From an uncultured Oscillospiraceae bacterium (GTDB lineage: Bacteria; Bacillota; Clostridia; Oscillospirales; Oscillospiraceae), in NCBI GenBank assembly GCA_947625285.1, contig CANQNS010000012.1:1-60815 (forward strand): a stretch of 60,815 nt of DNA. The letters are read 5' to 3'. Positions 1 through 60,815 of the stretch are shown here, in pieces. The translations under genes and the position numbers were made by a program. The stretch's first letter is position 1. The number at the start of each line of letters is the position of its first letter. The notes beneath the pieces are model-generated. The model ran no database searches. It was not told the DNA's origin and saw only the letters and a program-made list of their open reading frames with translations.

Positions 1-320
1 GCCTTGTCGTTGGAGATGATCTTCACCTTGGGCCAGCGCAGCAGCACCTCCTCGATGGTGGCGGCGTGGTCCGGCTCCATGTGGTTTATCAGCAGATAGT
101 CCAGGGGCCGGTCCCCCAGCAGGTATTCCAGATTAGCCAGAAGCTGCCGGCAGGCGGACCAGTCCACCGTGTCGAACAGCACGGTCTTTTTGTCCAGCAG
201 CAGATAGGCGTTGTAGCTGACCCCCTTGGGGATGGGATGGATGTTCTCAAACAGGGTCAGGCGGTGGTCGTTGGCGCCCACCCAGTAAAGGTTATCGGTA
301 ACTTCTCTGACGCAGTGCAT
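1..320 (-). CDS. fprA: FprA-type flavodiiron protein, N-terminal part (cut by window edge)
   Basis: About 106 N-terminal residues are visible; the rest lies beyond the left edge. They show the start of a metallo-beta-lactamase fold with the motif HMEPDHA, which is the H-x-E-x-D-H di-iron ligand set of A-type flavoproteins rather than the HxHxDH of zinc beta-lactamases. Family knowledge: these cytoplasmic proteins carry a di-iron site and, in a C-terminal flavodoxin domain, FMN, and they reduce O2 to water or NO to N2O using electrons from rubredoxin. The ATG lies 18 bases after the stop of an upstream gene that ends in a rubredoxin domain and has AGGAGG-like sequence before it, so the two are probably co-transcribed and may be redox partners. 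The flavodoxin domain cannot be checked here. Confidence 0.9.
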   Translation of the reverse strand, partial: MHCVREVTDNLYWVGANDHRLTLFENIHPIPKGVSYNAYLLLDKKTVLFDTVDWSACRQLLANLEYLLGDRPLDYLLINHMEPDHAATIEEVLLRWPKVKIISNDK

Positions 321-338
321 AGTCTTTCCTCCTTCTTC

Positions 339-2249
339 TTACGCTTCGATGAACTGGGCCTTGCTCTCGCCGCACTCCGGGCACACCCACTCCTCCGGCA
401 GCTTGTCGAAGGTGGTGCCGGGGGCGACCTCCGCGTCCGGGTCGCCCGCTTCCGGGACGTACTCGTAGCCGCAGCCGCCGCAGACGTACCGGGGCCCGAT
501 GGGCTCCGCCTTGGGCGGCGCGGGACGCTTGATCTTCACCATGGGCGGCGCGGGCTTCTTCTTGCCGGTGTCCAGAGCCTTCGTCAGCAGCGGCAGGATC
601 TCCTTCACGTCACCCACGATGCCGTAGTCGCAGTTTTTGAAGATGGGCGCGCCGGCGTTGGTGTTGATGGCAACGATGGTGCTGGCGTCTTTGATGCCCT
701 TCAGGTGCTGGATCGCGCCGGAGATGCCGCAGGCGATGTAGAGGTTACCGGTGAATTTCTGGCCGGACATACCCACAAAGCGGTTCAGCGGCACGTATTT
801 CAAGGTCTCCGCCACGGGACGGCTGGAGCCCACCGCCGCGCCGGCCGCAACCGCCAGGTCCTCGATGAGCTTCATGTTGGCCTTGTCGCCGATGCCCTTG
901 CCGGCGGACACCACCCGCTCCGCCTGGGCGATGGGGGTGTCCATGGGGATGCCCACGGTGAAGTCGTAGCCGTCCTTCTTCAAGGCCGCCACCAGCGCGT
1001 CCACGCGCTCCTTGGCGTCCCCCTCCCGGAAGATGACCTTTTTCCGCACGCCGGTGACGGGCGCGGGCTTTTTGGGTGCGCTGCCGCCGCCGGAGGCGGA
1101 CTTGGGCGCCTTGCCCAGAATGGCGGAGGATATGACTACCCGCTGGATCTCGTTGGTGCCCTCGTAGATGGTGGTGATCTTGGCGTCACGGTAGGCCCGC
1201 TCCACCTCCATGCCCTTCATGAAGCCGGAGCCGCCGAAGATCTGCAGAGCGTCGTTGGTGACCTCCAGGGCGATGTCGGAGGCGTACATCTTCGCCATGG
1301 CCGCCTCCTTGGCGTAGGGCTCGTGGTGCTCTTTCAGCTCCGCAGCGGAGTACACCAAAAACCGGGCGCAGCGCAGCTTCGTCGCCATGTCCGCGATCTT
1401 GAAGGAGATGGCCTGCTGGAAGGCGATGGGCTTGCCGAACTGGATGCGCTCCTTGGCGTAGTTGACCGCGTTCTCATAGGCCCCCTGGGCGATGCCCAGC
1501 GCCTGGGCCGCGATGCCGATACGGCCGCCGTCCAGGGTGCTCATGGCGATCTTGAAGCCCTGGCCCTCCTTGCCCAGCAGGTTCTCCTTGGGCACCTTCA
1601 CGTCGTTGAAGATCAGCTCCGCCGTGGAGGAGGAACGGATGCCCATCTTGTCGTAGTGGTCGCCAAAGTCAAAGCCCTTCCAGCCCTTTTCCACGATGAA
1701 CGCGCTGATGCCCCGGGTGCCGATGTCCGGGGTGGTGACGGCAAAGACCACGTATGTATCCGCCTTGGGGGCGTTGGTGATGAAGATCTTGCCGCCGTTC
1801 AAAAGATAATAGTCGCCCTTGTCCACGGCGGTGGTCTCGGTGCCGCCGGCGTCGGAGCCCGCGTTGGGCTCGGTCAGGCCGAAGGCCCCTATCTTCTCGC
1901 CTTTCGCCAGAGGAACCAGGTATTTCTTCTTCTGCTCCTCCGTGCCGTATGCGAAGATGGGATAGCTGCCCAGGGACACATGGGCCGACAAAATGACCCC
2001 CGCGCCGCCGTCCACCCGGGCCAGCTCCTCCACCGCGATGGCGTAGCTCTGCACATCCAGCCCCGCGCCGCCGTATTCCTTCGGGTAGGGGATACCCATG
2101 AGCCCCATCTGGCCCAGCTTCTTCACAGCCTCGTCCGGGAAGCCGTTCTCTTGATCCAGGGAGAAGGCGATGGGCTTGATCTCCTCCTCCGCGAACTTGC
2201 GGATCCTGGCCCGCAGGGCCTCGTGATCCTGCGTGGTCTGATATAACAT
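339..2249 (-). CDS. acyl-CoA dehydrogenase / ETF-alpha C-terminal domain / rubredoxin fusion
   Basis: A 636-residue three-domain flavoprotein. Residues 1 to about 382 are a complete acyl-CoA dehydrogenase, with the [11 protein letters not shown] substrate/FAD loop and the catalytic base Glu363 in IYEGTNEIQ. After a Pro/Ala/Lys linker, roughly 400-555 resemble the FAD-binding C-terminal domain of electron transfer flavoprotein alpha (SSRPVAET, then [15 protein letters not shown] and TIVAIN). After a second Pro-rich linker, residues 588-636 are a rubredoxin with four iron-binding cysteines, C590-x2-C593 and C623-x2-C626. The usual family length is about 380. The chosen ATG has GGAGG just upstream; an in-frame start 46 codons earlier would run through the promoter. 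The layout suggests electrons pass from acyl-CoA through two flavins to rubredoxin within one chain, perhaps on to the co-transcribed FprA. The acyl substrate is unknown; short-chain is a guess. Confidence 0.93.
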
Positions 2250-2301
2250 ACACGTTCCTCCTTTGATCGTTGTCTCCCCGCCCGGACAGGAACGACCGGG
2301 C

Positions 2302-2338
2302 GTTATATACAGTATATAACTTTTGTGGAAATTGTCAA
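2302..2338 (-). promoter_or_regulatory. promoter of the dehydrogenase-fprA operon with a palindromic operator
   Basis: On the minus strand a TTGACA box (2333-2338) and TATACT box (2311-2316) are separated by 16 bases. The -10 box lies inside a perfect 9-1-9 inverted repeat, GTTATATACAGTATATAAC (2302-2320). That position is typical of a repressor operator. I cannot assign the regulator. Confidence 0.8.
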
Positions 2339-2390
2339 TATGAACTGTGCATGTTTTGTCCAGGTCGGCATATTGCACAATCCGCACAAG

Positions 2391-2425
2391 AAAAACGGCC
2401 CCGGCGGAGGTCTCCCCGCCGGGGC
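2391..2425 (-). terminator. terminator after the GPH transporter
   Basis: On the minus strand a CCCCGGCGG/CCGCCGGGG stem is followed by GCCGTTTTTC. It sits between the transporter stop codon and the next promoter. Confidence 0.75.
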
Positions 2426-2464
2426 ACGATAAGGCTTTGCGCGGTCTTTCGCCGCCGGCGGGCC

Positions 2465-3847
2465 TCAGGACCCGGTGCGGCTGTTTTTCAGCGTGGCGGC
2501 GATCTCGTTCACCTTCGCGTCGGTCAGGGTGAATTTACGCACGAAGAAGAAAAACGCCACCGCCAGGCCCAGGATGGGCAAAATCGTCATCAGCAGCCGC
2601 AGGCCCAGGATGGTGGACGCGCTCTGGGCCGCCACCGCGCCGGTCTCCGCCGTGTCTCCCACCAGGCCGATCAGGTCCAGGCCGATGCCGGTGATGAACA
2701 CCGCCACGCCGGAGGCGGCCTTCACCACGAAGGTCTGCATGGAGAAGATCACGCTCTCCTCCCGCCGGCCGCTTTTCAGCTGGCCGTAATCCACGGAGCT
2801 GGAGAGAAACACCGTAGTCAGCACGGTCAATATCCCGTTGGCCCCGAACACCAGCACCGCGCACACGCAAAGCAGCGGCAGGTTCGAGCTGAACCCCAGC
2901 AGGCACAGCGCCAGCACCAGGGCGTACCCCGCCATAGCCATGCCCAGCGCCACCCGGAACAGCACCGTGTTGTCCAGCTTCTTGTGCAGCAGCGGATAAA
3001 GCGCCATCATGCCCAGGATCTGGCTGCCGCCGCCCACGGTGGTGAACAGGGTGTAGCTGCCCATCCAGCCGGCGCCGCCGAAGTCGTACTTGAAGAAGTA
3101 GATGACAAGGTTGCTGGTCAGGTACAGCGAGCCGTTTATCATCAGGATAGCCAGCACGGTTATCATGGCCTGGTCGTTGCGGAACAGGGCCTGGAACATC
3201 TGCTTGACGGTGGAGGTCTCCATCCGGCCCACGTCATGCTCCCGGACCTTGGCGCAGCACAGCGTCTCCGCCGCCACGAACAGCACCGCCACGATCAGGG
3301 CGATGCGGCCGAAGCCGGTCCGCTCGCTGCCCCGGCCCAGGGCGTTCACCGCCAGAAGCGTGCCCACCTGGATCACCGCCGAGCCGATGCCCGCGCAGGT
3401 GCGGCCCACCACGGACAGCTCCTCCCGGTCCTTGGGGGTGTCGGTGACGGCGGGAATCATGGACCAGTACGGGATGTCCATCATGGTATAGGTGACGCCC
3501 CACAGGATGTAGATCACCCCAAAGTACGCCATCAGCCCCTTGCCGGACATATCCGGCGCGGCGAACAGGGCGTACAGCACGAAGGCGTTCAGCACCGTGC
3601 CGCTGAAAAGCCAGGGCCGGAACCGGCCCCACCGGGTCCGGGTCTTGGCTACCAGGATGCCCATGAAGGGATCGTTCAGCGCGTCGAACACCCGGGCGAT
3701 CATCAGGATCAGCCCCACGAAGGTGGCCGATAGGCCCAGGATGTCCTGGTAAAAGTACATCACATAGGACGCGGACAGGGCGTATACCATGTCCTTTCCT
3801 ATCGCGCCGACGCCAAAGGCGGCGGTCTGGGAGCGGGTCAGTTTCAT
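2465..3847 (-). CDS. GPH-family (MelB-like) sugar:cation symporter
   Basis: A 460-residue, 12-segment membrane protein of the glycoside-pentoside-hexuronide:cation symporter family within the MFS. The N-terminus (FGVGAIGKDMVYALSASYV) and the motif RVFDALNDPFMG followed by RTRWGRFRPW are family hallmarks; the Asp of FDALNDP lies where MelB binds cation and sugar. Family members import oligosaccharides, glucuronides or related sugars with Na+ or H+. Substrate cannot be told from sequence, and no glycosidase lies next to it. The gene is divergent from the MATE exporter with about 105 bases between starts, and it has its own terminator, so it is probably a single-gene unit. Confidence 0.88.
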   Translation of the reverse strand: MKLTRSQTAAFGVGAIGKDMVYALSASYVMYFYQDILGLSATFVGLILMIARVFDALNDPFMGILVAKTRTRWGRFRPWLFSGTVLNAFVLYALFAAPDMSGKGLMAYFGVIYILWGVTYTMMDIPYWSMIPAVTDTPKDREELSVVGRTCAGIGSAVIQVGTLLAVNALGRGSERTGFGRIALIVAVLFVAAETLCCAKVREHDVGRMETSTVKQMFQALFRNDQAMITVLAILMINGSLYLTSNLVIYFFKYDFGGAGWMGSYTLFTTVGGGSQILGMMALYPLLHKKLDNTVLFRVALGMAMAGYALVLALCLLGFSSNLPLLCVCAVLVFGANGILTVLTTVFLSSSVDYGQLKSGRREESVIFSMQTFVVKAASGVAVFITGIGLDLIGLVGDTAETGAVAAQSASTILGLRLLMTILPILGLAVAFFFFVRKFTLTDAKVNEIAATLKNSRTGS

Positions 3848-3876
3848 GTCTTTTCTCCTCGTTATTTATTTATCTC

Positions 3877-3907
3877 TTGACTTAAATTAGATGTGTGGTA
3901 ATATGAT
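3877..3907 (+). promoter_or_regulatory. promoter of the MATE exporter
   Basis: TTGACT (3877-3882) is followed by either TAATAT (3899-3904, 16-base spacer) or TATGAT (3902-3907, 19-base spacer), about 45 bases before the start codon. Confidence 0.55.
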
Positions 3908-3952
3908 GCCTGTTATCCGCGGGACTTGCGTTTGGAAGGAGGCGGCGGAACG

Positions 3953-5320
3953 ATGGATACGGCCCAGCGCAACGAGATAACCGAGGGCGTGATCTGGAAG
4001 CAGCTTTTGCTGTTTTTCTTCCCCATCCTGATCGGCTCCTTCTTTCAGCAGCTCTATAACACCGTGGACACCATCATCGTGGGCCAGTATGTGGGCAAGC
4101 AGGCCCTGGCGGGCGTGGGCAGCACGGGCCAGGTCATCAACCTGTGGGTGGGCTTTTTCATCGGCCTGGCCGGAGGCGCGTCGGTGATCATCTCCCAGTA
4201 CTACGGGGCCCGGGACCGGGAGGACCTGTCCCGGTCGGTCCACACCGCCATAGCCCTGTCCCTGGCCGGGGGCGCGGCGCTGACGGCGGTGGGCCTGGCT
4301 ACCGCCAGGTGGTCCCTGGAAACGCTGGACGTGCCCGAGGACGTGATGGACGAGGCCCTCACCTATATCAACATCTTCTATCTGGGCATGATCCCCTGCC
4401 TGGTGTACAACGTGGGCACCGGCATCCTGCGGGCCGTGGGCGACTCTAAGCGGCCGCTCTATATCCTGATCGTCTGCTGCGTGGTGAACATCGTGCTGGA
4501 CCTGCTGTTCGTGGTGCGGTTCCACTGGGACGTGTTCGGGGTGGCGCTGGCTACCGTGCTGGCTATGACGGTGAGCGCGGCGCTGGTCATGGTCCGGCTG
4601 TGCCGGACCGGGGACGCCTACCGGGTGCGCCTTCGGGAGATACGCTTTCACCGCTCCATGCTCCAGCGCATCGTCCAGCTTGGCCTGCCCACGGGGATGC
4701 AGTCGGTGCTGTACTCCGTGTCCAACCTGGTGATCCAGGCGGCGGTGAATTCCTTCGGCACCGACGCGGTAGCCAGCTGGTCGGCGGTGAGCCGGGTGGA
4801 CGGCTTCGTGTGGATGGTGATGGGCGCCTTCGGCATATCCGTCACCACCTTCGCGGGCCAGAATTTCGGGGCCGGAAAGTACGACCGGGTCCTGCGGGGG
4901 ACCCGGGTGTGCCTGGCTATGACCGTGGGGACCATCCTGACCCTCAGCATACTGGAGATCGTCTTTGCCGGGCCCATCCTGCGTATCTTCACCGGGGACC
5001 CGGCGGTGGTGGAGCTGGGTACGGCCTTCGTGCGGGTCTGGGCCCCGGCCTATACCGCCTATGTGTTCATCGAGATCCTGTCTGGCACGGTCCGGGGGGT
5101 GGGGGAAGCCCTGCCGCCCATGATCATCACCGTGTTCGGCGTGTGCGTGCTGCGGCTGGTGTGGATCTGGGGCGTGCTGCCCCTGCATCGGACCCCCGCC
5201 ATGGTGGCGGCCAGCTATCCCGTCACCTGGGGCATCACGGCGGCGGTGTTCATCGTCTACTACCTGCGGAAAAACTGGCTCAAACGCCATATCCCCGCCG
5301 GCGGCTCTCTCACACATTAG
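3953..5320 (+). CDS. MATE-family multidrug efflux protein
   Basis: A 455-residue inner-membrane protein with the two-bundle MATE arrangement. The N-terminal half contains FFFPILIGSFFQQLYNTVDTI and VGKQALAGVGSTG, and the second half repeats the pattern around LGLPTGMQSVLYS and GAFGISVTTFAGQNFGAG. Family members export cationic drugs or metabolites against Na+ or H+. I placed the start at the ATG preceded by GGAAGGAGG; an in-frame TTG nine codons earlier lacks a ribosome binding site. It stands alone between two divergent or convergent genes. A second MATE protein is encoded at 50618-52105; the two are clearly different in sequence. Confidence 0.92.
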   Translation: MDTAQRNEITEGVIWKQLLLFFFPILIGSFFQQLYNTVDTIIVGQYVGKQALAGVGSTGQVINLWVGFFIGLAGGASVIISQYYGARDREDLSRSVHTAIALSLAGGAALTAVGLATARWSLETLDVPEDVMDEALTYINIFYLGMIPCLVYNVGTGILRAVGDSKRPLYILIVCCVVNIVLDLLFVVRFHWDVFGVALATVLAMTVSAALVMVRLCRTGDAYRVRLREIRFHRSMLQRIVQLGLPTGMQSVLYSVSNLVIQAAVNSFGTDAVASWSAVSRVDGFVWMVMGAFGISVTTFAGQNFGAGKYDRVLRGTRVCLAMTVGTILTLSILEIVFAGPILRIFTGDPAVVELGTAFVRVWAPAYTAYVFIEILSGTVRGVGEALPPMIITVFGVCVLRLVWIWGVLPLHRTPAMVAASYPVTWGITAAVFIVYYLRKNWLKRHIPAGGSLTH

Positions 5321-5354
5321 AAAATTTTATCACACCCCGCCCTGAATGTAAACA

Positions 5355-5382
5355 AAAAACCGCCCTCTCGGGGCGGTTTTCT
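5355..5382. terminator. bidirectional terminator between converging genes
   Basis: A perfect AAAACCGCC/GGCGGTTTT stem with a short CTCTCGG-type loop lies between the converging MATE and sulfatase genes. A-tracts and T-tracts on both sides let it work in either direction. Confidence 0.88.
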
Positions 5383-5386
5383 GTTT

Positions 5387-7408
5387 TCAGCCGGGCCAGA
5401 CGTACCCGCCGCTCTCGGCCAGGACGCCGGCCATGGTCACCGCCCGCTGGCGGACGGTCAGCACGCTCCCCGGCTCCGGGGGCTCCTTCCGCTCCGCCGT
5501 CAGGGTGGTCCCATCCGCGGAGAGGGCCGTCTCCAGCTCGTCTCCGTCCACGCTCACCCGGCTCCAGGGGCTGTAGCCCGTGCCGGTGACGGTCAGGACC
5601 CCGTCGGCCCAGGCAGCGTCGCCAATGGTAAGGGGCGTCAGCCCCATCCGCAGGTCCGAGGGCGCGTAGGGGTCTTTTTCCGCGCCGCCGTAGCAGTATT
5701 TCTCTCCGTAGAGCATATCGTATTCCAAAAGCTCCAGGCCCCGCTCATAGTCCGGGTCCGCACCCCTCTGCTGGTGGTAGCGGCTCAGGATGCCGCCGGT
5801 GATGCCCAGCCGCTCCAGCACGGAGGCGGACAGCTGATAGGCGTTCAGGTCCGCGTCCGTCTCCGGCAGGCCCATGTTGTCCCAGATCACATACTCGGTC
5901 TGGAAGATGTCGCCGTTTTTCAACTGCTCGGAGCCGATGTCGAAGTTGGGCAGATGGTCCCCGTACAGCACCAGCACCGCCGGCCGGTCCCGGTCCGACA
6001 GGGCCTCCACCAGCCGGCCGATGAACTCGTCCGTTTCCTTCAGCTGGCTCAGGTAATAGGCCAGGGCGTCCTCGTCCTCCTCGTCGTCGGCCCAGGTGAT
6101 GTCCTGTTTTTCCAGATCCACGCTGTCCACGCCCCGCTGGTACTTGCCGTGGCCCTGGACCGTGATGGCGAACAGGAAGCCGGGGCCGTCGGTCTGGTCC
6201 AACGCCTGGAGCATGGGCTCCAGCAGCGTCTCGTCCCGGGCCCAGCCGATGGGGTTATAGGTCACGCCGTTCATGAACTCCAAAGAGGTATATGTATCGA
6301 AGCCCAGCTGGGAAAAGACCACGTTCCGGGAATAGAAGGCCCCGGTGTTGTTGTGGAAGGCGTGGGCGGTATAGCCCAGCTTTTTCAGGTCCGCCGCCAC
6401 CGTCTCGCAGGTCTGCTCCTGCAGCACGGTCATGTAGGGGTACTCCCCCATGCCGAAAAAGTCCAGGCTCATGCCGCTGAGGACCTCGAACTCCGTGTTG
6501 GCGGTGCCCGCCCCCACGCTGGGGACGGTGAGAAAGCCCGAGGCGTAATTCTCCTTCAAGGACCGGAACACCGGGATGGGGTCCTCGTCGTAGGTCACGT
6601 CCCCCAGGTAGTCCACGTCGAAGAAGGACTCCAGCTGCACCATCACGATGTCCGGCAGCGTCTCCGGCACGGGGCCCGCCGGGTCCAGGTCCTCCAATAC
6701 GGCCTCCACCGCCTCCGGGCCGTACTGCTCCGGCTCCCCGATGCCCCGGTCCAGGGCCCCGGTCCAGAAGCAGTACACGAACCCGTAGTGGTCGTAGGCG
6801 TCGATCAGGTTGCGGTACGCCTCCACCCGCTCCTCCTCCCGGCCCCAGACGGTCCCGCCGTAAAGCGCGGCCGCCAACGCCGCGGAGACCAGCACGAAGG
6901 CCGTGGCCCGCCGGTAGTCCGGAGGCGTGGCCTCGCTCTTGAGAAAGGCCCGCACCAGGCACACCAGCCCCGCCAATACCGCCAGGGCCAGCAACACGAT
7001 CAGCCACATATCCAGATAAAGGCCGATGATGGAAAAGCCCGACGGGATCAAAAGCACGTCCGACGCGCCCAGGGGCGTGGCGCGGAAGCAGCGCACCACG
7101 CAGTTGATAAAGCCCAGGATCAGCCACAGGATCGAAAGCAGCGGCAGCAAAAACCGCCGCCGGCGGAACAGAAAGCTCACCGACAGCGTTGCCAGGATGA
7201 TGGCGGCGTTGGTCAGAAAGTGGACCGGGTGGCCCGCCAGGAACCTAAGCGCGTCCACCAGCGAGTGCCGGCCCAGTATCTCCAGCACCAGGCACAGCGC
7301 CACCGCCAGCCACGCCGTGAAGCGCATGGGGTGCACCCGGTAATACCCCGCCGGCCGGGCCAGGGCCCGGCGGAGAGTCTCCTTGATTTTCGCGGTTTTT
7401 GTCTGCAT
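5387..7408 (-). CDS. LTA-synthase-like membrane sulfatase
   Basis: About 673 residues. The N-terminal third has five membrane segments, as in LtaS, followed by an extracellular alkaline-phosphatase-fold domain. The metal and catalytic motifs are visible: MVQLESFF (metal-binding Glu), GAGTANTEFEVLSG (the catalytic Thr region), HNNTGAFYSRN and LYGDHLPNF (metal-binding Asp-His). The family transfers glycerol phosphate from phosphatidylglycerol to a growing polymer, or adds phosphoglycerol or phosphoethanolamine to other glycans. The last 70 residues look like a small beta-rich add-on (TLTIGDAAWADGVLTVTGTGY) absent from standard LtaS. I chose the ATG at 7408; a GTG start 18 codons upstream is possible and neither site has a strong Shine-Dalgarno. 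Polymer and substrate are not determined. Confidence 0.85.
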   Translation of the reverse strand: MQTKTAKIKETLRRALARPAGYYRVHPMRFTAWLAVALCLVLEILGRHSLVDALRFLAGHPVHFLTNAAIILATLSVSFLFRRRRFLLPLLSILWLILGFINCVVRCFRATPLGASDVLLIPSGFSIIGLYLDMWLIVLLALAVLAGLVCLVRAFLKSEATPPDYRRATAFVLVSAALAAALYGGTVWGREEERVEAYRNLIDAYDHYGFVYCFWTGALDRGIGEPEQYGPEAVEAVLEDLDPAGPVPETLPDIVMVQLESFFDVDYLGDVTYDEDPIPVFRSLKENYASGFLTVPSVGAGTANTEFEVLSGMSLDFFGMGEYPYMTVLQEQTCETVAADLKKLGYTAHAFHNNTGAFYSRNVVFSQLGFDTYTSLEFMNGVTYNPIGWARDETLLEPMLQALDQTDGPGFLFAITVQGHGKYQRGVDSVDLEKQDITWADDEEDEDALAYYLSQLKETDEFIGRLVEALSDRDRPAVLVLYGDHLPNFDIGSEQLKNGDIFQTEYVIWDNMGLPETDADLNAYQLSASVLERLGITGGILSRYHQQRGADPDYERGLELLEYDMLYGEKYCYGGAEKDPYAPSDLRMGLTPLTIGDAAWADGVLTVTGTGYSPWSRVSVDGDELETALSADGTTLTAERKEPPEPGSVLTVRQRAVTMAGVLAESGGYVWPG

Positions 7409-7520
7409 AGCTCGCGCATCCCGTTCGCTGAGATATCGTACAGTATGCCACGTTCCGCGCACTTTTGCAAGTGTCTGCGTCCGAAAGCGGCCGCCGGGCC
7501 CATGCAGCAGCCCGTAAGAT

Positions 7521-7563
7521 AAAGGCCGGGCCGCGCTTCCGATACAGCGCGGCCCGCCTTTTT
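7521..7563 (-). terminator. terminator after dapH
   Basis: A GGGCCGCGCT/AGCGCGGCCC stem with an 8-base loop lies just after the dapH stop. The T-tract is better on the plus strand than on the minus strand, so its direction is not certain. Confidence 0.6.
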
Positions 7564-7568
7564 CAACT

Positions 7569-8264
7569 TTATAATGTACGCAGCGCGTCCACCAGGGCGG
7601 TCTTGCCGTCGGTCTTTTCGTCCCGGTATTTCACGATCCGGGCGGGGTTGCCCGCCGCCACGGCATTTTCCGGCACGTCCTCCAGCACCACGGCTCCGGC
7701 GGCCACCACGGCGTTTTTCCCGATGTGGACCCCTTCCACGATCACCGCGTTGGCCCCCACCAGGACCCCGTCCTCCACGATCACGGGGGTGGCGGAGGCG
7801 GGCTCGATGACCCCGGCCAGCACGGCCCCGGCCCCGATATGGCACCGGGCCCCCACGGTGGCGCGGCCGCCCAGCACGGCCCCCATGTCGATCATGGTGC
7901 CCTCCCCCACGGACGCGCCGATGTTCACCACCGCGCCCATCATGACGATGGCCCCCGGCGCCAGGCTCACCCGCTCCCGGATCACCGCTCCCGGCTCGAT
8001 CCGGGCGGGCACGTCCTTCATGTCCAGCAGGGGCACGCCGGAGTTGCGCCGGTCGTTCTCCACCACCAGGTCCGCGACGCGGTCCCTGTTGGCCTCCAGG
8101 ATGGGGCCCAGCTCGGACCAGTCCCCGAAAACGGTGTAGCTGCCGTTCCCCCCAAAGACCTTGGCGGAGCCGAAGTCCACGGGGCCGGTGGTGTTCACAT
8201 AGACCTTCACCGGGGTCTTTTTCTCGCTGTTCGCGATATAGTCGATGATCTGCTGTGCGTCCAT
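7569..8264 (-). CDS. dapH: tetrahydrodipicolinate N-acetyltransferase
   Basis: A 231-residue protein with a short alpha/beta N-terminal domain followed by left-handed beta-helix hexapeptide repeats ([21 protein letters not shown], then [23 protein letters not shown], each an imperfect run of hexapeptides). It transfers acetyl from acetyl-CoA to tetrahydrodipicolinate in the acetylase branch of diaminopimelate and lysine synthesis. The signature [14 protein letters not shown] region is typical of DapH and differs from succinyl-type DapD. The ATG has GGAGG seven to eight bases upstream, and the stop codon of dapB ends immediately before it. It is the last gene of the dapA-dapB-dapH operon. Confidence 0.96.
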
Positions 8265-8996
8265 TCACGCGCCTCCTTCGTCTTGGAAAAGGATGGATTG
8301 GATGTCATAGACCCCCTTGGGCCTGGCGGTCAAAAGCCGGGCCATACGCAGGGCGCCGTTGACGAATATCTGGCGGCTGGCGGCCCGGTGGGTGAATTCC
8401 AGCTCCTCGTCCGGCCCCAGGAAGTGGACCGTATGGGTCCCGGCCACGGTGCCGCCCCGCAGGGCGTGCACGCCCACCTGATCCCGTGGCCGCTCCCCGG
8501 TCCGGCCCTCCCGGCCGTACACCGGCGTCAGGGCCCCGGCCGGGTCCACCGCCTCCAGCAGCAGCTTGGCCGTGCCGCTGGGCGCGTCCGCCTTCCGGCT
8601 GTGGTGGGTCTCCACGATCTCCACGTCAAAGTCCTCCCCCAACGCCGCCGCCGCGGTCCGCAGCGCCCGGTAGAGCACCGCTATGCCGAGAGAGAAGTTG
8701 GCGGACCACAGCACCGGGGCATATGCCCCCAGCCCCCGCAGGGCGTCCAACTGCTCCGGCGTATAGCCGGTGACGCCGCACAGGAGGGGCGTGCCGGTCT
8801 TTTTCACATAGGCCGCCACCGTGTCCAGCGCGCCGGGCTGGGAGAAGTCCATCACCACGTCGGCGGCGGTCTCCAGCTTCAGCAGCGCGGCCAGGTCCTC
8901 CCGGCCGTAGACGGCCGCCACCCGGTCCCCCTGGGCCTGGGCCGTCGTCAGGATGAGACTGCCCATCCTTCCCCGGCCGATCAGCACGATATTCAC
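8265..8996 (-). CDS. dapB: 4-hydroxy-tetrahydrodipicolinate reductase
   Basis: A 243-residue NAD(P)H-dependent reductase converting hydroxytetrahydrodipicolinate to tetrahydrodipicolinate. The N-terminal Rossmann motif is IVLIGRGRMGS, the hinge region reads SANFSLGIAVLY, and the active-site motif ETHHSRKADAPSGTA holds the catalytic His and Lys. The start is a GTG that overlaps the dapA stop as GTGA, which suggests translational coupling. The GRGRMG loop replaces the more common GxxGRMG form. The protein is slightly shorter than the 250-270 typical of the family but complete. Confidence 0.95.
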   Translation of the reverse strand: MNIVLIGRGRMGSLILTTAQAQGDRVAAVYGREDLAALLKLETAADVVMDFSQPGALDTVAAYVKKTGTPLLCGVTGYTPEQLDALRGLGAYAPVLWSANFSLGIAVLYRALRTAAAALGEDFDVEIVETHHSRKADAPSGTAKLLLEAVDPAGALTPVYGREGRTGERPRDQVGVHALRGGTVAGTHTVHFLGPDEELEFTHRAASRQIFVNGALRMARLLTARPKGVYDIQSILFQDEGGA

Positions 8997-9880
8997 AGCA
9001 GTCCCGCCTCCTCCATGGCCTCCCGGAGCCTGGCGGCGTTGTCCGGCGACATCTCGTAAAGGGGCAGCCGGGTGGGGCCCGCGGGCAGGCCCATCATGTT
9101 CATGGCCGCCTTCACCGGGATGGGGTTGACCTCCAGGAAAAGGCCGTTCATCAGCTTCAGATACCGCAGATGGTTTTCCAACGCCTGCTCCCGGCGGCCC
9201 TCTATGTAGTCCATGACGATCTTGTGGCACATGGCGGGCATCACGTTGGCGTACACGGATATGACGCCGCTGCCGCCGATGCTCAGAAGGGGCAGGGTGA
9301 TGTCGTCGTTGCCGGAGTACAGGGCGAAGTCCGGCCCCACGCAGTGGGCGATCTTCATGGCGTAGGCCATGTCCCCGCTGGCCTCCTTGATGGCGGCGAT
9401 GTTCTCATGAACGCAAAGCCGCTCCACCACGCTCACCGGGATAGCGCAGCCGGTCCGGCTGGGGACATTATAGAGGATGCAGGGCAGGTCCACCGCGTCG
9501 GCGGTGGAGGCGAAATGGCGGTACATGCCCTCGGGATTGGCCTTGTTGTAGTAGGGCGCGATCAAAAGCAGCCCGTCCGCTCCCAGCCGCTGGAACCGCC
9601 GGGCCTTCTCGATCTGGGTGGCGGTGGAGTTGGACCCGGCCCCCACGATCACCGGCACCCGGCCGTCCACCACCTTCACCGCGTGCTCCACCACGGAGGC
9701 GTCCTCCTCATGGCTCATGGTGGGGGCCTCGCCGGTGGTGCCCAGCACCAGTATGGCGTCGGTGCCCTCCCGTATCTGACGCTCCAGAAGCTGGGTCAGC
9801 GCATCAAAGTTGATGCTCCCGTCCGCCTTGTAGGGCGTTATCATGGCTACGATGGAGCCTTTCTGGTTGGTGAATCTCAT
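8993..9880 (-). CDS. dapA: 4-hydroxy-tetrahydrodipicolinate synthase
   Basis: A 295-residue TIM-barrel aldolase condensing pyruvate with aspartate semialdehyde, the first step specific to diaminopimelate and lysine. The motifs GTTGEAPTMS, LYNVPSRTG (catalytic Tyr) and IKEASGD (Schiff-base Lys) are all present. The ATG is preceded by GGAGGGAGAGG; an upstream in-frame extension of 69 codons would cross the promoter. It is the first gene of dapA-dapB-dapH. Confidence 0.97.
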   Translation of the reverse strand: MRFTNQKGSIVAMITPYKADGSINFDALTQLLERQIREGTDAILVLGTTGEAPTMSHEEDASVVEHAVKVVDGRVPVIVGAGSNSTATQIEKARRFQRLGADGLLLIAPYYNKANPEGMYRHFASTADAVDLPCILYNVPSRTGCAIPVSVVERLCVHENIAAIKEASGDMAYAMKIAHCVGPDFALYSGNDDITLPLLSIGGSGVISVYANVMPAMCHKIVMDYIEGRREQALENHLRYLKLMNGLFLEVNPIPVKAAMNMMGLPAGPTRLPLYEMSPDNAARLREAMEEAGLL

Positions 9881-9935
9881 GTCCCTCTCCCTCCAATTGC
9901 AATATTTTCTGTTGCTTTCCCGCTTTTTCTTGCAA

Positions 9936-9964
9936 ATTATATCACATCTGGAATAATAGTTCAA
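9936..9964 (-). promoter_or_regulatory. dapABH promoter
   Basis: On the minus strand TTGAAC (9959-9964) and a perfect TATAAT (9936-9941) are 17 bases apart, about 56 bases before the dapA start. I see no lysine riboswitch in the short leader. Confidence 0.82.
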
Positions 9965-10074
9965 TAGCCGTCTGCGGGGCCGGCGGGTCCCGGCGGCGCA
10001 TTTTGGGCTTTTCCACTGCGGCGGCGTATGGTATACTTCCTTTGTATCTATGCGTGACGAAGGAGGAAAATGCC

Positions 10075-11181
10075 ATGGCCGACCCATCCGTGACCCATCG
10101 CCGGGCCCTGCACCGGCTCCCGGAGCTGGACGACCGCCTGCCGGAGACGGCGGCCTATCTGCGCGCCGCGCTGGAGCCGCTGGGCTGCGAGATATCCTCC
10201 CCCACGCCGGGGAGCGTCTGCGCCTGGTTCGACGGCGGCCGGGACGAGACCGTGGCCGTCCGGGCGGACATGGACGCGCTGCCGGTGACGGAGGCCACGG
10301 GCCTGCCCTTCGCCTCCGTCCATCCCGGCGTCATGCACGCCTGCGGCCACGACGGCCACATGGCTATGGCTCTGGCCCTGACGGAGCATTTGGCGGCGCG
10401 GCGGGGCGGGCTGCCCCGGAACGTGCTTTTCCTGTTCCAGCCGGCGGAGGAGACCACCGGCGGGGCGAAGGCGTTGTGCGACAGCGGCATTTTGGAAAAA
10501 TACAACGTGACGCGCCTGTTCGGCGTCCACCTCTGGCCGGGCCTGCCCGCCGGAAAGGTCTACTGCCGGCCGGGGCCCATGATGGCCCGGTCCAGCGAGG
10601 TCACGGTGAAGCTCACGGGCCGGAGCGTACACATCACCCGCTGGCGGGAGGGCTGCGACGCTCTGGCGGCGGGGATGGAGTTCCTCCGTCTGGCCTACGA
10701 CCTGGCGGCGGCCCTGCCGGCGGACCCGCCCAGCCTGCTGCGGTTCGGAAAAATGACCTCCGGCACGGTCCGCAACGCCCTCAGCGGCGAGACCGCGCTG
10801 GAGGGCACCTTCCGCACCTACCGGGAGGAGACCTTCAACGACTGCCGGAGGCTGCTGGCCGACATCGGCCAGGCGGTGGCGGACCGCACCGGCTGTGCCG
10901 TGGAGGTGCGCTGCAGCGAGGGCTACCCCGCCGTGTGGAATGACGAGGCCCTGTATGGAGCTGTCTGCGCCGGGCTGGGCCCGGACCGCCCCGCTCCGCT
11001 GCCGGAGCCGGTACTGGGGGCGGACGATTTTTCGTTTTACCAAAAGCGCGTGCCGGGGCTCTACTTCTTCCTGGGCACGGGGGACACGCCGGCCCTGCAC
11101 GCGCCGGAGTTCACCTTTGACGACGAGCTGGTCCTGCCCGCCGGCGTGGCGTTCTGGAAAAAGCTGATCGCCCTGCCCTGA
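10075..11181 (+). CDS. M20-family amidohydrolase, probable N-acetyl-diaminopimelate deacetylase
   Basis: A 368-residue zinc-type amidohydrolase of the M20D group. Metal-binding motifs are present in order: RADMDALPV, MHACGHDGHMA, QPAEETTGGA, GVHLWPGLP and, near the end, LHAPEFTFDDE. Family members remove N-acyl groups from amino acids (hippurate, indole-acetyl amino acids, N-acetyl-diaminopimelate). Its divergent position next to dapA-dapB-dapH suggests it is the deacetylase of the acetylase lysine pathway (compare Bacillus YkuR/DapL), but this is inference. An unusual point is GRSVHITRW where M20D enzymes usually have GGHAAxPH; the His remains but its glycines are replaced. The ATG has AAGGAGGAAAA upstream. 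Confidence 0.82.
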   Translation: MADPSVTHRRALHRLPELDDRLPETAAYLRAALEPLGCEISSPTPGSVCAWFDGGRDETVAVRADMDALPVTEATGLPFASVHPGVMHACGHDGHMAMALALTEHLAARRGGLPRNVLFLFQPAEETTGGAKALCDSGILEKYNVTRLFGVHLWPGLPAGKVYCRPGPMMARSSEVTVKLTGRSVHITRWREGCDALAAGMEFLRLAYDLAAALPADPPSLLRFGKMTSGTVRNALSGETALEGTFRTYREETFNDCRRLLADIGQAVADRTGCAVEVRCSEGYPAVWNDEALYGAVCAGLGPDRPAPLPEPVLGADDFSFYQKRVPGLYFFLGTGDTPALHAPEFTFDDELVLPAGVAFWKKLIALP

Positions 11182-11188
11182 GGCGGCG

Positions 11189-11818
11189 CAGTAACGGTTT
11201 GAGAGCCAGGGCCGGAAGTGTCTCTCGACCCGCATGATGTGAAGCGCAGCGAAACTGTGCGGGCGAGAGATACTTTCGGGCTGGCTCCGACACCCGGTTA
11301 GACGCTCTATCTCGGTATCGGGACCAGCCCGACAGCATTTCCGCCCGCTCGCGGCTCGCTTCGCGCCCGAAATCGCGTGGCGGAAACGCTGCCGGTTCTG
11401 GTCCTCGGACCGTCGATGCGCCGCTCTTAAGGGGCGCGGCCTTGGCAGTAATGGTTTGAGAGCCAGGACCGGAAGTGTCCCTCGACCCGCATGATGAGAA
11501 GCGAAGCGGAACGGTGCGGGCGAGGGATACTTTCGGACTGGCTCCGACACTACGATAGACGCTCTATTTGGGTATCGGGACCAGCCCGACAGCATTTCCG
11601 CCCGCTCGCGGCTCGCTTCGCGCCCGAAATCGCGTGGCGGAAACGCTGCCGGTTCTGGTCTTCGGACCGTCGGTGCGCCGCTCCCCTGGGGGCGCGGCCT
11701 TGGCAGTAATGGTTTGAGAGCCAGGGCCGGAAGTGTCTCTCGACCCGCATGATGAGAAGCGAAGCGAAACCGTGCGGGCGAGAGATACTTTCGGACTGGC
11801 TCCGATACCCCGTTAGAA
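11189..11818. repeat. non-coding tandem repeat, period 257-258 bp, with hairpins
   Basis: Two full copies and a partial third start at 11189, 11446 and 11704. Each begins CAGTAAYGGTTTGAGAGCCAG. Part A folds as a long hairpin: AGCCAG and CCGGAAGT pair with ACTTTCGG and CTGGCT, and inside this TCTCTCG plus CCCGC pair with GCGGG plus CGAGAGA. In copy 2 a T-to-C change on the left arm (TCCCTCG) is matched by an A-to-G change on the right arm (CGAGGGA), so the pairing is kept. Part B, in copies 1 and 2 only, holds CAGCATTTCCGCC / GGCGGAAACGCTG with one mismatch. Reading frames through the repeat change phase between copies, so I do not call a protein. Confidence 0.9.
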
Positions 11819-11821
11819 TGC

Positions 11822-11849
11822 AAAAAGGCACGCCTCGCGGCGTGCCTTT
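11822..11849 (-). terminator. terminator of the gene at 11864-13570
   Basis: A perfect AAAGGCACGCC/GGCGTGCCTTT stem with a 4-base loop is followed on the minus strand by TTTTTG. It separates the unknown membrane-protein gene from the repeat array. Confidence 0.88.
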
Positions 11850-11863
11850 CACCATGCGAACGT

Positions 11864-13570
11864 CTATTTTATCGTGACGGAGTAGGCCTCCAGGATGGGG
11901 CCCGGGTCCGTGCCCTCCTCCGGGACCGCGTAGACGATGGAGACCCGGTCGCCGGGGCTGAGGATGATGGCGTTTTGATCCTGCTCGGCGGAAACGGCGT
12001 AATAAACGTCCTCCCCCTCCAGGCGGATATAGTACCAACTGGCCCCGCCCAGGACGGCGGTGCGGATCTCCTCCACCCTGCCGTCAGCCTCATCCTGGAC
12101 GGCCGGCAGAACATCCTCCTGGACCACCCCCCGGTCCGACAGCATACTCACGTACGTCCGCTCGCAGGCGGGCACCGTGGACCCGGTAGCCACGATCTGG
12201 TACTGGGCCACGTTCACCATGGCGTAGCTCTTGACCAGGTTGGTGGCGTCCATCAGGGGGATGAAGTAGGTGGGCTGGTCGGAGATGTTCAAAAGCAGGG
12301 GGAACGTGGCGGTGTAGCCCAGGTCCTGGACCACGCCCATGGCGGAGGCCATGGCCGCCGTTTCCGTGGCGCCGGGGGCCTCGTAGTAGCGGGTCTCCTT
12401 GGTGCGCATATTGCACAGCAGGAAGCCCAGGTTGGACTGGTCCGCGTTGGCGGAGGTGACGCCGGTGTAGACATACACATCGTCGTTCATGGCGATATAG
12501 TTATATCCCTCCGTAGTCATAGTCACGTCCCGCTGGCCCAGGATGGAGTTGATGAACCCCCGGACCAGGGTGCCGTGGTAGTCGTACTGCTCCATGATGA
12601 GGGCGGGCGTATAGAGGGTGTCCACCCAGGCGGGGACCTCCTCATAATACTGGCTCTCGCCGGTGATCGCGTCCAGCAGCACCGCCCCCCGGATGTCCCG
12701 GCCGCCGAACAGGCCGATGGTCTTCACCAGCCGGGGCGCCACCCACCAGGGGTGGCCGTCCTCGTCGATCTCGAATTCCGGCGTGGAGAACATCATGGTG
12801 GGGTACTGGAAGCGCAGGTGCCGCATCACGTTCCGGTTCAGCGGCTCGGAGAAGGAGTACTTCACGCCCTCCGAAAGCCGCACCACCCGTGCCTGCTGGG
12901 TCACCATGTCCACCACCACATAGGCCGGCAGGCCGCCGCCCCGGTTGGTGAACCACTTGAACAGGTCCGCGTAGCCGATGGGGGCCACCCGCACGGGCCG
13001 GCCCTGGTAGTTGATCTGGGTGGAGTCGTTGGAATACTCGAACTGGCTCACCATGTCGCTGAGGGTGCCCATCTGCCGGTCCCCCAGGTAGTTGGCGGAG
13101 GTCCTGTCCAGCGTGGGTATCTCGTTGAAGGAGATCTGGGCCACGTCCTGGGCGAAATCCCCGGTCTGCACGTCCAGCAGCTCCCGGTACGCGCCGGCCC
13201 GGAACATGGGCAGAGACAGCGCTTTCCCCACCAGGGCCACCGCGAACACCACCGCCAGCAGCACGCCCACCGGCAGGCAGTTACGCCGGACGAAGCGCAG
13301 TCCGTCCCGGACCTTCTGCCGGGGCGTACGCACCACCTGGGCGGTCCCATCGCCGCCGCCGGTCACGCTCCGCTTCACCGTGGTCAGCACCGTGCAGCCG
13401 ATGTACACCGCGCACAGCACGATCAGGAAGGTATAAAACGCCCCGTCCTGAAAGTTGATGGCCGGCAGGGACACGTAAAAATATACGAACCCCACGATGG
13501 CCGTGACGGCCAGGCTGAACAGCACCTGGCCCACCCGTCCCTTGGGCAGCTTTTCCTTTAGTTTATGCAA
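11864..13570 (-). CDS. membrane-anchored protein of unknown function
   Basis: About 568 residues that I do not recognise as a characterised family. Three hydrophobic segments near the N-terminus (VLFSLAVTAIVGFVYFYVSL, then FYTFLIVLCAVYIGCTVLTT, then a third around VGVLLAVVFAVALVGKAL) are followed by some 430 mostly soluble residues, probably outside the cell. The soluble part is rich in Tyr, Thr and Asp and has phrases such as YVVVDMVTQQARVVRL and GAVLLDAITGESQYYEEVP that look like beta-sheet repeats with ligand-like turns. The likely start is a TTG eight bases after GGAGG; a GTG five codons earlier is the alternative but overlaps that GGAGG. It stands alone with its own terminator and is divergent from the opp operon. 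Confidence 0.75.
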   Translation of the reverse strand: MHKLKEKLPKGRVGQVLFSLAVTAIVGFVYFYVSLPAINFQDGAFYTFLIVLCAVYIGCTVLTTVKRSVTGGGDGTAQVVRTPRQKVRDGLRFVRRNCLPVGVLLAVVFAVALVGKALSLPMFRAGAYRELLDVQTGDFAQDVAQISFNEIPTLDRTSANYLGDRQMGTLSDMVSQFEYSNDSTQINYQGRPVRVAPIGYADLFKWFTNRGGGLPAYVVVDMVTQQARVVRLSEGVKYSFSEPLNRNVMRHLRFQYPTMMFSTPEFEIDEDGHPWWVAPRLVKTIGLFGGRDIRGAVLLDAITGESQYYEEVPAWVDTLYTPALIMEQYDYHGTLVRGFINSILGQRDVTMTTEGYNYIAMNDDVYVYTGVTSANADQSNLGFLLCNMRTKETRYYEAPGATETAAMASAMGVVQDLGYTATFPLLLNISDQPTYFIPLMDATNLVKSYAMVNVAQYQIVATGSTVPACERTYVSMLSDRGVVQEDVLPAVQDEADGRVEEIRTAVLGGASWYYIRLEGEDVYYAVSAEQDQNAIILSPGDRVSIVYAVPEEGTDPGPILEAYSVTIK

Positions 13571-13736
13571 CGCAGCATCCTCCACGCATCCTTTTTCAAA
13601 TAGTTTACCACAGGACCCGGCCCGTTACAACAAAAATGCTCCTTTTCCGGCCCCCGCTGGGCGTTTGGCCCCGCTCTTTTGCCCATTGTCCCGATTTTTC
13701 AACGGCTGCGCCCTGTCGTTTTGTTGTAAAGTGCCA

Positions 13737-13766
13737 TTGACTTTTTATTCATTAACGTACTAAAAT
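13737..13766 (+). promoter_or_regulatory. promoter of the opp operon
   Basis: TTGACT (13737-13742) and TAAAAT (13761-13766) are 18 bases apart in an AT-rich stretch about 100 bases ahead of oppA. The rest of the 298-base divergent gap (13571-13868) shows no gene. Confidence 0.65.
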
Positions 13767-13868
13767 ATTATATGATTACCGCGCCGAAGCGGAATTGCGT
13801 GTACATAAGGCTCCCGGACGGTGCGCCGCCGGGCCCGCGGCACGAAAAATTTTTATGGAGGAACCAAA

Positions 13869-15494
13869 ATGAAGAGACTGGCAACACTTGTTCTTGCGCT
13901 GGCCATGATCCTCTCCCTGGCCGTGCCCGCCATGGCGGCGGAGGGCTCCGACCTGAACGTGATGGTCGAGACCCCTGTGGAGTCCCTGGACCCCCAGATC
14001 GCCACTGACGGCACCTCCTTCGAGGTCATCGCCGGCTACACCGACGGCCTGACCCAGATGGACGCCGAGGGCGGCGCCATCCCGGCCATCGCTGAGAGCT
14101 GGGACGTCGAGAACGACGGCACCAAGTACGTGTTCCACCTGCGGGACGACGCGGTGTGGAGCAACGGCGACCCCGTGACCGCCGCCGACTTCGTGTTCGG
14201 CTGGCAGCGGGCCGTGGACCCCGCCAACGCCTCTGAGTATTCCTATATGCTCAGCGACATCGGCCAGGTGGTGAACGCCGCTGAGATCATCGCCGGCGAG
14301 AAGGACGTCAGCGAGCTGGGCGTCACCGCCGTGGACGACAAGACCCTGGAGGTCCAGCTGAACGTTCCCGTCAGCTACTTCCTGAGCCTGATGTACTTCC
14401 CCACCTTCTACCCCGTGAACCAGGCATTCTATGAGTCTGTGGGCGACACCTTTGCCACCAGCCCCGAGACCGTGCTCTCCAACGGCGCGTTCATCCTGGA
14501 CAGCTACGAGCCCGCGGCCACGGCTTTCCACATGAGCAAGAACCCCGACTACTACAATGCCGACAGCGTGCAGATCTCCGGCGTGAATTACCAGGTCATC
14601 CAGGACTCCCAGCAGGCCCTCATGAGCTATCAGACCGGCGCGCTGGACACCACCCTCGTCAACGGCGAGCAGGTGGAGCAGGTCAAGGACGACCCCGCCT
14701 TCCTGACCGTGGGCGCCGGCTACCTGTGGTATGTCAGCCCCAACATCAAGGGCGTGGAGGCTCTGCAGAACCTGAACGTCCGCATGGCCCTGACCTATGC
14801 CATCAACCGTGTTGACATCACCGAGGGCGTGCTGATGGACGGCTCCATCCCCACCTACACCGCCGTGCCTCTGCAGTTCGCCACCGGCCCGGACGGCTCC
14901 GACTTCTCCGGCGATCAGTCCAAGTACGCCGACTACTGCGCCGACGACGTGGATAAGGCCGCCGAGTACTGGGCTGCCGGCCTGGAAGAGCTGGGCGTGG
15001 ACTCCCTGGAGCTGGACATGGTCGTGGACGCTGACGACGCTCCCCAGAAGGTCGCCCAGGTGCTGAAGAGCCAGTGGGAGACCGCTCTGTCCGGCCTGAC
15101 CGTCAACCTCACCATCGAGCCCAAGAAGCAGCGCGTGGAGGATATGCAGAACGGCGACTTCGAGCTGGGTCTGACCCGCTGGGGCCCCGACTACGCCGAT
15201 CCCATGACCTACCTGGGCATGTGGGTCACCGACAACTCCAACAACTACGGCTTCTGGAGCAACGAGGAATATGACGCCATCATCGACGAGTGCACCACCG
15301 GCGACCTGTGCACGGACGCCGAGGGCCGCTGGGCCCGGCTGTACGACGCCGAGGAGCTTGTCATGGCCGACGCCGTGATCTTCCCGCTGTACACCCAGGC
15401 CAACGCGGAGATGATCTCTCCCTCCGTCACCGGCATCGAGCATCACCCCTGCGCTCTGAACCGCGTGTTCAAGAACGTGATCAAAGAGGGCTGA
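13869..15494 (+). CDS. oppA: oligopeptide ABC transporter substrate-binding protein
   Basis: A 541-residue extracellular solute-binding protein of family 5 (SBP_bac_5). It begins with a signal peptide, MKRLATLVLALAMILSLAVP, cut near AMAA, and continues with the family start LNVMVETPVESLDPQIATDG. The motifs FHLRDDAVWSNGDPVTAADFV and PDYYNADSV are typical of peptide-binding members. It should capture peptides and hand them to OppBCDF encoded downstream. An oddity for a Gram-positive is the absence of a lipobox cysteine, so how it stays near the membrane is unclear. The ATG is preceded by TGGAGGAACC. Nickel or other ligands cannot be excluded, but the context fits peptides. Confidence 0.93.
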   Translation: MKRLATLVLALAMILSLAVPAMAAEGSDLNVMVETPVESLDPQIATDGTSFEVIAGYTDGLTQMDAEGGAIPAIAESWDVENDGTKYVFHLRDDAVWSNGDPVTAADFVFGWQRAVDPANASEYSYMLSDIGQVVNAAEIIAGEKDVSELGVTAVDDKTLEVQLNVPVSYFLSLMYFPTFYPVNQAFYESVGDTFATSPETVLSNGAFILDSYEPAATAFHMSKNPDYYNADSVQISGVNYQVIQDSQQALMSYQTGALDTTLVNGEQVEQVKDDPAFLTVGAGYLWYVSPNIKGVEALQNLNVRMALTYAINRVDITEGVLMDGSIPTYTAVPLQFATGPDGSDFSGDQSKYADYCADDVDKAAEYWAAGLEELGVDSLELDMVVDADDAPQKVAQVLKSQWETALSGLTVNLTIEPKKQRVEDMQNGDFELGLTRWGPDYADPMTYLGMWVTDNSNNYGFWSNEEYDAIIDECTTGDLCTDAEGRWARLYDAEELVMADAVIFPLYTQANAEMISPSVTGIEHHPCALNRVFKNVIKEG

Positions 15495-15519
15495 GCTCCC
15501 GCTCACAGCATGTAAGTCC

Positions 15520-15556
15520 GGCCGCGCCGAAGCGCAAACTTTGGCGCGGCCTTTTC
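15520..15556 (+). terminator. attenuator-type terminator between oppA and oppB
   Basis: GGCCGCGCC (15520-15528) pairs perfectly with GGCGCGGCC (15543-15551), followed by TTTTC. It probably lowers expression of oppBCDF relative to oppA, a common arrangement for binding-protein operons. Confidence 0.8.
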
Positions 15557-15568
15557 ATAAGGGCTTGC

Positions 15569-15607
15569 CTGAACAGTGGCAACGGGACCTTCGTTGCCAC
15601 TGTTCAG
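15569..15607 (+). promoter_or_regulatory. perfect 16-bp inverted repeat before oppB
   Basis: CTGAACAGTGGCAACG (15569-15584) is exactly complementary to CGTTGCCACTGTTCAG (15592-15607) across a 7-base spacer. No T-tract follows; the oppB ribosome binding site begins 10 bases later. It could be an RNA-stabilising stem or a protein-binding site. Confidence 0.8.
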
Positions 15608-15628
15608 ACGAACCAAAAGGAGGCAACC

Positions 15629-16564
15629 GTGAAAAAATATACGCTCAAACGGCTTTTCACGTCGCTGTTCACGCTTTTGGCGATCTTGCTGGTGCTGTTC
15701 ATCCTGATGCAGCTCATGCCCGGCTCGCCCTTCAACGACGAAAAGCTCAACGACGACCAGCGCGCCGCGCTCTACGCCAAATACGGCCTGGACCAGCCGG
15801 TGCTGGTGCAATTTTTCCGTTATGTGGGCAATATGCTCCGGGGCGATTACGGCGTCAGCTACAACATCTCCAAGAACACGCCCATCTCCCAGTTGATCCA
15901 GACCCGTCTGCCCACCTCCATCTACATCGGCGGCGCGGCGGTGGCTCTGGGGGCTTTGATGGGGCTCATCCTGGGCCTGATCGCCGCGCTGAAGCACGAC
16001 ACCGTCTGGGATACCCTTGCCACGGTCATATCCGTTATCGGCGTATCGGTGCCCTCCTACGTGTTCGCCCTGGCTCTGAGCTACGCGCTGGGGTTTCGGC
16101 TGCAGTGGTTCCCCATGCTGTATAACACCCAGCTGGCTACCCAGTCCAGCGTGCTGCCCAGCATCGCCCTTTCCATGTTCACCATGGCCTCCATCGCCCG
16201 GTTCACCCGGACCGAGATGCTGGAGGTGCTGGACAGCGACTATATGCTCCTGGCCGAGAGCAAGGGCATATCCGGCCCCGCGCTGATCTTCCGCCACGCC
16301 CTGCGAAACGCCCTGATCCCCATCATCACGGTGCTGGCGCCCCTGATCGTGGATCTGATGACCGGCTCGCTGGTGGTGGAGAAGATCTTCGCTATCCCCG
16401 GCGTGGGCAGCCTTCTTGTGAACGCCATCCAATCCAACGACTACAACGTAGTCATCTCCCTGAGCTTTATCTACTCCGCTATGTATATCGCCATCATGCT
16501 GGTGGTGGATATCCTTTACGGCATCATCGACCCCCGGATCCGGCTGGCAAAGGAGGGAGACTGA
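15629..16564 (+). CDS. oppB: oligopeptide ABC transporter permease 1
   Basis: A 311-residue permease with six predicted membrane segments and the binding-protein-dependent transport EAA loop near the end (AESKGISGPALIFRHALRNA, where the ATPase docks). The N-terminal region LFILMQLMPGSPF and YGLDQPVLVQFFRYV are typical of OppB/DppB. The start is a GTG placed six bases after AAAAGGAGG; no nearby ATG has a comparable site. It forms the translocation pore with OppC. It is followed after one base by oppC. Confidence 0.93.
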   Translation: MKKYTLKRLFTSLFTLLAILLVLFILMQLMPGSPFNDEKLNDDQRAALYAKYGLDQPVLVQFFRYVGNMLRGDYGVSYNISKNTPISQLIQTRLPTSIYIGGAAVALGALMGLILGLIAALKHDTVWDTLATVISVIGVSVPSYVFALALSYALGFRLQWFPMLYNTQLATQSSVLPSIALSMFTMASIARFTRTEMLEVLDSDYMLLAESKGISGPALIFRHALRNALIPIITVLAPLIVDLMTGSLVVEKIFAIPGVGSLLVNAIQSNDYNVVISLSFIYSAMYIAIMLVVDILYGIIDPRIRLAKEGD

Positions 16565-16565
16565 T

Positions 16566-17630
16566 ATGGCAAAGAAACAGCCTGTCCTGGCGGCCGCCCA
16601 GACCGCCTACGTCCCCGCCGACGCCGATTTCGTCCTGAAAAACGTGGATGGCGCGCTGATGCTGGACACCAACTTCGCCTCCCAGAGCTTCTGGAAGGAC
16701 GTACTGGTGCGGTTTTTCCGCAAAAAGAGCTCGGTGCTGGGTCTGGCCCTCATTATCATCATCACCCTCATGTCCATCGTGGGCCCCGGCATGAACGCCT
16801 ACACCTACGACGGCCAGCAGCTGACCCAGAAGAACCTGGCTCCCCGGGTGCAGGGGCTGGAAAACTACGGCATTTTCGACGGCTCCGAGACCATGCACAC
16901 CACCTCCGGCAACAAGACCGTCAACAACTACGTCGAAAAAGACCTGACCGACGTGTATTACTGGTTCGGCAGCGACAACTTTGGCCGGGACATCTGGACC
17001 CGGACCTGGTCCGGCGCCCGGGTGAGCCTGATCATCGCCGCGGCGGCGGCCCTGATCGACATGGTGATCGGCATGAGCTATGGCCTGATCTCCGGCTACT
17101 TCGGCGGCCGGGTGGACATGGTGATGCAGCGGTTTCTGGAGATCATGAACGGCATCCCCCGGCTGGTGATCGTGACGCTGCTGCTGCTGGTGCTGGAGCC
17201 TGGTATGCTGACGATCATCTTCGCGCTGATGCTGACCGAGTGGGTGGGCATGAGCCGCATCGCCCGGGCGGAGATGCTGAAATTAAAGGAGCAGGAATTC
17301 GTCCTGGCCTCCCGGACCCTGGGCGCGGGCAAGTTCTTCATCATCTTCCGGGAAGTGCTGCCCAACATCATCGGGCCCATCATCACCCAGGTGATGTTCT
17401 CCATCCCCACCGCCATCTTCACGGAGGCGTTTTTGAGCTTCGTGGGCCTGGGCATCCCGGTGCCCCGGTGCTCCCTGGGCTCGCTGATCTCCGAGGGCTT
17501 CAACGCTTTCACCACCCACCCCTACCAGATCATCCCCCCTGTGATCGCCATGGCGCTGCTGATGTTCAGCTTCAACCTGGTGGCCGACGGGCTCCGGGAG
17601 GCTCTGGACCCCAAGATGAAGGAAATGTGA
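16566..17630 (+). CDS. oppC: oligopeptide ABC transporter permease 2
   Basis: A 354-residue permease. A 50-residue cytoplasmic N-terminus precedes the first membrane segment (LGLALIIIITLMSIVG). A soluble insertion follows, ending in WFGSDNFGRDIWTRTWSGAR, which is the typical OppC/DppC entry motif. The EAA loop is ASRTLGAGKFFIIFREVLPN, and the C-terminus has the usual GLGIPVPRCSLGSLISEG. The protein is longer than the 290-310 residues common for OppC because of the insertion after membrane segment 1. Its start ATG follows AAAGGAGGGAGACTGAT. Confidence 0.93.
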   Translation: MAKKQPVLAAAQTAYVPADADFVLKNVDGALMLDTNFASQSFWKDVLVRFFRKKSSVLGLALIIIITLMSIVGPGMNAYTYDGQQLTQKNLAPRVQGLENYGIFDGSETMHTTSGNKTVNNYVEKDLTDVYYWFGSDNFGRDIWTRTWSGARVSLIIAAAAALIDMVIGMSYGLISGYFGGRVDMVMQRFLEIMNGIPRLVIVTLLLLVLEPGMLTIIFALMLTEWVGMSRIARAEMLKLKEQEFVLASRTLGAGKFFIIFREVLPNIIGPIITQVMFSIPTAIFTEAFLSFVGLGIPVPRCSLGSLISEGFNAFTTHPYQIIPPVIAMALLMFSFNLVADGLREALDPKMKEM

Positions 17631-17639
17631 GGCGCTTCC

Positions 17640-18731
17640 ATGGCAGATAAAGAAAAGATACTCGATATAAAAGACCTGGACATCTCCTTCAAGACCACGG
17701 CCGGCGTGGTCCACGCCATCCGGGGGGTGGACATCGACCTGTTCACCGGCGAGACCGTGGCTATCGTGGGAGAGTCCGGCTCCGGCAAATCCGTCACCAT
17801 GAAGGCGGCCATGGGCATCCTGGCCTCCAACGCCACGGTGAACCGGGGGACCATCCAGTTCAGCTACCACCACGCCGACGGCTCCCCCGCCACGGTGGAC
17901 ATCCTGGCCCAGCCGAAAAAATGGATCCGGGACCACATCAACGGCAAGCGCATCGCCATGGTGTTCCAGGACCCCATGACAAGCCTGAATCCCACCATGA
18001 GCATCGGCAAGCAGATCATGGAGGGCATGATCTGGCACTTCAAGACCCCCAAGGCGGAGGCCTACGCCAAGGCGGTGGACCTGCTGCGGGAGGTGGGCAT
18101 CGACGATCCGGAAAAGCGGATGAAAAACTACCCCCACCAGCTTTCCGGCGGTATGCGGCAGCGGGTGGTGATCGCCATCGCGCTCTCCTGCAACCCGGAC
18201 CTGCTGATCTGCGACGAGCCCACCACCGCCCTGGACGTGACTATCCAAGCAAAGATCATCGAGCTGATCCGCCGGCTGCAGAAGGAGCGGGGCATCTCCG
18301 TCATCTACATCACCCACGACCTGGGTGTGGTAGCCAAGGTGGCGGACTATGTGAACGTGATGTACGCGGGCAAGATCGTGGAAAAGGGCACGGTGGACGA
18401 GATATTCTACGATCCCCGCCACCCCTACACCTGGGGCCTGCTGTCGGCCATGCCGGATCTGGACACGGCGGACGAGCGGCTTTACACCATCCCCGGCTCG
18501 CCTCCCAACCTGCTGTACGAAAAGCCCGGCGACGCCTTCGCGCCCCGGAACCGGTACGCGCTGGTGGTGGACGACAAGGCGGAACCCCCCATGTTCAAGA
18601 TCACCGAGGACCACTATGTAGCCAGCTGGCTGCTGGATCCCCGGGCCCCCAAGGTGGAGATGCCGGCGGAGCTGAAAGCCCGCATCGCACGCATGAAAGA
18701 GGAGGCGGCAAAGCATGGCGGTGAACTATAA
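17640..18731 (+). CDS. oppD: oligopeptide ABC transporter ATPase 1
   Basis: A 363-residue ATPase. Walker A is GESGSGKS, the Q-loop is [11 protein letters not shown], the ABC signature is [12 protein letters not shown], Walker B is [12 protein letters not shown] and the switch His is in ITHDLG. The C-terminal oligopeptide extension contains [15 protein letters not shown] and then [20 protein letters not shown], although the usual Fe-S-binding cysteines of this extension are not evident. About 25 extra residues between Walker A and the Q-loop ([20 protein letters not shown]) are longer than in E. coli OppD. The gene overlaps oppF by 17 bases. Confidence 0.94.
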
Positions 18732-19647
18732 CACAGAGCCTCTCCTGAAGGTGACGGGCCTGAAGCAGTATTTCAAGGTCAGCCATACCTTCACGGTGAA
18801 GGCCGTGGACGATGTGGACTTCGAGATCTACCCCGGGGAGACCTACGGTCTGGTGGGCGAGTCCGGGTCCGGCAAATCCACCATCGGCCGGAGCGTGATC
18901 CGGCTGTACGACCCCACCGCCGGCTCCATCCGCTTCAACGGCATGGACATCTCCGGCCGGATGAAGGCGTCGGACCAGAAGGCCCTGCGGACCCAGATGC
19001 AGATGATCTTCCAGGACCCCATGGCGTCGCTGAACCCCCGCAAGAAGGTGGAGGACATCATCGGTGAGGGGCTGGACATCCACCATATGTGCTCCAGCGG
19101 CGCGGAGAAGCGCGAGCGGGTCCGGGCCATCTTGGAAAAGGTGGGCCTGGCCCCGGAGCACGCCAGCCGCTACCCCCACCAGTTCTCCGGCGGCCAGCGG
19201 CAGCGGGTGGGCATCGCCCGGGCCCTGATCATGAACCCCAAGCTGATCATCGCTGACGAGTGCATCTCGGCCCTGGACGTGTCCATCCAGGCCCAGGTGG
19301 TGAATCTGATGAAGGACATCCAGGAGGAGACCGGCACGGCGTACCTGTTTATCGCCCACGACCTCTCCATGGTCAAGTACATCTCCGACCGGATCGGGGT
19401 GCTGCACCTGGGACATCTTTTGGAGACCGGCACCACGGACGAGATCTTCGCCCACCCGGTCCACCCCTACACCAAGAGCCTGCTGTCGGCCATCCCGGCC
19501 CCCAATCCCGCGCTGGAGAAGCGGCGTGTCGCCATGAGCTACGACTACAAGACTTCCGGCATCGACTACAACGCGGGGACCTATCACCTGCTGGGGGGCA
19601 CCCACTACGTCAAATGCACCGACCAGGAGTTCGCCGCCTGGAAATAA
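18715..19647 (+). CDS. oppF: oligopeptide ABC transporter ATPase 2
   Basis: A 310-residue ATPase that pairs with OppD. Walker A is GESGSGKST, the Q-loop FQDPMASLNPRKKVEDIIGE, the signature FSGGQRQRVGIARAL, Walker B IIADECISALD and the switch IAHDLSMV. The C-terminus has the peptide-transporter phrase HPYTKSLLSAIPAPNP. The catalytic Asp-Glu of Walker B is intact; CIS replaces the more common PTS/PVS. The ATG sits inside the end of oppD with GAGGAGG upstream. A strong terminator follows. Confidence 0.94.
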   Translation: MAVNYNTEPLLKVTGLKQYFKVSHTFTVKAVDDVDFEIYPGETYGLVGESGSGKSTIGRSVIRLYDPTAGSIRFNGMDISGRMKASDQKALRTQMQMIFQDPMASLNPRKKVEDIIGEGLDIHHMCSSGAEKRERVRAILEKVGLAPEHASRYPHQFSGGQRQRVGIARALIMNPKLIIADECISALDVSIQAQVVNLMKDIQEETGTAYLFIAHDLSMVKYISDRIGVLHLGHLLETGTTDEIFAHPVHPYTKSLLSAIPAPNPALEKRRVAMSYDYKTSGIDYNAGTYHLLGGTHYVKCTDQEFAAWK

Positions 19648-19670
19648 GGCGCGAGACCCCAGAACATATA

Positions 19671-19701
19671 AAGACCGCGGCCCGTGGCCGCGGTCTTTTT
19701 T
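19671..19701 (+). terminator. terminator of the opp operon
   Basis: AAGACCGCGGCC pairs with GGCCGCGGTCTT across a CGT loop, followed by TTTT. It ends the opp operon just before the hydrogenase promoter. Confidence 0.93.
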
Positions 19702-19732
19702 GTGCCGAATATCCCGCTGGCAGAAAGTTTTT

Positions 19733-19761
19733 TTGCATTTTTCTGTCGGGACATATATAAT
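19733..19761 (+). promoter_or_regulatory. hydrogenase promoter
   Basis: TTGCAT (19733-19738) and a perfect TATAAT (19756-19761) are separated by 17 bases, 55 bases ahead of the hydrogenase start codon. Confidence 0.85.
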
Positions 19762-19815
19762 AGCCAGCGTGAATAGATTTGAATGGCGCACCATCAGGTC
19801 GCAGGGAGGAAAAGA

Positions 19816-21264
19816 ATGATAACCAACGACGAAGCCATCTCTCAGGTAAAGCACGAGGTCATGCGCCGTGTCTGCAAGCTGGCCTGGGAGGGCAAGCTGG
19901 ACGAGGCGCGGGACTCTATCCCCTATCAGATGATCCCCGGCCCCCAGGCCCAGTTCCGCTGCTGCATCTACAAGGAGCGGGAGATCATCCGCCAGCGCAT
20001 CCGTCTGGCGGAGGGGCTGTGTCCCTCCGGCAAGCACTCGGACAACATGGTCCAGGTCATCTCCGCCGCCTGCGAGGAATGTCCCATCGCCTCCTACATC
20101 GTGACGGACAACTGCCGCAAGTGCGTGGGCAAGGCCTGCCAGAATTCCTGCCAGTTCGGAGCCATCTCCATGGGACCCACCCGCTCTTACATAGACCCCG
20201 CCAAGTGCCGGGAGTGCGGCAAGTGCGCCCAGGCCTGCCCCTACAACGCCATCGCCCACCTGGAACGGCCCTGCAAGAAGGCCTGCCCCGCCGACGCCAT
20301 CACCTATGACGAGTACGGCATCTGCAAGATCGACGAGGAAAAGTGCATCCGCTGCGGCATCTGCATCCACAACTGCCCCTTTGGGGCCATCGGCACCAAG
20401 GCCGCCGTGGTCCAGGTCATCGAGGCCGTCAAGGCCGGCAAAAAGGTGGTCGCCATGCTGGCCCCCGCCACGGAGGGCCAGTTCGGCCCCGACATCACCA
20501 TGGAGAGCTGGCGCGCCGCCTTGAAAAAAGCCGGCTTCACCGACATGGTGGAGGTGGGCCTGGGGGGCGACATGACCGCCGCCGCCGAGGCCGCCGAGTG
20601 GGCCGAGGCCTATAAGGAGGGCAAGAAGATGACCACTTCCTGCTGCCCGGCCTTCGTGAACATGATCCGCCTCCACTACCCCGCTCTGGCGGAGAATATG
20701 TCCCAGACCGTCTCGCCCATGTGCGGCGTGAGCCGGTATCTGAAAGCCCGGGATCCGGAGACAGTGACGGTGTTCATCGGCCCCTGCATCGCCAAAAAGA
20801 GCGAGGTGAACCTCCACGGCGTGGAGGGCAACGCGGACTATGTGCTGACCTACGGGGAGGCCCGGTCGCTGCTGTACGGCAAGGACATCGAGCTGGAGCC
20901 GGCGGAGAACACGGTCCAGCAGAGCAGCGTGTTCGGCAAGCGGTTCGGAAACGGCGGCGGCGTGGCCGCTGCGGTGCTCCAGTGCCTGAAGGAGATGGGA
21001 GAGGACATCGACCCCAAGGTAGTCAAGTGCTCCGGCGCGGCGGAGTGCAAAAGGGCTCTGCTGCTGCTGAAGGCCGGCAAGCTGCCGGAGGATTTCATCG
21101 AGGGCATGGTCTGCGAAGGCGGCTGCGTAGGCGGCCCCAGCAAGAACATGACCGTGGCCGAGGCCAAGAAGTTCCGGGACGAGATGATCGGCAAGGCCGA
21201 CGGCCGGGGCGTGCTGGAGAATCTGAAAATGCTGGGGGCCGACAAGATCCCCATGGGCCGGTGA
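19816..21264 (+). CDS. monomeric [FeFe] hydrogenase, group-B-like
   Basis: About 482 residues. The N-terminal 200 hold a cysteine-rich ferredoxin region (CRKCVGKACQNSC, then CRECGKCAQACP, CKKACP and CIRCGICIHNCP), enough for several 4Fe-4S clusters. The catalytic H-cluster domain follows with the three signature loops TSCCPAF (L1), GPCIAKKSE (L2) and CEGGCVGGP (L3). L1 ends AF rather than PxW, and L3 lacks the GGGQP ending of group A enzymes, which fits group B. It should interconvert protons and H2 using ferredoxin in the cytoplasm; a sensory role is possible, as group B is poorly characterised. The ATG is preceded by GGGAGGAAAAG; an in-frame ATG 11 codons earlier lacks one. No maturation genes lie in the window. 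Confidence 0.92.
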   Translation: MITNDEAISQVKHEVMRRVCKLAWEGKLDEARDSIPYQMIPGPQAQFRCCIYKEREIIRQRIRLAEGLCPSGKHSDNMVQVISAACEECPIASYIVTDNCRKCVGKACQNSCQFGAISMGPTRSYIDPAKCRECGKCAQACPYNAIAHLERPCKKACPADAITYDEYGICKIDEEKCIRCGICIHNCPFGAIGTKAAVVQVIEAVKAGKKVVAMLAPATEGQFGPDITMESWRAALKKAGFTDMVEVGLGGDMTAAAEAAEWAEAYKEGKKMTTSCCPAFVNMIRLHYPALAENMSQTVSPMCGVSRYLKARDPETVTVFIGPCIAKKSEVNLHGVEGNADYVLTYGEARSLLYGKDIELEPAENTVQQSSVFGKRFGNGGGVAAAVLQCLKEMGEDIDPKVVKCSGAAECKRALLLLKAGKLPEDFIEGMVCEGGCVGGPSKNMTVAEAKKFRDEMIGKADGRGVLENLKMLGADKIPMGR

Positions 21265-21294
21265 CCCGGCACGTGGCAGAAAAGCGATCTTTCA

Positions 21295-22014
21295 ATGGAT
21301 ACAAAGCAAAAGAGAAATTCGGTGGTGCGGCAGGCATTCGTCAAGTCCCTCCCCGTCATGGCGGGGTATGTGGTGCTGGGCATCGGCTTCGGCATACTGC
21401 TCCACGACGCGGGCTACGGGGCGGCATGGTCCTTCGCCATGGGCCTTTTGATCTACGCCGGGAGCATGCAGTACGTGGGCGTGGGCCTGCTGGCCGGGGG
21501 CGCGTCGGCGCTGACCGCCATATTGACTACCTTCATGGTCAACGCCCGGCACCTTTTTTACAGCATCTCCATGATCGGCCGGTACCGGGACGCGGGCCGG
21601 TATAAGCCCTACATGATCTTCGCCCTCACCGACGAGACCTATTCTCTGCTGTGCGACGGCGCGGCCCCGGATGGGGCGGACCCCAACCTGTACCGGTTTT
21701 TGGTGTCGGCCTTCGACCAGTGCTACTGGGTCGTGGGCTGCGTGCTGGGCAGCATCCTGGGCGCGGCGCTGCCTTTCAGCACGGCGGGCGTGGAGTTTTC
21801 CATGACCGCGCTGTTCGCGGCCTCCTTCACCCAGCAGTGGCTGGACACGAAAGACCACACCCCCGCACTGGTGGGGCTTTTCGGCACCCTTGTCTGCCTG
21901 CTCATTTTCGGAGCGGACCGCTTTCTCATCCCCGCCATGGTGGTGATCACGGCGGCGCTGACCGCCCTGCGGCCCCGGCTGGACCGGGCCGGAAAGGAGG
22001 CGGCGGAACGATGA
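21295..22014 (+). CDS. azlC: AzlC-family branched-chain amino acid exporter, large subunit
   Basis: A 239-residue membrane protein with the AzlC start FVKSLPVMAGYVVLGIGFGI and the signature AGSMQYVGVGLLAGGAS followed by NARHLFYSISM. AzlC works with a small AzlD subunit, here the next gene overlapping by ATGA, to export branched-chain amino acids or analogues such as azaleucine. The start ATG has only a weak purine-rich stretch upstream. It follows the hydrogenase by 30 bases and could be in the same transcript. Confidence 0.93.
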   Translation: MDTKQKRNSVVRQAFVKSLPVMAGYVVLGIGFGILLHDAGYGAAWSFAMGLLIYAGSMQYVGVGLLAGGASALTAILTTFMVNARHLFYSISMIGRYRDAGRYKPYMIFALTDETYSLLCDGAAPDGADPNLYRFLVSAFDQCYWVVGCVLGSILGAALPFSTAGVEFSMTALFAASFTQQWLDTKDHTPALVGLFGTLVCLLIFGADRFLIPAMVVITAALTALRPRLDRAGKEAAER

Positions 22015-22337
22015 CCTCCAACGCCCACGCCGCCCTGCTGGTGGCGATCATGGCGGCGGTGACTATGCTGCTGCGGTTTCTGCCCTTTCTCATTTTCCGC
22101 AAGGGCCGGCCGGTGCCGGCGTACATATCCTATCTGGGGGACGTGCTGCCCCAGGCCATCATCGGCATGCTGGTGATCTACTGCCTGAAGGACACGGTCC
22201 TGACCGCCGCCCCCTACGGCGCGCCGGAGCTTCTGGCTGTGGCGGCGGTGGCCGCCCTGCAGGCCTGGCGGAAAAACTCCCTGGTCAGCATCCTGTCCGG
22301 CACCGCCGTCTATATGGTCCTGATCCGGCTTTTGTAA
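22011..22337 (+). CDS. azlD: AzlD-family exporter small subunit
   Basis: A 108-residue protein with four hydrophobic segments, matching AzlD in size. The motif TMLLRFLPFLIFRKG followed by YLGDVLPQAIIGMLVIYCL is characteristic. It overlaps azlC as ATGA, with GGAAAGGAGG upstream, so the subunits are translationally coupled. Confidence 0.93.
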   Translation: MTSNAHAALLVAIMAAVTMLLRFLPFLIFRKGRPVPAYISYLGDVLPQAIIGMLVIYCLKDTVLTAAPYGAPELLAVAAVAALQAWRKNSLVSILSGTAVYMVLIRLL

Positions 22338-22351
22338 AACGGCATATTCCT

Positions 22352-22392
22352 CCGGCGGGCTCTTGACAAGGGGCCCGCCGGGCCTATACAAT
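22352..22392 (+). promoter_or_regulatory. btu promoter embedded in a hairpin
   Basis: TTGACA (22363-22368) is followed by TATACA (22385-22390, 16-base spacer) or TACAAT (22387-22392, 18-base spacer). The -35 box lies in the loop of a perfect CCGGCGGGC/GCCCGCCGG inverted repeat that also follows the azlD stop, so the same DNA may serve as azlD 3' stem and btu promoter. Confidence 0.75.
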
Positions 22393-22399
22393 GGTCCCG

Positions 22400-22650
22400 C
22401 GCCCGGCCGTCAGACGCGGCTGGACGCGGCACATCGCTCTGTCCCCGGAAAACAGGATACGTTACGGGCAGTCGTCTGTCAGAGAAGTGGGGTGCAAATC
22501 CCCCGCGGTCCCGCCACCGTGATGCGTCCAACGACGCTGAGCCGGATCGCTGAGCTGTCCTGTGCAGGTCCACGATGGATGGGTTTGTGCATGAGCCGCA
22601 GCGGCGGGCAGCATCAGCAGGACTGCCCACCGCCGCCAAAGTCTGCATGA
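22400..22650 (+). promoter_or_regulatory. cobalamin riboswitch
   Basis: The leader contains GAAGTGGGGTGCAAATCCCC followed by GCGGTCCCGCCACCGTGATG, which is the conserved core of cobalamin riboswitches (GGTGxAAxTCC ... CxGTCCCGCCACxGT). Downstream GAGCCGGATCGC and GTCCTGTGCAGGTCC fit the 3' B12-box area, though less clearly. It precedes a terminator and a BtuF-like gene, so cobalamin should shut off the importer. The exact ends are approximate. Confidence 0.88.
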
Positions 22651-22684
22651 AACGCCCTTCCCACCGGAAGGGTGTTCTGTTTTT
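22651..22684 (+). terminator. riboswitch expression-platform terminator
   Basis: AACGCCCTTCC pairs with GGAAGGGTGTT (one G-U) across a CACC loop and is followed by CTGTTTTTG. It lies between the riboswitch core and btuF. Confidence 0.8.
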
Positions 22685-22730
22685 GAGGGACAAAAAGGCA
22701 AAAGCAAAAATATCTCTTGGAGGAAAACGC

Positions 22731-23654
22731 ATGAAAAAGACCGTTTCACTATTGCTGGCCCTGACCCTGCTGCTGGGCCTGTGCGCCTCCGCCCTGGCGG
22801 CGGAGGAGACCCCCGCGCCCCCCAAGGAGGACCGCAGCGGCGCGCCCATCGAAGCGCCGGAGAAGGTCGAGTCCATCGTGACCCTGGCCCCCTCGGTGAC
22901 GGAGATGGTGACCGCCCTGGGCCATGGGGACCAGATCGTGGCCTGCGACACCAACAGCGCGGCCCTGGAGGGCATGGATCCGGACCTGCCGGCCTTCGAT
23001 ATGGTGGCCCCGGACATGGAGCAGCTTGCCAGTCTGGAGGCGGATCTGGTGCTGGTGAGCAACCTGTCCCTCTATGACCAGGAGGACCCCTTCCGGCCGC
23101 TGATCGACCTGGGGACCTGCGTGGCCTGCGTGCCGGACAGCAGCAGCATCCAGTCCATCCAGGACGACATCGCCTTCGTGGCCGCCCTGCTGGGCGAGCA
23201 GGAGGCGGGCCAAAAGCTCATCGACGACATGCAGGCGGACATAGACCGCATCGCCGCCATCGGTGAGACCATCCCGGAGAAGGAGCGAAAGAGCGTCTAC
23301 TTCGAGATATCCGCCGCCCCGTATCTCTACAGCTTCGGCACGGGGGTGTTCCTCAACGAGATGATAGAGCTCATCGGGGCGGAGAACATCCTGGCGGACC
23401 AGGAGGGCTGGCTCAGCGTGGAGGCCGAGACCGTGGCGGAGGCGGATCCGGACGTGATCCTCACCAACGTCAACTACATCGACGACCCGGTGGGAGAGAT
23501 CCTGAGCCGGGACGGCTGGGCCGGGGTGACCGCCGTGGCGGAGGAGCAGGTCTATCCCATCGACGCCAACGCCTCCTCCTTGCCCGACCAGAACATCGTC
23601 ACGGCCCTGGAGCAGATGGCCCAAGCCGTCTATCCCGACTATTACGGCAAGTGA
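22731..23654 (+). CDS. btuF: cobalamin ABC transporter substrate-binding protein
   Basis: A 307-residue periplasmic-binding protein of the BtuF/FhuD class III fold. It has a signal peptide (MKKTVSLLLALTLLLGLCAS, cleavage near ALAAEE) and the typical opening VESIVTLAPSVTEMVTALG, then EADLVLVSN and a C-terminal NIVTALEQMAQAVYPDYYGK. Such proteins bind cobalamin, haem or siderophores; the upstream cobalamin riboswitch makes corrinoid the likely ligand. The cysteine in the signal region is not in a good lipobox. ATG is preceded by TTGGAGGAAAACGC. Its stop overlaps the permease start. Confidence 0.9.
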   Translation: MKKTVSLLLALTLLLGLCASALAAEETPAPPKEDRSGAPIEAPEKVESIVTLAPSVTEMVTALGHGDQIVACDTNSAALEGMDPDLPAFDMVAPDMEQLASLEADLVLVSNLSLYDQEDPFRPLIDLGTCVACVPDSSSIQSIQDDIAFVAALLGEQEAGQKLIDDMQADIDRIAAIGETIPEKERKSVYFEISAAPYLYSFGTGVFLNEMIELIGAENILADQEGWLSVEAETVAEADPDVILTNVNYIDDPVGEILSRDGWAGVTAVAEEQVYPIDANASSLPDQNIVTALEQMAQAVYPDYYGK

Positions 23655-24682
23655 AGACCCGGGGAAAAATGACGCTGCTGGCCCTGGCCGCCCTGGGCAG
23701 CATCCTGCTGGGGGTGGCGGCGGGCAGCGTCTACATCCCGCCGGGGGACATCCTGGCTATCCTGGCAAGCCGCCTTTTCGGGACGGACCTGCCGGAGCGC
23801 GTCGGGACGGTGTACCCGGCCATGGTGATGGGCCTGCGCCTGCCCCGGGTGCTGCTGGCCTTCGTCACCGGCGGGGCGTTGGCGGTCTGCGGCACGGTGA
23901 TGCAGTCCGTGCTGCAAAATCCCCTGGCCTCCCCCTTCAGCCTGGGGGTCTCCTCCGGCGCGGGGCTGGGGGCAGCCGTGGTGATCGTGACGGGGCTGGC
24001 CGCCGGGGCCGGCCATGTGCTGGCCCTGCCGGCGGTGAGCCTGGCCTTCGCGCTGGGGACGGTGTTTTTCGTGCTGTGGGCCGCTGGGCGCATCGACCGG
24101 GGCCTGGGCAGCGTCACCATCGTGCTGATCGGCATGGTAGTCAGCCTTTTCTTCAACGCCCTCATGAACCTGCTGGCCGCCCTCTCCCCCGCTTACGCCC
24201 AGCGGATAAACCTGTGGCTGCTGGGCAGCTTCTCCATGCGGGAGTGGCCCGCGCTGTGGGTCCTGCTGGCGGTGACGGCGGCGGGGCTGTGCCTTTTCCT
24301 GCGCTGCGCGCCGGAGCTGGACGTGATGACCTTTGGGGAGGAGCAGGCCCGGTCCCTGGGCGTGGACCTGCGCCGGTGCAAGACGCTGCTCATCTGCGCC
24401 GTGGCCGTGCTGACAGGCACGGCGGTGGCCTTCGTGGGGATCATCGGCTTCGTGGACCTGATCGCGCCCCACGTGGTCCGGCGGTTTTTCGGCGCGTCCC
24501 ACCGAAAAATACTGCCCGCCTCGGCCCTGTTCGGCGGCGCGTTCCTGACGCTGTGCGACCTGGCCGCCCGGACCCTGACGCCCCCCCGGGAGATACCCAT
24601 CGGCTCCATCACCGCGCTGCTGGGCGCGCCCTTTTTCCTGTATGTGTACTTCTCCGGCAGAAGGAGGGAACGGCGGTCATGA
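23651..24682 (+). CDS. btuC: cobalamin ABC transporter permease
   Basis: A 343-residue FecCD/BtuC-family permease with about ten membrane segments. Motifs are LRLPRVLLAFVTGGALAVCG, SPFSLGVSSGAGLGAA, and the ATPase-contact region FVGIIGFVDLIAPHVVRRFFG. I take the GTG start that overlaps the btuF stop as GTGA; an ATG six codons later is an alternative. The C-terminus ends EIPIGSITALLGAPFFLYV, a classic family ending. Confidence 0.94.
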   Translation: MKTRGKMTLLALAALGSILLGVAAGSVYIPPGDILAILASRLFGTDLPERVGTVYPAMVMGLRLPRVLLAFVTGGALAVCGTVMQSVLQNPLASPFSLGVSSGAGLGAAVVIVTGLAAGAGHVLALPAVSLAFALGTVFFVLWAAGRIDRGLGSVTIVLIGMVVSLFFNALMNLLAALSPAYAQRINLWLLGSFSMREWPALWVLLAVTAAGLCLFLRCAPELDVMTFGEEQARSLGVDLRRCKTLLICAVAVLTGTAVAFVGIIGFVDLIAPHVVRRFFGASHRKILPASALFGGAFLTLCDLAARTLTPPREIPIGSITALLGAPFFLYVYFSGRRRERRS

Positions 24683-25437
24683 CGCTGCTGCAAGCGGAGC
24701 ATATCACCTGCGGCTACGGCGGCGCGCCGGTGATAGAGGACATATCCCTTTCCGTCGGCCAGGGGGAGCGGCTGTGCGTGCTGGGCCCCAACGGCTGCGG
24801 CAAGACCACCCTGCTGCGGGCCCTGGCGGGGCTGCTGCCCTATGAGGGGACCGTCACCCTCTGCGGGACCGACGGAAAGAGCCTCTCCCGGCGGGAGACA
24901 GCCCGGCGGGTGGGGCTCATGAGCCAGCTTGCGCCGGTGTATTTCGCCTACACGGTCTATGAGACCGTGAGCATGGGCCGGTACGCCCGGCGGCGGGGCC
25001 CGCTGGACCGGGACGGCGAGGCCGGCCGGCAGGCGGTCCGGGAGAGCCTGGAGCGGACCGGGCTGTGGCCGCTGCGGGACCGGCTCATAACGGAGCTGTC
25101 CGGCGGGCAGCTCCAGCGGGTGTTCCTGGCCCGGACCTTCGCCCAGGACCCGGCGGTGATCCTGCTGGACGAGCCCACCAACCACCTGGACCTGAAATAC
25201 CAGGCGGAGCTGACCGACAGCCTGCGCTCCTGGTCGGAGCAGGGCGGGCGGGCCGTGGTGGGGGTGTTCCACGATCTGTCCCTGGCCCTGTCCTTTGCGG
25301 ACCGGGCGCTGCTACTGGAGGGCAGACACGCGCTTTTCCAGGGCCCGCCGGAGGCGCTGGACCGGGCATTGCTGGACCGGGTCTACGGCCTGGACGTGGC
25401 CGGGTATCTGCGAAAGCTGCTGGCCCGCTGGCAATAA
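24679..25437 (+). CDS. btuD: cobalamin ABC transporter ATPase
   Basis: A 252-residue ATPase with Walker A GPNGCGKTT, Q-loop LMSQLAPVYFAYTVYE, signature LSGGQLQRVFLARTF, Walker B VILLDEPTNHLD and switch VFHDLSLAL. The sequence is closest in type to FecE/BtuD ATPases. Its ATG overlaps the btuC stop as ATGA, completing the btuFCD operon under the riboswitch. Confidence 0.94.
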   Translation: MTLLQAEHITCGYGGAPVIEDISLSVGQGERLCVLGPNGCGKTTLLRALAGLLPYEGTVTLCGTDGKSLSRRETARRVGLMSQLAPVYFAYTVYETVSMGRYARRRGPLDRDGEAGRQAVRESLERTGLWPLRDRLITELSGGQLQRVFLARTFAQDPAVILLDEPTNHLDLKYQAELTDSLRSWSEQGGRAVVGVFHDLSLALSFADRALLLEGRHALFQGPPEALDRALLDRVYGLDVAGYLRKLLARWQ

Positions 25438-25441
25438 AATA

Positions 25442-25511
25442 CGGCCGCTTTCAGCGGCCGCAGATTCAGAGAAGGATGGACTCCGCCCATAGCGAGAGTC
25501 CATCCTTTCTT
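25442..25511 (+). terminator. double terminator region after btuD
   Basis: Two hairpins follow btuD: CGGCCGC/GCGGCCG (25442-25460) and a perfect AAGGATGGACTC/GAGTCCATCCTT stem (25472-25507) followed by TCTTTTG. They separate btuFCD from the converging gene. Confidence 0.82.
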
Positions 25512-25528
25512 TTGTCCGCCGGTGCGGT

Positions 25529-26509
25529 TTAGAACAGCGGGCGGATGGGCTTGCTCCACAGCCCTCCGGGCCGCCGCTGGAAGTCATTTTTCTCCAGCAG
25601 CGTGATGGCCGCCGGGGTGAGCGCCGCGTCCCAGCGGACCTCCTTCGCGCTCAACCGCCGCCCTCTGTATACGGCCTCTCCCAGCAGCTGCGTTCCATAT
25701 CCCTTGCCCCGCTCCCCCTCCGGGATGCACATATCAAGGATGTACAGCGCCCGGCCCCTGACGCGGTAGGTCACGCTCCCCACCGGGCGGCCGCGGCTGG
25801 TCCCCGTTATGACGCCGCTTTCCGGCACATCGTCAGGCTCGAAGAGGGGCTCGAAGCACAGGCTGTAATCCTCCATGTACTCCCGGCTGAACCGGGCGCG
25901 CTCCAGCCGGTTCGGTCTGCCGTCCGGCAGGTGCGAGCTGTCGTTGACGTACACCGGGCGGAACAGGCCGTCGTCGTAGACGAGCTTCGTGACGGCGGTG
26001 TTGTCGCCGTAGCCGGCCTCTATGCCCAGCCGTGCCAGGAAGGAACGGATGGCGATGGCGTGGGATACCGCCGCGACGCGGCGGCCTTGCTCAGCCCGGA
26101 CGATGCGCGTCACGGCCCGCTCCATCCGCCGGCCGGCCTCTATTCTGGACTCTCCGCCCGGCAGACAGTAACCCTCGCTGTCCGCCAGCCACCGCTCTGT
26201 CTCTTGCGGGAATCGGGCCAGCAGCTCATGCCAGGACGCGTCCTCGAACACGCCCATGGACTGCTCGCGCAGCTCCGGGTCCGTGCGCACCGCGAGCCCC
26301 TTCGGCGCGGCGATGGCCAGCGCGGTCTTTTGGGCCCGAAGCAGGGGCGAGGCGTAGACCGCGTCCACCGGGACCGGCTCGAACCGCCGCCGCAGGAACG
26401 TCAACTGCTCCCGGCCCCGGGGCGTCAGGTCCGTGTTGGTTATGCCATGGGTCCGATTGGTGATGTTGCCCTCCGCCTCCCCGTGCCGCACCAGATACAG
26501 CTCAGTCAT
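25529..26509 (-). CDS. histidine phosphatase fused to a GNAT-type domain
   Basis: 326 residues. The N-terminal 200 are a histidine (phosphoglycerate-mutase-type) phosphatase with LVRHGEAEGN (nucleophile His), ASPLLRAQKTA, LREQSMG (acid Glu) and VSHAIAIR (second His). Residues about 225-326 resemble a GNAT acetyltransferase: LYILDMCIPEGERGKGYG carries the R-G-x-G-x-G acetyl-CoA loop, and a C-terminal helix-strand follows (ITLLEKNDFQRR). The phosphatase likely removes phosphate from a small sugar or nucleotide intermediate. The GNAT domain is short and could be partly degenerate. It overlaps the upstream TrpA-like gene by 8 bases and is the last gene of the nucleoside-type cluster. Confidence 0.85.
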   Translation of the reverse strand: MTELYLVRHGEAEGNITNRTHGITNTDLTPRGREQLTFLRRRFEPVPVDAVYASPLLRAQKTALAIAAPKGLAVRTDPELREQSMGVFEDASWHELLARFPQETERWLADSEGYCLPGGESRIEAGRRMERAVTRIVRAEQGRRVAAVSHAIAIRSFLARLGIEAGYGDNTAVTKLVYDDGLFRPVYVNDSSHLPDGRPNRLERARFSREYMEDYSLCFEPLFEPDDVPESGVITGTSRGRPVGSVTYRVRGRALYILDMCIPEGERGKGYGTQLLGEAVYRGRRLSAKEVRWDAALTPAAITLLEKNDFQRRPGGLWSKPIRPLF

Positions 26510-27227
26510 TGGCGGCCGCGAGGTAGGAGGTCAGCACGCGCCGGAGCTGGCTCTCATCGTCCGCCGCCTTCATCAGCACGCCGCCGATGAACGCGCCGTC
26601 CGCGCCGGCGGCCCGCACGTCCCGGATATCCTCCGGCGTGCGGATGCCCACGCTGGCGTAGATCCTGGCCGTGACGCCGTGCTCCCGGAGGTACCGCACG
26701 CCGTCGGCGTAGGAGTCGATGCCCGGCCGCTCCGCCTGGCCCGGCAGGGGACGCACCTGGTAGGCGATCACATTCGCGCCTCTGGCCTTCTCCACCTCGT
26801 CGTCCGGCAGATGGGACTGCACATACTCGGACACCTCCAGTCCCGCTTCCGCCATCCGCCGCTTCTCTTCCTCGCTCGCGCCGACGATGGTCAGGTTCCG
26901 GATATCGTTTTGCGCGCATACGTCCAGAACATGCTCCAGGCCAAGCTGGCGCACCGTGTCCCCGTACAGCATCAGGTATATCTTCATGTCGGGGAACCGG
27001 GCGTGGACCTGGCAGATGCCCTGCAGATAGCTCTCATAGTCCTGATTCGTCCGCAGGCAGTATGCCATCCGCTCCCGGATGCGCTGCTGCTCCAGATAGG
27101 GGTCTTTCGAGGGAACGTCCAGCTGGATGGCGCGGCAGCCGCAGGCGTGATACATCCGCGCATAGCGCAGCCCATCTTTGATGGTCGGATAGCCAAAGTT
27201 CAGGTAACAAACCAGCTCAAAACTCAT
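26502..27227 (-). CDS. TrpA-like TIM-barrel protein, paralogue 1
   Basis: A 241-residue protein of the tryptophan synthase alpha fold. The start FELVCYLNFGYPTIKDGL matches TrpA (fxTAGYP), and the phosphate-binding end SVGIRTPEDIRDVRAAGADG then FIGG corresponds to the GFGISxPEQV and GSAIV phosphate site. The catalytic region differs: IQLDVPSKDPYLEQQR aligns with LELGVPFSDPLADGP, so the TrpA Glu49 is Gln and Asp60 is Glu. No trpB lies nearby. I infer a phosphorylated substrate but a different reaction from indole release, possibly isomerase, aldolase or binding. It begins one base after the BtpA-like stop and overlaps the phosphatase gene. Confidence 0.8.
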   Translation of the reverse strand: MSFELVCYLNFGYPTIKDGLRYARMYHACGCRAIQLDVPSKDPYLEQQRIRERMAYCLRTNQDYESYLQGICQVHARFPDMKIYLMLYGDTVRQLGLEHVLDVCAQNDIRNLTIVGASEEEKRRMAEAGLEVSEYVQSHLPDDEVEKARGANVIAYQVRPLPGQAERPGIDSYADGVRYLREHGVTARIYASVGIRTPEDIRDVRAAGADGAFIGGVLMKAADDESQLRRVLTSYLAAAND

Positions 27228-27228
27228 C

Positions 27229-28029
27229 TCACATCTCCCGCGCTTCCTTTACCGCCCGCATCACTTCGCTGGTCAGCTCAAAGTCGATGGGGCCCATGAC
27301 GCTGCCGCCGCGCTTGAAAGCGGAGCCCACGATGGCCCCGTCGATCAGCGGCATCTGTTCGGCGGCGTTCTCCCCGGAGAAGCCGCTGCCCACCAGCAGG
27401 GGGATCTCCACCCACCGGCGCAGTTGACGCAGCACGTCGATGGGCGCGGCGGAGCCCGTGTGCGCCCCGGTGACGATGATGGCGTCCGCGCCGTTCTCCA
27501 CGGCCATCCGGGCGCTCTCCTCCACGGAGATGCCGGGCACCAGCATATGGGAATGCTTCACCTGCACGTCGCACAGCAGCTTGATGCTCTCCGCGCCAAG
27601 CTGTCTGCGCTTGCAGAGCACCTGCCGGGCGCTGGGCATGACGATCCCGGCGGCCGTCATCACCGCGTCCACGAACACCGGGACCCGGATGAAGTCGGCG
27701 CCCACCGCATAAGCGATGGTGAGACTGGCCTCCCAGTCGCAGAACGCCGCGTCCACGCCCATCGGGACGGATATCTCCTCCCGCACCAGCGCGCTGACGG
27801 CCGCCAGGGCCGCGAACTGCTCCGCGTCCATATGTACGCCAACAGGGTCGTCGTTCATATTCTCCACCATCACCGCGTCCACGCCGGCGCGCTCCAGCGT
27901 CCGGGCGTCCTCCAGCGCACGCCGCTTCACGGCCTGCATGCTGCCGCCGTACTTCGCCGTCCCCGGCAGGGGCAGGCAATGTACCATGCCGATGATGGGC
28001 TTTTTGTCAAATAGATCGCTCATGTTCAT
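27229..28029 (-). CDS. BtpA/SgcQ-family TIM-barrel protein
   Basis: A 266-residue protein with the BtpA-family opening KPIIGMVHCLPLPGTAKYGG, then VDAVMVENMNDDPV, ADFIRVPVFVDAVMT, ENGADAIIVTGAHTG and LLVGSGFSGENA. The fold is a predicted phosphate-binding TIM barrel. Family members include cyanobacterial BtpA (photosystem I accumulation) and E. coli SgcQ in a carbohydrate operon; I know of no firm biochemical function. Two in-frame ATGs two codons apart compete as start, neither with a strong ribosome binding site. It heads the last three genes of the cluster, after a 148-base gap. Confidence 0.85.
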   Translation of the reverse strand: MNMSDLFDKKPIIGMVHCLPLPGTAKYGGSMQAVKRRALEDARTLERAGVDAVMVENMNDDPVGVHMDAEQFAALAAVSALVREEISVPMGVDAAFCDWEASLTIAYAVGADFIRVPVFVDAVMTAAGIVMPSARQVLCKRRQLGAESIKLLCDVQVKHSHMLVPGISVEESARMAVENGADAIIVTGAHTGSAAPIDVLRQLRRWVEIPLLVGSGFSGENAAEQMPLIDGAIVGSAFKRGGSVMGPIDFELTSEVMRAVKEAREM

Positions 28030-28140
28030 TCACCATGCCGGGCGGGTCCGGCAAGAGTCCAAGGGAAAATACCACCGCAGGATTTGTACTTTCCCCTTTG
28101 CGCGCCCAGAGAGCGCGGCGGGCTGTCCCGGATAAGCGAA

Positions 28141-28172
28141 AGCAGAGCGGAAGTCCGGCTCCCGCTCTGCTC
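28141..28172 (-). terminator. hairpin within the catabolic cluster
   Basis: On the minus strand GCAGAGCGG-type arms (AGCAGAGCGGGAG... / ...CCGCTCTGCT) close a stem followed by TTCGCTT. It lies just after the isochorismatase-type gene and may reduce read-through into the last three genes. The T-tract is poor. Confidence 0.5.
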
Positions 28173-28177
28173 TGCTC

Positions 28178-28747
28178 TCAAGACAGGCCCTGCGCGGCCA
28201 TCTCTATGAATCGGTCCGCTGTCACGGCTTTCGCCGTGTACTTATTGATGTCCTCACAGTGGAAACGGTTCAGCTCCTCCGTATTGGTGCTGACACAGTC
28301 GCTGATCAGAAACGTGTGGTAGTCCCGCATGGAGGCGTCGGTGGCCGTGGCGCGCACACAGCAGTTGGTCTTGGTGCCGATGACCGCCACCGTATCGACC
28401 CCCCACGCTTCCAGCAGGTCCTCCAGCTCCGTGCGAAAGAAACCGCTGGCGCGGGTCTTTTTCACCACCGTGTCCTCCGGCAGCACCGGAAGGCGCGCAT
28501 CCAGCTCCTCGCCGCCGGTGCCCTCCACGCAGCACATCCGCAGCCGCAGGTCCGGGTTCTGCCTGGCGGCATCCTCCCGGGACATGACCTGCTGGATGTA
28601 TACGATCTTCGCTCCCAGCTCACGCATCCTGTCGATGAATCGGACGCAGCGGGGCATCATCTGTCCGGTGGTCTCATAATAGATCTTCCCGTCGGGCCGC
28701 GTAAAATCGTTCACCAGGTCCACGACGAGGACCGCTGTCTTTCCCAT
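28178..28747 (-). CDS. isochorismatase-family cysteine hydrolase
   Basis: A 189-residue hydrolase. The catalytic triad is visible: Asp in VLVVDLVNDF, Lys in VVKKTRASGF and the Cys before Val in GTKTNCCVRATATDA. Relatives include nicotinamidase, N-carbamoylsarcosine amidase and the RutB ureidoacrylate hydrolase of pyrimidine breakdown. Within this nucleoside-type cluster a role in opening or deamidating the released base is plausible but not shown. ATG is preceded by AAGGAGAG, 10 bases after the alcohol dehydrogenase stop. Confidence 0.9.
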   Translation of the reverse strand: MGKTAVLVVDLVNDFTRPDGKIYYETTGQMMPRCVRFIDRMRELGAKIVYIQQVMSREDAARQNPDLRLRMCCVEGTGGEELDARLPVLPEDTVVKKTRASGFFRTELEDLLEAWGVDTVAVIGTKTNCCVRATATDASMRDYHTFLISDCVSTNTEELNRFHCEDINKYTAKAVTADRFIEMAAQGLS

Positions 28748-28757
28748 TGCTCTCTCC

Positions 28758-29951
28758 TTACAGGCAGTTGTTGAGGATCTCCACGATGTTCGCCCGGTTC
28801 AGGGGCACGAAGCAGTTGTTCATGGCGGCGCCGAAGGTGTTCATGATGTGATCCGCCATCTCGCCAAAGTGCTCATCGGTGATCTCCACGCCCTCGATCT
28901 GACTGAAGCGAGAGGGCATATCCATGTACTTGAGGTATTCGGCCGTCTTTTCAATGCCGATCTCGGCAAGCTGCTTGTCGGTCTTTCCCTCCGGGTCCAC
29001 GCCCCACACATTCACCGCATACTCGCGGAACTTGGGCATGGTGCTCTCAAACTGGGCGCAGTAGCGCAGCCAGGGGATGGTGATGACGGCCAGGCCGACG
29101 CCATGGGTGATGTCGTAGTACGCGCTGACCTCATGCTCGATCATATGGGAGGACCACATGATGTCGAACCCCTTGCCGATGACGCCCGTCAGCGCCCACA
29201 CGCTGGTGAGCAGCAGATTGGCCCGGGCGTTGTAGTTCTCCGGCTCATCATAGGCGATGTGTCCATAGTGGAAGGCGGTCTTCAGCATGGCCTCGCAGTG
29301 GCGGTTCTGATAGTAGGCGGTGGGGTCGTTGTTGAAGTAGTACTCGAACACATGGGAGATGATGTCGGTGACGCCCGCGGCGGTCTGGTTCCTGGGCAGC
29401 GTGAACAGGTTCTCCGGGTCGAGCACGGCGATCCTGGGCCGCATATCGGCGGTGCTGAAGCCCAGCTTCTCGTTGGTCTCCGGGTTGGAGATGACGGCGC
29501 TGGTATCCATCTCCGAGCCGGTGGCCGCGATCGTGGTGACGACCACCACCGGGAGCACCTTCACGCTGCCGGGGTTGGCCTTGCCCACGGCAAAGTCCCA
29601 CACGTCGCCGTCATAGTTGACGCCGGCGGCGATGGCCTTGCCGCAGTCAAAGCAGCTGCCGCCGCCCACAGCCAGCACGACCTCTATGCCGTGCTCACGG
29701 CACATGGCGATGCCCTTGCGGACCAGATCCACCTTGGGGTTGGGCTGCACGCCGGGCAGCTCCCAGAAGGTGAAGCCGTTGTTTTGCAGCATGGCCGTCA
29801 CCTGGTCATACAGCCCGGTGCGCTTGATGCTGCCGCCGCCGTATACGAACAGGACCTTCTTCCCGTAGGCCGCCATGGGCTCCGGGAGGTTTTGCAGCTG
29901 TCCCTTGCCGAACAGGATCTTGGTCGGTACGCACATCGTGATATTGTTCAT
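28758..29951 (-). CDS. iron-containing alcohol dehydrogenase (butanol dehydrogenase type)
   Basis: A 397-residue group III NAD(P)H-dependent alcohol dehydrogenase. The cofactor loop is VLAVGGGSCFDCGKAIA. The metal ligands are Asp and His in GVTDIISHVFEYYF and two His in HMIEHEVSAYYDITHGVGLA. It begins like YqhD/BdhA enzymes (PTKILFGKGQ). Such enzymes reduce aldehydes to alcohols or work in reverse. In this cluster it may dispose of an aldehyde made by an aldol cleavage, as alcohol dehydrogenases do for lactaldehyde in deoxy-sugar pathways. ATG follows GAAAGGATG. Confidence 0.94.
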   Translation of the reverse strand: MNNITMCVPTKILFGKGQLQNLPEPMAAYGKKVLFVYGGGSIKRTGLYDQVTAMLQNNGFTFWELPGVQPNPKVDLVRKGIAMCREHGIEVVLAVGGGSCFDCGKAIAAGVNYDGDVWDFAVGKANPGSVKVLPVVVVTTIAATGSEMDTSAVISNPETNEKLGFSTADMRPRIAVLDPENLFTLPRNQTAAGVTDIISHVFEYYFNNDPTAYYQNRHCEAMLKTAFHYGHIAYDEPENYNARANLLLTSVWALTGVIGKGFDIMWSSHMIEHEVSAYYDITHGVGLAVITIPWLRYCAQFESTMPKFREYAVNVWGVDPEGKTDKQLAEIGIEKTAEYLKYMDMPSRFSQIEGVEITDEHFGEMADHIMNTFGAAMNNCFVPLNRANIVEILNNCL

Positions 29952-29985
29952 AGTCTTTTCATCCTTTCAAAAAATAGATCTCGTT

Positions 29986-30717
29986 TTAATCCTCGCCGTG
30001 AGCGGCTCTGTGCAGAGCGGAGACCGTCTGGAGCAGCGCGGCTTCGTCGTCGAAGTGGTTCATGAAGCTGGACCCCAGGAACACGCCCTCGGCTCCCGCC
30101 CGGCGTATGCGCGCCACATCCTCCGGCGTGCGGATGCCCACGCCGCAGTAGATGGGCAGCTTCACGCCCCGCTGCTTCAGATAGCGGATGCACTTGTCCA
30201 GCGTGTCGCAGCCCTCGCGGAAGACCGTGTCCTTCCCCGGCTTGGAAGCCAGATACACCAGCCCCTTGTCCAGACGCAGGGCGAACTGCACCTGCTCCTC
30301 GGGCATATCGAACCCGATGGCCGCGGACAGGCCGATGCCGCTGTCTATCGCCGCCTGGTTCAGTTCCTCGTCCATGCCCACGCCCAGCAGGCACTCCATG
30401 CCGCTGTCCCGGTAGAATCTGGCGTAGTTCTCCCAGCCGATCCTGCGGATGGTATCGCCGCTGACCAGGTTCACCGTCATGCTCTGGGGATGGCTCGCCT
30501 TGAACTGGCCGATCCGCTCCAGATACGTGTCATAGTCGCCGCACTGCCACAGGGCGTACAGCATCGCCGCGCCGATGTGGACCGGCTCGTACACCGGCTC
30601 CGGGTAGGGCAGGCTGATCTCAATGCCGTCGCAGCCGCCCCGCAGGTAAAGCTCCGCGATCTCCATGCTTCGCTCCAGCGACGGGTAGCCCGTAGGCAGA
30701 TAACACATTAGTTTCAT
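29986..30717 (-). CDS. TrpA-like TIM-barrel protein, paralogue 2
   Basis: A 243-residue relative of tryptophan synthase alpha and of paralogue 1. It opens with KLMCYLPTGYPSLERSME and ends in the phosphate-site motif GVGIRTPEDVARIRRAGAEG then FLGSS. IEISLPYPEPVYEPVHIG aligns with the TrpA active site: the Glu49 equivalent is kept but Asp60 is Glu, and the indole-binding FSDP becomes YPEP. It may therefore retain a lyase or aldolase-type chemistry on a phosphorylated substrate. It sits between the PfkB kinase and the alcohol dehydrogenase, a logical place for a cleavage step that yields an aldehyde. No trpB is present. Confidence 0.82.
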   Translation of the reverse strand: MKLMCYLPTGYPSLERSMEIAELYLRGGCDGIEISLPYPEPVYEPVHIGAAMLYALWQCGDYDTYLERIGQFKASHPQSMTVNLVSGDTIRRIGWENYARFYRDSGMECLLGVGMDEELNQAAIDSGIGLSAAIGFDMPEEQVQFALRLDKGLVYLASKPGKDTVFREGCDTLDKCIRYLKQRGVKLPIYCGVGIRTPEDVARIRRAGAEGVFLGSSFMNHFDDEAALLQTVSALHRAAHGED

Positions 30718-30776
30718 TGCATCGCTCCTTCCTTGTACTCGTAGGTGATATCGTCAACGTGCCGCCGGAGCCGGTG

Positions 30777-31718
30777 TTACCGGGCGGCGTCCGCTCTCGC
30801 GGCATATCGCGCCAGCAGCCGGGTCTCGTCCGGCGAGCCCGTGATGCAGCCCAGCTGCTCGATGATGAACGATGAGGCCGTCGCGCCCAGCTTCGCGCAT
30901 TCCAGCGGGGCCATCCCCCTGGCCCAGCCGTAGAGGAACCCGGCCACAAAGCCGTCGCCCGCGCCGGTGCAGTCGGTCACGCGCTCTGCCGCCGTGGGCG
31001 GCAGCCGGACGCCCTGCGCGTCCTCCCGGGTGCCCAGCCAGATACCGTCGCTCCCCTTCGTCACGGCTACCGCCTCGGCGCGCCCTTTCCGGCCCAGGAG
31101 CTGCCGGATGTCCTCCAGGCCCAGCACTTGCTCCAGGATCTGCCGCTCATATTCGTTGCAGAACAGCAGCCTGGCCCGGGGGACGATCCGGCGCAGCAGT
31201 TCGTCCGAGAAGATGATCCGGTCCGAGCGCATGGAGAAGGCAAAGGGCGTGCCGTTTTTCTCCAGCTTCTCCGCAAAGGCGTCCACGTTCTGCTTGCTGT
31301 CCATGGAAAACACGGCCAGCTTTGCCGTTCGGAACACCTCGTCGGGCATATCGCAGGCGGGTATCTTACCGAAGTCGCCGCCCAGGATCGTCAGCCGCCG
31401 CTTGCTCTCGTCCTCGATGATATACGCCGTGGCCTTGCCGTCCATCACCTTCACGAACCGGGTGTCCACGCCCACGCTCTCCAGCTCCGTCAGGGCCGTG
31501 AGGCCGTAGGCGCTGTCCGTGGAGGTGAGGATGGCGCAGCGTCCCGCGCCCAGCTTCGCCATGCTGTAGACGATGTTCATCCCCGTCCCGCCAAAAAACA
31601 GCCTGTCAAAGTCGTTGTTCTGGATGTAGATGGTCTCGTCGTTGTCAGGGATGCGGTCTACCTTGAGGATGTAGTGCGTGGAGGCGTTGCCCAGCACCAG
31701 AAAATCATACGGCTCCAT
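30777..31718 (-). CDS. PfkB-family sugar or nucleoside kinase
   Basis: A 313-residue ribokinase-fold kinase. The substrate-side motif FFGGTGMNIVYSMAKLG and the catalytic motif VTDCTGAGDGFVAGFLYGW (base Asp in GAGD) are both intact, so activity is expected. Substrates in the family include ribose, fructose phosphates, adenosine, inosine and pseudouridine. Here it follows the nucleoside phosphorylase genes, overlapping by 14 bases, so a sugar, sugar 1-phosphate or nucleoside is likely. I chose the ATG (MEPYDF) with GGGAGGCGGGTC upstream; the longer frame adds nine residues. Confidence 0.9.
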   Translation of the reverse strand: MEPYDFLVLGNASTHYILKVDRIPDNDETIYIQNNDFDRLFFGGTGMNIVYSMAKLGAGRCAILTSTDSAYGLTALTELESVGVDTRFVKVMDGKATAYIIEDESKRRLTILGGDFGKIPACDMPDEVFRTAKLAVFSMDSKQNVDAFAEKLEKNGTPFAFSMRSDRIIFSDELLRRIVPRARLLFCNEYERQILEQVLGLEDIRQLLGRKGRAEAVAVTKGSDGIWLGTREDAQGVRLPPTAAERVTDCTGAGDGFVAGFLYGWARGMAPLECAKLGATASSFIIEQLGCITGSPDETRLLARYAARADAAR

Positions 31719-32514
31719 GACCCGCCTCCCCGTACTTCCCGGCAAAGCGGACGATACCCTCCAGCGAAACGGTACACAGGGCGTCCTCCATCTGTTTGAG
31801 CCGGGCCGGATCGGTGTGCATCATCTTCCGATTCCGGTCCATGACGACCGTCGCCAGACACAGCGACCCCACGGTGACGCCCATAAGATCGCCCACCTTG
31901 ATGAGCGCCGCCGACTCGAAATCCATGAACTTGAGCCCATAGTACCTGCCCCAAGCCTGATACTCCTCCACGGTGGTATAGCTGGGCATCGTCTGCCGGC
32001 GCTTTTCACCGAATTTGGTGATGGACAAAAACGGCATGCCGCCGTTGCTGCTCTGGACGATGCCGGTCACGGAGGGGAAGCCCATATCGGCCACCGCCTC
32101 CTCCAGACAGGACACCAGCCGGCTGTCCACCCGCGCCGGGTACTCCTCCGGCGCGTACTGCAGGCTCACCTGATCCGTAGCCATACCGGCCCGGGCGATG
32201 AGGAACTTGCCGAAATCGTTGTCGTCGAAGGGCGCGGCGGTGCCCATGCGGACGATCACCTTCGCCCCGCAGTCCACCAGCTCCTCCAGCATCTCGATGG
32301 CGGAGGGCGTGCCCATGCCCGTGGAGCTGACGGTCACCCGAACGCCCTTGTAAAGCCCGGTATAGGTGTTGTACGCACGGCTGAAGGCGATGTGCCGCGC
32401 CTGCTCCAGATGCCCGGACATCATCTCCGCCCGCCAGGGGTCGCCGGAGACCACTACATACTCGGCCACATCCTCCGGCGTCAGCTTGGAATACAGCGTC
32501 TTTCCGTTTACCAT
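31705..32514 (-). CDS. nucleoside phosphorylase (uridine phosphorylase type), copy B
   Basis: A 269-residue member of the NP-I family. The phosphate-binding GDPWRAEMM, the loop VSSTGMGTPSAIEML, the phosphate-contact Arg in VIVRMGTAAPF and the ribose-contact MDFESAAL are all present. The enzyme should split a nucleoside with phosphate into base and sugar 1-phosphate. The uridine-specific QERYD-type motif of E. coli Udp is not evident, so the base is uncertain. It is a tandem duplicate of the upstream gene (32516-33313), differing mainly in the substrate-side segments around VSLQYAPEEYPARVD and the C-terminus. Confidence 0.9.
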   Translation of the reverse strand: MVNGKTLYSKLTPEDVAEYVVVSGDPWRAEMMSGHLEQARHIAFSRAYNTYTGLYKGVRVTVSSTGMGTPSAIEMLEELVDCGAKVIVRMGTAAPFDDNDFGKFLIARAGMATDQVSLQYAPEEYPARVDSRLVSCLEEAVADMGFPSVTGIVQSSNGGMPFLSITKFGEKRRQTMPSYTTVEEYQAWGRYYGLKFMDFESAALIKVGDLMGVTVGSLCLATVVMDRNRKMMHTDPARLKQMEDALCTVSLEGIVRFAGKYGEAGHGAV

Positions 32515-32515
32515 C

Positions 32516-33313
32516 TTACCGCCCCTTTCCGTATCGCTCGTTGTACAGCCACGCGCCGTCCAGCGCGACGGTGCAAAGAGCGTCCTCCATCTGTTTGAGC
32601 CGGGCCGGATCGGTGTGCATCATCTTCCGGTCCCGGTCCATGATGACCGTCGCCAGGCACAGCGACCCCACGGTGACGCCCATGAGGCAGCCCACCTTGA
32701 TGAGCGCGGCCGACTCCATATCCATGAAGCGGAGGCCGTAAGCGCGGCCCCACGCCTGCTGCTCCTGGATCGTCTCATAGCGGGGCAGCATCCGCCGCCG
32801 CTTTTCACCGAATTTGGTGATGGACATGGACGGCCCGCCGCCGCCGGAGCTGTGCACGATGCCGGTCACGGAGGGGAACCCTCGCCCGGCCACCGCATCC
32901 TCCAGACAGGACACCAGCCGATCGTCCACGATCACCGGATAGTTGGCCGGCGCGTAGTGGATGCTCACATCGTCGCAGGCCATGCCGGAATCCGCGATGA
33001 GGAATTTGCCGAAATCGCCGTCGTCATAGGGCGCGGCGGTGCCCATGCGGACGATCACCTTCGCCCCGCAGTCCACCAGCTCCTCCAGCATCTCAATGGC
33101 GGAGGGCGCGCCCATGCCGGTGGAGCTGACGGTCACCCGCAGGCCCCGGTAGTCCCCGGTATAGGTGTTGAACTCACGGCTGAAGGCGATGTGCCGGGCG
33201 TTTTCCAGGTGCCTGGACATCATCTCCGCCCGCCAGGGGTCGCCGGAGATCACCACATATTCGGACACATCCTCCGGCGCCAGCTTGGAATACAGTGTTT
33301 TTCCATTTACCAT
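32516..33313 (-). CDS. nucleoside phosphorylase (uridine phosphorylase type), copy A
   Basis: A 265-residue protein starting MVNGKTLYSKLAPEDVSEY, almost the same as copy B, with the same catalytic set: GDPWRAEMM, VSSTGMGAPSAIEML, VIVRMGTAAPY and MDMESAAL. One base separates its stop from the copy B start. The two may have different substrates or form mixed hexamers. It directly follows the ABC permease gene, linking import to phosphorolysis. Confidence 0.9.
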   Translation of the reverse strand: MVNGKTLYSKLAPEDVSEYVVISGDPWRAEMMSRHLENARHIAFSREFNTYTGDYRGLRVTVSSTGMGAPSAIEMLEELVDCGAKVIVRMGTAAPYDDGDFGKFLIADSGMACDDVSIHYAPANYPVIVDDRLVSCLEDAVAGRGFPSVTGIVHSSGGGGPSMSITKFGEKRRRMLPRYETIQEQQAWGRAYGLRFMDMESAALIKVGCLMGVTVGSLCLATVIMDRDRKMMHTDPARLKQMEDALCTVALDGAWLYNERYGKGR

Positions 33314-33314
33314 T

Positions 33315-34238
33315 TCAAACCCTCTCGATCCTCTCAGGATTTTTCATGACCTTGGGATACTCGGTGATGACCAGGGTCACCAGCATCGCCACATAGGGAA
33401 GGATGCCGATCAACGAGGCCGTTGTGGCGCTCACGAAAGAGGTGATGCGGATCTGCAGCGCCTTGGCAAAGCCGAACAGCAGCCCGAACATGGTGGAGCG
33501 CACCGGCTTGCCCCGGCCGCACATGATGGCGGAAAGGCAGATGAAGCCGCGCCCGGCCACCATGCTGTCGGTGTACATGCCCAGATTCTCCACGGCCAGA
33601 TTGATCCCCGCCAGGGCGCAGAACACCGCCGAGATAGCCAGGGCCTTATAGCGGATGGCTTTGACCCGGATGCCCAGCGCCTCCGCAGCCTCCTCGTTCT
33701 CGCCGCAGACGCGCACATACATACCGAATCTGGTCTTATAAAGCACTACCGTCATCAGAGCCACCAGCACAAAGGAGAGATACGTCAGCGGCGTATGGTC
33801 GTTGAGGATGGCGCCGATAATGGGTATCTTTTCCAGCAGGGGCACGTGGATTATCATCTTCGCCGGATCGATCAGATCCGTGGCGATCAGGCTGCCGCTC
33901 TTTCCAAACAGCGCCTGGAGCAGAAACGGCACTACGCTGCTGGCGATCAGGTTGATAGCCAGGCCCACGAACACCGCGTTGCCGTGAAAGTCCAGGACGA
34001 AGCTGGCAAAGACCATCTTCACGGCCAGGCATACCACGATCGCCATCGCGCACCCGAACAGCACATTGCCTGTCAGCCTGGCGAACAGGATCGCGCTGAA
34101 CGCGCCGAAGGTCATGATGCCTTCATAGGTAAAGTTGACGACGCCGCAGCGGTCGGAAAACACGCCGCCGATGACGCACAGGAGGAACGGCGTCGCCATT
34201 GTAATGGTCAGATTCATCAGTTCCAGTACAAAAGCCAT
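33315..34238 (-). CDS. nucleoside-type ABC transporter permease 2
   Basis: A 307-residue permease of the BPD_transp_2 family (as in NupQ/YufQ and BMP-linked systems). It has eight or more membrane segments, including ATPFLLCVIGGVFSDRCGVVNF near the start (the DRxGVxNxxxEG family motif, here CGVVNFTYEGIM) and VAGRGFICLSAIMCGRGKPV later. It works with permease 1 and the double ATPase. It starts immediately after the permease 1 stop and ends one base before phosphorylase copy A. Confidence 0.92.
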   Translation of the reverse strand: MAFVLELMNLTITMATPFLLCVIGGVFSDRCGVVNFTYEGIMTFGAFSAILFARLTGNVLFGCAMAIVVCLAVKMVFASFVLDFHGNAVFVGLAINLIASSVVPFLLQALFGKSGSLIATDLIDPAKMIIHVPLLEKIPIIGAILNDHTPLTYLSFVLVALMTVVLYKTRFGMYVRVCGENEEAAEALGIRVKAIRYKALAISAVFCALAGINLAVENLGMYTDSMVAGRGFICLSAIMCGRGKPVRSTMFGLLFGFAKALQIRITSFVSATTASLIGILPYVAMLVTLVITEYPKVMKNPERIERV

Positions 34239-35327
34239 TTACGCCCCCTCCTTTTTCTTCTTCCCGGTCCGGGTCGAAGCCTTAGCCAGCAGCCGCTGCA
34301 CGGTCTCGGAATTTTCCCGGATGAACCGAATGGACAGAAACAGCATCAGCGAGCTCTGCACGATCTGGATGACCTCGGTAGGGATGCCGAATTTGACCTG
34401 CAGCGACACGCTGCCGAATTTGAACGCGCCCAGCATCACCGCCGCGACCACGGTGCCCACCGGGGAGGACCCGCCCAGCATCACCGCCGTCATGCCGTCC
34501 CAGCCCAGGCCGGGGTTGGCGGAGAAGGACGGGGTGAACCGGTGGTAGACCGACAGGATCACCGTGGCCCCCGCCAGTCCCGCGATGGCGCCGCTGAGCA
34601 GGAATATCTGCATGGTCCGCTTGCGTACGTTCATGCCCACCGCCTCCGCGAATTCCTGCCGGTAGCCGATGGTGTCCACCTTATAGCCGAAGGTGGTCCG
34701 ATTCATCAGGATCCAGACGAACACCCCCACCGCCAGGGCGATGAATATCCCCGCCGTGAGCGTATAGCCCGGGAACAGCAGCGGCAGCTCCGCCGACGGG
34801 GCCACCGGCTGGGTGGATGTATACTGATAGCTGTAGCAGAACGGTCCGTTCGTCAAAAAGTTGCAGATGGTGATAGCCACATAGTTGAGCATGATGGTAG
34901 TCACCAGTTCGTTTATGTGCAAATATGCCTTCAGCAGCGCCGGGATCAGCGCCCAGAGCGCGCCGCAGACCGCCCCGCACAGCAGGCACAGCGTCGTATG
35001 CAGCCAGGGAGGCAGCCCGGTGACGCTGAAGCCCAGGACCGTGGCGAAAAAGGCCCCCATGTAGAGCTGCCCCTCGCCGCCCATGTTGAACACGCCACCC
35101 CGGAACGCGATGACCAGGCACAGCCCCGTCATGATCAGCGGCGTGGCATACACCAGCGTGCTGCTCAGGCCCTTGAGATTGAAAAACGCGGACTGCAGGA
35201 TGGACCGGTAGACCCGGATGGGATCGGCCCCGTCCGCCCGTATGGCGATGGCGCCCAGGAGGAGCGCCGCCAGGACAGGCAGAACGATATTGAATACCCG
35301 CAAGCCCTTTTTCAGCAGCTTATCCAT
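34239..35327 (-). CDS. nucleoside-type ABC transporter permease 1
   Basis: A 362-residue permease resembling NupP/YufP. It has the family motif FRGGVFNMGGEGQLYMGAF and the loop LVTTIMLNYVAI, then FSANPGLGWDGMTAVMLGGSS near the end. About ten membrane segments are visible. The start codon lies inside the end of the ATPase gene (8-base overlap). Confidence 0.92.
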   Translation of the reverse strand: MDKLLKKGLRVFNIVLPVLAALLLGAIAIRADGADPIRVYRSILQSAFFNLKGLSSTLVYATPLIMTGLCLVIAFRGGVFNMGGEGQLYMGAFFATVLGFSVTGLPPWLHTTLCLLCGAVCGALWALIPALLKAYLHINELVTTIMLNYVAITICNFLTNGPFCYSYQYTSTQPVAPSAELPLLFPGYTLTAGIFIALAVGVFVWILMNRTTFGYKVDTIGYRQEFAEAVGMNVRKRTMQIFLLSGAIAGLAGATVILSVYHRFTPSFSANPGLGWDGMTAVMLGGSSPVGTVVAAVMLGAFKFGSVSLQVKFGIPTEVIQIVQSSLMLFLSIRFIRENSETVQRLLAKASTRTGKKKKEGA

Positions 35328-36900
35328 CGTTCCCCTCCTCTCCCGCCAGGCCCTCCATGCGCTTTGCGCCCACCATGTACAGGCCCAGCTCTTCCGCCGT
35401 CACATGACCCGCCTCAAAATGCCCGGTGATCCGGCCCCGGTACATGACTACGATCCGGTCGGACAGCGCCAGCACCTCCGACAAGTCCGAGGACACCAGC
35501 AGCACCGCCTTGCCCTCGTCCCGAATACGCAAAAGCTCATTTTGCACGAACTCCGTGGAGCCCAGGTCCAGCCCGCGGGTAGGCTGGCAGGCCAGCATGA
35601 CCTTCGGGTCCTGGCCCAGCTCCCGGGCGATGATGATCTTCTGCGCGTTGCCGCCGGACAGCTCCGATATATACGGGTCCTTCGAGGACAGACGGACCTG
35701 ATATTTTTCCACTTTCTCTTTTCGGTTTTCCTCCATGGCCTTCCGCTTCAGAAAACCGTGCCTGGAAAACCGCTCCTGCCCCTCGAAGCCGGCGATCAGG
35801 TTCTGGCTCACCTTCATCTCGGGACACAGGCCCCGGATATACCGGTCCTCCGGGATGATGCCGAACTTGTGCGCCTTCAGCTCATGGGGCCATACGCCGG
35901 TCACGTCGGCGCCGTCGACGGTGATACTTCCCTTGGTGTGCTTCATCAGGCCCGTGATCACCATGATCAGCTCCGACTGGCCGTTGCCCTCGACGCCGGC
36001 CACCCCAACGATCTCTCCGGCCCGCACATGCAGGCTGACGTCGCTGAGCACCTGCCGTCCGTTCCGATCCTTGGCGCACAGGCTGTCCACCCTGTACAGC
36101 ACCTTGCGGTCGTTGGCAAAGCGGCGTGTCCGGTCGATGTCCGCTACCTTCCGCCCCACCATCTTCTCCGCCAGCATCTCGGTGGTGGCGTCGTCATCGT
36201 TCGTCACGGTGACGACGTGTTTGCCCGCCCGGATGACGCTGATCGTGTCGGCGCAGCTCTTGACCTCGGCCAGCTTGTGGGTGATGAGCAGCACCGTCTT
36301 CCCCTCCCGCTTCAGGGCGTGGAGGTTCTCGATGAGCATATCCACTTCCTGGGGCGTCAGCACCGCCGTGGGCTCGTCCAGGATGAGCACGTCCACATTG
36401 CGGTAGAGCATTTTCAGTATCTCCAGCCGCTGGCGTTCGCCCACAGACAGGTCCCGCACCGGCCGGTCGATGTCCAGCATGAAGTCGAATCGGTCGACGA
36501 TCTGCTGGACCGCCTGTCTCTCCCGCCTGGTGTCGATGATCGGCAGACGCACCGTCCGGCCGCCCAGCTTCAGTTCCCGTTCTATCTCCGTGCCCAGCAT
36601 CAGGTTTTCATAGACGGTCAGGCTGGGCACCAGCTTGAAATGCTGGTGCACCATGCCTATCCCGTGGGCGATCGCGTCCAGGGGCGAGGAGAGCTTTACC
36701 GGCGCTCCGTCGATGCGTATCTCGCCCTCGTCCGGCCGGAAAAGACCGTACAGCATGTTCATGAGCGTGGTCTTGCCCGCCCCGTTCTCACCGATCAGCG
36801 CCCGTATCTCGCCCTCGCGCACCGCCAGATCGATGTGATCTACCGCGGTGAAATCACCGAAATATTTGGTCAGACCGACCGCTTCGATCTTGCTGCCCAC
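35320..36900 (-). CDS. nucleoside-type ABC transporter double ATPase
   Basis: A 526-residue protein with two ABC domains, as in NupO/YufO and sugar transporters of the RbsA type. Domain 1 (about 1-240) has Walker A GENGAGKTT, signature LSVGERQRLEILKML and Walker B VLILDEPTAVL. Domain 2 has a degenerate Walker A (GVEGNGQSE), signature LSGGNAQKIIIAREL and CQPTRGLDLGS in place of the usual Walker B region. The start is a GTG after AAAGGTGGG. The combination with a BMP-type binding protein points to nucleosides or related compounds. Confidence 0.93.
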   Translation of the reverse strand: MGSKIEAVGLTKYFGDFTAVDHIDLAVREGEIRALIGENGAGKTTLMNMLYGLFRPDEGEIRIDGAPVKLSSPLDAIAHGIGMVHQHFKLVPSLTVYENLMLGTEIERELKLGGRTVRLPIIDTRRERQAVQQIVDRFDFMLDIDRPVRDLSVGERQRLEILKMLYRNVDVLILDEPTAVLTPQEVDMLIENLHALKREGKTVLLITHKLAEVKSCADTISVIRAGKHVVTVTNDDDATTEMLAEKMVGRKVADIDRTRRFANDRKVLYRVDSLCAKDRNGRQVLSDVSLHVRAGEIVGVAGVEGNGQSELIMVITGLMKHTKGSITVDGADVTGVWPHELKAHKFGIIPEDRYIRGLCPEMKVSQNLIAGFEGQERFSRHGFLKRKAMEENRKEKVEKYQVRLSSKDPYISELSGGNAQKIIIARELGQDPKVMLACQPTRGLDLGSTEFVQNELLRIRDEGKAVLLVSSDLSEVLALSDRIVVMYRGRITGHFEAGHVTAEELGLYMVGAKRMEGLAGEEGNDG

Positions 36901-36967
36901 ATTGTCCCACCTTTCTCTCCGTTGCGATGCGCCAGGGGCGCACCCGCTCTCACCGCCGTGGGGCGGA

Positions 36968-38074
36968 TCATTTGTAGGGGTAACGCTCGCCGCCGTTGAA
37001 CAGAACGTTCCAGGGCTCCAGCTCGCCGCTGATGATCTTCTTGGACGTCTCGTCCTTCAGCGCCAGGAGCTTTTCAAAGTTCTCCTCATCGGTCACGTAT
37101 TCCTTGATAACGGACATATCGGTGACGCCCACCTCGCCCTTGGCAAAGCTCATGTAGTAGTCGCCGTCGTCGTCCAGAAGAGACTCGAGCTTATCATCCT
37201 TCCAGGCGCTCACGAAGTTATAGCACGCTTCATCGTTGGCAAGGCGGATACTGGTGAGAACGCTGCCTTTCTCCAGGGCGTCCTGGTTGGAATCGACGCC
37301 GATAGCCAGGGCGTTATTGAGCCGGCAGGCCTGCAGGCCGCCCAGACCGGCGGTGCCGCAGCAGAGCCACACCACGTCGCAGCCCAGGTTGTTTATCATG
37401 TTCTCGGTGATGGTCTTGACGTTCTCGGTGTCGGTGAAGCCGCCGTTGTAGTCAACGATGATCTCACAGTCGGGATTCACCGACCGGGCGCCCTGCTTGA
37501 AGGGATCCTCATAGGCATAGAAGCCGGAGGACTCCAGGCCGAAGATAACGCCGATCTTGCAGCCGGTCTGATCAGCCACGCCGTCGATGATCTCATTGCC
37601 GTCCGTAGCCACGAAAGCCGCCAGCACACCCCCGAGATAGGAGGAGTTCCAGATCTCGCCCATGGTGCCGATCAGGTTGGGGATGTCCTTCTCGCCGGTC
37701 GCGCCGATCTGGACATAGGTGGTGTCGGGGTACATGGGCGCCACGTCGTAGACGAAGGACAGCGCGCCGTACTCCATGCAGATAACGAGGCCGTAGCCCT
37801 CCTCGCCCAGCTGACGCAGATAGGTGTCCGTGTCCGCGGCTTCCACGGGCTCAACACAGGTGAAGTCCACGCCAAAGTCCTCCTTGGCCCGGACCATACC
37901 GGCGTAGCAGTCGTCGTTCCAGCCCTCGTCGCCCAGACCGCCGACCTGCACGATCAGAGCGGCCTTCTTGCTGAAATCGTCCTCGGCATCCTCCTTTTTG
38001 CCGGACGAGCCGCAGCCGGTCAGCAGGCACGCCAAAACCACAAGAACAAGGAAAACCGCGATGGATCTTTTCAT
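36968..38074 (-). CDS. BMP-family substrate-binding lipoprotein
   Basis: A 368-residue lipoprotein. The signal ends in the lipobox LLTGC (Cys21), so it is lipid-anchored on the outer face. The mature part is of the Bmp/PnrA type: KAALIVQVGGLGDEGWNDDC, VVWLCCGTAGLG and AIGVDSNQDALEKGSVLTS. Family members bind purine and other nucleosides, and the linked phosphorylases support this, but the exact ligand is open. It is the first gene of the large operon, 66 bases ahead of the ATPase, with AAAGGAGCAG before the ATG and a palindromic operator just upstream. Confidence 0.93.
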   Translation of the reverse strand: MKRSIAVFLVLVVLACLLTGCGSSGKKEDAEDDFSKKAALIVQVGGLGDEGWNDDCYAGMVRAKEDFGVDFTCVEPVEAADTDTYLRQLGEEGYGLVICMEYGALSFVYDVAPMYPDTTYVQIGATGEKDIPNLIGTMGEIWNSSYLGGVLAAFVATDGNEIIDGVADQTGCKIGVIFGLESSGFYAYEDPFKQGARSVNPDCEIIVDYNGGFTDTENVKTITENMINNLGCDVVWLCCGTAGLGGLQACRLNNALAIGVDSNQDALEKGSVLTSIRLANDEACYNFVSAWKDDKLESLLDDDGDYYMSFAKGEVGVTDMSVIKEYVTDEENFEKLLALKDETSKKIISGELEPWNVLFNGGERYPYK

Positions 38075-38102
38075 GGTGTTCTGCTCCTTTCGGATAAAAT
38101 TT

Positions 38103-38158
38103 ATGATGTCATAACATCATGTTGACATGATTCTAGCACACATATTTCTCAGATGCAA
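38103..38158 (-). promoter_or_regulatory. promoter and operator of the nucleoside-type operon
   Basis: On the minus strand TTGCAT (38153-38158) and TAGAAT (38130-38135) are 17 bases apart. Immediately downstream is the inverted repeat ATGATGTCATAACATCAT (38103-38120), arms of 7 with a 4-base centre. A related sequence, ATGATGTTATCACA, lies in front of gntR, and a further partial copy, GATGTCATAA, is at 38237-38246. This pattern suggests the GntR protein controls both. Confidence 0.8.
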
Positions 38159-38244
38159 GCGTCTTTACCCTGCCCAAATCATTTTCCAGCAATTCGTACA
38201 TTTTCGACTTTTATTTTGTGCACAACTTACAAAATAGATGTCAT

Positions 38245-38280
38245 AAAAAAGTGGCACAGCATCGCGTGGATGCTGTGCCA
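38245..38280 (-). terminator. gntR terminator
   Basis: A perfect 12-bp stem, TGGCACAGCATC/GATGCTGTGCCA, is followed on the minus strand by CTTTTTT. It makes gntR a separate transcript from the transport operon. Confidence 0.92.
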
Positions 38281-38305
38281 TTGGGATATTTTGTTTTTCC
38301 GCGGC

Positions 38306-39028
38306 TCACTCAGCGAATACGGCGGGCAGGATGTCCGTGCGCCAATAAAGGCGCGTGGTCTCCACCAGTTCCTTCCGCCCGTCCGGGGCAACGCAGTTTA
38401 CCCGGACAAGCGAACGCAGCAGCGGCACCGGTTCTTTTATCTCCATCAGCCGTGACACGCTCGTGTCCGGCATGACCGCCATCATGGTCGTCTCCCGCGA
38501 CATCCAGAGCTGGTAATAATAGTGCTCCCGGAGGATCTTGCCGATGGACTGGGTGGTGAAGTCGTAGCTTTCGATGCCCTCCACATAGCGGTAGCGGTAA
38601 AAGCTGGTCTCAAAGGACACCGGCGTGCCGTTGGCCGTGTACAGCCGCTCGTAAAGAAAGTACCGCTCGCCTTCCTCAAGGTCATACGTCCGGGCGGTCT
38701 GCTTATCGCATGTCACGGTCTCCGCCCGCAGAACGACGCGCTTGGCGTCGAACCCCCGGGAGACCAGCTCCGCCAGACAGGAGCTGGTGCTGAAGGACAC
38801 GCCCCGGTCGCTGGGCACGCCCACGTATGTGCCCTTGCCCTGGACCTTGTAGATCAGCCCCTCGGCGCACAGATCGTCCAGCGCCTTGCGGACGGTGATC
38901 CGGCTCACCTGGTACTCGTTTTGCAGCTGCTGCTCCGACGGCAGAAGCTCCTGCGCCTTGTACTGCCCGCTCTCGATCTTCTGCAAAATGCTGCTCTTGA
39001 CCTGATAATATTTTGGAAACAGTGCCAT
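38306..39028 (-). CDS. GntR-family regulator (HutC/UTRA type)
   Basis: A 240-residue regulator. Residues about 8-70 are the GntR winged helix (LPSEQQLQNEYQVSRITVRK then ALDDLCAEGLIYKVQGKGTY). The rest is a UTRA effector domain (FSTSSCLAELVSRGFDAK and ERYFLYERLYTANGTPVSFE). UTRA domains bind small molecules such as sugars or phosphorylated intermediates. It is the first gene of the region, read towards the operon it likely controls, but it is separated from it by a terminator. Confidence 0.93.
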   Translation of the reverse strand: MALFPKYYQVKSSILQKIESGQYKAQELLPSEQQLQNEYQVSRITVRKALDDLCAEGLIYKVQGKGTYVGVPSDRGVSFSTSSCLAELVSRGFDAKRVVLRAETVTCDKQTARTYDLEEGERYFLYERLYTANGTPVSFETSFYRYRYVEGIESYDFTTQSIGKILREHYYYQLWMSRETTMMAVMPDTSVSRLMEIKEPVPLLRSLVRVNCVAPDGRKELVETTRLYWRTDILPAVFAE

Positions 39029-39059
39029 CTCTCGCTCTCCGACCGCACAAGATTTGCCA

Positions 39060-39080
39060 TAACGTTATGATGTTATCACA
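39060..39080 (-). promoter_or_regulatory. candidate GntR operator in front of gntR
   Basis: TAACGTTATGATGTTATCACA contains ATGATGTTAT followed by CACA, matching the reverse complement of the operon operator (ATGATGTTATGACA) at 13 of 14 positions. It lies about 32 bases upstream of the gntR start codon, consistent with autoregulation. Confidence 0.6.
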
Positions 39081-39195
39081 AAAAAGCACAAAATACAAGG
39101 CTCTATCTTTTTTCCTTGCCAAAAGACGGCCGGCGGCCGCGTCAAAGCCGCTTTCCCCGGGTCCCAGTGGAAACTGGACTTATATTTTTATACAA

Positions 39196-39232
39196 AACTG
39201 GGTATTTTAATATGCCCAGTTCGTGGTATAGT
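39196..39232 (+). promoter_or_regulatory. pyridoxal kinase promoter region with inverted repeat
   Basis: AACTGGG (39196-39202) and CCCAGTT (39215-39221) form an inverted repeat around an AT-rich centre, just ahead of a TATAGT -10 box (39227-39232). No good -35 box is visible, which could mean activator dependence. ACTGG is repeated further upstream near 39173. Confidence 0.5.
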
Positions 39233-39264
39233 GACCCCATGAAAGAATATTTGGAGGCGCAGTC

Positions 39265-40107
39265 ATGAGACAGAAACGCATCGCGACCATACAGGACCTG
39301 TCCTGCTTCGGCAAGTGTTCGCTGACGGTGGCCCACCCCATCATGTCCGCCATGGGGCTGGAGGTGTGCCCGGTGCCCACGGCCATACTGTCCACCCACA
39401 CGGCGGGCTTCACGGGCTGGACTTTCCGGGACCTGTCGGCGGACCTGACCGCCATCGCCAGGCACTGGAAGAGCCAGGGCCTGACCTTTGACGGCATCAG
39501 CACCGGGTATTTGGGCACCGTTGACATGATCGACATGGTGGAGTATTACTTCCGGCTGTTCCCGGAGGCGGTGAAGGTGGTGGACCCGGTGTTCGCGGAC
39601 AACGGGAAGCTGTACCCGGCCTTCGACATGAACTACGCCGCCGGGGTAGCGCGGCTGTGCGGGCACGCGGACGTGATCGTGCCCAATCTGACGGAGGCTG
39701 CCTTCATGCTGGGGGAGGAATACGTCCCCTCCGGCTACGACGAGGAGTACATCCAGGGCCTTTTGAAGCGGCTCACGGGCCTGGGCTGCCGGGTGGCGGT
39801 AGTCACCGGCGTGCGCTATGACGACGCCCACCAGGGGGCCGTGGCCTATGACAGCTCGAAAAACGCCTATTTCCAGGCCTTTCAGGAGCACATCGACGTG
39901 TCCTTCCACGGCACCGGCGACATCTTCACCTCCGCCCTGGCGGGGGCCGGCGTGCTGGGCAAGCCCCTGCCCGACGCGCTGCGCATCGCGGTGGACTACA
40001 CCGTGGCCTGCATCCGGGCCACCATGCCGGACAAGGCCGAGCACTGGTACGGGGTCAGGTTCGAGGACTGCCTGCCCGGTCTCATAGAGGCCCTGCGGGA
40101 AGGCTGA
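39265..40107 (+). CDS. pyridoxal/pyridoxamine kinase
   Basis: A 280-residue kinase of the PdxK/PdxY type in the ribokinase superfamily. It opens RIATIQDLSCFGKCSLTVA, the typical start of Firmicute pyridoxamine kinases, and continues with VDPVFADNGKLY, VIVPNLTEAAFML and the catalytic motif SFHGTGDIFTSALAGA (Asp of GTGD). It phosphorylates vitamin B6 vitamers to supply pyridoxal phosphate. ATG is preceded by TTGGAGGCGCAGTC. It is a single-gene unit with a terminator shared with the converging gene. Confidence 0.92.
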   Translation: MRQKRIATIQDLSCFGKCSLTVAHPIMSAMGLEVCPVPTAILSTHTAGFTGWTFRDLSADLTAIARHWKSQGLTFDGISTGYLGTVDMIDMVEYYFRLFPEAVKVVDPVFADNGKLYPAFDMNYAAGVARLCGHADVIVPNLTEAAFMLGEEYVPSGYDEEYIQGLLKRLTGLGCRVAVVTGVRYDDAHQGAVAYDSSKNAYFQAFQEHIDVSFHGTGDIFTSALAGAGVLGKPLPDALRIAVDYTVACIRATMPDKAEHWYGVRFEDCLPGLIEALREG

Positions 40108-40127
40108 GGACCGTTTCAAAAAAAGCA

Positions 40128-40160
40128 GGGGCAAGCGCGAAACGCTTGCCCCCATATTTT
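40128..40160. terminator. bidirectional terminator
   Basis: GGGGCAAGCG pairs with CGCTTGCCCC across CGAAA between converging genes, with an A-rich tract on one side and CATATTTT on the other. Confidence 0.9.
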
Positions 40161-40168
40161 ATGATCCT

Positions 40169-43100
40169 TTACAATGCCGCGATCCGGCGCAGGCCGGCGT
40201 GGCAGTCCTCCAGGGCAAGGCCCTGGGCGGCATATCGTTTCGCCTGGGCGACGCCGCCCAGGCCCAGCCAGCCAAGAGCAGCCATATACAGGCAGTGGAC
40301 CCGGTTTTTCCGGTCCAGGTCCCCGTTGAAGATGAGAAAGTCCGGCAGGGACACGGCAAAGTAGTCCACGGTCACGTGGTCGTCCATATGCTCGTGGGCG
40401 TAGGCAATGAACCGATCGAACCGCCTGGCCGCCTCGGCGGTATCCCCCAGCGCCTCCAGGGCCTTGGCGGCGTAGTACATCATCTCCGGGGGCTGGTCAT
40501 TGTAGTAGGTAGCGGAGGTCAGCTGGAAAGGCCCCCGGGCCGCCAAGACATAGGCCCGCTCGGACTTCTCCCGGTCCGAATAGGCCCGGCCCAGCAGGTA
40601 ATTGACGTCGTTGTCCAGGCTGCCGATGAGCTTGCCTTCCCCCAGGTTCGCCGGATAGACCAGGGCCGCCTCCAGGTATTCCACGGCCCGGTCTGGGTTC
40701 GACCCGGCCTTGCCCATCAGGGCAGCCCGGTACTGGGCGGGGACCTTTCCCTCGCCCCCCTCCCAGGGGTGGAACACATGGTCCATGATGCGGTCATAGG
40801 CCTCGTCATAGGCCCCGGTCAGATTCAGCAGCGTCACGTACTCCGTATACAGGTCATCCCGGCCGGCCAGCAGCTCCCGGTGGGCCCGCATATTTTCAAG
40901 CCGCTTTTCCACGGGCTCGTTCAAGGCTTTGCAAAGCTGGTCAAGCTCAAAGAACACCCGGGCGTCGGTGGGGTCCATGGCGAAAGCGGTCTCGATGGCC
41001 TGCCGGGCCTTTGGCCCGTCGCCCTGCTTGTTATAATAGGCCAGGGCCAGATTTCGCCACACCGTGGGCAGCTTGATCCGGGCAGCGCAGCCCTCCCAAA
41101 GCTCCACCGCCTCCTGCCAGCGGCCCCGGTCGTAGAAAAGCTCTCCCAGATAATAGGCCGCCATGGAGCCGCCAGCCTGAACGGCCTTTTCCAATACCGG
41201 GATGTCCTCCAGCCGGTTGGGGAAGCAGTACAGGGAGCTGGCGCTCTCCGCCTTTTGCAGCTCCGCCTCGTCGCCGGTGCAGTAAAACCGGTAATAGTGG
41301 ACCAGCGGGCCGCCGGTCCCCGGCGACAGAGCCAGGACCCGGTCCGCCTCCCCTGCGAGGCCTGCGGCCAGGTAGGTCAGAGCCAGCTCGATATAGCTGT
41401 GCTCATCGTCCCGCAGCAGGGCCCGGAACGCATCCAGGCCCTCCCCCGTGAGCCGGTAAAGCTCGTACCGGCAGCCGTGGTCCAGAGGGTCCAGCTTTTG
41501 GGTCTCCGCCGCCAGAGCCCACGCCTCATCCGCCGCCCCGGTCAGCCGCAGCAGGGCGGTCTTCAGGGTCCGGGCTTTCAGGTTGTGCAGGCCCCGGACC
41601 AGGGACTGCTCCACAAAGTCCAGCGCCGCCGGGAAGTCCCCTTTCGCCGCCGCCAGACAGGCCAGCTCGTAAAAGGCCCTCTGCTGCAGGCTCCCGTCCC
41701 AGGCGGCCTTATAGAACGCGTCATAGGCCCCGGACAGGCCGCCGGTCCGCTTCAGCGCCAGACCCAGGTCGTAGTAGGGCTCGCAGTCGTAGGGATTGGG
41801 GTTTTTCCAGGTGGCGGCTTTTATGGCCGCCCGGAAATAGGGGACGCTCTCGGCAAACAGGCCCTTGCCGTACAGATACCGGCCATAGCCGTCGTTGAGC
41901 CGGATGTCCGACGGGTCCCGCCGCAGACCCTCCAGATAATAGGGCTCCGGGGACCGGGTGGCGTGGCGGTATTGCTCCAGATGGACCGCCGCCAGATACA
42001 GCTTTTCCGTGGTGGGAAGCTCTTCCGGGGCGGGGATGGCCTCCGCTGGGGCAGGCAGGTCCTCCGGTTCCCCGGCGGGACGCTGCTCCAAGATCGTCCG
42101 ACCGTCCCGGGTTATGGCCGCCGAAAGGGCCGACGCCTCCATGCCGGGCGCGTCGATCACCCGCTCGAACACCCCTGCCGTGGGCAGATCCAACGGGGCG
42201 GAGAATATCGTCCGGCCCCCGGCATAGACCGTGAGGACAGCTCCCTCCAGGCCGGAGGGGGTGTACACCGCCGCCCGGACCTTGCCCGCCGTCGGCATCT
42301 CCACGTTTATGGCCGCGGCAAGGCTCGCGTTTTTCACCGCGCCCACAGCCTTGTAGGGCATGAAATACTGGGTAAAGGTCTTTTCCTCATAGGGCTTCAG
42401 GAAAGTAAAATCCGGCTGGTTGTCCGTGAACACGCCGGTCATCAGCTCGATATAGGGCCCGTTGGCGTCGGTCAGGTTTCGGTCCCAGGCCCGGCCAAAA
42501 TCCCCATTGCCCCAGGTCCACTGCTTCTTGCCCGGGGACACATGGTGATCCGCGATGTGCAGCAGCCCCGCCCGCTTTTCGTGGTCGTAGTTGCCTATGA
42601 AGTCCAGATCGGAGTGATAGGCCATATAGGAGGTGGGCACGGGGATGTTCTTATAGCGGGAGATATCCGTGCCGGGAGCGTAGTCATATTTATAATAGAC
42701 CCCGTCGGCAATGGGGAATTTGGACACGTCCCGCTTGCCGTGGTCCATGACCGCGTGCACGTCCGGGGGAAACACGGACTGGGTGTGATCGTTCACCGCC
42801 ACGGCGGGATTGGCCCACCACAGAAAGGTCTGGGGCCGGTCCGTGGGGTTATAAAGCCGGCCTTTGATCTCCAGATAGGCCCTGTCCGGATAGAGGGTGA
42901 AGCCCGCCATGCCCTTGGTGTGGAACATCTTTTCCGTCTCCCCCATCCAGATCGTCACGGACCCGTCCGGGCCTTTCTCAATGACGCAGTCCACCGGATC
43001 GAAGGTGGATGGCCGGTGGTGCTGGGGCCAGTTGAACTCGATGCCCCCGGAGATCCAGGGCCCGGCCAGACCCACCAGGGCCGGCTTGATGACCTCGTTA

Positions 43101-43384
43101 TAATACACCGCGTCGTAGCCGTTGGTCTTATCGTACAGCCGCTGGACCCGGCCGCCCAGCTCCGGCAGCAGCAGGACCCGGAGATAGTCGTTTTCCAGCC
43201 AGACGGCGTCGTAGGTATGGTCGGTCTTTTTGTCCGACACGCCCTCGCACACCGGGTGGGGATACACCCGGCCGCTGGAGCCCTGATAGACCCGCTTTTC
43301 CAGAAACATGGGGTTTTTGTCGTAGGCCGCCGCCTCATAGGTGGGTATGACCAGCCTCTCCCGCTTCACCGTCACAGGACCCAT
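40169..43384 (-). CDS. DUF5107 protein with TPR repeats
   Basis: About 1071 residues. The N-terminal 390 or so match DUF5107: YDAVWLENDYLRVLLLPELG, GRVQRLYDKTNGYDAVYYN, ISGGIEFNWPQHHRPSTF and WWANPAVAVNDHTQ, which read like a galactose-mutarotase or glycan-enzyme beta fold. A short beta domain follows, and from about 475 to the end there are tetratricopeptide-type helical repeats (LRRDPSDIRLNDGYGRYLYG; IKLPTVWRNLALAYYNKQGD). There is no signal peptide, so it is cytoplasmic. Members are often found with carbohydrate genes, but I know of no proven activity. I prefer the ATG with GGGAGG eight bases upstream over a TTG six codons earlier. Confidence 0.85.
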   Translation of the reverse strand: MGPVTVKRERLVIPTYEAAAYDKNPMFLEKRVYQGSSGRVYPHPVCEGVSDKKTDHTYDAVWLENDYLRVLLLPELGGRVQRLYDKTNGYDAVYYNEVIKPALVGLAGPWISGGIEFNWPQHHRPSTFDPVDCVIEKGPDGSVTIWMGETEKMFHTKGMAGFTLYPDRAYLEIKGRLYNPTDRPQTFLWWANPAVAVNDHTQSVFPPDVHAVMDHGKRDVSKFPIADGVYYKYDYAPGTDISRYKNIPVPTSYMAYHSDLDFIGNYDHEKRAGLLHIADHHVSPGKKQWTWGNGDFGRAWDRNLTDANGPYIELMTGVFTDNQPDFTFLKPYEEKTFTQYFMPYKAVGAVKNASLAAAINVEMPTAGKVRAAVYTPSGLEGAVLTVYAGGRTIFSAPLDLPTAGVFERVIDAPGMEASALSAAITRDGRTILEQRPAGEPEDLPAPAEAIPAPEELPTTEKLYLAAVHLEQYRHATRSPEPYYLEGLRRDPSDIRLNDGYGRYLYGKGLFAESVPYFRAAIKAATWKNPNPYDCEPYYDLGLALKRTGGLSGAYDAFYKAAWDGSLQQRAFYELACLAAAKGDFPAALDFVEQSLVRGLHNLKARTLKTALLRLTGAADEAWALAAETQKLDPLDHGCRYELYRLTGEGLDAFRALLRDDEHSYIELALTYLAAGLAGEADRVLALSPGTGGPLVHYYRFYCTGDEAELQKAESASSLYCFPNRLEDIPVLEKAVQAGGSMAAYYLGELFYDRGRWQEAVELWEGCAARIKLPTVWRNLALAYYNKQGDGPKARQAIETAFAMDPTDARVFFELDQLCKALNEPVEKRLENMRAHRELLAGRDDLYTEYVTLLNLTGAYDEAYDRIMDHVFHPWEGGEGKVPAQYRAALMGKAGSNPDRAVEYLEAALVYPANLGEGKLIGSLDNDVNYLLGRAYSDREKSERAYVLAARGPFQLTSATYYNDQPPEMMYYAAKALEALGDTAEAARRFDRFIAYAHEHMDDHVTVDYFAVSLPDFLIFNGDLDRKNRVHCLYMAALGWLGLGGVAQAKRYAAQGLALEDCHAGLRRIAAL

Positions 43385-43461
43385 AGCCGCATCCTCCCGC
43401 AAAATGGTTTGTGGGACTAGTATACAATGTCTTGCTGTCTATGGCAACGGAGCGTTTCACA

Positions 43462-43497
43462 AAAAACGGGCGGGCGCGTCTGCGCCCGCCCGTTTTT
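43462..43497. terminator. terminator after the Na/Pi cotransporter
   Basis: AAAAACGGGCGGGCGC pairs perfectly with GCGCCCGCCCGTTTTT across GTCT. It works for the minus-strand transporter gene and would also act on the plus strand. Confidence 0.9.
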
Positions 43498-43510
43498 CGC
43501 GTCCGCGCCC

Positions 43511-45277
43511 TCAGCCGGCGGCGGGGGCGTATTTTTTCAGATATCCCTCGTACCGCTCCAAAAACCGCTCCCGGTCCCCACGGACGGCCCGGACGGATTC
43601 GTGGATGCTCAGGCTGCCCAGGGCCGCGTCGATGACGCACCCGGCGATGTTGGAGCAGTGGTCGCTGACCCGCTCCAGGTCCGTCAGAAGGTCGTTCCAC
43701 ACGAACCCCGCCCCGATGGAGCACCTGCCCTGCTGCAGCCGCTGGATGTGGTGGGTCCGGAAGGTCTCTTTCAAGAGGTCCACCACCTGTTCCAGCGGCT
43801 CCACCTGCTCCGCCGCGGCCATGTCCCTGTCCAGGAACGCCCGCAGGCTCAGGCCCAGTATCTCCTCCACCGCGGCCGTGAGGGTGTCCATCTCCGCCGT
43901 GGCGGCCGGGCTCAGGGCAAGCTCCTTGGCGTTTAGCTCCTCCACGGACTGAACGATGTTCACCGCGTGGTCCCCGATGCGCTCAAAGTCCCCGATGACC
44001 TTCAAAAGCTCGGCGGCCTCGCCGCTGTCATGCTCGCTGATCTGCTCCGCGCTGAGCTTTACGAGATAGGTGCCCAGGATGTCCTCGTAGTGGTCGGACC
44101 GTTCCTCCCCGTCCCGGACCCTTTGCGCCAGCTCCGGGGTATAGCCCCGGATGGCGGACATGGCGTCGGTCAGCGCGCCCGCGGCGCACGCCGCCATATC
44201 CGAGGCCACGGACCGGCACCGCTCCAGGGCGATGGGCGGCGTAGCCAGCAGCCGCTCGTCCAGCTCGCTGGGCGTCTCCGGCCCTTTGGCGTCCGGCACC
44301 AGGCGGCACACCAGCCGTTCCAGATACCCGCTCATGGGCAGCAGCAGCCCGGTACACAGCACGTTGAAGATCGAATGGGCCACGGCGATGCCCAGCAGGG
44401 ACGCGCTCTCATCCAGCAGCGCGGGAGAGAACGCCACCCGCGCCAAGCAGAACGCGCTCAGCCACACCGCCGTGCCGATCACGTTGAAGCACAGGTGCAC
44501 CAGCGCGGCCCGCTTGGCGTTCCTGTTGGTACCCACGGCGGACAGCAGGGCCGTGACGCAGGTGCCGATGTTCTGGCCCATGATGATGGGGATGGCCGCG
44601 CCGTAGCTGACCTGGCCCGTGACGGCCAACGCCTGCAAAATGCCCACCGACGCGGAGCTGGACTGGATAACGGCCGTCAGGGCCGCCCCCGCCAGCACCC
44701 CCAGAACGGGGTTTTTGAACAGCAGGAACGCCTGCCGGAACCCGGGCTCGTCCCCCAGGCCCGCCACCGCGCCGGACATGGTCACCATGCCGAACATCAG
44801 CGTGGCGAAGCCCAGCAGGATCACGCCCGTGTCCTTCTTCCTGTCGGAGCGGCAGAACATATAAAAAATGACGCCCACCAACGCCAGGACCGGGGTAAAG
44901 GAGCTGGGCTTCAAAAGCTGAATGAAAAGACTCCCGCCGTCGATGCCCGCCAGGGATAATATCCAGGCCGTGACGGTGGTGCCGATGTTGGCTCCCATGA
45001 TCACGTTGACGGCCTGGCCCAAGGTCATGAGGCCGGAGTTGACGAAGCCCACCACCATGACCGTGGCGGCGGAGGAGCTCTGGATCACCGCCGTGACGGC
45101 CAGGCCCGTCAGCAGCCCCGCCAGCTTTCCGGTGGTCAGCCTTCCAAGCAGGCTCCGCAGGCCGCCGCCGGCCCGCCGCTCCAACGCCTGGCCCATCACG
45201 CTCATGCCGAACAAAAACAGGCTCAGTCCCCCCGCCAGGGACAGAAGATCGAAGATATCCACGCGAACGCCCCCCAT
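43511..45277 (-). CDS. Na/phosphate cotransporter with PhoU-like C-terminal domain
   Basis: A 588-residue protein. Residues 1 to about 320 carry two Na_Pi_cotrans repeats, each with the conserved glutamine-serine motif: TAVIQSSSAATVMVVGFVN and TAVIQSSSASVGILQAL, plus GANIGTTVTAW and GQNIGTCVTAL. Residues about 340-580 are helical and PhoU-like (DFERIGDHAVNIVQ and DLERVSDHCSNIAG). It should import phosphate with Na+, with the PhoU-like tail in regulation. The start could be the ATG at 45277 or a GTG five codons later that follows a GGGGGG stretch. It is alone on its strand. Confidence 0.92.
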   Translation of the reverse strand: MGGVRVDIFDLLSLAGGLSLFLFGMSVMGQALERRAGGGLRSLLGRLTTGKLAGLLTGLAVTAVIQSSSAATVMVVGFVNSGLMTLGQAVNVIMGANIGTTVTAWILSLAGIDGGSLFIQLLKPSSFTPVLALVGVIFYMFCRSDRKKDTGVILLGFATLMFGMVTMSGAVAGLGDEPGFRQAFLLFKNPVLGVLAGAALTAVIQSSSASVGILQALAVTGQVSYGAAIPIIMGQNIGTCVTALLSAVGTNRNAKRAALVHLCFNVIGTAVWLSAFCLARVAFSPALLDESASLLGIAVAHSIFNVLCTGLLLPMSGYLERLVCRLVPDAKGPETPSELDERLLATPPIALERCRSVASDMAACAAGALTDAMSAIRGYTPELAQRVRDGEERSDHYEDILGTYLVKLSAEQISEHDSGEAAELLKVIGDFERIGDHAVNIVQSVEELNAKELALSPAATAEMDTLTAAVEEILGLSLRAFLDRDMAAAEQVEPLEQVVDLLKETFRTHHIQRLQQGRCSIGAGFVWNDLLTDLERVSDHCSNIAGCVIDAALGSLSIHESVRAVRGDRERFLERYEGYLKKYAPAAG

Positions 45278-45417
45278 TTTGGATGGTCTGTCTCCATCCT
45301 AACGGACCATTGTAAAGTCCGCTACCGGGGGAATGTAAGATCCGTGTAAAGCCCCGCCGGTTCTATCCGCTCCCCCGCCACGCATAGACTGTGGCAAGGT
45401 AAGGCAAGGGAAGTGGT

Positions 45418-45672
45418 ATGTGCGTGCGAGAGGATATCGAACAGCGGGCCAGGGACCTGGCTTTGTACATCGTGGAGAATAACGCCACCGTCCGGGACGC
45501 GGCGGTGCATTTTCGGATAAGCAAATCCACTGTGCACAAGGACCTGTCTGAGCGGCTGCGCCATGTGGACCGGCCCCTGTACGCCCAGGCCAGGGCTGTG
45601 CTGGAGCGAAACAAGGCCGAGCGGCACCTGCGCGGCGGCGAGGCCACCCGCCGGAAATACAAAGGCAGCTGA
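45418..45672 (+). CDS. spoIIID: sporulation transcription factor SpoIIID
   Basis: An 84-residue DNA-binding protein. The helix-turn-helix TVRDAAVHFRISKSTVHKDL and the tail RHLRGGEATRRKYKG match SpoIIID closely in sequence and length. SpoIIID controls mother-cell genes during spore formation, together with sigma-E and sigma-K. This is good evidence for a spore-forming Firmicute. It is a single gene with its own terminator. Confidence 0.95.
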   Translation: MCVREDIEQRARDLALYIVENNATVRDAAVHFRISKSTVHKDLSERLRHVDRPLYAQARAVLERNKAERHLRGGEATRRKYKGS

Positions 45673-45678
45673 ATACGG

Positions 45679-45707
45679 AAAGCCGGGCGTGTGAACGCCC
45701 GGCTTTG
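45679..45707 (+). terminator. spoIIID terminator
   Basis: AGCCGGGCGT pairs with ACGCCCGGCT across GTGA, followed by TTGCTT. Confidence 0.85.
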
Positions 45708-45732
45708 CTTCATATAAACCGCTCCTTTTTCC

Positions 45733-45761
45733 TTGACATGTCCGGGCCCAAATGGTAAGTT
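45733..45761 (+). promoter_or_regulatory. promoter of the methionine-gamma-lyase-family gene
   Basis: TTGACA (45733-45738) and a weak TAAGTT (45756-45761) are 17 bases apart, about 26 bases before the start codon. Confidence 0.5.
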
Positions 45762-45786
45762 ATCCTAGGGTAAAGGAGAGCTTATC

Positions 45787-47070
45787 ATGCAAAAAATGTA
45801 CGAGGCCCTGGGCGTCAGCCGGGCGGTATATGAATACGGCGAGAGCGTGCTGGCCGGGCTGCGGGAGCGGTTCGACGCCATCGACGCCACCGCCGAGTAT
45901 AACCAGGCCAAGGTTTTGGCCGCCATGCAAAAGAGCCGGGTCAGCGGGGCCTGTTTCGCCACCAGCACCGGCTACGGCTACAACGACCTGGGCCGGGAGA
46001 CCCTGGAGGACGTGTACGCCGCCTGCTTCCACACGGAAGCGGCCCTGGTCCGGCCCCAGATCACCTGCGGCACCCACGCCCTGGCCCTGGCCCTTGGCGC
46101 CAATCTCCGGCCCGGGGACGAGCTCCTCTCCCCGGTGGGCGCGCCCTACGACACCTTGGAGGAGGTCATCGGCATCCGCCCCTCCCCCGGGTCCCTGGCC
46201 GAGTACGGCGTCACATATCGGCAGGCGGACCTTCTTCCCGACGGCTCTTTTGACTTTGACGCCATCCGCGCCGCCATCAACGACAAGACCCGGCTCGTCA
46301 CCATCCAGCGGTCCAAGGGCTACGCCACCCGGCCCAGCTTTTCCGTGGACCAGATCGGCCGGCTGATCGCCTTTTGCAAGAGCGTGAAGCCGGACGTGCT
46401 GTGCATGGTGGACAACTGCTACGGCGAGTTCGTGGAGCGGACGGAGCCCTCCGACGTGGGCGCGGATATGACGGTGGGCTCTCTCATCAAAAACCCCGGC
46501 GGGGGCCTGGCCGCCGCGGGGGGCTATATCTGCGGCACGGGGCCTTGCGTGGAGGCATGCGCCCGGCGGCTCACCGCCCCGGGCCTGGGCAAAGAGGTGG
46601 GCGCGAACCTGGGCCAGCTTCCCGGTATGTACCAGGGCTTTTTCCTGGCCCCCACCGTCACCGCCGGGGCTTTGAAGGGCGCGATCTTCGCCGCCAATAT
46701 CTATGAGAGGCTGGGCTTCGCCTGCGTGCCCGACGCCGCAGAGCCCCGCCACGACATCATCCAGGCGGTGACGCTGGGCTCGGCGGAGCGGATGGAGGCC
46801 TTTTGCCTGGGCATCCAGGCCGCCGCGCCGGTGGACAGCCACGTGACGCCGGTGCCCTGGCCCATGCCGGGCTACGACAGCGACGTGATCATGGCCGCCG
46901 GGGCCTTCGTCCAGGGCTCCTCCATCGAGCTTTCCGCCGACGGGCCCATCCGGCCCCCCTACGCCGTCTACTTCCAGGGCGGGCTCACCTGGTACCACGC
47001 CAAGACGGGCATCCTCATGAGCCTGCAAAAACTGTACGAAAGAGGTCTTGTGGACCTGAGAGGGATATGA
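45787..47070 (+). CDS. methionine-gamma-lyase-family PLP protein (YnbB type)
   Basis: A 427-residue PLP protein of the Cys/Met-metabolism fold, the group often annotated as aluminium resistance protein. Motifs are YGYNDLGRETLEDVYA, QITCGTHALALAL, CMVDNCYGEFVE and the PLP lysine in VGSLIKNPGGGLA. The family is thought to cleave sulphur amino acids, but direct evidence is thin. Four bases later comes a DMT transporter, so the pair may process and export a metabolite. ATG follows AAAGGAGAGC. Confidence 0.9.
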   Translation: MQKMYEALGVSRAVYEYGESVLAGLRERFDAIDATAEYNQAKVLAAMQKSRVSGACFATSTGYGYNDLGRETLEDVYAACFHTEAALVRPQITCGTHALALALGANLRPGDELLSPVGAPYDTLEEVIGIRPSPGSLAEYGVTYRQADLLPDGSFDFDAIRAAINDKTRLVTIQRSKGYATRPSFSVDQIGRLIAFCKSVKPDVLCMVDNCYGEFVERTEPSDVGADMTVGSLIKNPGGGLAAAGGYICGTGPCVEACARRLTAPGLGKEVGANLGQLPGMYQGFFLAPTVTAGALKGAIFAANIYERLGFACVPDAAEPRHDIIQAVTLGSAERMEAFCLGIQAAAPVDSHVTPVPWPMPGYDSDVIMAAGAFVQGSSIELSADGPIRPPYAVYFQGGLTWYHAKTGILMSLQKLYERGLVDLRGI

Positions 47071-47073
47071 GAT

Positions 47074-47997
47074 ATGAGTTGGTTCTGGCTTTCCGTGGTG
47101 GCCCTGCTGTGCTGGAGCGGCTCCGATCTGTTCTCCAAGATCGGCTGCCGGGACCAGGGCGATAAGACCTCCCACCTGAAGATGGTGGTGGCCGTGGGCG
47201 CGGTCATGGGCGTCCACGCCGCCGTGGAGGTGTTCGTCCAGGGCGTGCACATCGACATGCAGACCATCGTCACTTACCTGCCCGTGAGCCTTTTGTATAT
47301 CCTCTCCATGACCCTGGGCTACCTGGGCCTGCGGTACATAGAGCTGTCTGTGTCCAGCCCCATCTGCAACTCCTCCGGCGCGCTGGTGGCCGTCATCACC
47401 CTGGCGACGGCGGGACTGGGCTCCATCTCCGCCCTGCAGCTGGGTGCCACGGCCCTGGTGTGCGTGGGGGTGGTGGCCCTGGGCTTCGTGGATATGCACG
47501 AGGACGACGCCGCCCGGGCGGCCCGGCAGAGCATCTCCAACTACAAATACGCCAGGAGCTTCATCGCCATATTGCTGCCGGTGCTGTACTGCGTGCTGGA
47601 CGCGGCGGGCACCTTTGCCGACAGCCTGGTGCTGGAGCGGCTGGACGAGGACAGCGCCAACGTGGCCTATGAGCTGACGTTCCTGGCCGCCGGGCTGGTG
47701 TGCCTGGCGGTCCTGCTGGCGAAAAAAGAGCGGTTCACGCTCCGGCAGGAGACGCCCAAGTACGTCGGCGCGTGCTTTGAGACCGCCGGGCAGCTGGCCT
47801 ACATTTACGCCCTGGCGGACGCGGAGCATGTCGCCATGTCCGCGCCCATCATCTCCGGCTACTGCCTGGCCTCCGTAGTGTGGAGCCGGCTGTTTTTGAA
47901 GGAAAAGCTCTCCTGGAAGCACTATGTCTGCATCGGCCTTGCCATCGCGGGCATCGTGCTGCTGGGCCTTTCCGACGGCCTGACCGGGGACGTGTAG
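47074..47997 (+). CDS. DMT-superfamily (EamA-type) transporter
   Basis: A 307-residue protein with ten membrane segments in two EamA-like halves: WFWLSVVALLCWSGSDLFSK at the start, YIELSVSSPICNSSGALVAV in half 1 and AMSAPIISGYCLASVVWSRL in half 2. Family members export or exchange amino acids and other metabolites. It appears to be in an operon with the PLP gene just upstream. Substrate is not known. Confidence 0.88.
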   Translation: MSWFWLSVVALLCWSGSDLFSKIGCRDQGDKTSHLKMVVAVGAVMGVHAAVEVFVQGVHIDMQTIVTYLPVSLLYILSMTLGYLGLRYIELSVSSPICNSSGALVAVITLATAGLGSISALQLGATALVCVGVVALGFVDMHEDDAARAARQSISNYKYARSFIAILLPVLYCVLDAAGTFADSLVLERLDEDSANVAYELTFLAAGLVCLAVLLAKKERFTLRQETPKYVGACFETAGQLAYIYALADAEHVAMSAPIISGYCLASVVWSRLFLKEKLSWKHYVCIGLAIAGIVLLGLSDGLTGDV

Positions 47998-48019
47998 GGC
48001 GGCCAACGCGCCAAACGAT

Positions 48020-48052
48020 CCGCCTCCCTCTGGCGGGGGAGGCGGGCTTTTT
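48020..48052 (+). terminator. terminator after the DMT transporter
   Basis: CCGCCTCCC pairs with GGGAGGCGG across a short loop, followed by GCTTTTTA. Confidence 0.85.
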
Positions 48053-48064
48053 ATACTTTCTCAA

Positions 48065-48129
48065 ACTATCACAATAGTGTTGACAAGGCCGCACTATTGT
48101 GGTAGTGTATAGTAAACTATCGTGATAGT
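48065..48129 (+). promoter_or_regulatory. blaI-type promoter with three operator palindromes
   Basis: Three near-identical palindromes occur: ACTATCACAATAGT (48065-48078), ACTATTGTGGTAGT (48093-48106) and ACTATCGTGATAGT (48116-48129). A TTGACA box (48080-48085) and TATAGT (48108-48113) lie among them but 22 bases apart, so one of the two may not be used as such. The set is the likely binding array for the BlaI-family repressor encoded 18 bases downstream. Confidence 0.85.
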
Positions 48130-48146
48130 GCAAGGAGGCCGACAGG

Positions 48147-48500
48147 ATGAAGCTATACGATTCGGAGCTGAAGGTGATGGACGTGCTGTGGCGGCAGGGG
48201 GACACCACCGCCAAGCGGATCAGTGACATTTTGGCCCAGAGCGTGGGCTGGAACATGAACACCACCTACACGGTCATCAAAAAGTGCATCGCCAAGGGGG
48301 CCATCCGCCGGTCGGAGCCCAACTTTCTCTGCCATGCCCTTGTCACGAAGGACGCGGTCCGGGCGGCGGAGGCCGGGGCCCTGCTGGACAAGCTCTTCGA
48401 CGGCTCACCGGAGCTGCTGTTCGCCTCCCTGCTGGGGGGCGGGACCTTGACCCGGGAGCAGATCGACCGGCTCCGGGACTGGATCGACCGGCAGGGGTGA
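48147..48500 (+). CDS. BlaI/MecI/CopY-family repressor
   Basis: A 117-residue winged-helix repressor. The N-terminus LYDSELKVMDVLWRQGDTTA and the recognition segment MNTTYTVIKKCIAKGAIRR are typical of BlaI. The C-terminal half should dimerise (FASLLGGGTLTREQIDRLRD). It is paired with a BlaR1-type metalloprotease gene that starts six bases after its stop. In the classical system the sensor activates cleavage of the repressor. ATG follows CAAGGAGG. Confidence 0.93.
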   Translation: MKLYDSELKVMDVLWRQGDTTAKRISDILAQSVGWNMNTTYTVIKKCIAKGAIRRSEPNFLCHALVTKDAVRAAEAGALLDKLFDGSPELLFASLLGGGTLTREQIDRLRDWIDRQG

Positions 48501-48505
48501 ACGCC

Positions 48506-50554
48506 ATGACCCTTTTGGAAATGAGCCTTTCCGGCGGCTGCGTCATCCTGGCCGGGGCCCTGCTGCGCGCCTTGGCAAAGGACCGGCTGCCCCGGTGGAC
48601 CTTCGAGGCCCTGTGGACCCTGGCCGTACTGCGGCTGACGACGCCGGTGAGACTGCCCCTCCGCTCCAGCGTCTGGACCCTGCTGCGGCGGACCGCCCCG
48701 GCGGCGGTCCCGGCGGAACAGACAGGGGCCGCCACGAGCTCGGTTAACATAATTTTAAATACCGCCGCCGCGCCCGCCGCCTCCGGCCCGTCCCCCTGGC
48801 GGGTCCTGTGGATAGTTGTTGCCTGTTTGCTCGCGCTTATTATAGCAGCGGGCTATATCCGCGGCTATCGCCGGTTCCGGGACGCGGAAGAAGTTGACAT
48901 AAATTTTTCCGACTATTTGCCGTCGGTGCGGCTCCCCCGCCGGAAAGTGGCGGTGCGGGTCACGGACCGGGTGGGCGCGCCGCTGACCTACGGTCTTGTC
49001 CGGCCGGTGATCCTGCTGCCCCGGACCCTGGACCGAAGCCCGGCCGGGCCGCTGGGGTTCGTGCTGGCCCATGAGCTGGCCCACATCCGCCGGCTGGACG
49101 CACTGCGAAAGCCGCTGCTCTGGGCGGTGGTCTGCCTGCACTGGTTCAACCCGGCGGTGTGGCTCATGCTGGTCCTGGCAAGCCGGGACATGGAACTTGC
49201 CTGCGACGGTGCGGTGATCCGCGCCTGCGGCCCCGACGCCCGGCGGGATTATGCCCACGCCCTGCTGGACATGGAGCAGCGGCGGGCCGGCCTGACCGGC
49301 CTTGCCAGCGGCTTTTCCCGAAACGCCGTGGAAGAAAGGATACATTCTCTTATGAAGATGAAGAAGAGATCGTTTTGGAGCGCGCTGCTGGCTCTGACGC
49401 TGATGCTGGCCGTGGGGGCGGTGTTCGCCACCGCCGCGCCGGAGCCGACGGACGCCGATGTTGCCGCGCCCGGTACCTTTACCGGCGAAATACTGGCGTC
49501 TTCGGACGGGACCATCTATGTATACACCGCCGGTGGTGAGCCCATCGCCATGACCCGGGAGGAATATGAGGCGCTCATTGACCCGGTGGAGGTCCAGTGG
49601 TGGACCGCGGAGGAATACGCCGCGTGGCTGGAGCAGGAGAAAAAGGACCTGCAGGACTGTCTGGGCCAGCGGGCCTGGACCAACACCGACGGCTGGTTCA
49701 CCTGGACCCAGGAGAAGATCGACGAGACCATCGAGATGTACGAGCAGACGCTGGAGGACATCCAAAACGGCCTGCTGGTGTCCAAAACCGTGGACGGCAG
49801 CGACGACGTCATGCTGGCACAGGGCAGCGACGGGGACAAGGCCGCCACAGAACAGGAACAGGCCCTGGCGGAACGGTCCGCGCAGTTGGACCAGGCGCTG
49901 GCCCCCTACACGCCTTTCGGTATTTCCTATGACTATTCTCCCGAGACGGACGAGATGCTTCTTTACTGGAACGGGCAGCCTGTCCGGGGCCTGTGGGACA
50001 GGGAAAAAGGTATCTGGATATCGGAACACGGCGGTCCCGGCGGCAGCGCCGCGGACGCGCCGGAACTGATCGCCGTATACGACGAGGCCGGGGAACTCAC
50101 CGGTCTGCGGCAGGCCACGGCGGAGGAGCAGGAGCAGTGGGACGGGCTCCGGCAGAACGCCGCATCCGCCAACGCCATCAGCGGTCATCTGTCCGCCCTC
50201 ATGGGGGGCGACGGGACCACCCTGCCGGGATGCACGGACTTTCGGGGGCGTCTGGGGCCCTATGAGAAGATATACTTTGACGTGGGATGGGTAGACGAGA
50301 ACGAGGCCGTCACCGCCGCCGTCAGCGCGGATAAGAAGATGGGCTGTCATGTGTCCATCTGCCCCGCCGGGGAGGGCCCGGGGGACTATCTCACCGCCGT
50401 CGAGCCCGACCAGGCCGCAAGCAGCGGCGCGGCGGAGCCCGCGTCGGGAGACATGCTCTCCTCCTCCGGCCTGCAGCCGGGCCAGTACGCCGTGTGCGTG
50501 TGGTCCAGCGTCAACGAGCCCATAGAATTCGCCCTGAGCTATATGGTGTCCTGA
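48506..50554 (+). CDS. BlaR1-type M56 membrane metalloprotease with novel C-terminal domain
   Basis: About 682 residues. The N-terminal 290 form an M56 peptidase with several membrane segments, the zinc motif LAHELAHIRRLD (HELAH) and AVVCLHWFNPAVWLM. A further hydrophobic segment (FWSALLALTLMLAVGAVFA) leads to about 350 residues that look extracellular, acidic and rich in Trp, Glu and Gln. This part has no penicillin-binding SxxK/SxN/KTG set, so the signal is probably not a beta-lactam. A GTG start three codons earlier, overlapping the repressor stop, is possible. Confidence 0.88.
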   Translation: MTLLEMSLSGGCVILAGALLRALAKDRLPRWTFEALWTLAVLRLTTPVRLPLRSSVWTLLRRTAPAAVPAEQTGAATSSVNIILNTAAAPAASGPSPWRVLWIVVACLLALIIAAGYIRGYRRFRDAEEVDINFSDYLPSVRLPRRKVAVRVTDRVGAPLTYGLVRPVILLPRTLDRSPAGPLGFVLAHELAHIRRLDALRKPLLWAVVCLHWFNPAVWLMLVLASRDMELACDGAVIRACGPDARRDYAHALLDMEQRRAGLTGLASGFSRNAVEERIHSLMKMKKRSFWSALLALTLMLAVGAVFATAAPEPTDADVAAPGTFTGEILASSDGTIYVYTAGGEPIAMTREEYEALIDPVEVQWWTAEEYAAWLEQEKKDLQDCLGQRAWTNTDGWFTWTQEKIDETIEMYEQTLEDIQNGLLVSKTVDGSDDVMLAQGSDGDKAATEQEQALAERSAQLDQALAPYTPFGISYDYSPETDEMLLYWNGQPVRGLWDREKGIWISEHGGPGGSAADAPELIAVYDEAGELTGLRQATAEEQEQWDGLRQNAASANAISGHLSALMGGDGTTLPGCTDFRGRLGPYEKIYFDVGWVDENEAVTAAVSADKKMGCHVSICPAGEGPGDYLTAVEPDQAASSGAAEPASGDMLSSSGLQPGQYAVCVWSSVNEPIEFALSYMVS

Positions 50555-50568
50555 GAGATGAATAAACC

Positions 50569-50604
50569 ACCGGCGGACGCATGACGCGCCCGCCGGTTTT
50601 TTTT
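50569..50604 (+). terminator. terminator after the BlaR1-type gene
   Basis: CCGGCGG pairs with CCGCCGG across a 13-base loop and is followed by eight T. Confidence 0.85.
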
Positions 50605-50617
50605 GCGGATATCTTTT

Positions 50618-52105
50618 TTACGACGCCCGGCGGAAGCTGCGCCGGCGGGCATGGTGTTTGAAGGGCACGATCGCCAGACGGCCCCGGTGGAGGGGGTGCC
50701 GGTGGGGCGCCGTCTGCTTTTCCGCTTCCCGGACCGTCTGCTCATAGCGCTCGAACCGGGCCTGATGCCGCCGGAGCCGGCGGATGCACGCCACGGCGGC
50801 GGGGATCAAAAACAGGTCCGCGCACACCCAGGCCGCCGGGGAGGCGAAGCATACCGCGTCAAAGCCGTACCGGGGCACCAGCAGGCAGCCCACCGCCGCC
50901 CGGGCCCCCATCTCCAGGGCCCCCGACGCGATGGCAAGCACGCTGTAGCCCATGCCCTGGATGGAGAACCGCACGATGTTCACCAGGGCCAAGGGATAGA
51001 AAAACGCCGTGCCGATACGCACATACCGGCTCACCAGAGCCGCCAGCAGGACCGTGTCGGCCCCGTCCCCCGGGTCGATGAACCACTTGGCGCAGGCCGG
51101 GGCAAAGGCCAGCATGGTCCCGAAGGCCGCCAGCGCGTACACGAACCCCATCAGCGCGCAGGCCCGGATGCCCCTGCCCAGCCGGTCCAGCTTGGCCGCG
51201 CCCACGTTCTGGCCGCAGTAGGTAGCCATGGCCGCGCCCATGGCGTCGAAGGGACAGGCCAGAAAGCCGTAGAGCTTGCTGCCTGCGGCGGTGGCCGCCA
51301 CATACAGGCTGCCCAGGCCGTTCACGGCGGACTGGAGCACGATGGAGCCGATGGCGGTGACGGAGTACTGCAGCCCCATGGGCACGCCCATGACGCACAG
51401 GTCCCGGCAGAGCCGGCCGTCCAGCCGGGCCTCGTCCCGGCTCACGCGCAGGATGGCGAACCGCCGCTTCACCGTCCACAGACAGGCCAGGCCCGACACG
51501 GCCTGGCTTGCCACCGTGGCTATGGCGGCCCCTGCCACTCCCATGTGGAACCACAAAATGAACGCCGCGTCCAGCGCGATGTTCAGGATCGAGGACATAG
51601 CCAGAAAGTACACCGGGGTCCGGCTGTCCCCCAGCGAGCGGATCACGCCGGCCAGAAGATTATAAAGGTATGTGACCGGGATGCCCAGGAAGATGATGAA
51701 GATGTAGTCATAGGCGTCCCGGAAGATGTCCTCCGGGGTGCGCATAGCGGTCAGGATGGCCCGGCAGCCGGCGCAGGTGACGGCGGTCATTACCAGGGCG
51801 AAGGCCCCGGACAGCCAGGCGGCGTTAGCCACATACCGGCGCATCCGCCCATGCTCCCCCGCGCCCATCTCTCTGGCGACGGGGATGGCGAAGCCGCTGC
51901 ACACGCCGATGCAGAAGCCGATGATGAGAAAGCTGATGGAGCCCGTGGCCCCCACCGCCGCCAGGGCCTTCGCCCCCAGCAGCCGGCCCACGATCATGGT
52001 GTCCACCATGTTGTACATCTGTTGGAACAGCAGTCCGAACAGCGTTGGCACCGTGAAGCCCAAAATCAGCTTCCCGGGCTCGCCGCAGGTCAGATCTCTT
52101 GTCAC
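50618..52105 (-). CDS. MATE-family efflux protein 2
   Basis: A 495-residue MATE protein with LTCGEPGKLILGFTVPTLFG and FQQMYNMVDTMIVGRLLGAK at the start, and GVPMGLQYSVTAIGSIVLQS in the second half. The C-terminal tail of 40 residues is basic and unusual (RRHQARFERYEQTVREAEKQ). The start is a GTG after GGGGGGC; the in-frame upstream region has no sensible start. It is divergent from the LacI regulator, with a 419-base gap, so control by that regulator is possible. Sequence resemblance to the first MATE protein is only at family level. Confidence 0.9.
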   Translation of the reverse strand: MTRDLTCGEPGKLILGFTVPTLFGLLFQQMYNMVDTMIVGRLLGAKALAAVGATGSISFLIIGFCIGVCSGFAIPVAREMGAGEHGRMRRYVANAAWLSGAFALVMTAVTCAGCRAILTAMRTPEDIFRDAYDYIFIIFLGIPVTYLYNLLAGVIRSLGDSRTPVYFLAMSSILNIALDAAFILWFHMGVAGAAIATVASQAVSGLACLWTVKRRFAILRVSRDEARLDGRLCRDLCVMGVPMGLQYSVTAIGSIVLQSAVNGLGSLYVAATAAGSKLYGFLACPFDAMGAAMATYCGQNVGAAKLDRLGRGIRACALMGFVYALAAFGTMLAFAPACAKWFIDPGDGADTVLLAALVSRYVRIGTAFFYPLALVNIVRFSIQGMGYSVLAIASGALEMGARAAVGCLLVPRYGFDAVCFASPAAWVCADLFLIPAAVACIRRLRRHQARFERYEQTVREAEKQTAPHRHPLHRGRLAIVPFKHHARRRSFRRAS

Positions 52106-52300
52106 GGAAATGCCCCCCGAAAGGAATGTTCGCCGGTCCCGGGCGGGCGTGCGCCCTTGCCCGGGACCAGGCACATTATAGTCACCTGTTTCCGGGATTT
52201 CCATACTAAATTTGTATGATTTTCCGCCTGGCGGGCCCGTCTGAATTGAGCAAAATGAAAGGTCTGTCGAAAATATGCACAAAACGCCCCGCCCGGCCAA

Positions 52301-52315
52301 TGGAAACCCTTTCCA
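52301..52315. promoter_or_regulatory. LacI-type palindrome, upstream site
   Basis: TGGAAACCCTTTCCA is a perfect 6-3-6 inverted repeat resembling LacI/CcpA-family operators. Its core recurs as GGAAAGGTTTCC at 52481-52492. Confidence 0.6.
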
Positions 52316-52410
52316 TCCCCCGCCTTTTCAGGCCGCCCCGGACATCTCTCCCTTGCGGCGACTGACAAAACCTCCAAAACGGGGCATGGTATTTCGTATA
52401 GTTTTGTTCG

Positions 52411-52440
52411 TTGACACAGGGGCATAAATTGGTGTATATT
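52411..52440 (+). promoter_or_regulatory. promoter of the LacI-regulator gene
   Basis: TTGACA (52411-52416) and TATATT (52435-52440) are 18 bases apart, 85 bases before the start codon. Apart from this promoter and the palindromes, the 419-base divergent gap 52106-52524 shows no gene. Confidence 0.82.
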
Positions 52441-52466
52441 CACAATATGATAGACTGAAATCGTTA

Positions 52467-52492
52467 CCGGGAATGTTCCCGGAAAGGTTTCC
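52467..52492. promoter_or_regulatory. overlapping palindromes downstream of the LacI promoter
   Basis: CCGGGAATGTTCCCGG (52467-52482) is a perfect 7-2-7 palindrome that overlaps GGAAAGGTTTCC (52481-52492), a near copy of the upstream site. Position after the -10 box fits autorepression by the LacI-family protein. Confidence 0.6.
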
Positions 52493-52524
52493 AGCCATCA
52501 GTTCACGCAAAGGAGGGTCGGCCC

Positions 52525-53544
52525 TTGACGATAAAGGACATTGCGGCCTATTGCGGCGTGAGCGTGAGTACCGTGTCGAGGGTCATCAACGATCACCCGG
52601 ACGTGAGCCCCGCGGTGCGGGAGCAGGTCAACAAGGCCATCCGCAAGCTCCACTTCGTGCCCAACAACAGCGCCCGGTCCCTGGTCGTCAGCCGCTCCAC
52701 CGCCATCGGCGTGGTGAGCCGGGGCGTGGATAACCCCTTTTTGTCATTGCTGATCCGGGTCCTGAGCCGGGAGATCCACGACCGGGGCTATACCATGGTC
52801 CTGCACCAGATCCCCACCCAGGCCGACGAGGTCCAGGCGGCGGCCCTGCTCCAGCGGGAGAAGAAGCTGCTGGGCGTGATATTCTTGGGGGGCCGGTTCA
52901 ACTACACCGAGGAGGAGCTGCGGCAGCTTACCGTGCCTTTCGTGTGCTGTACATACACCAACACCTTTGGGGACCTGTCCAGCGACGCCTATTCCTCCGT
53001 TTCCATCCACGACGAGCGAGAGGCGGAAAAGGCGGTGCGGCTTCTGGTGGAAAACGGCCACCGGCGCATCGCGGTGCTGCTGGACGACCCGGCGGACAAC
53101 TCCATCGGTCAGCTTCGGTTCCAGGGCTACTGCCGTGCGCTGGAGGCCGAGGGCCTTGTCTACGACCCGGCCCTGGCCGTCGTCACCGGCGACTATGCCA
53201 TGTCCGCCGCCTACGACGGGGTCTGCCGGCTTTTGGACAGCGGCGCGGATTTCACGGCCCTGCTGGCTATATCCGACTCCCTGGCTATCGCGGCCATCAA
53301 GGCCCTGACGGACCGGGGCCTGCGGGTGCCGGAGGACTGCTCCGTCATCGCCATCGACGGGCTGGAGATGAGCTCCTTCACCGTCCCCACCCTGACTACC
53401 CTCTGCCAGCCGGCGGAGGAGATGGCCCAGGAGAGCGTGCGGATGCTCACCGCGCTCATCGAGGGCACCGGCGTCCATCGCCACAAGCTCATGGAGACCA
53501 CCCTGCGCCGGGGCGGCTCCGTGGCCCGGCCCGCCCGGGCCTGA
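52525..53544 (+). CDS. LacI-family transcriptional regulator
   Basis: A 339-residue regulator. Residues 1-50 are the LacI helix-turn-helix and hinge (IKDIAAYCGVSVSTVSRVIN, then VPNNSARSLV). The rest is a sugar-binding-type domain (GVVSRGVDNPFLSLLIRVLS; RRIAVLLDDPADNSIGQLRF; VIAIDGLEMSSFTVPTLTT). The start is a TTG preceded by AAAGGAGGGTCGGCCC. It is followed by a maltodextrin-type ABC importer, which it probably controls in response to sugar. Confidence 0.94.
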   Translation: MTIKDIAAYCGVSVSTVSRVINDHPDVSPAVREQVNKAIRKLHFVPNNSARSLVVSRSTAIGVVSRGVDNPFLSLLIRVLSREIHDRGYTMVLHQIPTQADEVQAAALLQREKKLLGVIFLGGRFNYTEEELRQLTVPFVCCTYTNTFGDLSSDAYSSVSIHDEREAEKAVRLLVENGHRRIAVLLDDPADNSIGQLRFQGYCRALEAEGLVYDPALAVVTGDYAMSAAYDGVCRLLDSGADFTALLAISDSLAIAAIKALTDRGLRVPEDCSVIAIDGLEMSSFTVPTLTTLCQPAEEMAQESVRMLTALIEGTGVHRHKLMETTLRRGGSVARPARA

Positions 53545-53605
53545 TATCATCCGATCACTTCGGCTCCGCCGTGTGAAATATTTTTTTGAAAGGAACAAAA
53601 GACCC

Positions 53606-54880
53606 ATGAAAAAAGCGCTCGCACTTATCCTGGCCCTGGTCATGTGCCTGAGCCTGTCCGCCGTGGCGTTTGCCGACGACGAGACCGGTTCCGTGTACTA
53701 CCTGAACTTCAAGCCTGAGGCTGACGAAGCCTGGCAGGCCCTGGCCGCCGCCTACACCGAGGAGACCGGCGTGCCCGTGACCGTGTTCACCGCCGCCTCC
53801 AACTCCTACGAAGAGACCCTCATGAGCGAGATCGCCAAGAGCACGCCTCCCACTCTGTTCCAAGTCAACGGCCCTGTGGGCCTGGCCAACTGGAAGGATT
53901 ACTGCCTTGATCTGGCCGACGCCGACATCACCGCTGAGCTGACCAGCCAGGACTTCGCTCTGAGCGAGGACGGCGCGGTCTATGGCATCGGCTACGTCAT
54001 CGAGAGCTATGGCATCATCACCAACAAGACTCTGCTGGAAAAGGCCGGCTACACCGTGGATGACATCCAGTCCTTTGACGATCTGAAGAAGGTAGCCGAG
54101 GACATCACCGCCCGCAAGGACGAGCTGGGCTTCGCCGCCTTCACCTCCGCCGGTATGGACAGCTCCTCTGACTGGCGCTTCAAGACCCACCTGGCCAACC
54201 TGCCCATCTATTTCGAGTATCAGGAGGACGGCATCTCCAGCACCGACGCCATTAAGGGCACCTATCTGGACAACTACAAGAACATCTTCGATCTGTACAT
54301 CAACAACTCCACCTGCGATCCCGCCGAGCTGTCCGGCAAGACCGGCGACGACTCCCGCAATGAGTTCCTGGCCGGCGAGGCCGTGTTCTATCAGAACGGC
54401 TCCTGGGAGTATACCAACCTGACTGCCGACGGTGCTTTCACCGATGACGATCTGGCCATGATCCCCATCTACATCGGCGTGGGCGACGAGGCCAACCAGG
54501 GTCTGTGCACCGGCTGCGAGAACTACTGGTGCGTCAACGCCGAGGCCGACGAGGCCGACATCCAGGCCACGCTGGACTTCCTGAAGTGGCTGGTGACCTC
54601 CGAGACCGGCACCTCCGCCCTGGCCAACGACATGGGCTTCGTTATCCCCTTCAAGGGCGCTGTGGAGTCCCCCAACGTGTTCGTCAAGCAGGACAGCGAG
54701 ATGACCGCCGCCGGCAAGACCCCCGTGAGCTGGAACTTCACCACCATGCCCTCCGAGCAGTGGAAGAACGATCTGGGCTCCGCCCTGACCGCCTATGCCG
54801 CCGGCACCGGTGATTGGGACGCCGTGGTCTCCGCCTTCGTGGACGGCTGGGCCACCGAGTATCAGCTGGCCAACGGCTGA
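53606..54880 (+). CDS. sugar ABC transporter substrate-binding protein
   Basis: A 424-residue family 1 solute-binding protein. The signal peptide MKKALALILALVMCLSLSAV is cut near AFADD; there is no clear lipobox. Motifs include WQALAAAYTEETGVPVTVFT, SKSTPP-like EIAKSTPPTLFQVNG and GEAVFYQNGSWEY. The following permeases and malQ suggest maltose or maltodextrin, or other alpha-glucosides. It has 61 bases after the LacI stop and its own ribosome binding site (GAAAGGAAC). Confidence 0.92.
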   Translation: MKKALALILALVMCLSLSAVAFADDETGSVYYLNFKPEADEAWQALAAAYTEETGVPVTVFTAASNSYEETLMSEIAKSTPPTLFQVNGPVGLANWKDYCLDLADADITAELTSQDFALSEDGAVYGIGYVIESYGIITNKTLLEKAGYTVDDIQSFDDLKKVAEDITARKDELGFAAFTSAGMDSSSDWRFKTHLANLPIYFEYQEDGISSTDAIKGTYLDNYKNIFDLYINNSTCDPAELSGKTGDDSRNEFLAGEAVFYQNGSWEYTNLTADGAFTDDDLAMIPIYIGVGDEANQGLCTGCENYWCVNAEADEADIQATLDFLKWLVTSETGTSALANDMGFVIPFKGAVESPNVFVKQDSEMTAAGKTPVSWNFTTMPSEQWKNDLGSALTAYAAGTGDWDAVVSAFVDGWATEYQLANG

Positions 54881-54912
54881 TCGTTCCCCTGGCTTCTATC
54901 GCGATACCATCA

Positions 54913-54945
54913 GGAGGGCGGGCTTCTGCCCGCCCTCCACTTCTG
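54913..54945 (+). terminator. attenuator between binding protein and permease genes
   Basis: A perfect GGAGGGCGGGC/GCCCGCCCTCC stem with a TTCT loop is followed by ACTTCTGTTTTC, before the permease start. Confidence 0.75.
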
Positions 54946-54989
54946 TTTTCCCAATTCGGCTGTAGCTGTTTTATCAAGAGGAGAGAACT

Positions 54990-55841
54990 ATGGAAAAAAC
55001 CATCAAAAAGTTTTGGCCGGTGTTCGTGATCCCCACCTTTGCCGCCTTCTGCATCGGCTTTATCTGGCCATTCCTTCAGGGACTTTATCTTTCCTTCTGC
55101 CGGTTCACCACCATCAATAAGGCCACCTGGAACGGCGTGCAAAACTATCTGTTCACCTTTACGGACGCCTCGTTCCTGCATGCGTTCTGGTTCACCGCCC
55201 TGTTCACGGTGGTGTCTACGGTGTGCATCAACCTGGCGGCCTTCGCCATTGCCCTGGCCCTGACCCGCAATATCAAGGGCACCAATCTCTTTCGGTCCGT
55301 GTTCTTCATGCCCAACCTGATCGGCGGTATCGTGCTGGGCTACATCTGGAACATCCTGCTCAACTGCGTTCTGACCCTGCTGGGCAAGCCGCTCATGAGC
55401 CTGCACGCGCCCTATGGGTTCATCGGGCTGGTGATCCTTATGTGCTGGCAGCAGATCGGCTATATGATGATCATCTATATCGCCGGCATCCAGTCCATCC
55501 CCAGCGATTACCTGGAGGCGGCCCGCATCGACGGCGCCACAGAGCGGCAGATCCTCTGGAGGATCAAGATCCCCAACGTGATGCCCTCCATCACCATCTG
55601 CCTGTTTTTGTCCCTGACCAACGGCTTTAAGCTGTTCGACCAGAACCTGGCCCTTACCGGCGGCGACCCGGCCCACAATACCGAGATGCTGGCACTGAAT
55701 ATCTACAACACCTTCTACGCCCGTTCCGGGCCCCAGTGGAAGGGTTACGGCCAGGCCAAGGCAGTCCTGTTTTGTATCCTGGTGATCGCCATCTCCCTCA
55801 TTCAACTGCGGGCCACCCGCTCCAAGGAGGTGCAACAGTAA
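54990..55841 (+). CDS. sugar ABC transporter permease (MalF type)
   Basis: A 283-residue permease with six membrane segments. The start KFWPVFVIPTFAAFCIGFIW and the EAA loop YLEAARIDGATERQILWRIK are typical of MalF/LacF-type carbohydrate permeases. It forms the pore with the next gene product. The ATG follows AAGAGGAGAG. No ATPase gene lies nearby; a shared MsmX/MalK-like ATPase elsewhere is the usual answer. Confidence 0.94.
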   Translation: MEKTIKKFWPVFVIPTFAAFCIGFIWPFLQGLYLSFCRFTTINKATWNGVQNYLFTFTDASFLHAFWFTALFTVVSTVCINLAAFAIALALTRNIKGTNLFRSVFFMPNLIGGIVLGYIWNILLNCVLTLLGKPLMSLHAPYGFIGLVILMCWQQIGYMMIIYIAGIQSIPSDYLEAARIDGATERQILWRIKIPNVMPSITICLFLSLTNGFKLFDQNLALTGGDPAHNTEMLALNIYNTFYARSGPQWKGYGQAKAVLFCILVIAISLIQLRATRSKEVQQ

Positions 55842-56687
55842 ATGGAAAAGACGAGAAAGATCCGTGACCGGATCATATCCTGCGTTCTGGCCGTGCTGAG
55901 CCTGGTATGGGTATACCCGGTGTTCATGATCCTGGCCAACTCCTTCAAGCAGGAGCGGTCCATCACCACCGGCGGCGCCTTCCAGCTGCCCACCGCGGAG
56001 ACCTTCGCGGGCTTTGACAACTTCCGGGAGGCACTGACCAGCCAGGGCTTCCTGCGGGCGTTCTGGTACAGCCTGGTCATCACCGTCATGTCCGTGGTGC
56101 TGATCCTGGTGTGCTGCTCCATGTGCGCCTGGTTCATCACCCGCGTCAGGGCCTGGTACTCCAAGGCACTGTACTTCCTGTTCGTGCTGAGCATGGTGGT
56201 GCCCTTCCAGATGGTCATGTTTACCCTGTCCTCCACCGCCGACCGGCTGAAGCTGAGCAATCCGTACACCATCTGCATCATCTACCTGGGCTTCGGCGCG
56301 GGGCTGGCGGTATTCATGTTCTGCGGCTTCGTCAAGAGCATCCCCATGGAGGTGGAGGAGGCGTCCATGATAGATGGCTGCAATCCCATCCAGACCTTCT
56401 TCCATGTGGTGCTCCCCATCCTGAAACCCACCATGATCTCCGTGGGCATCCTGGAGACCATGTGGCTGTGGAACGACTACCTTCTGCCCTACCTGGTGCT
56501 GGACCGGACCAAGGGATATATGACCATCCCCATCCTCATCCAGTATTTCCGGGGCAGCTACGGCAAGGTGTCCATGGGACCCATGATGGCCAGCATCATG
56601 CTGAACCTGATCCCTATCATCACCGTCTATATCCTCTGCCAGAAGCACATCATCAAGGGCGTCGCGGCCGGCGCCGTGAAAGGATAA
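55842..56687 (+). CDS. sugar ABC transporter permease (MalG type)
   Basis: A 281-residue permease whose start codon directly follows the upstream stop. The opening VLAVLSLVWVYPVFMILANS, the EAA loop PMEVEEASMIDGCNPIQTFF and the C-terminal YGKVSMGPMMASIMLNLIPI are family marks. GGAGG lies inside the end of the previous gene. Confidence 0.94.
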   Translation: MEKTRKIRDRIISCVLAVLSLVWVYPVFMILANSFKQERSITTGGAFQLPTAETFAGFDNFREALTSQGFLRAFWYSLVITVMSVVLILVCCSMCAWFITRVRAWYSKALYFLFVLSMVVPFQMVMFTLSSTADRLKLSNPYTICIIYLGFGAGLAVFMFCGFVKSIPMEVEEASMIDGCNPIQTFFHVVLPILKPTMISVGILETMWLWNDYLLPYLVLDRTKGYMTIPILIQYFRGSYGKVSMGPMMASIMLNLIPIITVYILCQKHIIKGVAAGAVKG

Positions 56688-56694
56688 CGACTTT

Positions 56695-58173
56695 ATGGAC
56701 CGCGCAGCAGGCATACTGCTCTCCGTATCGTCCCTGCCCTCCCCCTACGGCATCGGGACCTTGGGCCAGGCGGCCTATGACTTCGTGGACTTTTTGGCGG
56801 CCGCCGGACAGAAATACTGGCAGATGCTCCCGGTGGGACCCATCAGCTACGGCGACTCGCCCTATTCCTCTTTTTCCGCTTTCGCGGGCAATCCCTATTA
56901 CATAGACCCGGACCTGCTCATCGCGGACGGTCTGCTCACCGCCGAGGAGGCCGCCTCCCCTCACTGGGGAGACGACCCCCGGCAGGTGGATTACGGCGCG
57001 GTGTACGAAAGCCGGTTCGCTCTTCTGGAAAAGGCGTTCGACCGGGGCTGGGACCGGGACAAGGCCGAGGTGGCCCGGTTTCTGGTGAAGAACCGGTCCT
57101 GGCTGGGGGATTACGCCCTGTTCATGGCTCTGAAACGCCATTTCGGCATGAAGGCCTGGACCCAGTGGCCGGACCCGGACATCCGTCTGCGCCAGCGGTC
57201 CGCGGTGGCCCATTGGGCGGCGGAGCTGGACCGGGACGTGCGGTTTTTCACCTATCTGCAATATCTTTTCCAGAAGCAGTGGGACGTGCTGAAGGCCTAC
57301 GCCGCCCAAAAGGGCGTGCGGACCATCGGGGACCTGCCCATCTATGTGGCGCTGGACTCGGCGGACGTGTGGGCCAACCCCGGCAAGTTCCTGCTGGACC
57401 AGGACAACATCCCCACGGTGGTGTCCGGGGTTCCTCCCGACGCCTTCACCGCCGACGGCCAGCTCTGGGGCAACCCCATCTATAACTGGAAGAAGATGGC
57501 CGCCGACGGCTTCCCCTGGTGGGAGGCCCGGATGCGGAGCACCCTGGAGCGGTTCGACGTGGCGCGGCTGGACCACTTCCGCGGCCTGGAGAGCTATTGG
57601 GCGGTGCCCTACGGCGCGCCCACCGCCGCCACCGGCCGCTGGGAGCCGGGCCCCGGCGCGGCCTTCGTGCGGATGCTCCACGACAAATTCCCGGGCAGCT
57701 TCATCATCGCCGAGGATCTGGGGTTCATCACCCCGGAGGTCCAGGCGTTGTTGAAGATGAGCGGCTTCCCCGGCATGAAGGTGCTGCAGTTCGCCTTCGA
57801 CCACCGGGACCACAGCGACAACCAGCCCCACCGATACCCGGCGAACGCGGTGTGCTACACCGGCACCCACGACAACTCCACCCTGCTGGGCTGGCTGGCG
57901 GAGGCGGACCCCCGGGACGTGGATAAGGCCAGGGCGTACCTGGGTCTGAACGAGGCGGAGGGCCTGGACTGGGGCATCCTCCGGGGCGGCATGGGCTCGG
58001 TGGCCCGGCTGTTCGTGGCGCAGATGCAGGACTATCTGGGCCTGGACGATACCGCCCGGATGAACCGTCCCGGCAATCCCACCGGCAACTGGCGGTGGCG
58101 TATGCTCCCCGGCGAGGCCAGCCCCGCCCTGGCGGAGCGGATCAAAAAACTCACCGCCCTGTTCGAGCGGTGA
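56695..58173 (+). CDS. malQ: 4-alpha-glucanotransferase (amylomaltase)
   Basis: A 492-residue GH77 enzyme. The N-terminus RAAGILLSVSSLPSPYGIGT and KYWQMLPVGPISYGDSPYSS are characteristic. The catalytic nucleophile Asp is in FDVARLDHFRGLESYW, the acid/base Glu in IIAEDLGFITPEV and the third acid in YTGTHDNSTLLGW. It transfers alpha-1,4-glucan segments between maltodextrins in the cytoplasm and releases glucose. This links the preceding importer to maltodextrin. It starts 7 bases after the permease stop. Confidence 0.96.
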   Translation: MDRAAGILLSVSSLPSPYGIGTLGQAAYDFVDFLAAAGQKYWQMLPVGPISYGDSPYSSFSAFAGNPYYIDPDLLIADGLLTAEEAASPHWGDDPRQVDYGAVYESRFALLEKAFDRGWDRDKAEVARFLVKNRSWLGDYALFMALKRHFGMKAWTQWPDPDIRLRQRSAVAHWAAELDRDVRFFTYLQYLFQKQWDVLKAYAAQKGVRTIGDLPIYVALDSADVWANPGKFLLDQDNIPTVVSGVPPDAFTADGQLWGNPIYNWKKMAADGFPWWEARMRSTLERFDVARLDHFRGLESYWAVPYGAPTAATGRWEPGPGAAFVRMLHDKFPGSFIIAEDLGFITPEVQALLKMSGFPGMKVLQFAFDHRDHSDNQPHRYPANAVCYTGTHDNSTLLGWLAEADPRDVDKARAYLGLNEAEGLDWGILRGGMGSVARLFVAQMQDYLGLDDTARMNRPGNPTGNWRWRMLPGEASPALAERIKKLTALFER

Positions 58174-58191
58174 GGAATTTAAAGAGCGGTG

Positions 58192-58321
58192 GAGCAAAGT
58201 AAACTTTGCTCAAGGGCTCCCGCGGGAAACCAACGAAGTGTTTCCCGTGGGAAAAGGAAGAAGAGCTTTGACCGATGACAGAGCCCGGCTTGCCGGGACC
58301 TGGAATCTTCAAAGCTCTTCT
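58192..58321. other. structured non-coding element with three stem-loops
   Basis: In 130 bases there are GAGCAAAGT/ACTTTGCTC (58192-58211), CCCGCGGGAAAC/GTTTCCCGTGGG with one G-U (58219-58251), and a perfect 13-bp long-range stem AGAAGAGCTTTGA/TCAAAGCTCTTCT (58259-58271 with 58309-58321) that encloses CCCGGC/GCCGGG. None is followed by a good T-tract. It may be the 3' end of malQ mRNA, a tRNA processing region, or an unknown RNA. Confidence 0.7.
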
Positions 58322-58328
58322 GACGCTT

Positions 58329-58405
58329 TGGCACCCACGAGGGGATTCGAACCTCCGGCCTACCGCTTAGGAGGCGGTCGCTCTATCCTGCTGAGCTACG
58401 TGGGC
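58329..58405 (-). tRNA. tRNA-Arg (anticodon CCU)
   Basis: Read on the minus strand, the sequence folds as a complete tRNA: acceptor GCCCACG/CGTGGGT, D-stem GCTC/GAGC, anticodon stem ACCGC/GCGGT with loop CTCCTAA (anticodon CCT), T-stem GGAGG/CCCCT-type with loop TTCGAAT, and an encoded CCA end. It decodes AGG arginine codons. Confidence 0.95.
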
Positions 58406-58479
58406 TTGTGCTGTGATATTGTAATGGAAAACCGGGTCTGTGTCAAGCACAGCCCCGGTTTTTCGCTTTCAAACGAACC

Positions 58480-59133
58480 CTATCTCTCGTAGTGGTGCGC
58501 TTCCTGCAGGACCATTTCCTTCACCTTCATGAGCCGGACCTTGGTGGAGGACTCGTTCTCCGCCAGCTTCATGGTGATATAGCGGATATTCTCCTGCAGC
58601 TCCGGGATCATGACGTACTCCAGGGCGTTAACCCGCCGGCGGGTCTTTTCGATATCCTCCGCCAGCAGCTGCATGGTCTTTTCCACCTCCGCCAGCTCCA
58701 GCATATCGTTGAACACCTCGTACAGCCGGCGCAGGGCGTCGTCCAGCTCGCCGCTGGTCTGGGCAAAGCCGTAGGGAAGCTGGCCCGTCTCGTCCGGGGC
58801 CTGGCTGTTGAAGTGATACACCGGCACGTTCACGCTCATGATGTTCTTGTGGCTCACATCCAGCTCCACCCGCTGCCGGGCGTACAGAAGGCTCTGCTCC
58901 AGCATCTCCGGGCTCATGACCGCGCTGGCCATGCTCATGGCGGCAAAGGCCCCGGAAAGGCCCTCGTCCACCTTCTCCCGCAGGACCTTGTTCCGGCGGA
59001 CGATGTCCATGAACTGGCGCATCTCCTCGTCCCGCTTGTCCTTCAGTAGTTTATGGCCGCGGCTGGCCGTGCGAAGACGCCCTTTCAGCTGGTTCAGCAC
59101 CATCCGAGTAGGGGTCACGGCACTTTTCGGCAT
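58480..59133 (-). CDS. ntpD: V-type ATP synthase subunit D
   Basis: A 217-residue central-stalk subunit. It opens AVTPTRMVLNQLKGRLRTAS and is predicted to be long coiled coil at both ends (GHKLLKDKRDEEMRQFMDIV and EKTRRRVNALEYVMIPELQE). It rotates inside the A3B3 ring and couples ATP turnover to ion movement. It is the last gene of the operon here, 33 bases after subunit B. Confidence 0.96.
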   Translation of the reverse strand: MPKSAVTPTRMVLNQLKGRLRTASRGHKLLKDKRDEEMRQFMDIVRRNKVLREKVDEGLSGAFAAMSMASAVMSPEMLEQSLLYARQRVELDVSHKNIMSVNVPVYHFNSQAPDETGQLPYGFAQTSGELDDALRRLYEVFNDMLELAEVEKTMQLLAEDIEKTRRRVNALEYVMIPELQENIRYITMKLAENESSTKVRLMKVKEMVLQEAHHYER

Positions 59134-59166
59134 AAGATCACCTCGCTAATCGGGCTGATGCCCGGC

Positions 59167-60549
59167 TCATTCCTCCGCCTTTTTGGGCATATACTTCTCG
59201 ATCTGCTCCACCTTCACGCGCTTCAGCTCGCTGCGGGGCAGCAGGCTCAAAAGCTCCCAGCCCAGGTCCAGGGTCTCGGTGATGGAACGGTTGGTCTGGT
59301 TGCCCTGGTTGACGTAGCGCTTTTCAAACTCGTCGGCAAACTGGGCGAACTTCTTGTCCGTCTCGCTCAGCGCCGCCTCGCCCAGAATAGTCATCAGCTC
59401 CTTGGCCTCCTTGCCGGAGGCATAGGCGGAGAACAGCTGGTTCATGGTGCCGGCGTGGTCCTCACGGGTACGGCCCTCGCCCACGCCCTTGTCCTTCAGA
59501 CGGGACAGGCTGGGCAGCACGTCCACGGGGGGCACGATGCCCTTGCGGTGCAGCTCACGGCTCAGGATGATCTGGCCCTCGGTGATGTACCCGGTCAGGT
59601 CGGGGATGGGGTGGGTCTTGTCGTCCTCGGGCATAGTCAGGATGGGGATCATGGTGATGGACCCCTTCTTGCCGATGCGCCGGCCGGCCCGCTCGTAGAG
59701 GGTAGCCAGGTCCGTGTACATATAGCCGGGATAGCCGCGGCGGCCCGGTACCTCTTTCTTGGCCGCGGAGACCTCACGCAGCGCCTCGGCGTAATTGGTG
59801 ATGTCGGTCAGGATGACAAGAACGTGCATGTCCTTTTCAAAGGCCAGGTACTCCGCCGCCGTCAGGGCCATACGGGGGGTGGAGATGCGCTCCACGGCGG
59901 GGTCGTTGGCCAGGTTGGAGAACACCACCGTCCGGTCGATGGCGCCGGTGCGGCGGAAGTCGTTGATGAAGTACTCGGACTCCTCGAAGGTGATGCCGAT
60001 GGCGGCGAACACCACCGCGAAGCTCTCGTCGGTGCCCAGCACACGGGCCTGCCGGGCGATCTGGGCGGCCAGGGCCGCGTGGGGCAGGCCGGAGCAGGAG
60101 AAGATGGGCAGCTTCTGGCCCCGGACCAGGGTGTTCAGCCCGTCGATGGTGGACACGCCGGTCTGGATGAACTCCGCCGGATAGGCCCGGGCGGAGGGGT
60201 TCATGGGCAGGCCGTTGATGTCCTCATACTTCTCCGGCAGGATGGCGGGGCCCCCGTCGATGGGCTCGCCCATGCCGTTGAAGACCCGGCCCAGCATATC
60301 CTCGCTGACGCCAAGCTGCAGGGGATGGCCCAAAAAGCGGACCTTGGAGCCGGCCAGGTTGATGCCCTGGGCGCTCTCGAAAAGCTGCACCACGGCCACG
60401 TCGCCGTCTACTTCCAGCACCTTGCAGCGGCGTTTCTCGCCGTTCGGCAGCTCGATCTCCGCCAGCTCGTCGTAAGTGACGCCCTCCACGTCCTTTACCA
60501 TCATCAGAGGGCTCGCTATCTCACTGATCGTCTGATATTCCCGGATCAC
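59167..60549 (-). CDS. ntpB: V-type ATP synthase subunit B
   Basis: A 460-residue non-catalytic subunit. Motifs are [74 protein letters not shown] and [20 protein letters not shown]. The phosphate-loop GxxGxGKT of catalytic subunits is replaced by SCSGLPH, as expected for B. The GTG start overlaps the subunit A stop as GTGA. Confidence 0.97.
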
Positions 60550-60815
60550 TGGTCCTCACCTCCCGCTGTCAGCTTCTGGATCTGCGACTTCATATCTTCC
60601 TCGATCTTGCCATAGGCCTCCGCGTACGCGTCCGGGGCTACCATCTTGGCGCGGCCGATCTTCTCCCGGGCCTCGATGGTGAACAGGCTCTCCAGCGCCG
60701 CGCCCTTAGCCATGGCCTGGCGGCACAGCTCGTCATACTTGATGATGAGGCCCAGCAGCCGGAACTGCTTGTCGTAGGAGGAATAGGCGTCCTCGTCCAC
60801 GAAGGCGTTCTGCTG
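60546..60815 (-). CDS. ntpA: V-type ATP synthase subunit A, C-terminal part (cut by window edge)
   Basis: The last 89 residues of a protein that continues beyond the right edge. [18 protein letters not shown] and the helical tail [20 protein letters not shown] match the C-terminus of catalytic A subunits. It directly precedes and overlaps ntpB. The ion (H+ or Na+) cannot be told without the membrane ring subunit. Confidence 0.93.

Follow-up and report, generated by a model that had tools for sequence, protein, structure and literature searches.

Eleven genes are kept together over a wide phylogenetic distance and form a conserved unit common to distantly related anaerobic bacteria. The window, by which we mean the whole stretch of 60,815 bases that was analysed, carries an expanded variant of this core operon. 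We read the unit, with slightly less than even confidence, as a catabolic operon of Clostridia for a nucleoside-like compound that would be degraded stepwise (see below).

Gene content and organization

Fourteen open reading frames, all on the minus strand, lie between 25529 and 39028 in the ORF list of the window. This agrees with the positions that an earlier sequence-only reading had given for thirteen genes plus a GntR gene, and profile matches uphold all of its domain assignments. In order, the genes encode a GntR-family (UTRA) regulator (38306..39028; PF00392, 1.5e-18; PF07702, 3.9e-20), a BMP/PnrA-like substrate-binding lipoprotein (36968..38074; PF02608, 1.8e-34), a double ABC ATPase (35320..36900; PF00005, ABC_tran, in two stretches), ABC permeases A (34239..35327; PF02653, BPD_transp_2, 7.3e-42) and B (33315..34238; same model, 1.1e-26), uridine-phosphorylase-like enzymes 1 and 2 (32516..33313 and 31705..32514; PF01048, PNP_UDP_1, 6.5e-23 and 8.8e-22, respectively) and a PfkB-family kinase (30777..31718; PF00294, 2e-34), whose start, according to a simple codon-score script, is more likely at 31718 than at 31745. 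They are followed by a first TrpA-like barrel, TrpA1 (29986..30717; PF00290, Trp_syntA, 2.6e-22), an iron-containing alcohol dehydrogenase (28758..29951; PF00465, 7.8e-50; best model PRK15138), an isochorismatase-type hydrolase (28178..28747; PF00857, 3.5e-39), a BtpA/SgcQ-family TIM barrel (27229..28029), a second TrpA-like barrel, TrpA2 (26502..27227; PF00290, 1.1e-15), and a histidine phosphatase-GNAT fusion (25529..26509; PF00300, His_Phos_1, 1e-48, then PF00583, 1.8e-7). The packing is a little less tight than in the sequence-only reading, with five wider gaps: 67 bases between the lipoprotein and ATPase genes, 59 between pfkB and TrpA1, 34 between TrpA1 and the dehydrogenase, 10 between the latter and the hydrolase, and the 148 bases already remarked upon between the hydrolase and BtpA. 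The remaining neighbours overlap or lie 0-1 base apart.

The shared operator-like sites of the sequence-only reading do exist. The sequence ATAACATCAT occurs as an exact match upstream of GntR (39067..39076, minus strand) and of the lipoprotein gene (38111..38120, plus strand), and GntR might control the operon through these candidate operators. There are two exact matches in 60,815 bases and none in 100 shuffles, which is only suggestive, since the motif was picked after both upstream regions had been inspected. Since a terminator-like hairpin (38252..38280, minus strand; fold z -5.0) stands 3' of GntR, the genes from the lipoprotein to the phosphatase-GNAT fusion probably form a transcript separate from that of GntR. 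A sequence scan found no promoter-like site upstream of the lipoprotein gene, and the total of such sites in the region was close to the shuffled mean. Further minus-strand hairpins lie in the 148-base gap (28141..28171; z -3.5, without a T-run) and, terminator-like, after the last gene (25440..25462).

Conservation in other genomes

A scan across 84,980 species with BtpA as bait gave 208 relatives, the best 80 loci of which were compared. Sixteen of these 80 carry the conserved unit, and in 12 of them all eleven core genes stand in identical order: GntR, BMP lipoprotein, ATPase, two permeases, isochorismatase-type hydrolase and, as a five-gene remainder counted from the kinase, PfkB, uridine-phosphorylase-like enzyme, BtpA, iron alcohol dehydrogenase and TrpA-like barrel. 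One further locus (L024) is complete except for GntR, which was called in 15 of the 16; another (L038) ends at BtpA, cut by the contig end, and in two (L017 and L019) the set is present in reshuffled order, as it is in the window. TrpA1, used as an independent bait, had earlier found two of these loci (L017 in genome G705 and L024 in G025). The operon was found in none of 397 other sampled genomes of the phylum. Thus the genes stay together elsewhere, as the sequence-only reading had asked to be checked, but what is conserved of its thirteen-gene system is the eleven-gene core. The second phosphorylase, the second TrpA-like gene and the phosphatase-GNAT fusion, though present in the window, are lineage extras outside this core.

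The expanded variant of the window has a second phosphorylase, both copies showing an altered base pocket, as well as the second TrpA-like gene and the phosphatase-GNAT fusion, and its dehydrogenase belongs to a different subfamily. Of these, the second TrpA-like gene and the fusion are also found in the sister genome (G705). The core dehydrogenases most resemble the alcohol dehydrogenase domain of a bifunctional acetaldehyde/alcohol dehydrogenase (1.6e-113), whereas that of the window is of the PRK15138 type and differs in subfamily from those of the 15 other loci compared. This indicates that the gene was replaced while an alcohol dehydrogenase was kept. The window lipoprotein is 40% identical to that of the sister locus and 24-28% identical to the 15 others. 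Because base pocket, importer protein and extra barrel are all changed, the window lineage may use another substrate than the core operon.

Properties of the encoded proteins

The importer has the composition of the BMP/PnrA-type family (PF02608 lipoprotein, double ATPase and two BPD_transp_2 permeases), and all four parts are present in 16 of the 16 operon loci. Its nearest profile is that of PnrA-type lipoproteins, which bind nucleosides. This profile and a residue comparison of the phosphorylases with E. coli Udp sustain the earlier view that both families fit nucleosides. The two window phosphorylases are 78% identical to each other and, like the core enzyme of L018 (161.0), score below the 280.3 cut-off of the uridine phosphorylase equivalog TIGR01718 (132.7 and 121.7). 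In an 18-row alignment, the phosphate and ribose residues of Udp, G26, R30, R48, R91, T94 and E198, are kept in every covering row, and the position of E196 holds Asp in all 18. Phe162, Gln166 and Arg168 form the base pocket of Udp. The core phosphorylases have Phe162 (16/16), Arg, Lys or His at position 168 (16/16) and Gln166 (12/16); none of the three is left in either window copy.

The PfkB kinase is nearest in profile to the MJ0406 structure. All 18 members compared match both archaeal ribose-1-phosphate kinase models, without discrimination, since ribokinase, nucleoside kinase and 5-dehydro-2-deoxygluconokinase models are matched too. In the comparison with the kinase of the halophile pathway, the window protein scores 50.5 bits and all 18 match at E values up to 0.001; the window kinase exceeds no curated cut-off. 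The profile of the hydrolase, which is present in every core operon, comes closest to uncharacterised hydrolases of the isochorismatase fold, nicotinamidases and N-carbamoylsarcosine amidase-related proteins. A candidate Asp-Lys-Cys triad, as in isochorismatase-type hydrolases, was seen by inspection in 17 rows; the L026 protein, called without its N-terminus, lacks coverage of the Asp. The window hydrolase is no RutB by TIGR03614 (55.6 against a cut-off of 377.95). The catalytic families seem to be intact.

Tryptophan synthase is ruled out for the TrpA-like proteins. The operon copies fall below the TIGR00262 cut-off of 102.35 in each of the 16 genomes searched, while a true trpA above it lies elsewhere in four, and in a tree 20 TrpA-like rows split from 5 TrpA reference rows at a support of 100/100. 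All 17 covering TrpA1-type rows, that of the window included, have Glu at position 49 and an acid at position 60 (the L022 row lacks coverage), whereas the three TrpA2-type rows, again with the window copy, have Gln at position 49; Glu49 and Asp60 are the catalytic residues of TrpA. The phosphate-site positions G213 and G234-S235 are kept in the TrpA1 type, but loop 6 of TrpA is not conserved. The TrpA-like alignment has no invariant or nearly invariant lysine, which makes a Schiff-base aldolase unlikely.

The window BtpA scores 208.1 bits against TIGR00259 (cut-off 153.4; BtpA match 2.5e-64), Pfam and NCBIfam agree on its BtpA/SgcQ membership, and its structure is predicted with a pLDDT of 95.1. 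Since the gene-calling script missed BtpA in some distant loci, its neighbours were counted in a six-frame reading covering all 80 loci. Among the 64 loci outside the operon, 34 have PfkB no more than 4.5 kb away from BtpA, versus 5 in the 5.5-10 kb ring (7.5 versus 1.6 per 100 kb), and RbsD is near in 7, versus none in the ring. Phosphorylases are not enriched (3 loci near and 2 far; 0.6 per 100 kb in both), and TrpA, isochorismatase and iron alcohol dehydrogenase genes were found near BtpA in none of the 64. Locus L020, whose BtpA ranks second in identity to that of the window (58%), has none of the partners.

Proposed mechanism and alternatives

In the preferred scheme, the BMP-type ABC importer would take up a nucleoside-like compound, which the uridine-phosphorylase-family enzyme would split into base and sugar 1-phosphate. 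Phosphorylated once more by PfkB, the sugar would become a pentose 1,5-bisphosphate of the kind found in archaeal pentose bisphosphate pathways, and BtpA would rearrange or dephosphorylate this product. The TrpA-like barrel could then make a retro-aldol cut into a triose phosphate and a two-carbon aldehyde, the latter being reduced by the alcohol dehydrogenase, which would also re-oxidise NAD(P)H. The isochorismatase-type hydrolase would take an amide or ureido group off the base, thereby perhaps opening it. The scheme is favoured by the common gene order, the retained phosphorylase and TrpA-type residues, PfkB and RbsD beside BtpA elsewhere, and a characterised pathway of like logic. Against it speak the undiscriminating PfkB matches, the TrpA-like proteins' lack of loop 6 and of a conserved lysine, the missing R15P isomerase and phosphatase, the BtpA surroundings outside the operon (L020 included) and the 397 genomes without the operon. 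Moreover, the sugar chemistry of the scheme leaves the amidase unexplained.

The sequence-only reading had stressed that the usual Deo partners are missing. Indeed deoB was not found in the window's own genome (97% complete), but deoC is present there. Among 16 operon genomes searched (G025, which carries L024, was not one of them), deoC was found in all and deoB in 12, which rules out the operon as a general substitute for missing DeoB and DeoC. Canonical (deoxy)ribose therefore usually has another route, and the sugar or the base of the substrate is probably non-canonical; it may be a modified nucleoside.

It is nevertheless conceivable, if unlikely, that ordinary ribonucleosides enter a pentose-bisphosphate-type route as in halophilic archaea, yielding a C2 aldehyde together with DHAP or G3P, and that this bypass helps to balance redox also in carriers that have DeoB. 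The four of 16 genomes in which deoB was not found, the window's own among them, would suit this, as would the Phe162 and Gln166 retained by the core phosphorylases and the phosphorylase and kinase families, which match those of the halophile pathway (PMC9700705). Set against it are the deoB and deoC genes of the other carriers, a conserved amidase and two barrels that ordinary ribose would make superfluous, and the lack of any R15P isomerase above the TIGR00511 cut-off in the 16 genomes (five have matches below it). In the preferred scheme, BtpA or the TrpA-like protein would have to perform that step. The compound might instead be another N-glycoside or a sugar amine such as an Amadori product, with the phosphorylase homologue in a new role. 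All 18 PfkB members do match the fructoselysine 6-kinase model, and in Erysipelotrichaceae loci BtpA stands with a TrpA-like gene and, judged by eye, a PTS, but with no phosphorylase. This reading is quite improbable, given the importer profile nearest to the nucleoside-binding PnrA-type lipoproteins and the retained phosphate and ribose residues.

About as improbable, in our estimate, is that the base is the target. In this case the operon would salvage a carboxamide or ureide nucleoside, with the hydrolase removing the amide while kinase, barrels and dehydrogenase modify the base. The constancy and the relatives of the hydrolase speak for it, yet PfkB, BtpA and TrpA-like proteins are of sugar-phosphate type families and BtpA is accompanied elsewhere by RbsD and ribokinase. 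A loose neighbourhood of independent functions is hardly credible: the hairpin inside the 148-base gap and the three reshuffled gene orders would allow it, but 12 loci have the full set of eleven in a single order, and a further two hold it incompletely.

If the nucleoside-degrading scheme is true, a relative of tryptophan synthase has been recruited to cleave a sugar phosphate in an additional nucleoside route, which would tell how anaerobic and gut communities dispose of some nucleosides. Its narrower form, a bacterial pentose-bisphosphate-type route in which BtpA as a ribose-phosphate enzyme and a TrpA-derived aldolase would dispense with RubisCO, known R15P isomerase, DeoB and DeoC, we hold to be rather doubtful.

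Comparison with known systems

No published description of the gene set was found in open-licence literature, as the sequence-only reading had supposed. Like the classical deo pathway (DeoA/Udp/DeoD, DeoB, DeoC), the operon begins with a nucleoside phosphorylase; unlike it, deoB and deoC lie outside, elsewhere in most carriers searched. The four importer parts come from the same families as those of BMP/PnrA-type nucleoside ABC importers, but are joined to a catabolic gene set that we have not seen described with them.

A non-carboxylating pentose bisphosphate pathway has been characterised in halophilic archaea (Sato et al. 2022, PMC9700705). A uridine-phosphorylase-family phosphorylase and a PfkB kinase are common to both, and cleavage to a triose phosphate and a C2 aldehyde followed by reduction may be. 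The halophile pathway has an R15P isomerase, a HAD-type RuBP phosphatase and a FucA-type aldolase; the operon instead has BtpA, TrpA-like barrels and a different alcohol dehydrogenase, and adds the isochorismatase-type hydrolase, the BMP importer and the GntR regulator. Neither a FucA-type aldolase nor a HAD-type phosphatase matched among the window operon genes, and the core operon is without a phosphatase.

The TrpA-like barrels share the fold family of TrpA and, in the TrpA1 type, its acids and phosphate-site glycines and serine, but they form their own clade and no TrpB accompanies them among the window operon genes. Although the BtpA/SgcQ family is widespread, open-licence literature yielded no reaction for it. 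The operon BtpA differs from the rest of the family as a sub-group with its own partners. Its carriers include culturable bacteria, for example Caproiciproducens galactitolivorans and Proteiniclasticum aestuarii. Because the operon links BtpA in such bacteria to an importer, a phosphorylase, a kinase and a dehydrogenase that are defined, the BtpA reaction can now be asked directly.

Organization of the window operon

The window operon comprises fourteen minus-strand genes running from 39028 down to 25529. GntR stands first, followed by a BMP lipoprotein, a double ATPase and two permeases; then come two uridine-phosphorylase-like enzymes, a PfkB kinase, a TrpA-like barrel (TrpA1), an iron alcohol dehydrogenase and an isochorismatase-type hydrolase, and last a BtpA barrel, a second TrpA-like barrel and a histidine phosphatase-GNAT fusion ending at 25529. 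The sequence-only reading had proposed thirteen genes plus GntR, and all are indeed present at 25529-39028 in the families it named. The packing is a little looser than it described: most junctions overlap or are 0-1 base apart, but at five of them 67, 59, 34, 10 and 148 bases intervene, the last of these gaps being one that it had noted. This 148-base stretch separates the hydrolase gene from BtpA and contains a strong hairpin (28141-28171) that has no T-run. The window contains ATAACATCAT at just two places, one upstream of BMP and the other upstream of GntR. One terminator-like hairpin comes after GntR and another after the last operon gene. Divergent from GntR lies a pyridoxamine-kinase-type gene (PF08543; 39265-40107, plus strand), preceded by its own near-perfect palindrome (39196-39221). 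Adjoining the operon (40169-43402, minus strand) is a gene whose product, some 1,070 residues long, matches DUF5107 and TPR.

Conservation of the unit

The operon is a real, conserved catabolic unit. With TrpA1 as bait, a sample of 295 genomes of the order (E up to 1e-15) yielded one further carrier, G025, and 35 genomes of the genus yielded another, G705; both possess the remaining genes of the set. Three weaker TrpA1 matches in the same 35 genomes (about 1e-9) cluster with true TrpA. With a BtpA alignment as second bait, 84,980 species were scanned, 208 relatives were confirmed and the best 80 examined. The genes do stay together in other genomes, the unit being present at 16 of these best 80 of 208 relatives. 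G705 (locus L017) and G025 (locus L024), each a single carrier, were found with both baits.

Among the best 80, twelve loci carry the complete core, all eleven genes in the order GntR, BMP, ATPase, PermA, PermB, hydrolase, PfkB, phosphorylase, BtpA, alcohol dehydrogenase, TrpA. They belong to Clostridium pascui, Proteiniclasticum, Youngiibacter, 'Clostridium minihomine', Oribacterium, Anaerotruncus, a Mollicutes MAG, Faecalispora, 'Amazonia', two Caproiciproducens strains and a Clostridiales MAG. L024 lacks only GntR, L038 is interrupted by a contig end, and L017 and L019 have the set in reshuffled order. No partner genes accompany two other close BtpA relatives, L020 (BtpA 58%) and L032 (BtpA about 45%).

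An expanded variant in the window

Relative to the core, the window has a doubled phosphorylase gene (copies 78% identical), a second TrpA-like gene, whose product carries Gln in place of Glu49, and the phosphatase-GNAT fusion. The sister locus L017 (genome G705) shares the latter two genes and has an additional third TrpA-like gene. This third gene is strongly diverged and lies upstream of the operon (L012:9172-11611), as does a gene for a PF20091 alpha/beta hydrolase. The window alcohol dehydrogenase is PRK15138-like, whereas those of 15 other loci compared belong to another subfamily, which is related to bifunctional acetaldehyde dehydrogenases through their alcohol dehydrogenase domain. 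For the BMP protein of the window, identity is 40% with its L017 counterpart and 24-28% with 15 others. Aligned with E. coli Udp, neither of the two window phosphorylases still has Phe162, Gln166 or Arg168, whereas the core phosphorylases, 16 in number, retain Phe162 (16/16), a basic residue at 168 (16/16, His counted as basic) and, in 12/16, Gln166. This loss from the base pocket, the BMP divergence and the extra barrel suggest that the window operon may act on a substrate different from that of the core.

The TrpA-like barrels

Identity with tryptophan synthase alpha is ruled out for the TrpA-like proteins, since they score under the trpA cut-off and form a separate clade: support is 100/100 for the division between 20 TrpA-like rows and the 5 rows of reference TrpA (the truncated L022 row was omitted and two rows from Erysipelotrichaceae PTS-type loci were included). 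True trpA is over the cut-off elsewhere in 4/16 operon genomes. In proteins of the TrpA1 type, Glu49 is present, together with an acid at the Asp60 position, in 17/17 covered rows, and the G213 and G234-S235 positions are kept too; in TrpA the two acids are catalytic and the other positions belong to the phosphate site. Loop 6 of TrpA is not kept in the TrpA1 alignment, nor does the TrpA-like alignment contain a conserved lysine. From the kept positions we propose that the barrel would retain a retro-aldol reaction in which triose phosphate is released and the leaving group is a new one. Two Erysipelotrichaceae loci (L040:3743-9812 and L043:4352-10792) combine a TrpA-like gene and BtpA with PTS genes and a DeoR-like regulator, the last two assigned by eye, and have neither phosphorylase nor kinase; L043 also encodes a beta-lactamase-fold protein.

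BtpA and its neighbours

BtpA is confidently predicted to be a (beta/alpha)8 barrel (pLDDT 95.1, pTM 0.92), a fold whose active site lies at the C-terminal ends of the strands. Columns invariant in 40 sequences include Glu56, Asn57, Arg115, Asp154 and Lys158, which in the predicted model map in or just past these ends. Fold comparison gave a tie among many phosphate-binding barrels.

At 64 BtpA loci outside the core, genes within 4.5 kb were compared with a far ring. PfkB is near in 34/64 and far in 5/64, RbsD in 7/64 and 0/64, and PurD in 5/64 and 0/64. Phosphorylases are not enriched (3 near, 2 far; 64 loci), which argues against a general nucleoside role of BtpA. The RbsD-like genes are at L044, L047, L048, L059, L082, L090 and L095; two RbsD genes and one ribokinase, when checked, were over curated cut-offs; these include the D-ribose pyranase and ribokinase of L048. 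PurD-like genes occur at L034, L035, L036, L049 and L020, directly after PfkB and BtpA in L034 and L036; the next gene in L034 is dihydropyrimidinase-like. Two archaeal loci combine BtpA, PfkB and phosphorylase, L046 also with a BMP importer; each (L041:18-3791, L046:4566-14770) has two BtpA genes. Chloroflexi loci L051, L056, L061 and L064 carry GntR, two BtpA genes and a BMP importer, followed in L051 by a phosphotriesterase-family protein and PfkB.

Substrate and comparison with known pathways

Across 16 operon genomes (L024/G025 left out), deoC is over the cut-off in 16/16 and deoB in 12/16. These counts suggest that most carriers would handle canonical (deoxy)ribose by the ordinary route, so the target of the operon is probably a sugar or base of an unusual kind. 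Catabolism of a nucleoside-like compound, as originally proposed, is the likeliest scheme, one that we hold tentatively and at somewhat less than even probability. Listings of the openly licensed literature, from which subscription papers are largely missing, yielded no paper on any BtpA reaction or on this gene set, for which a published pathway had been sought; the operon is apparently not previously described. Known R15P isomerase, an enzyme of the non-carboxylating pentose bisphosphate pathway of halophilic archaea, is over the cut-off in 0/16 operon genomes. Compared with that pathway (PMC9700705), the middle steps do not match, whereas both ends of the proposed operon route resemble it.
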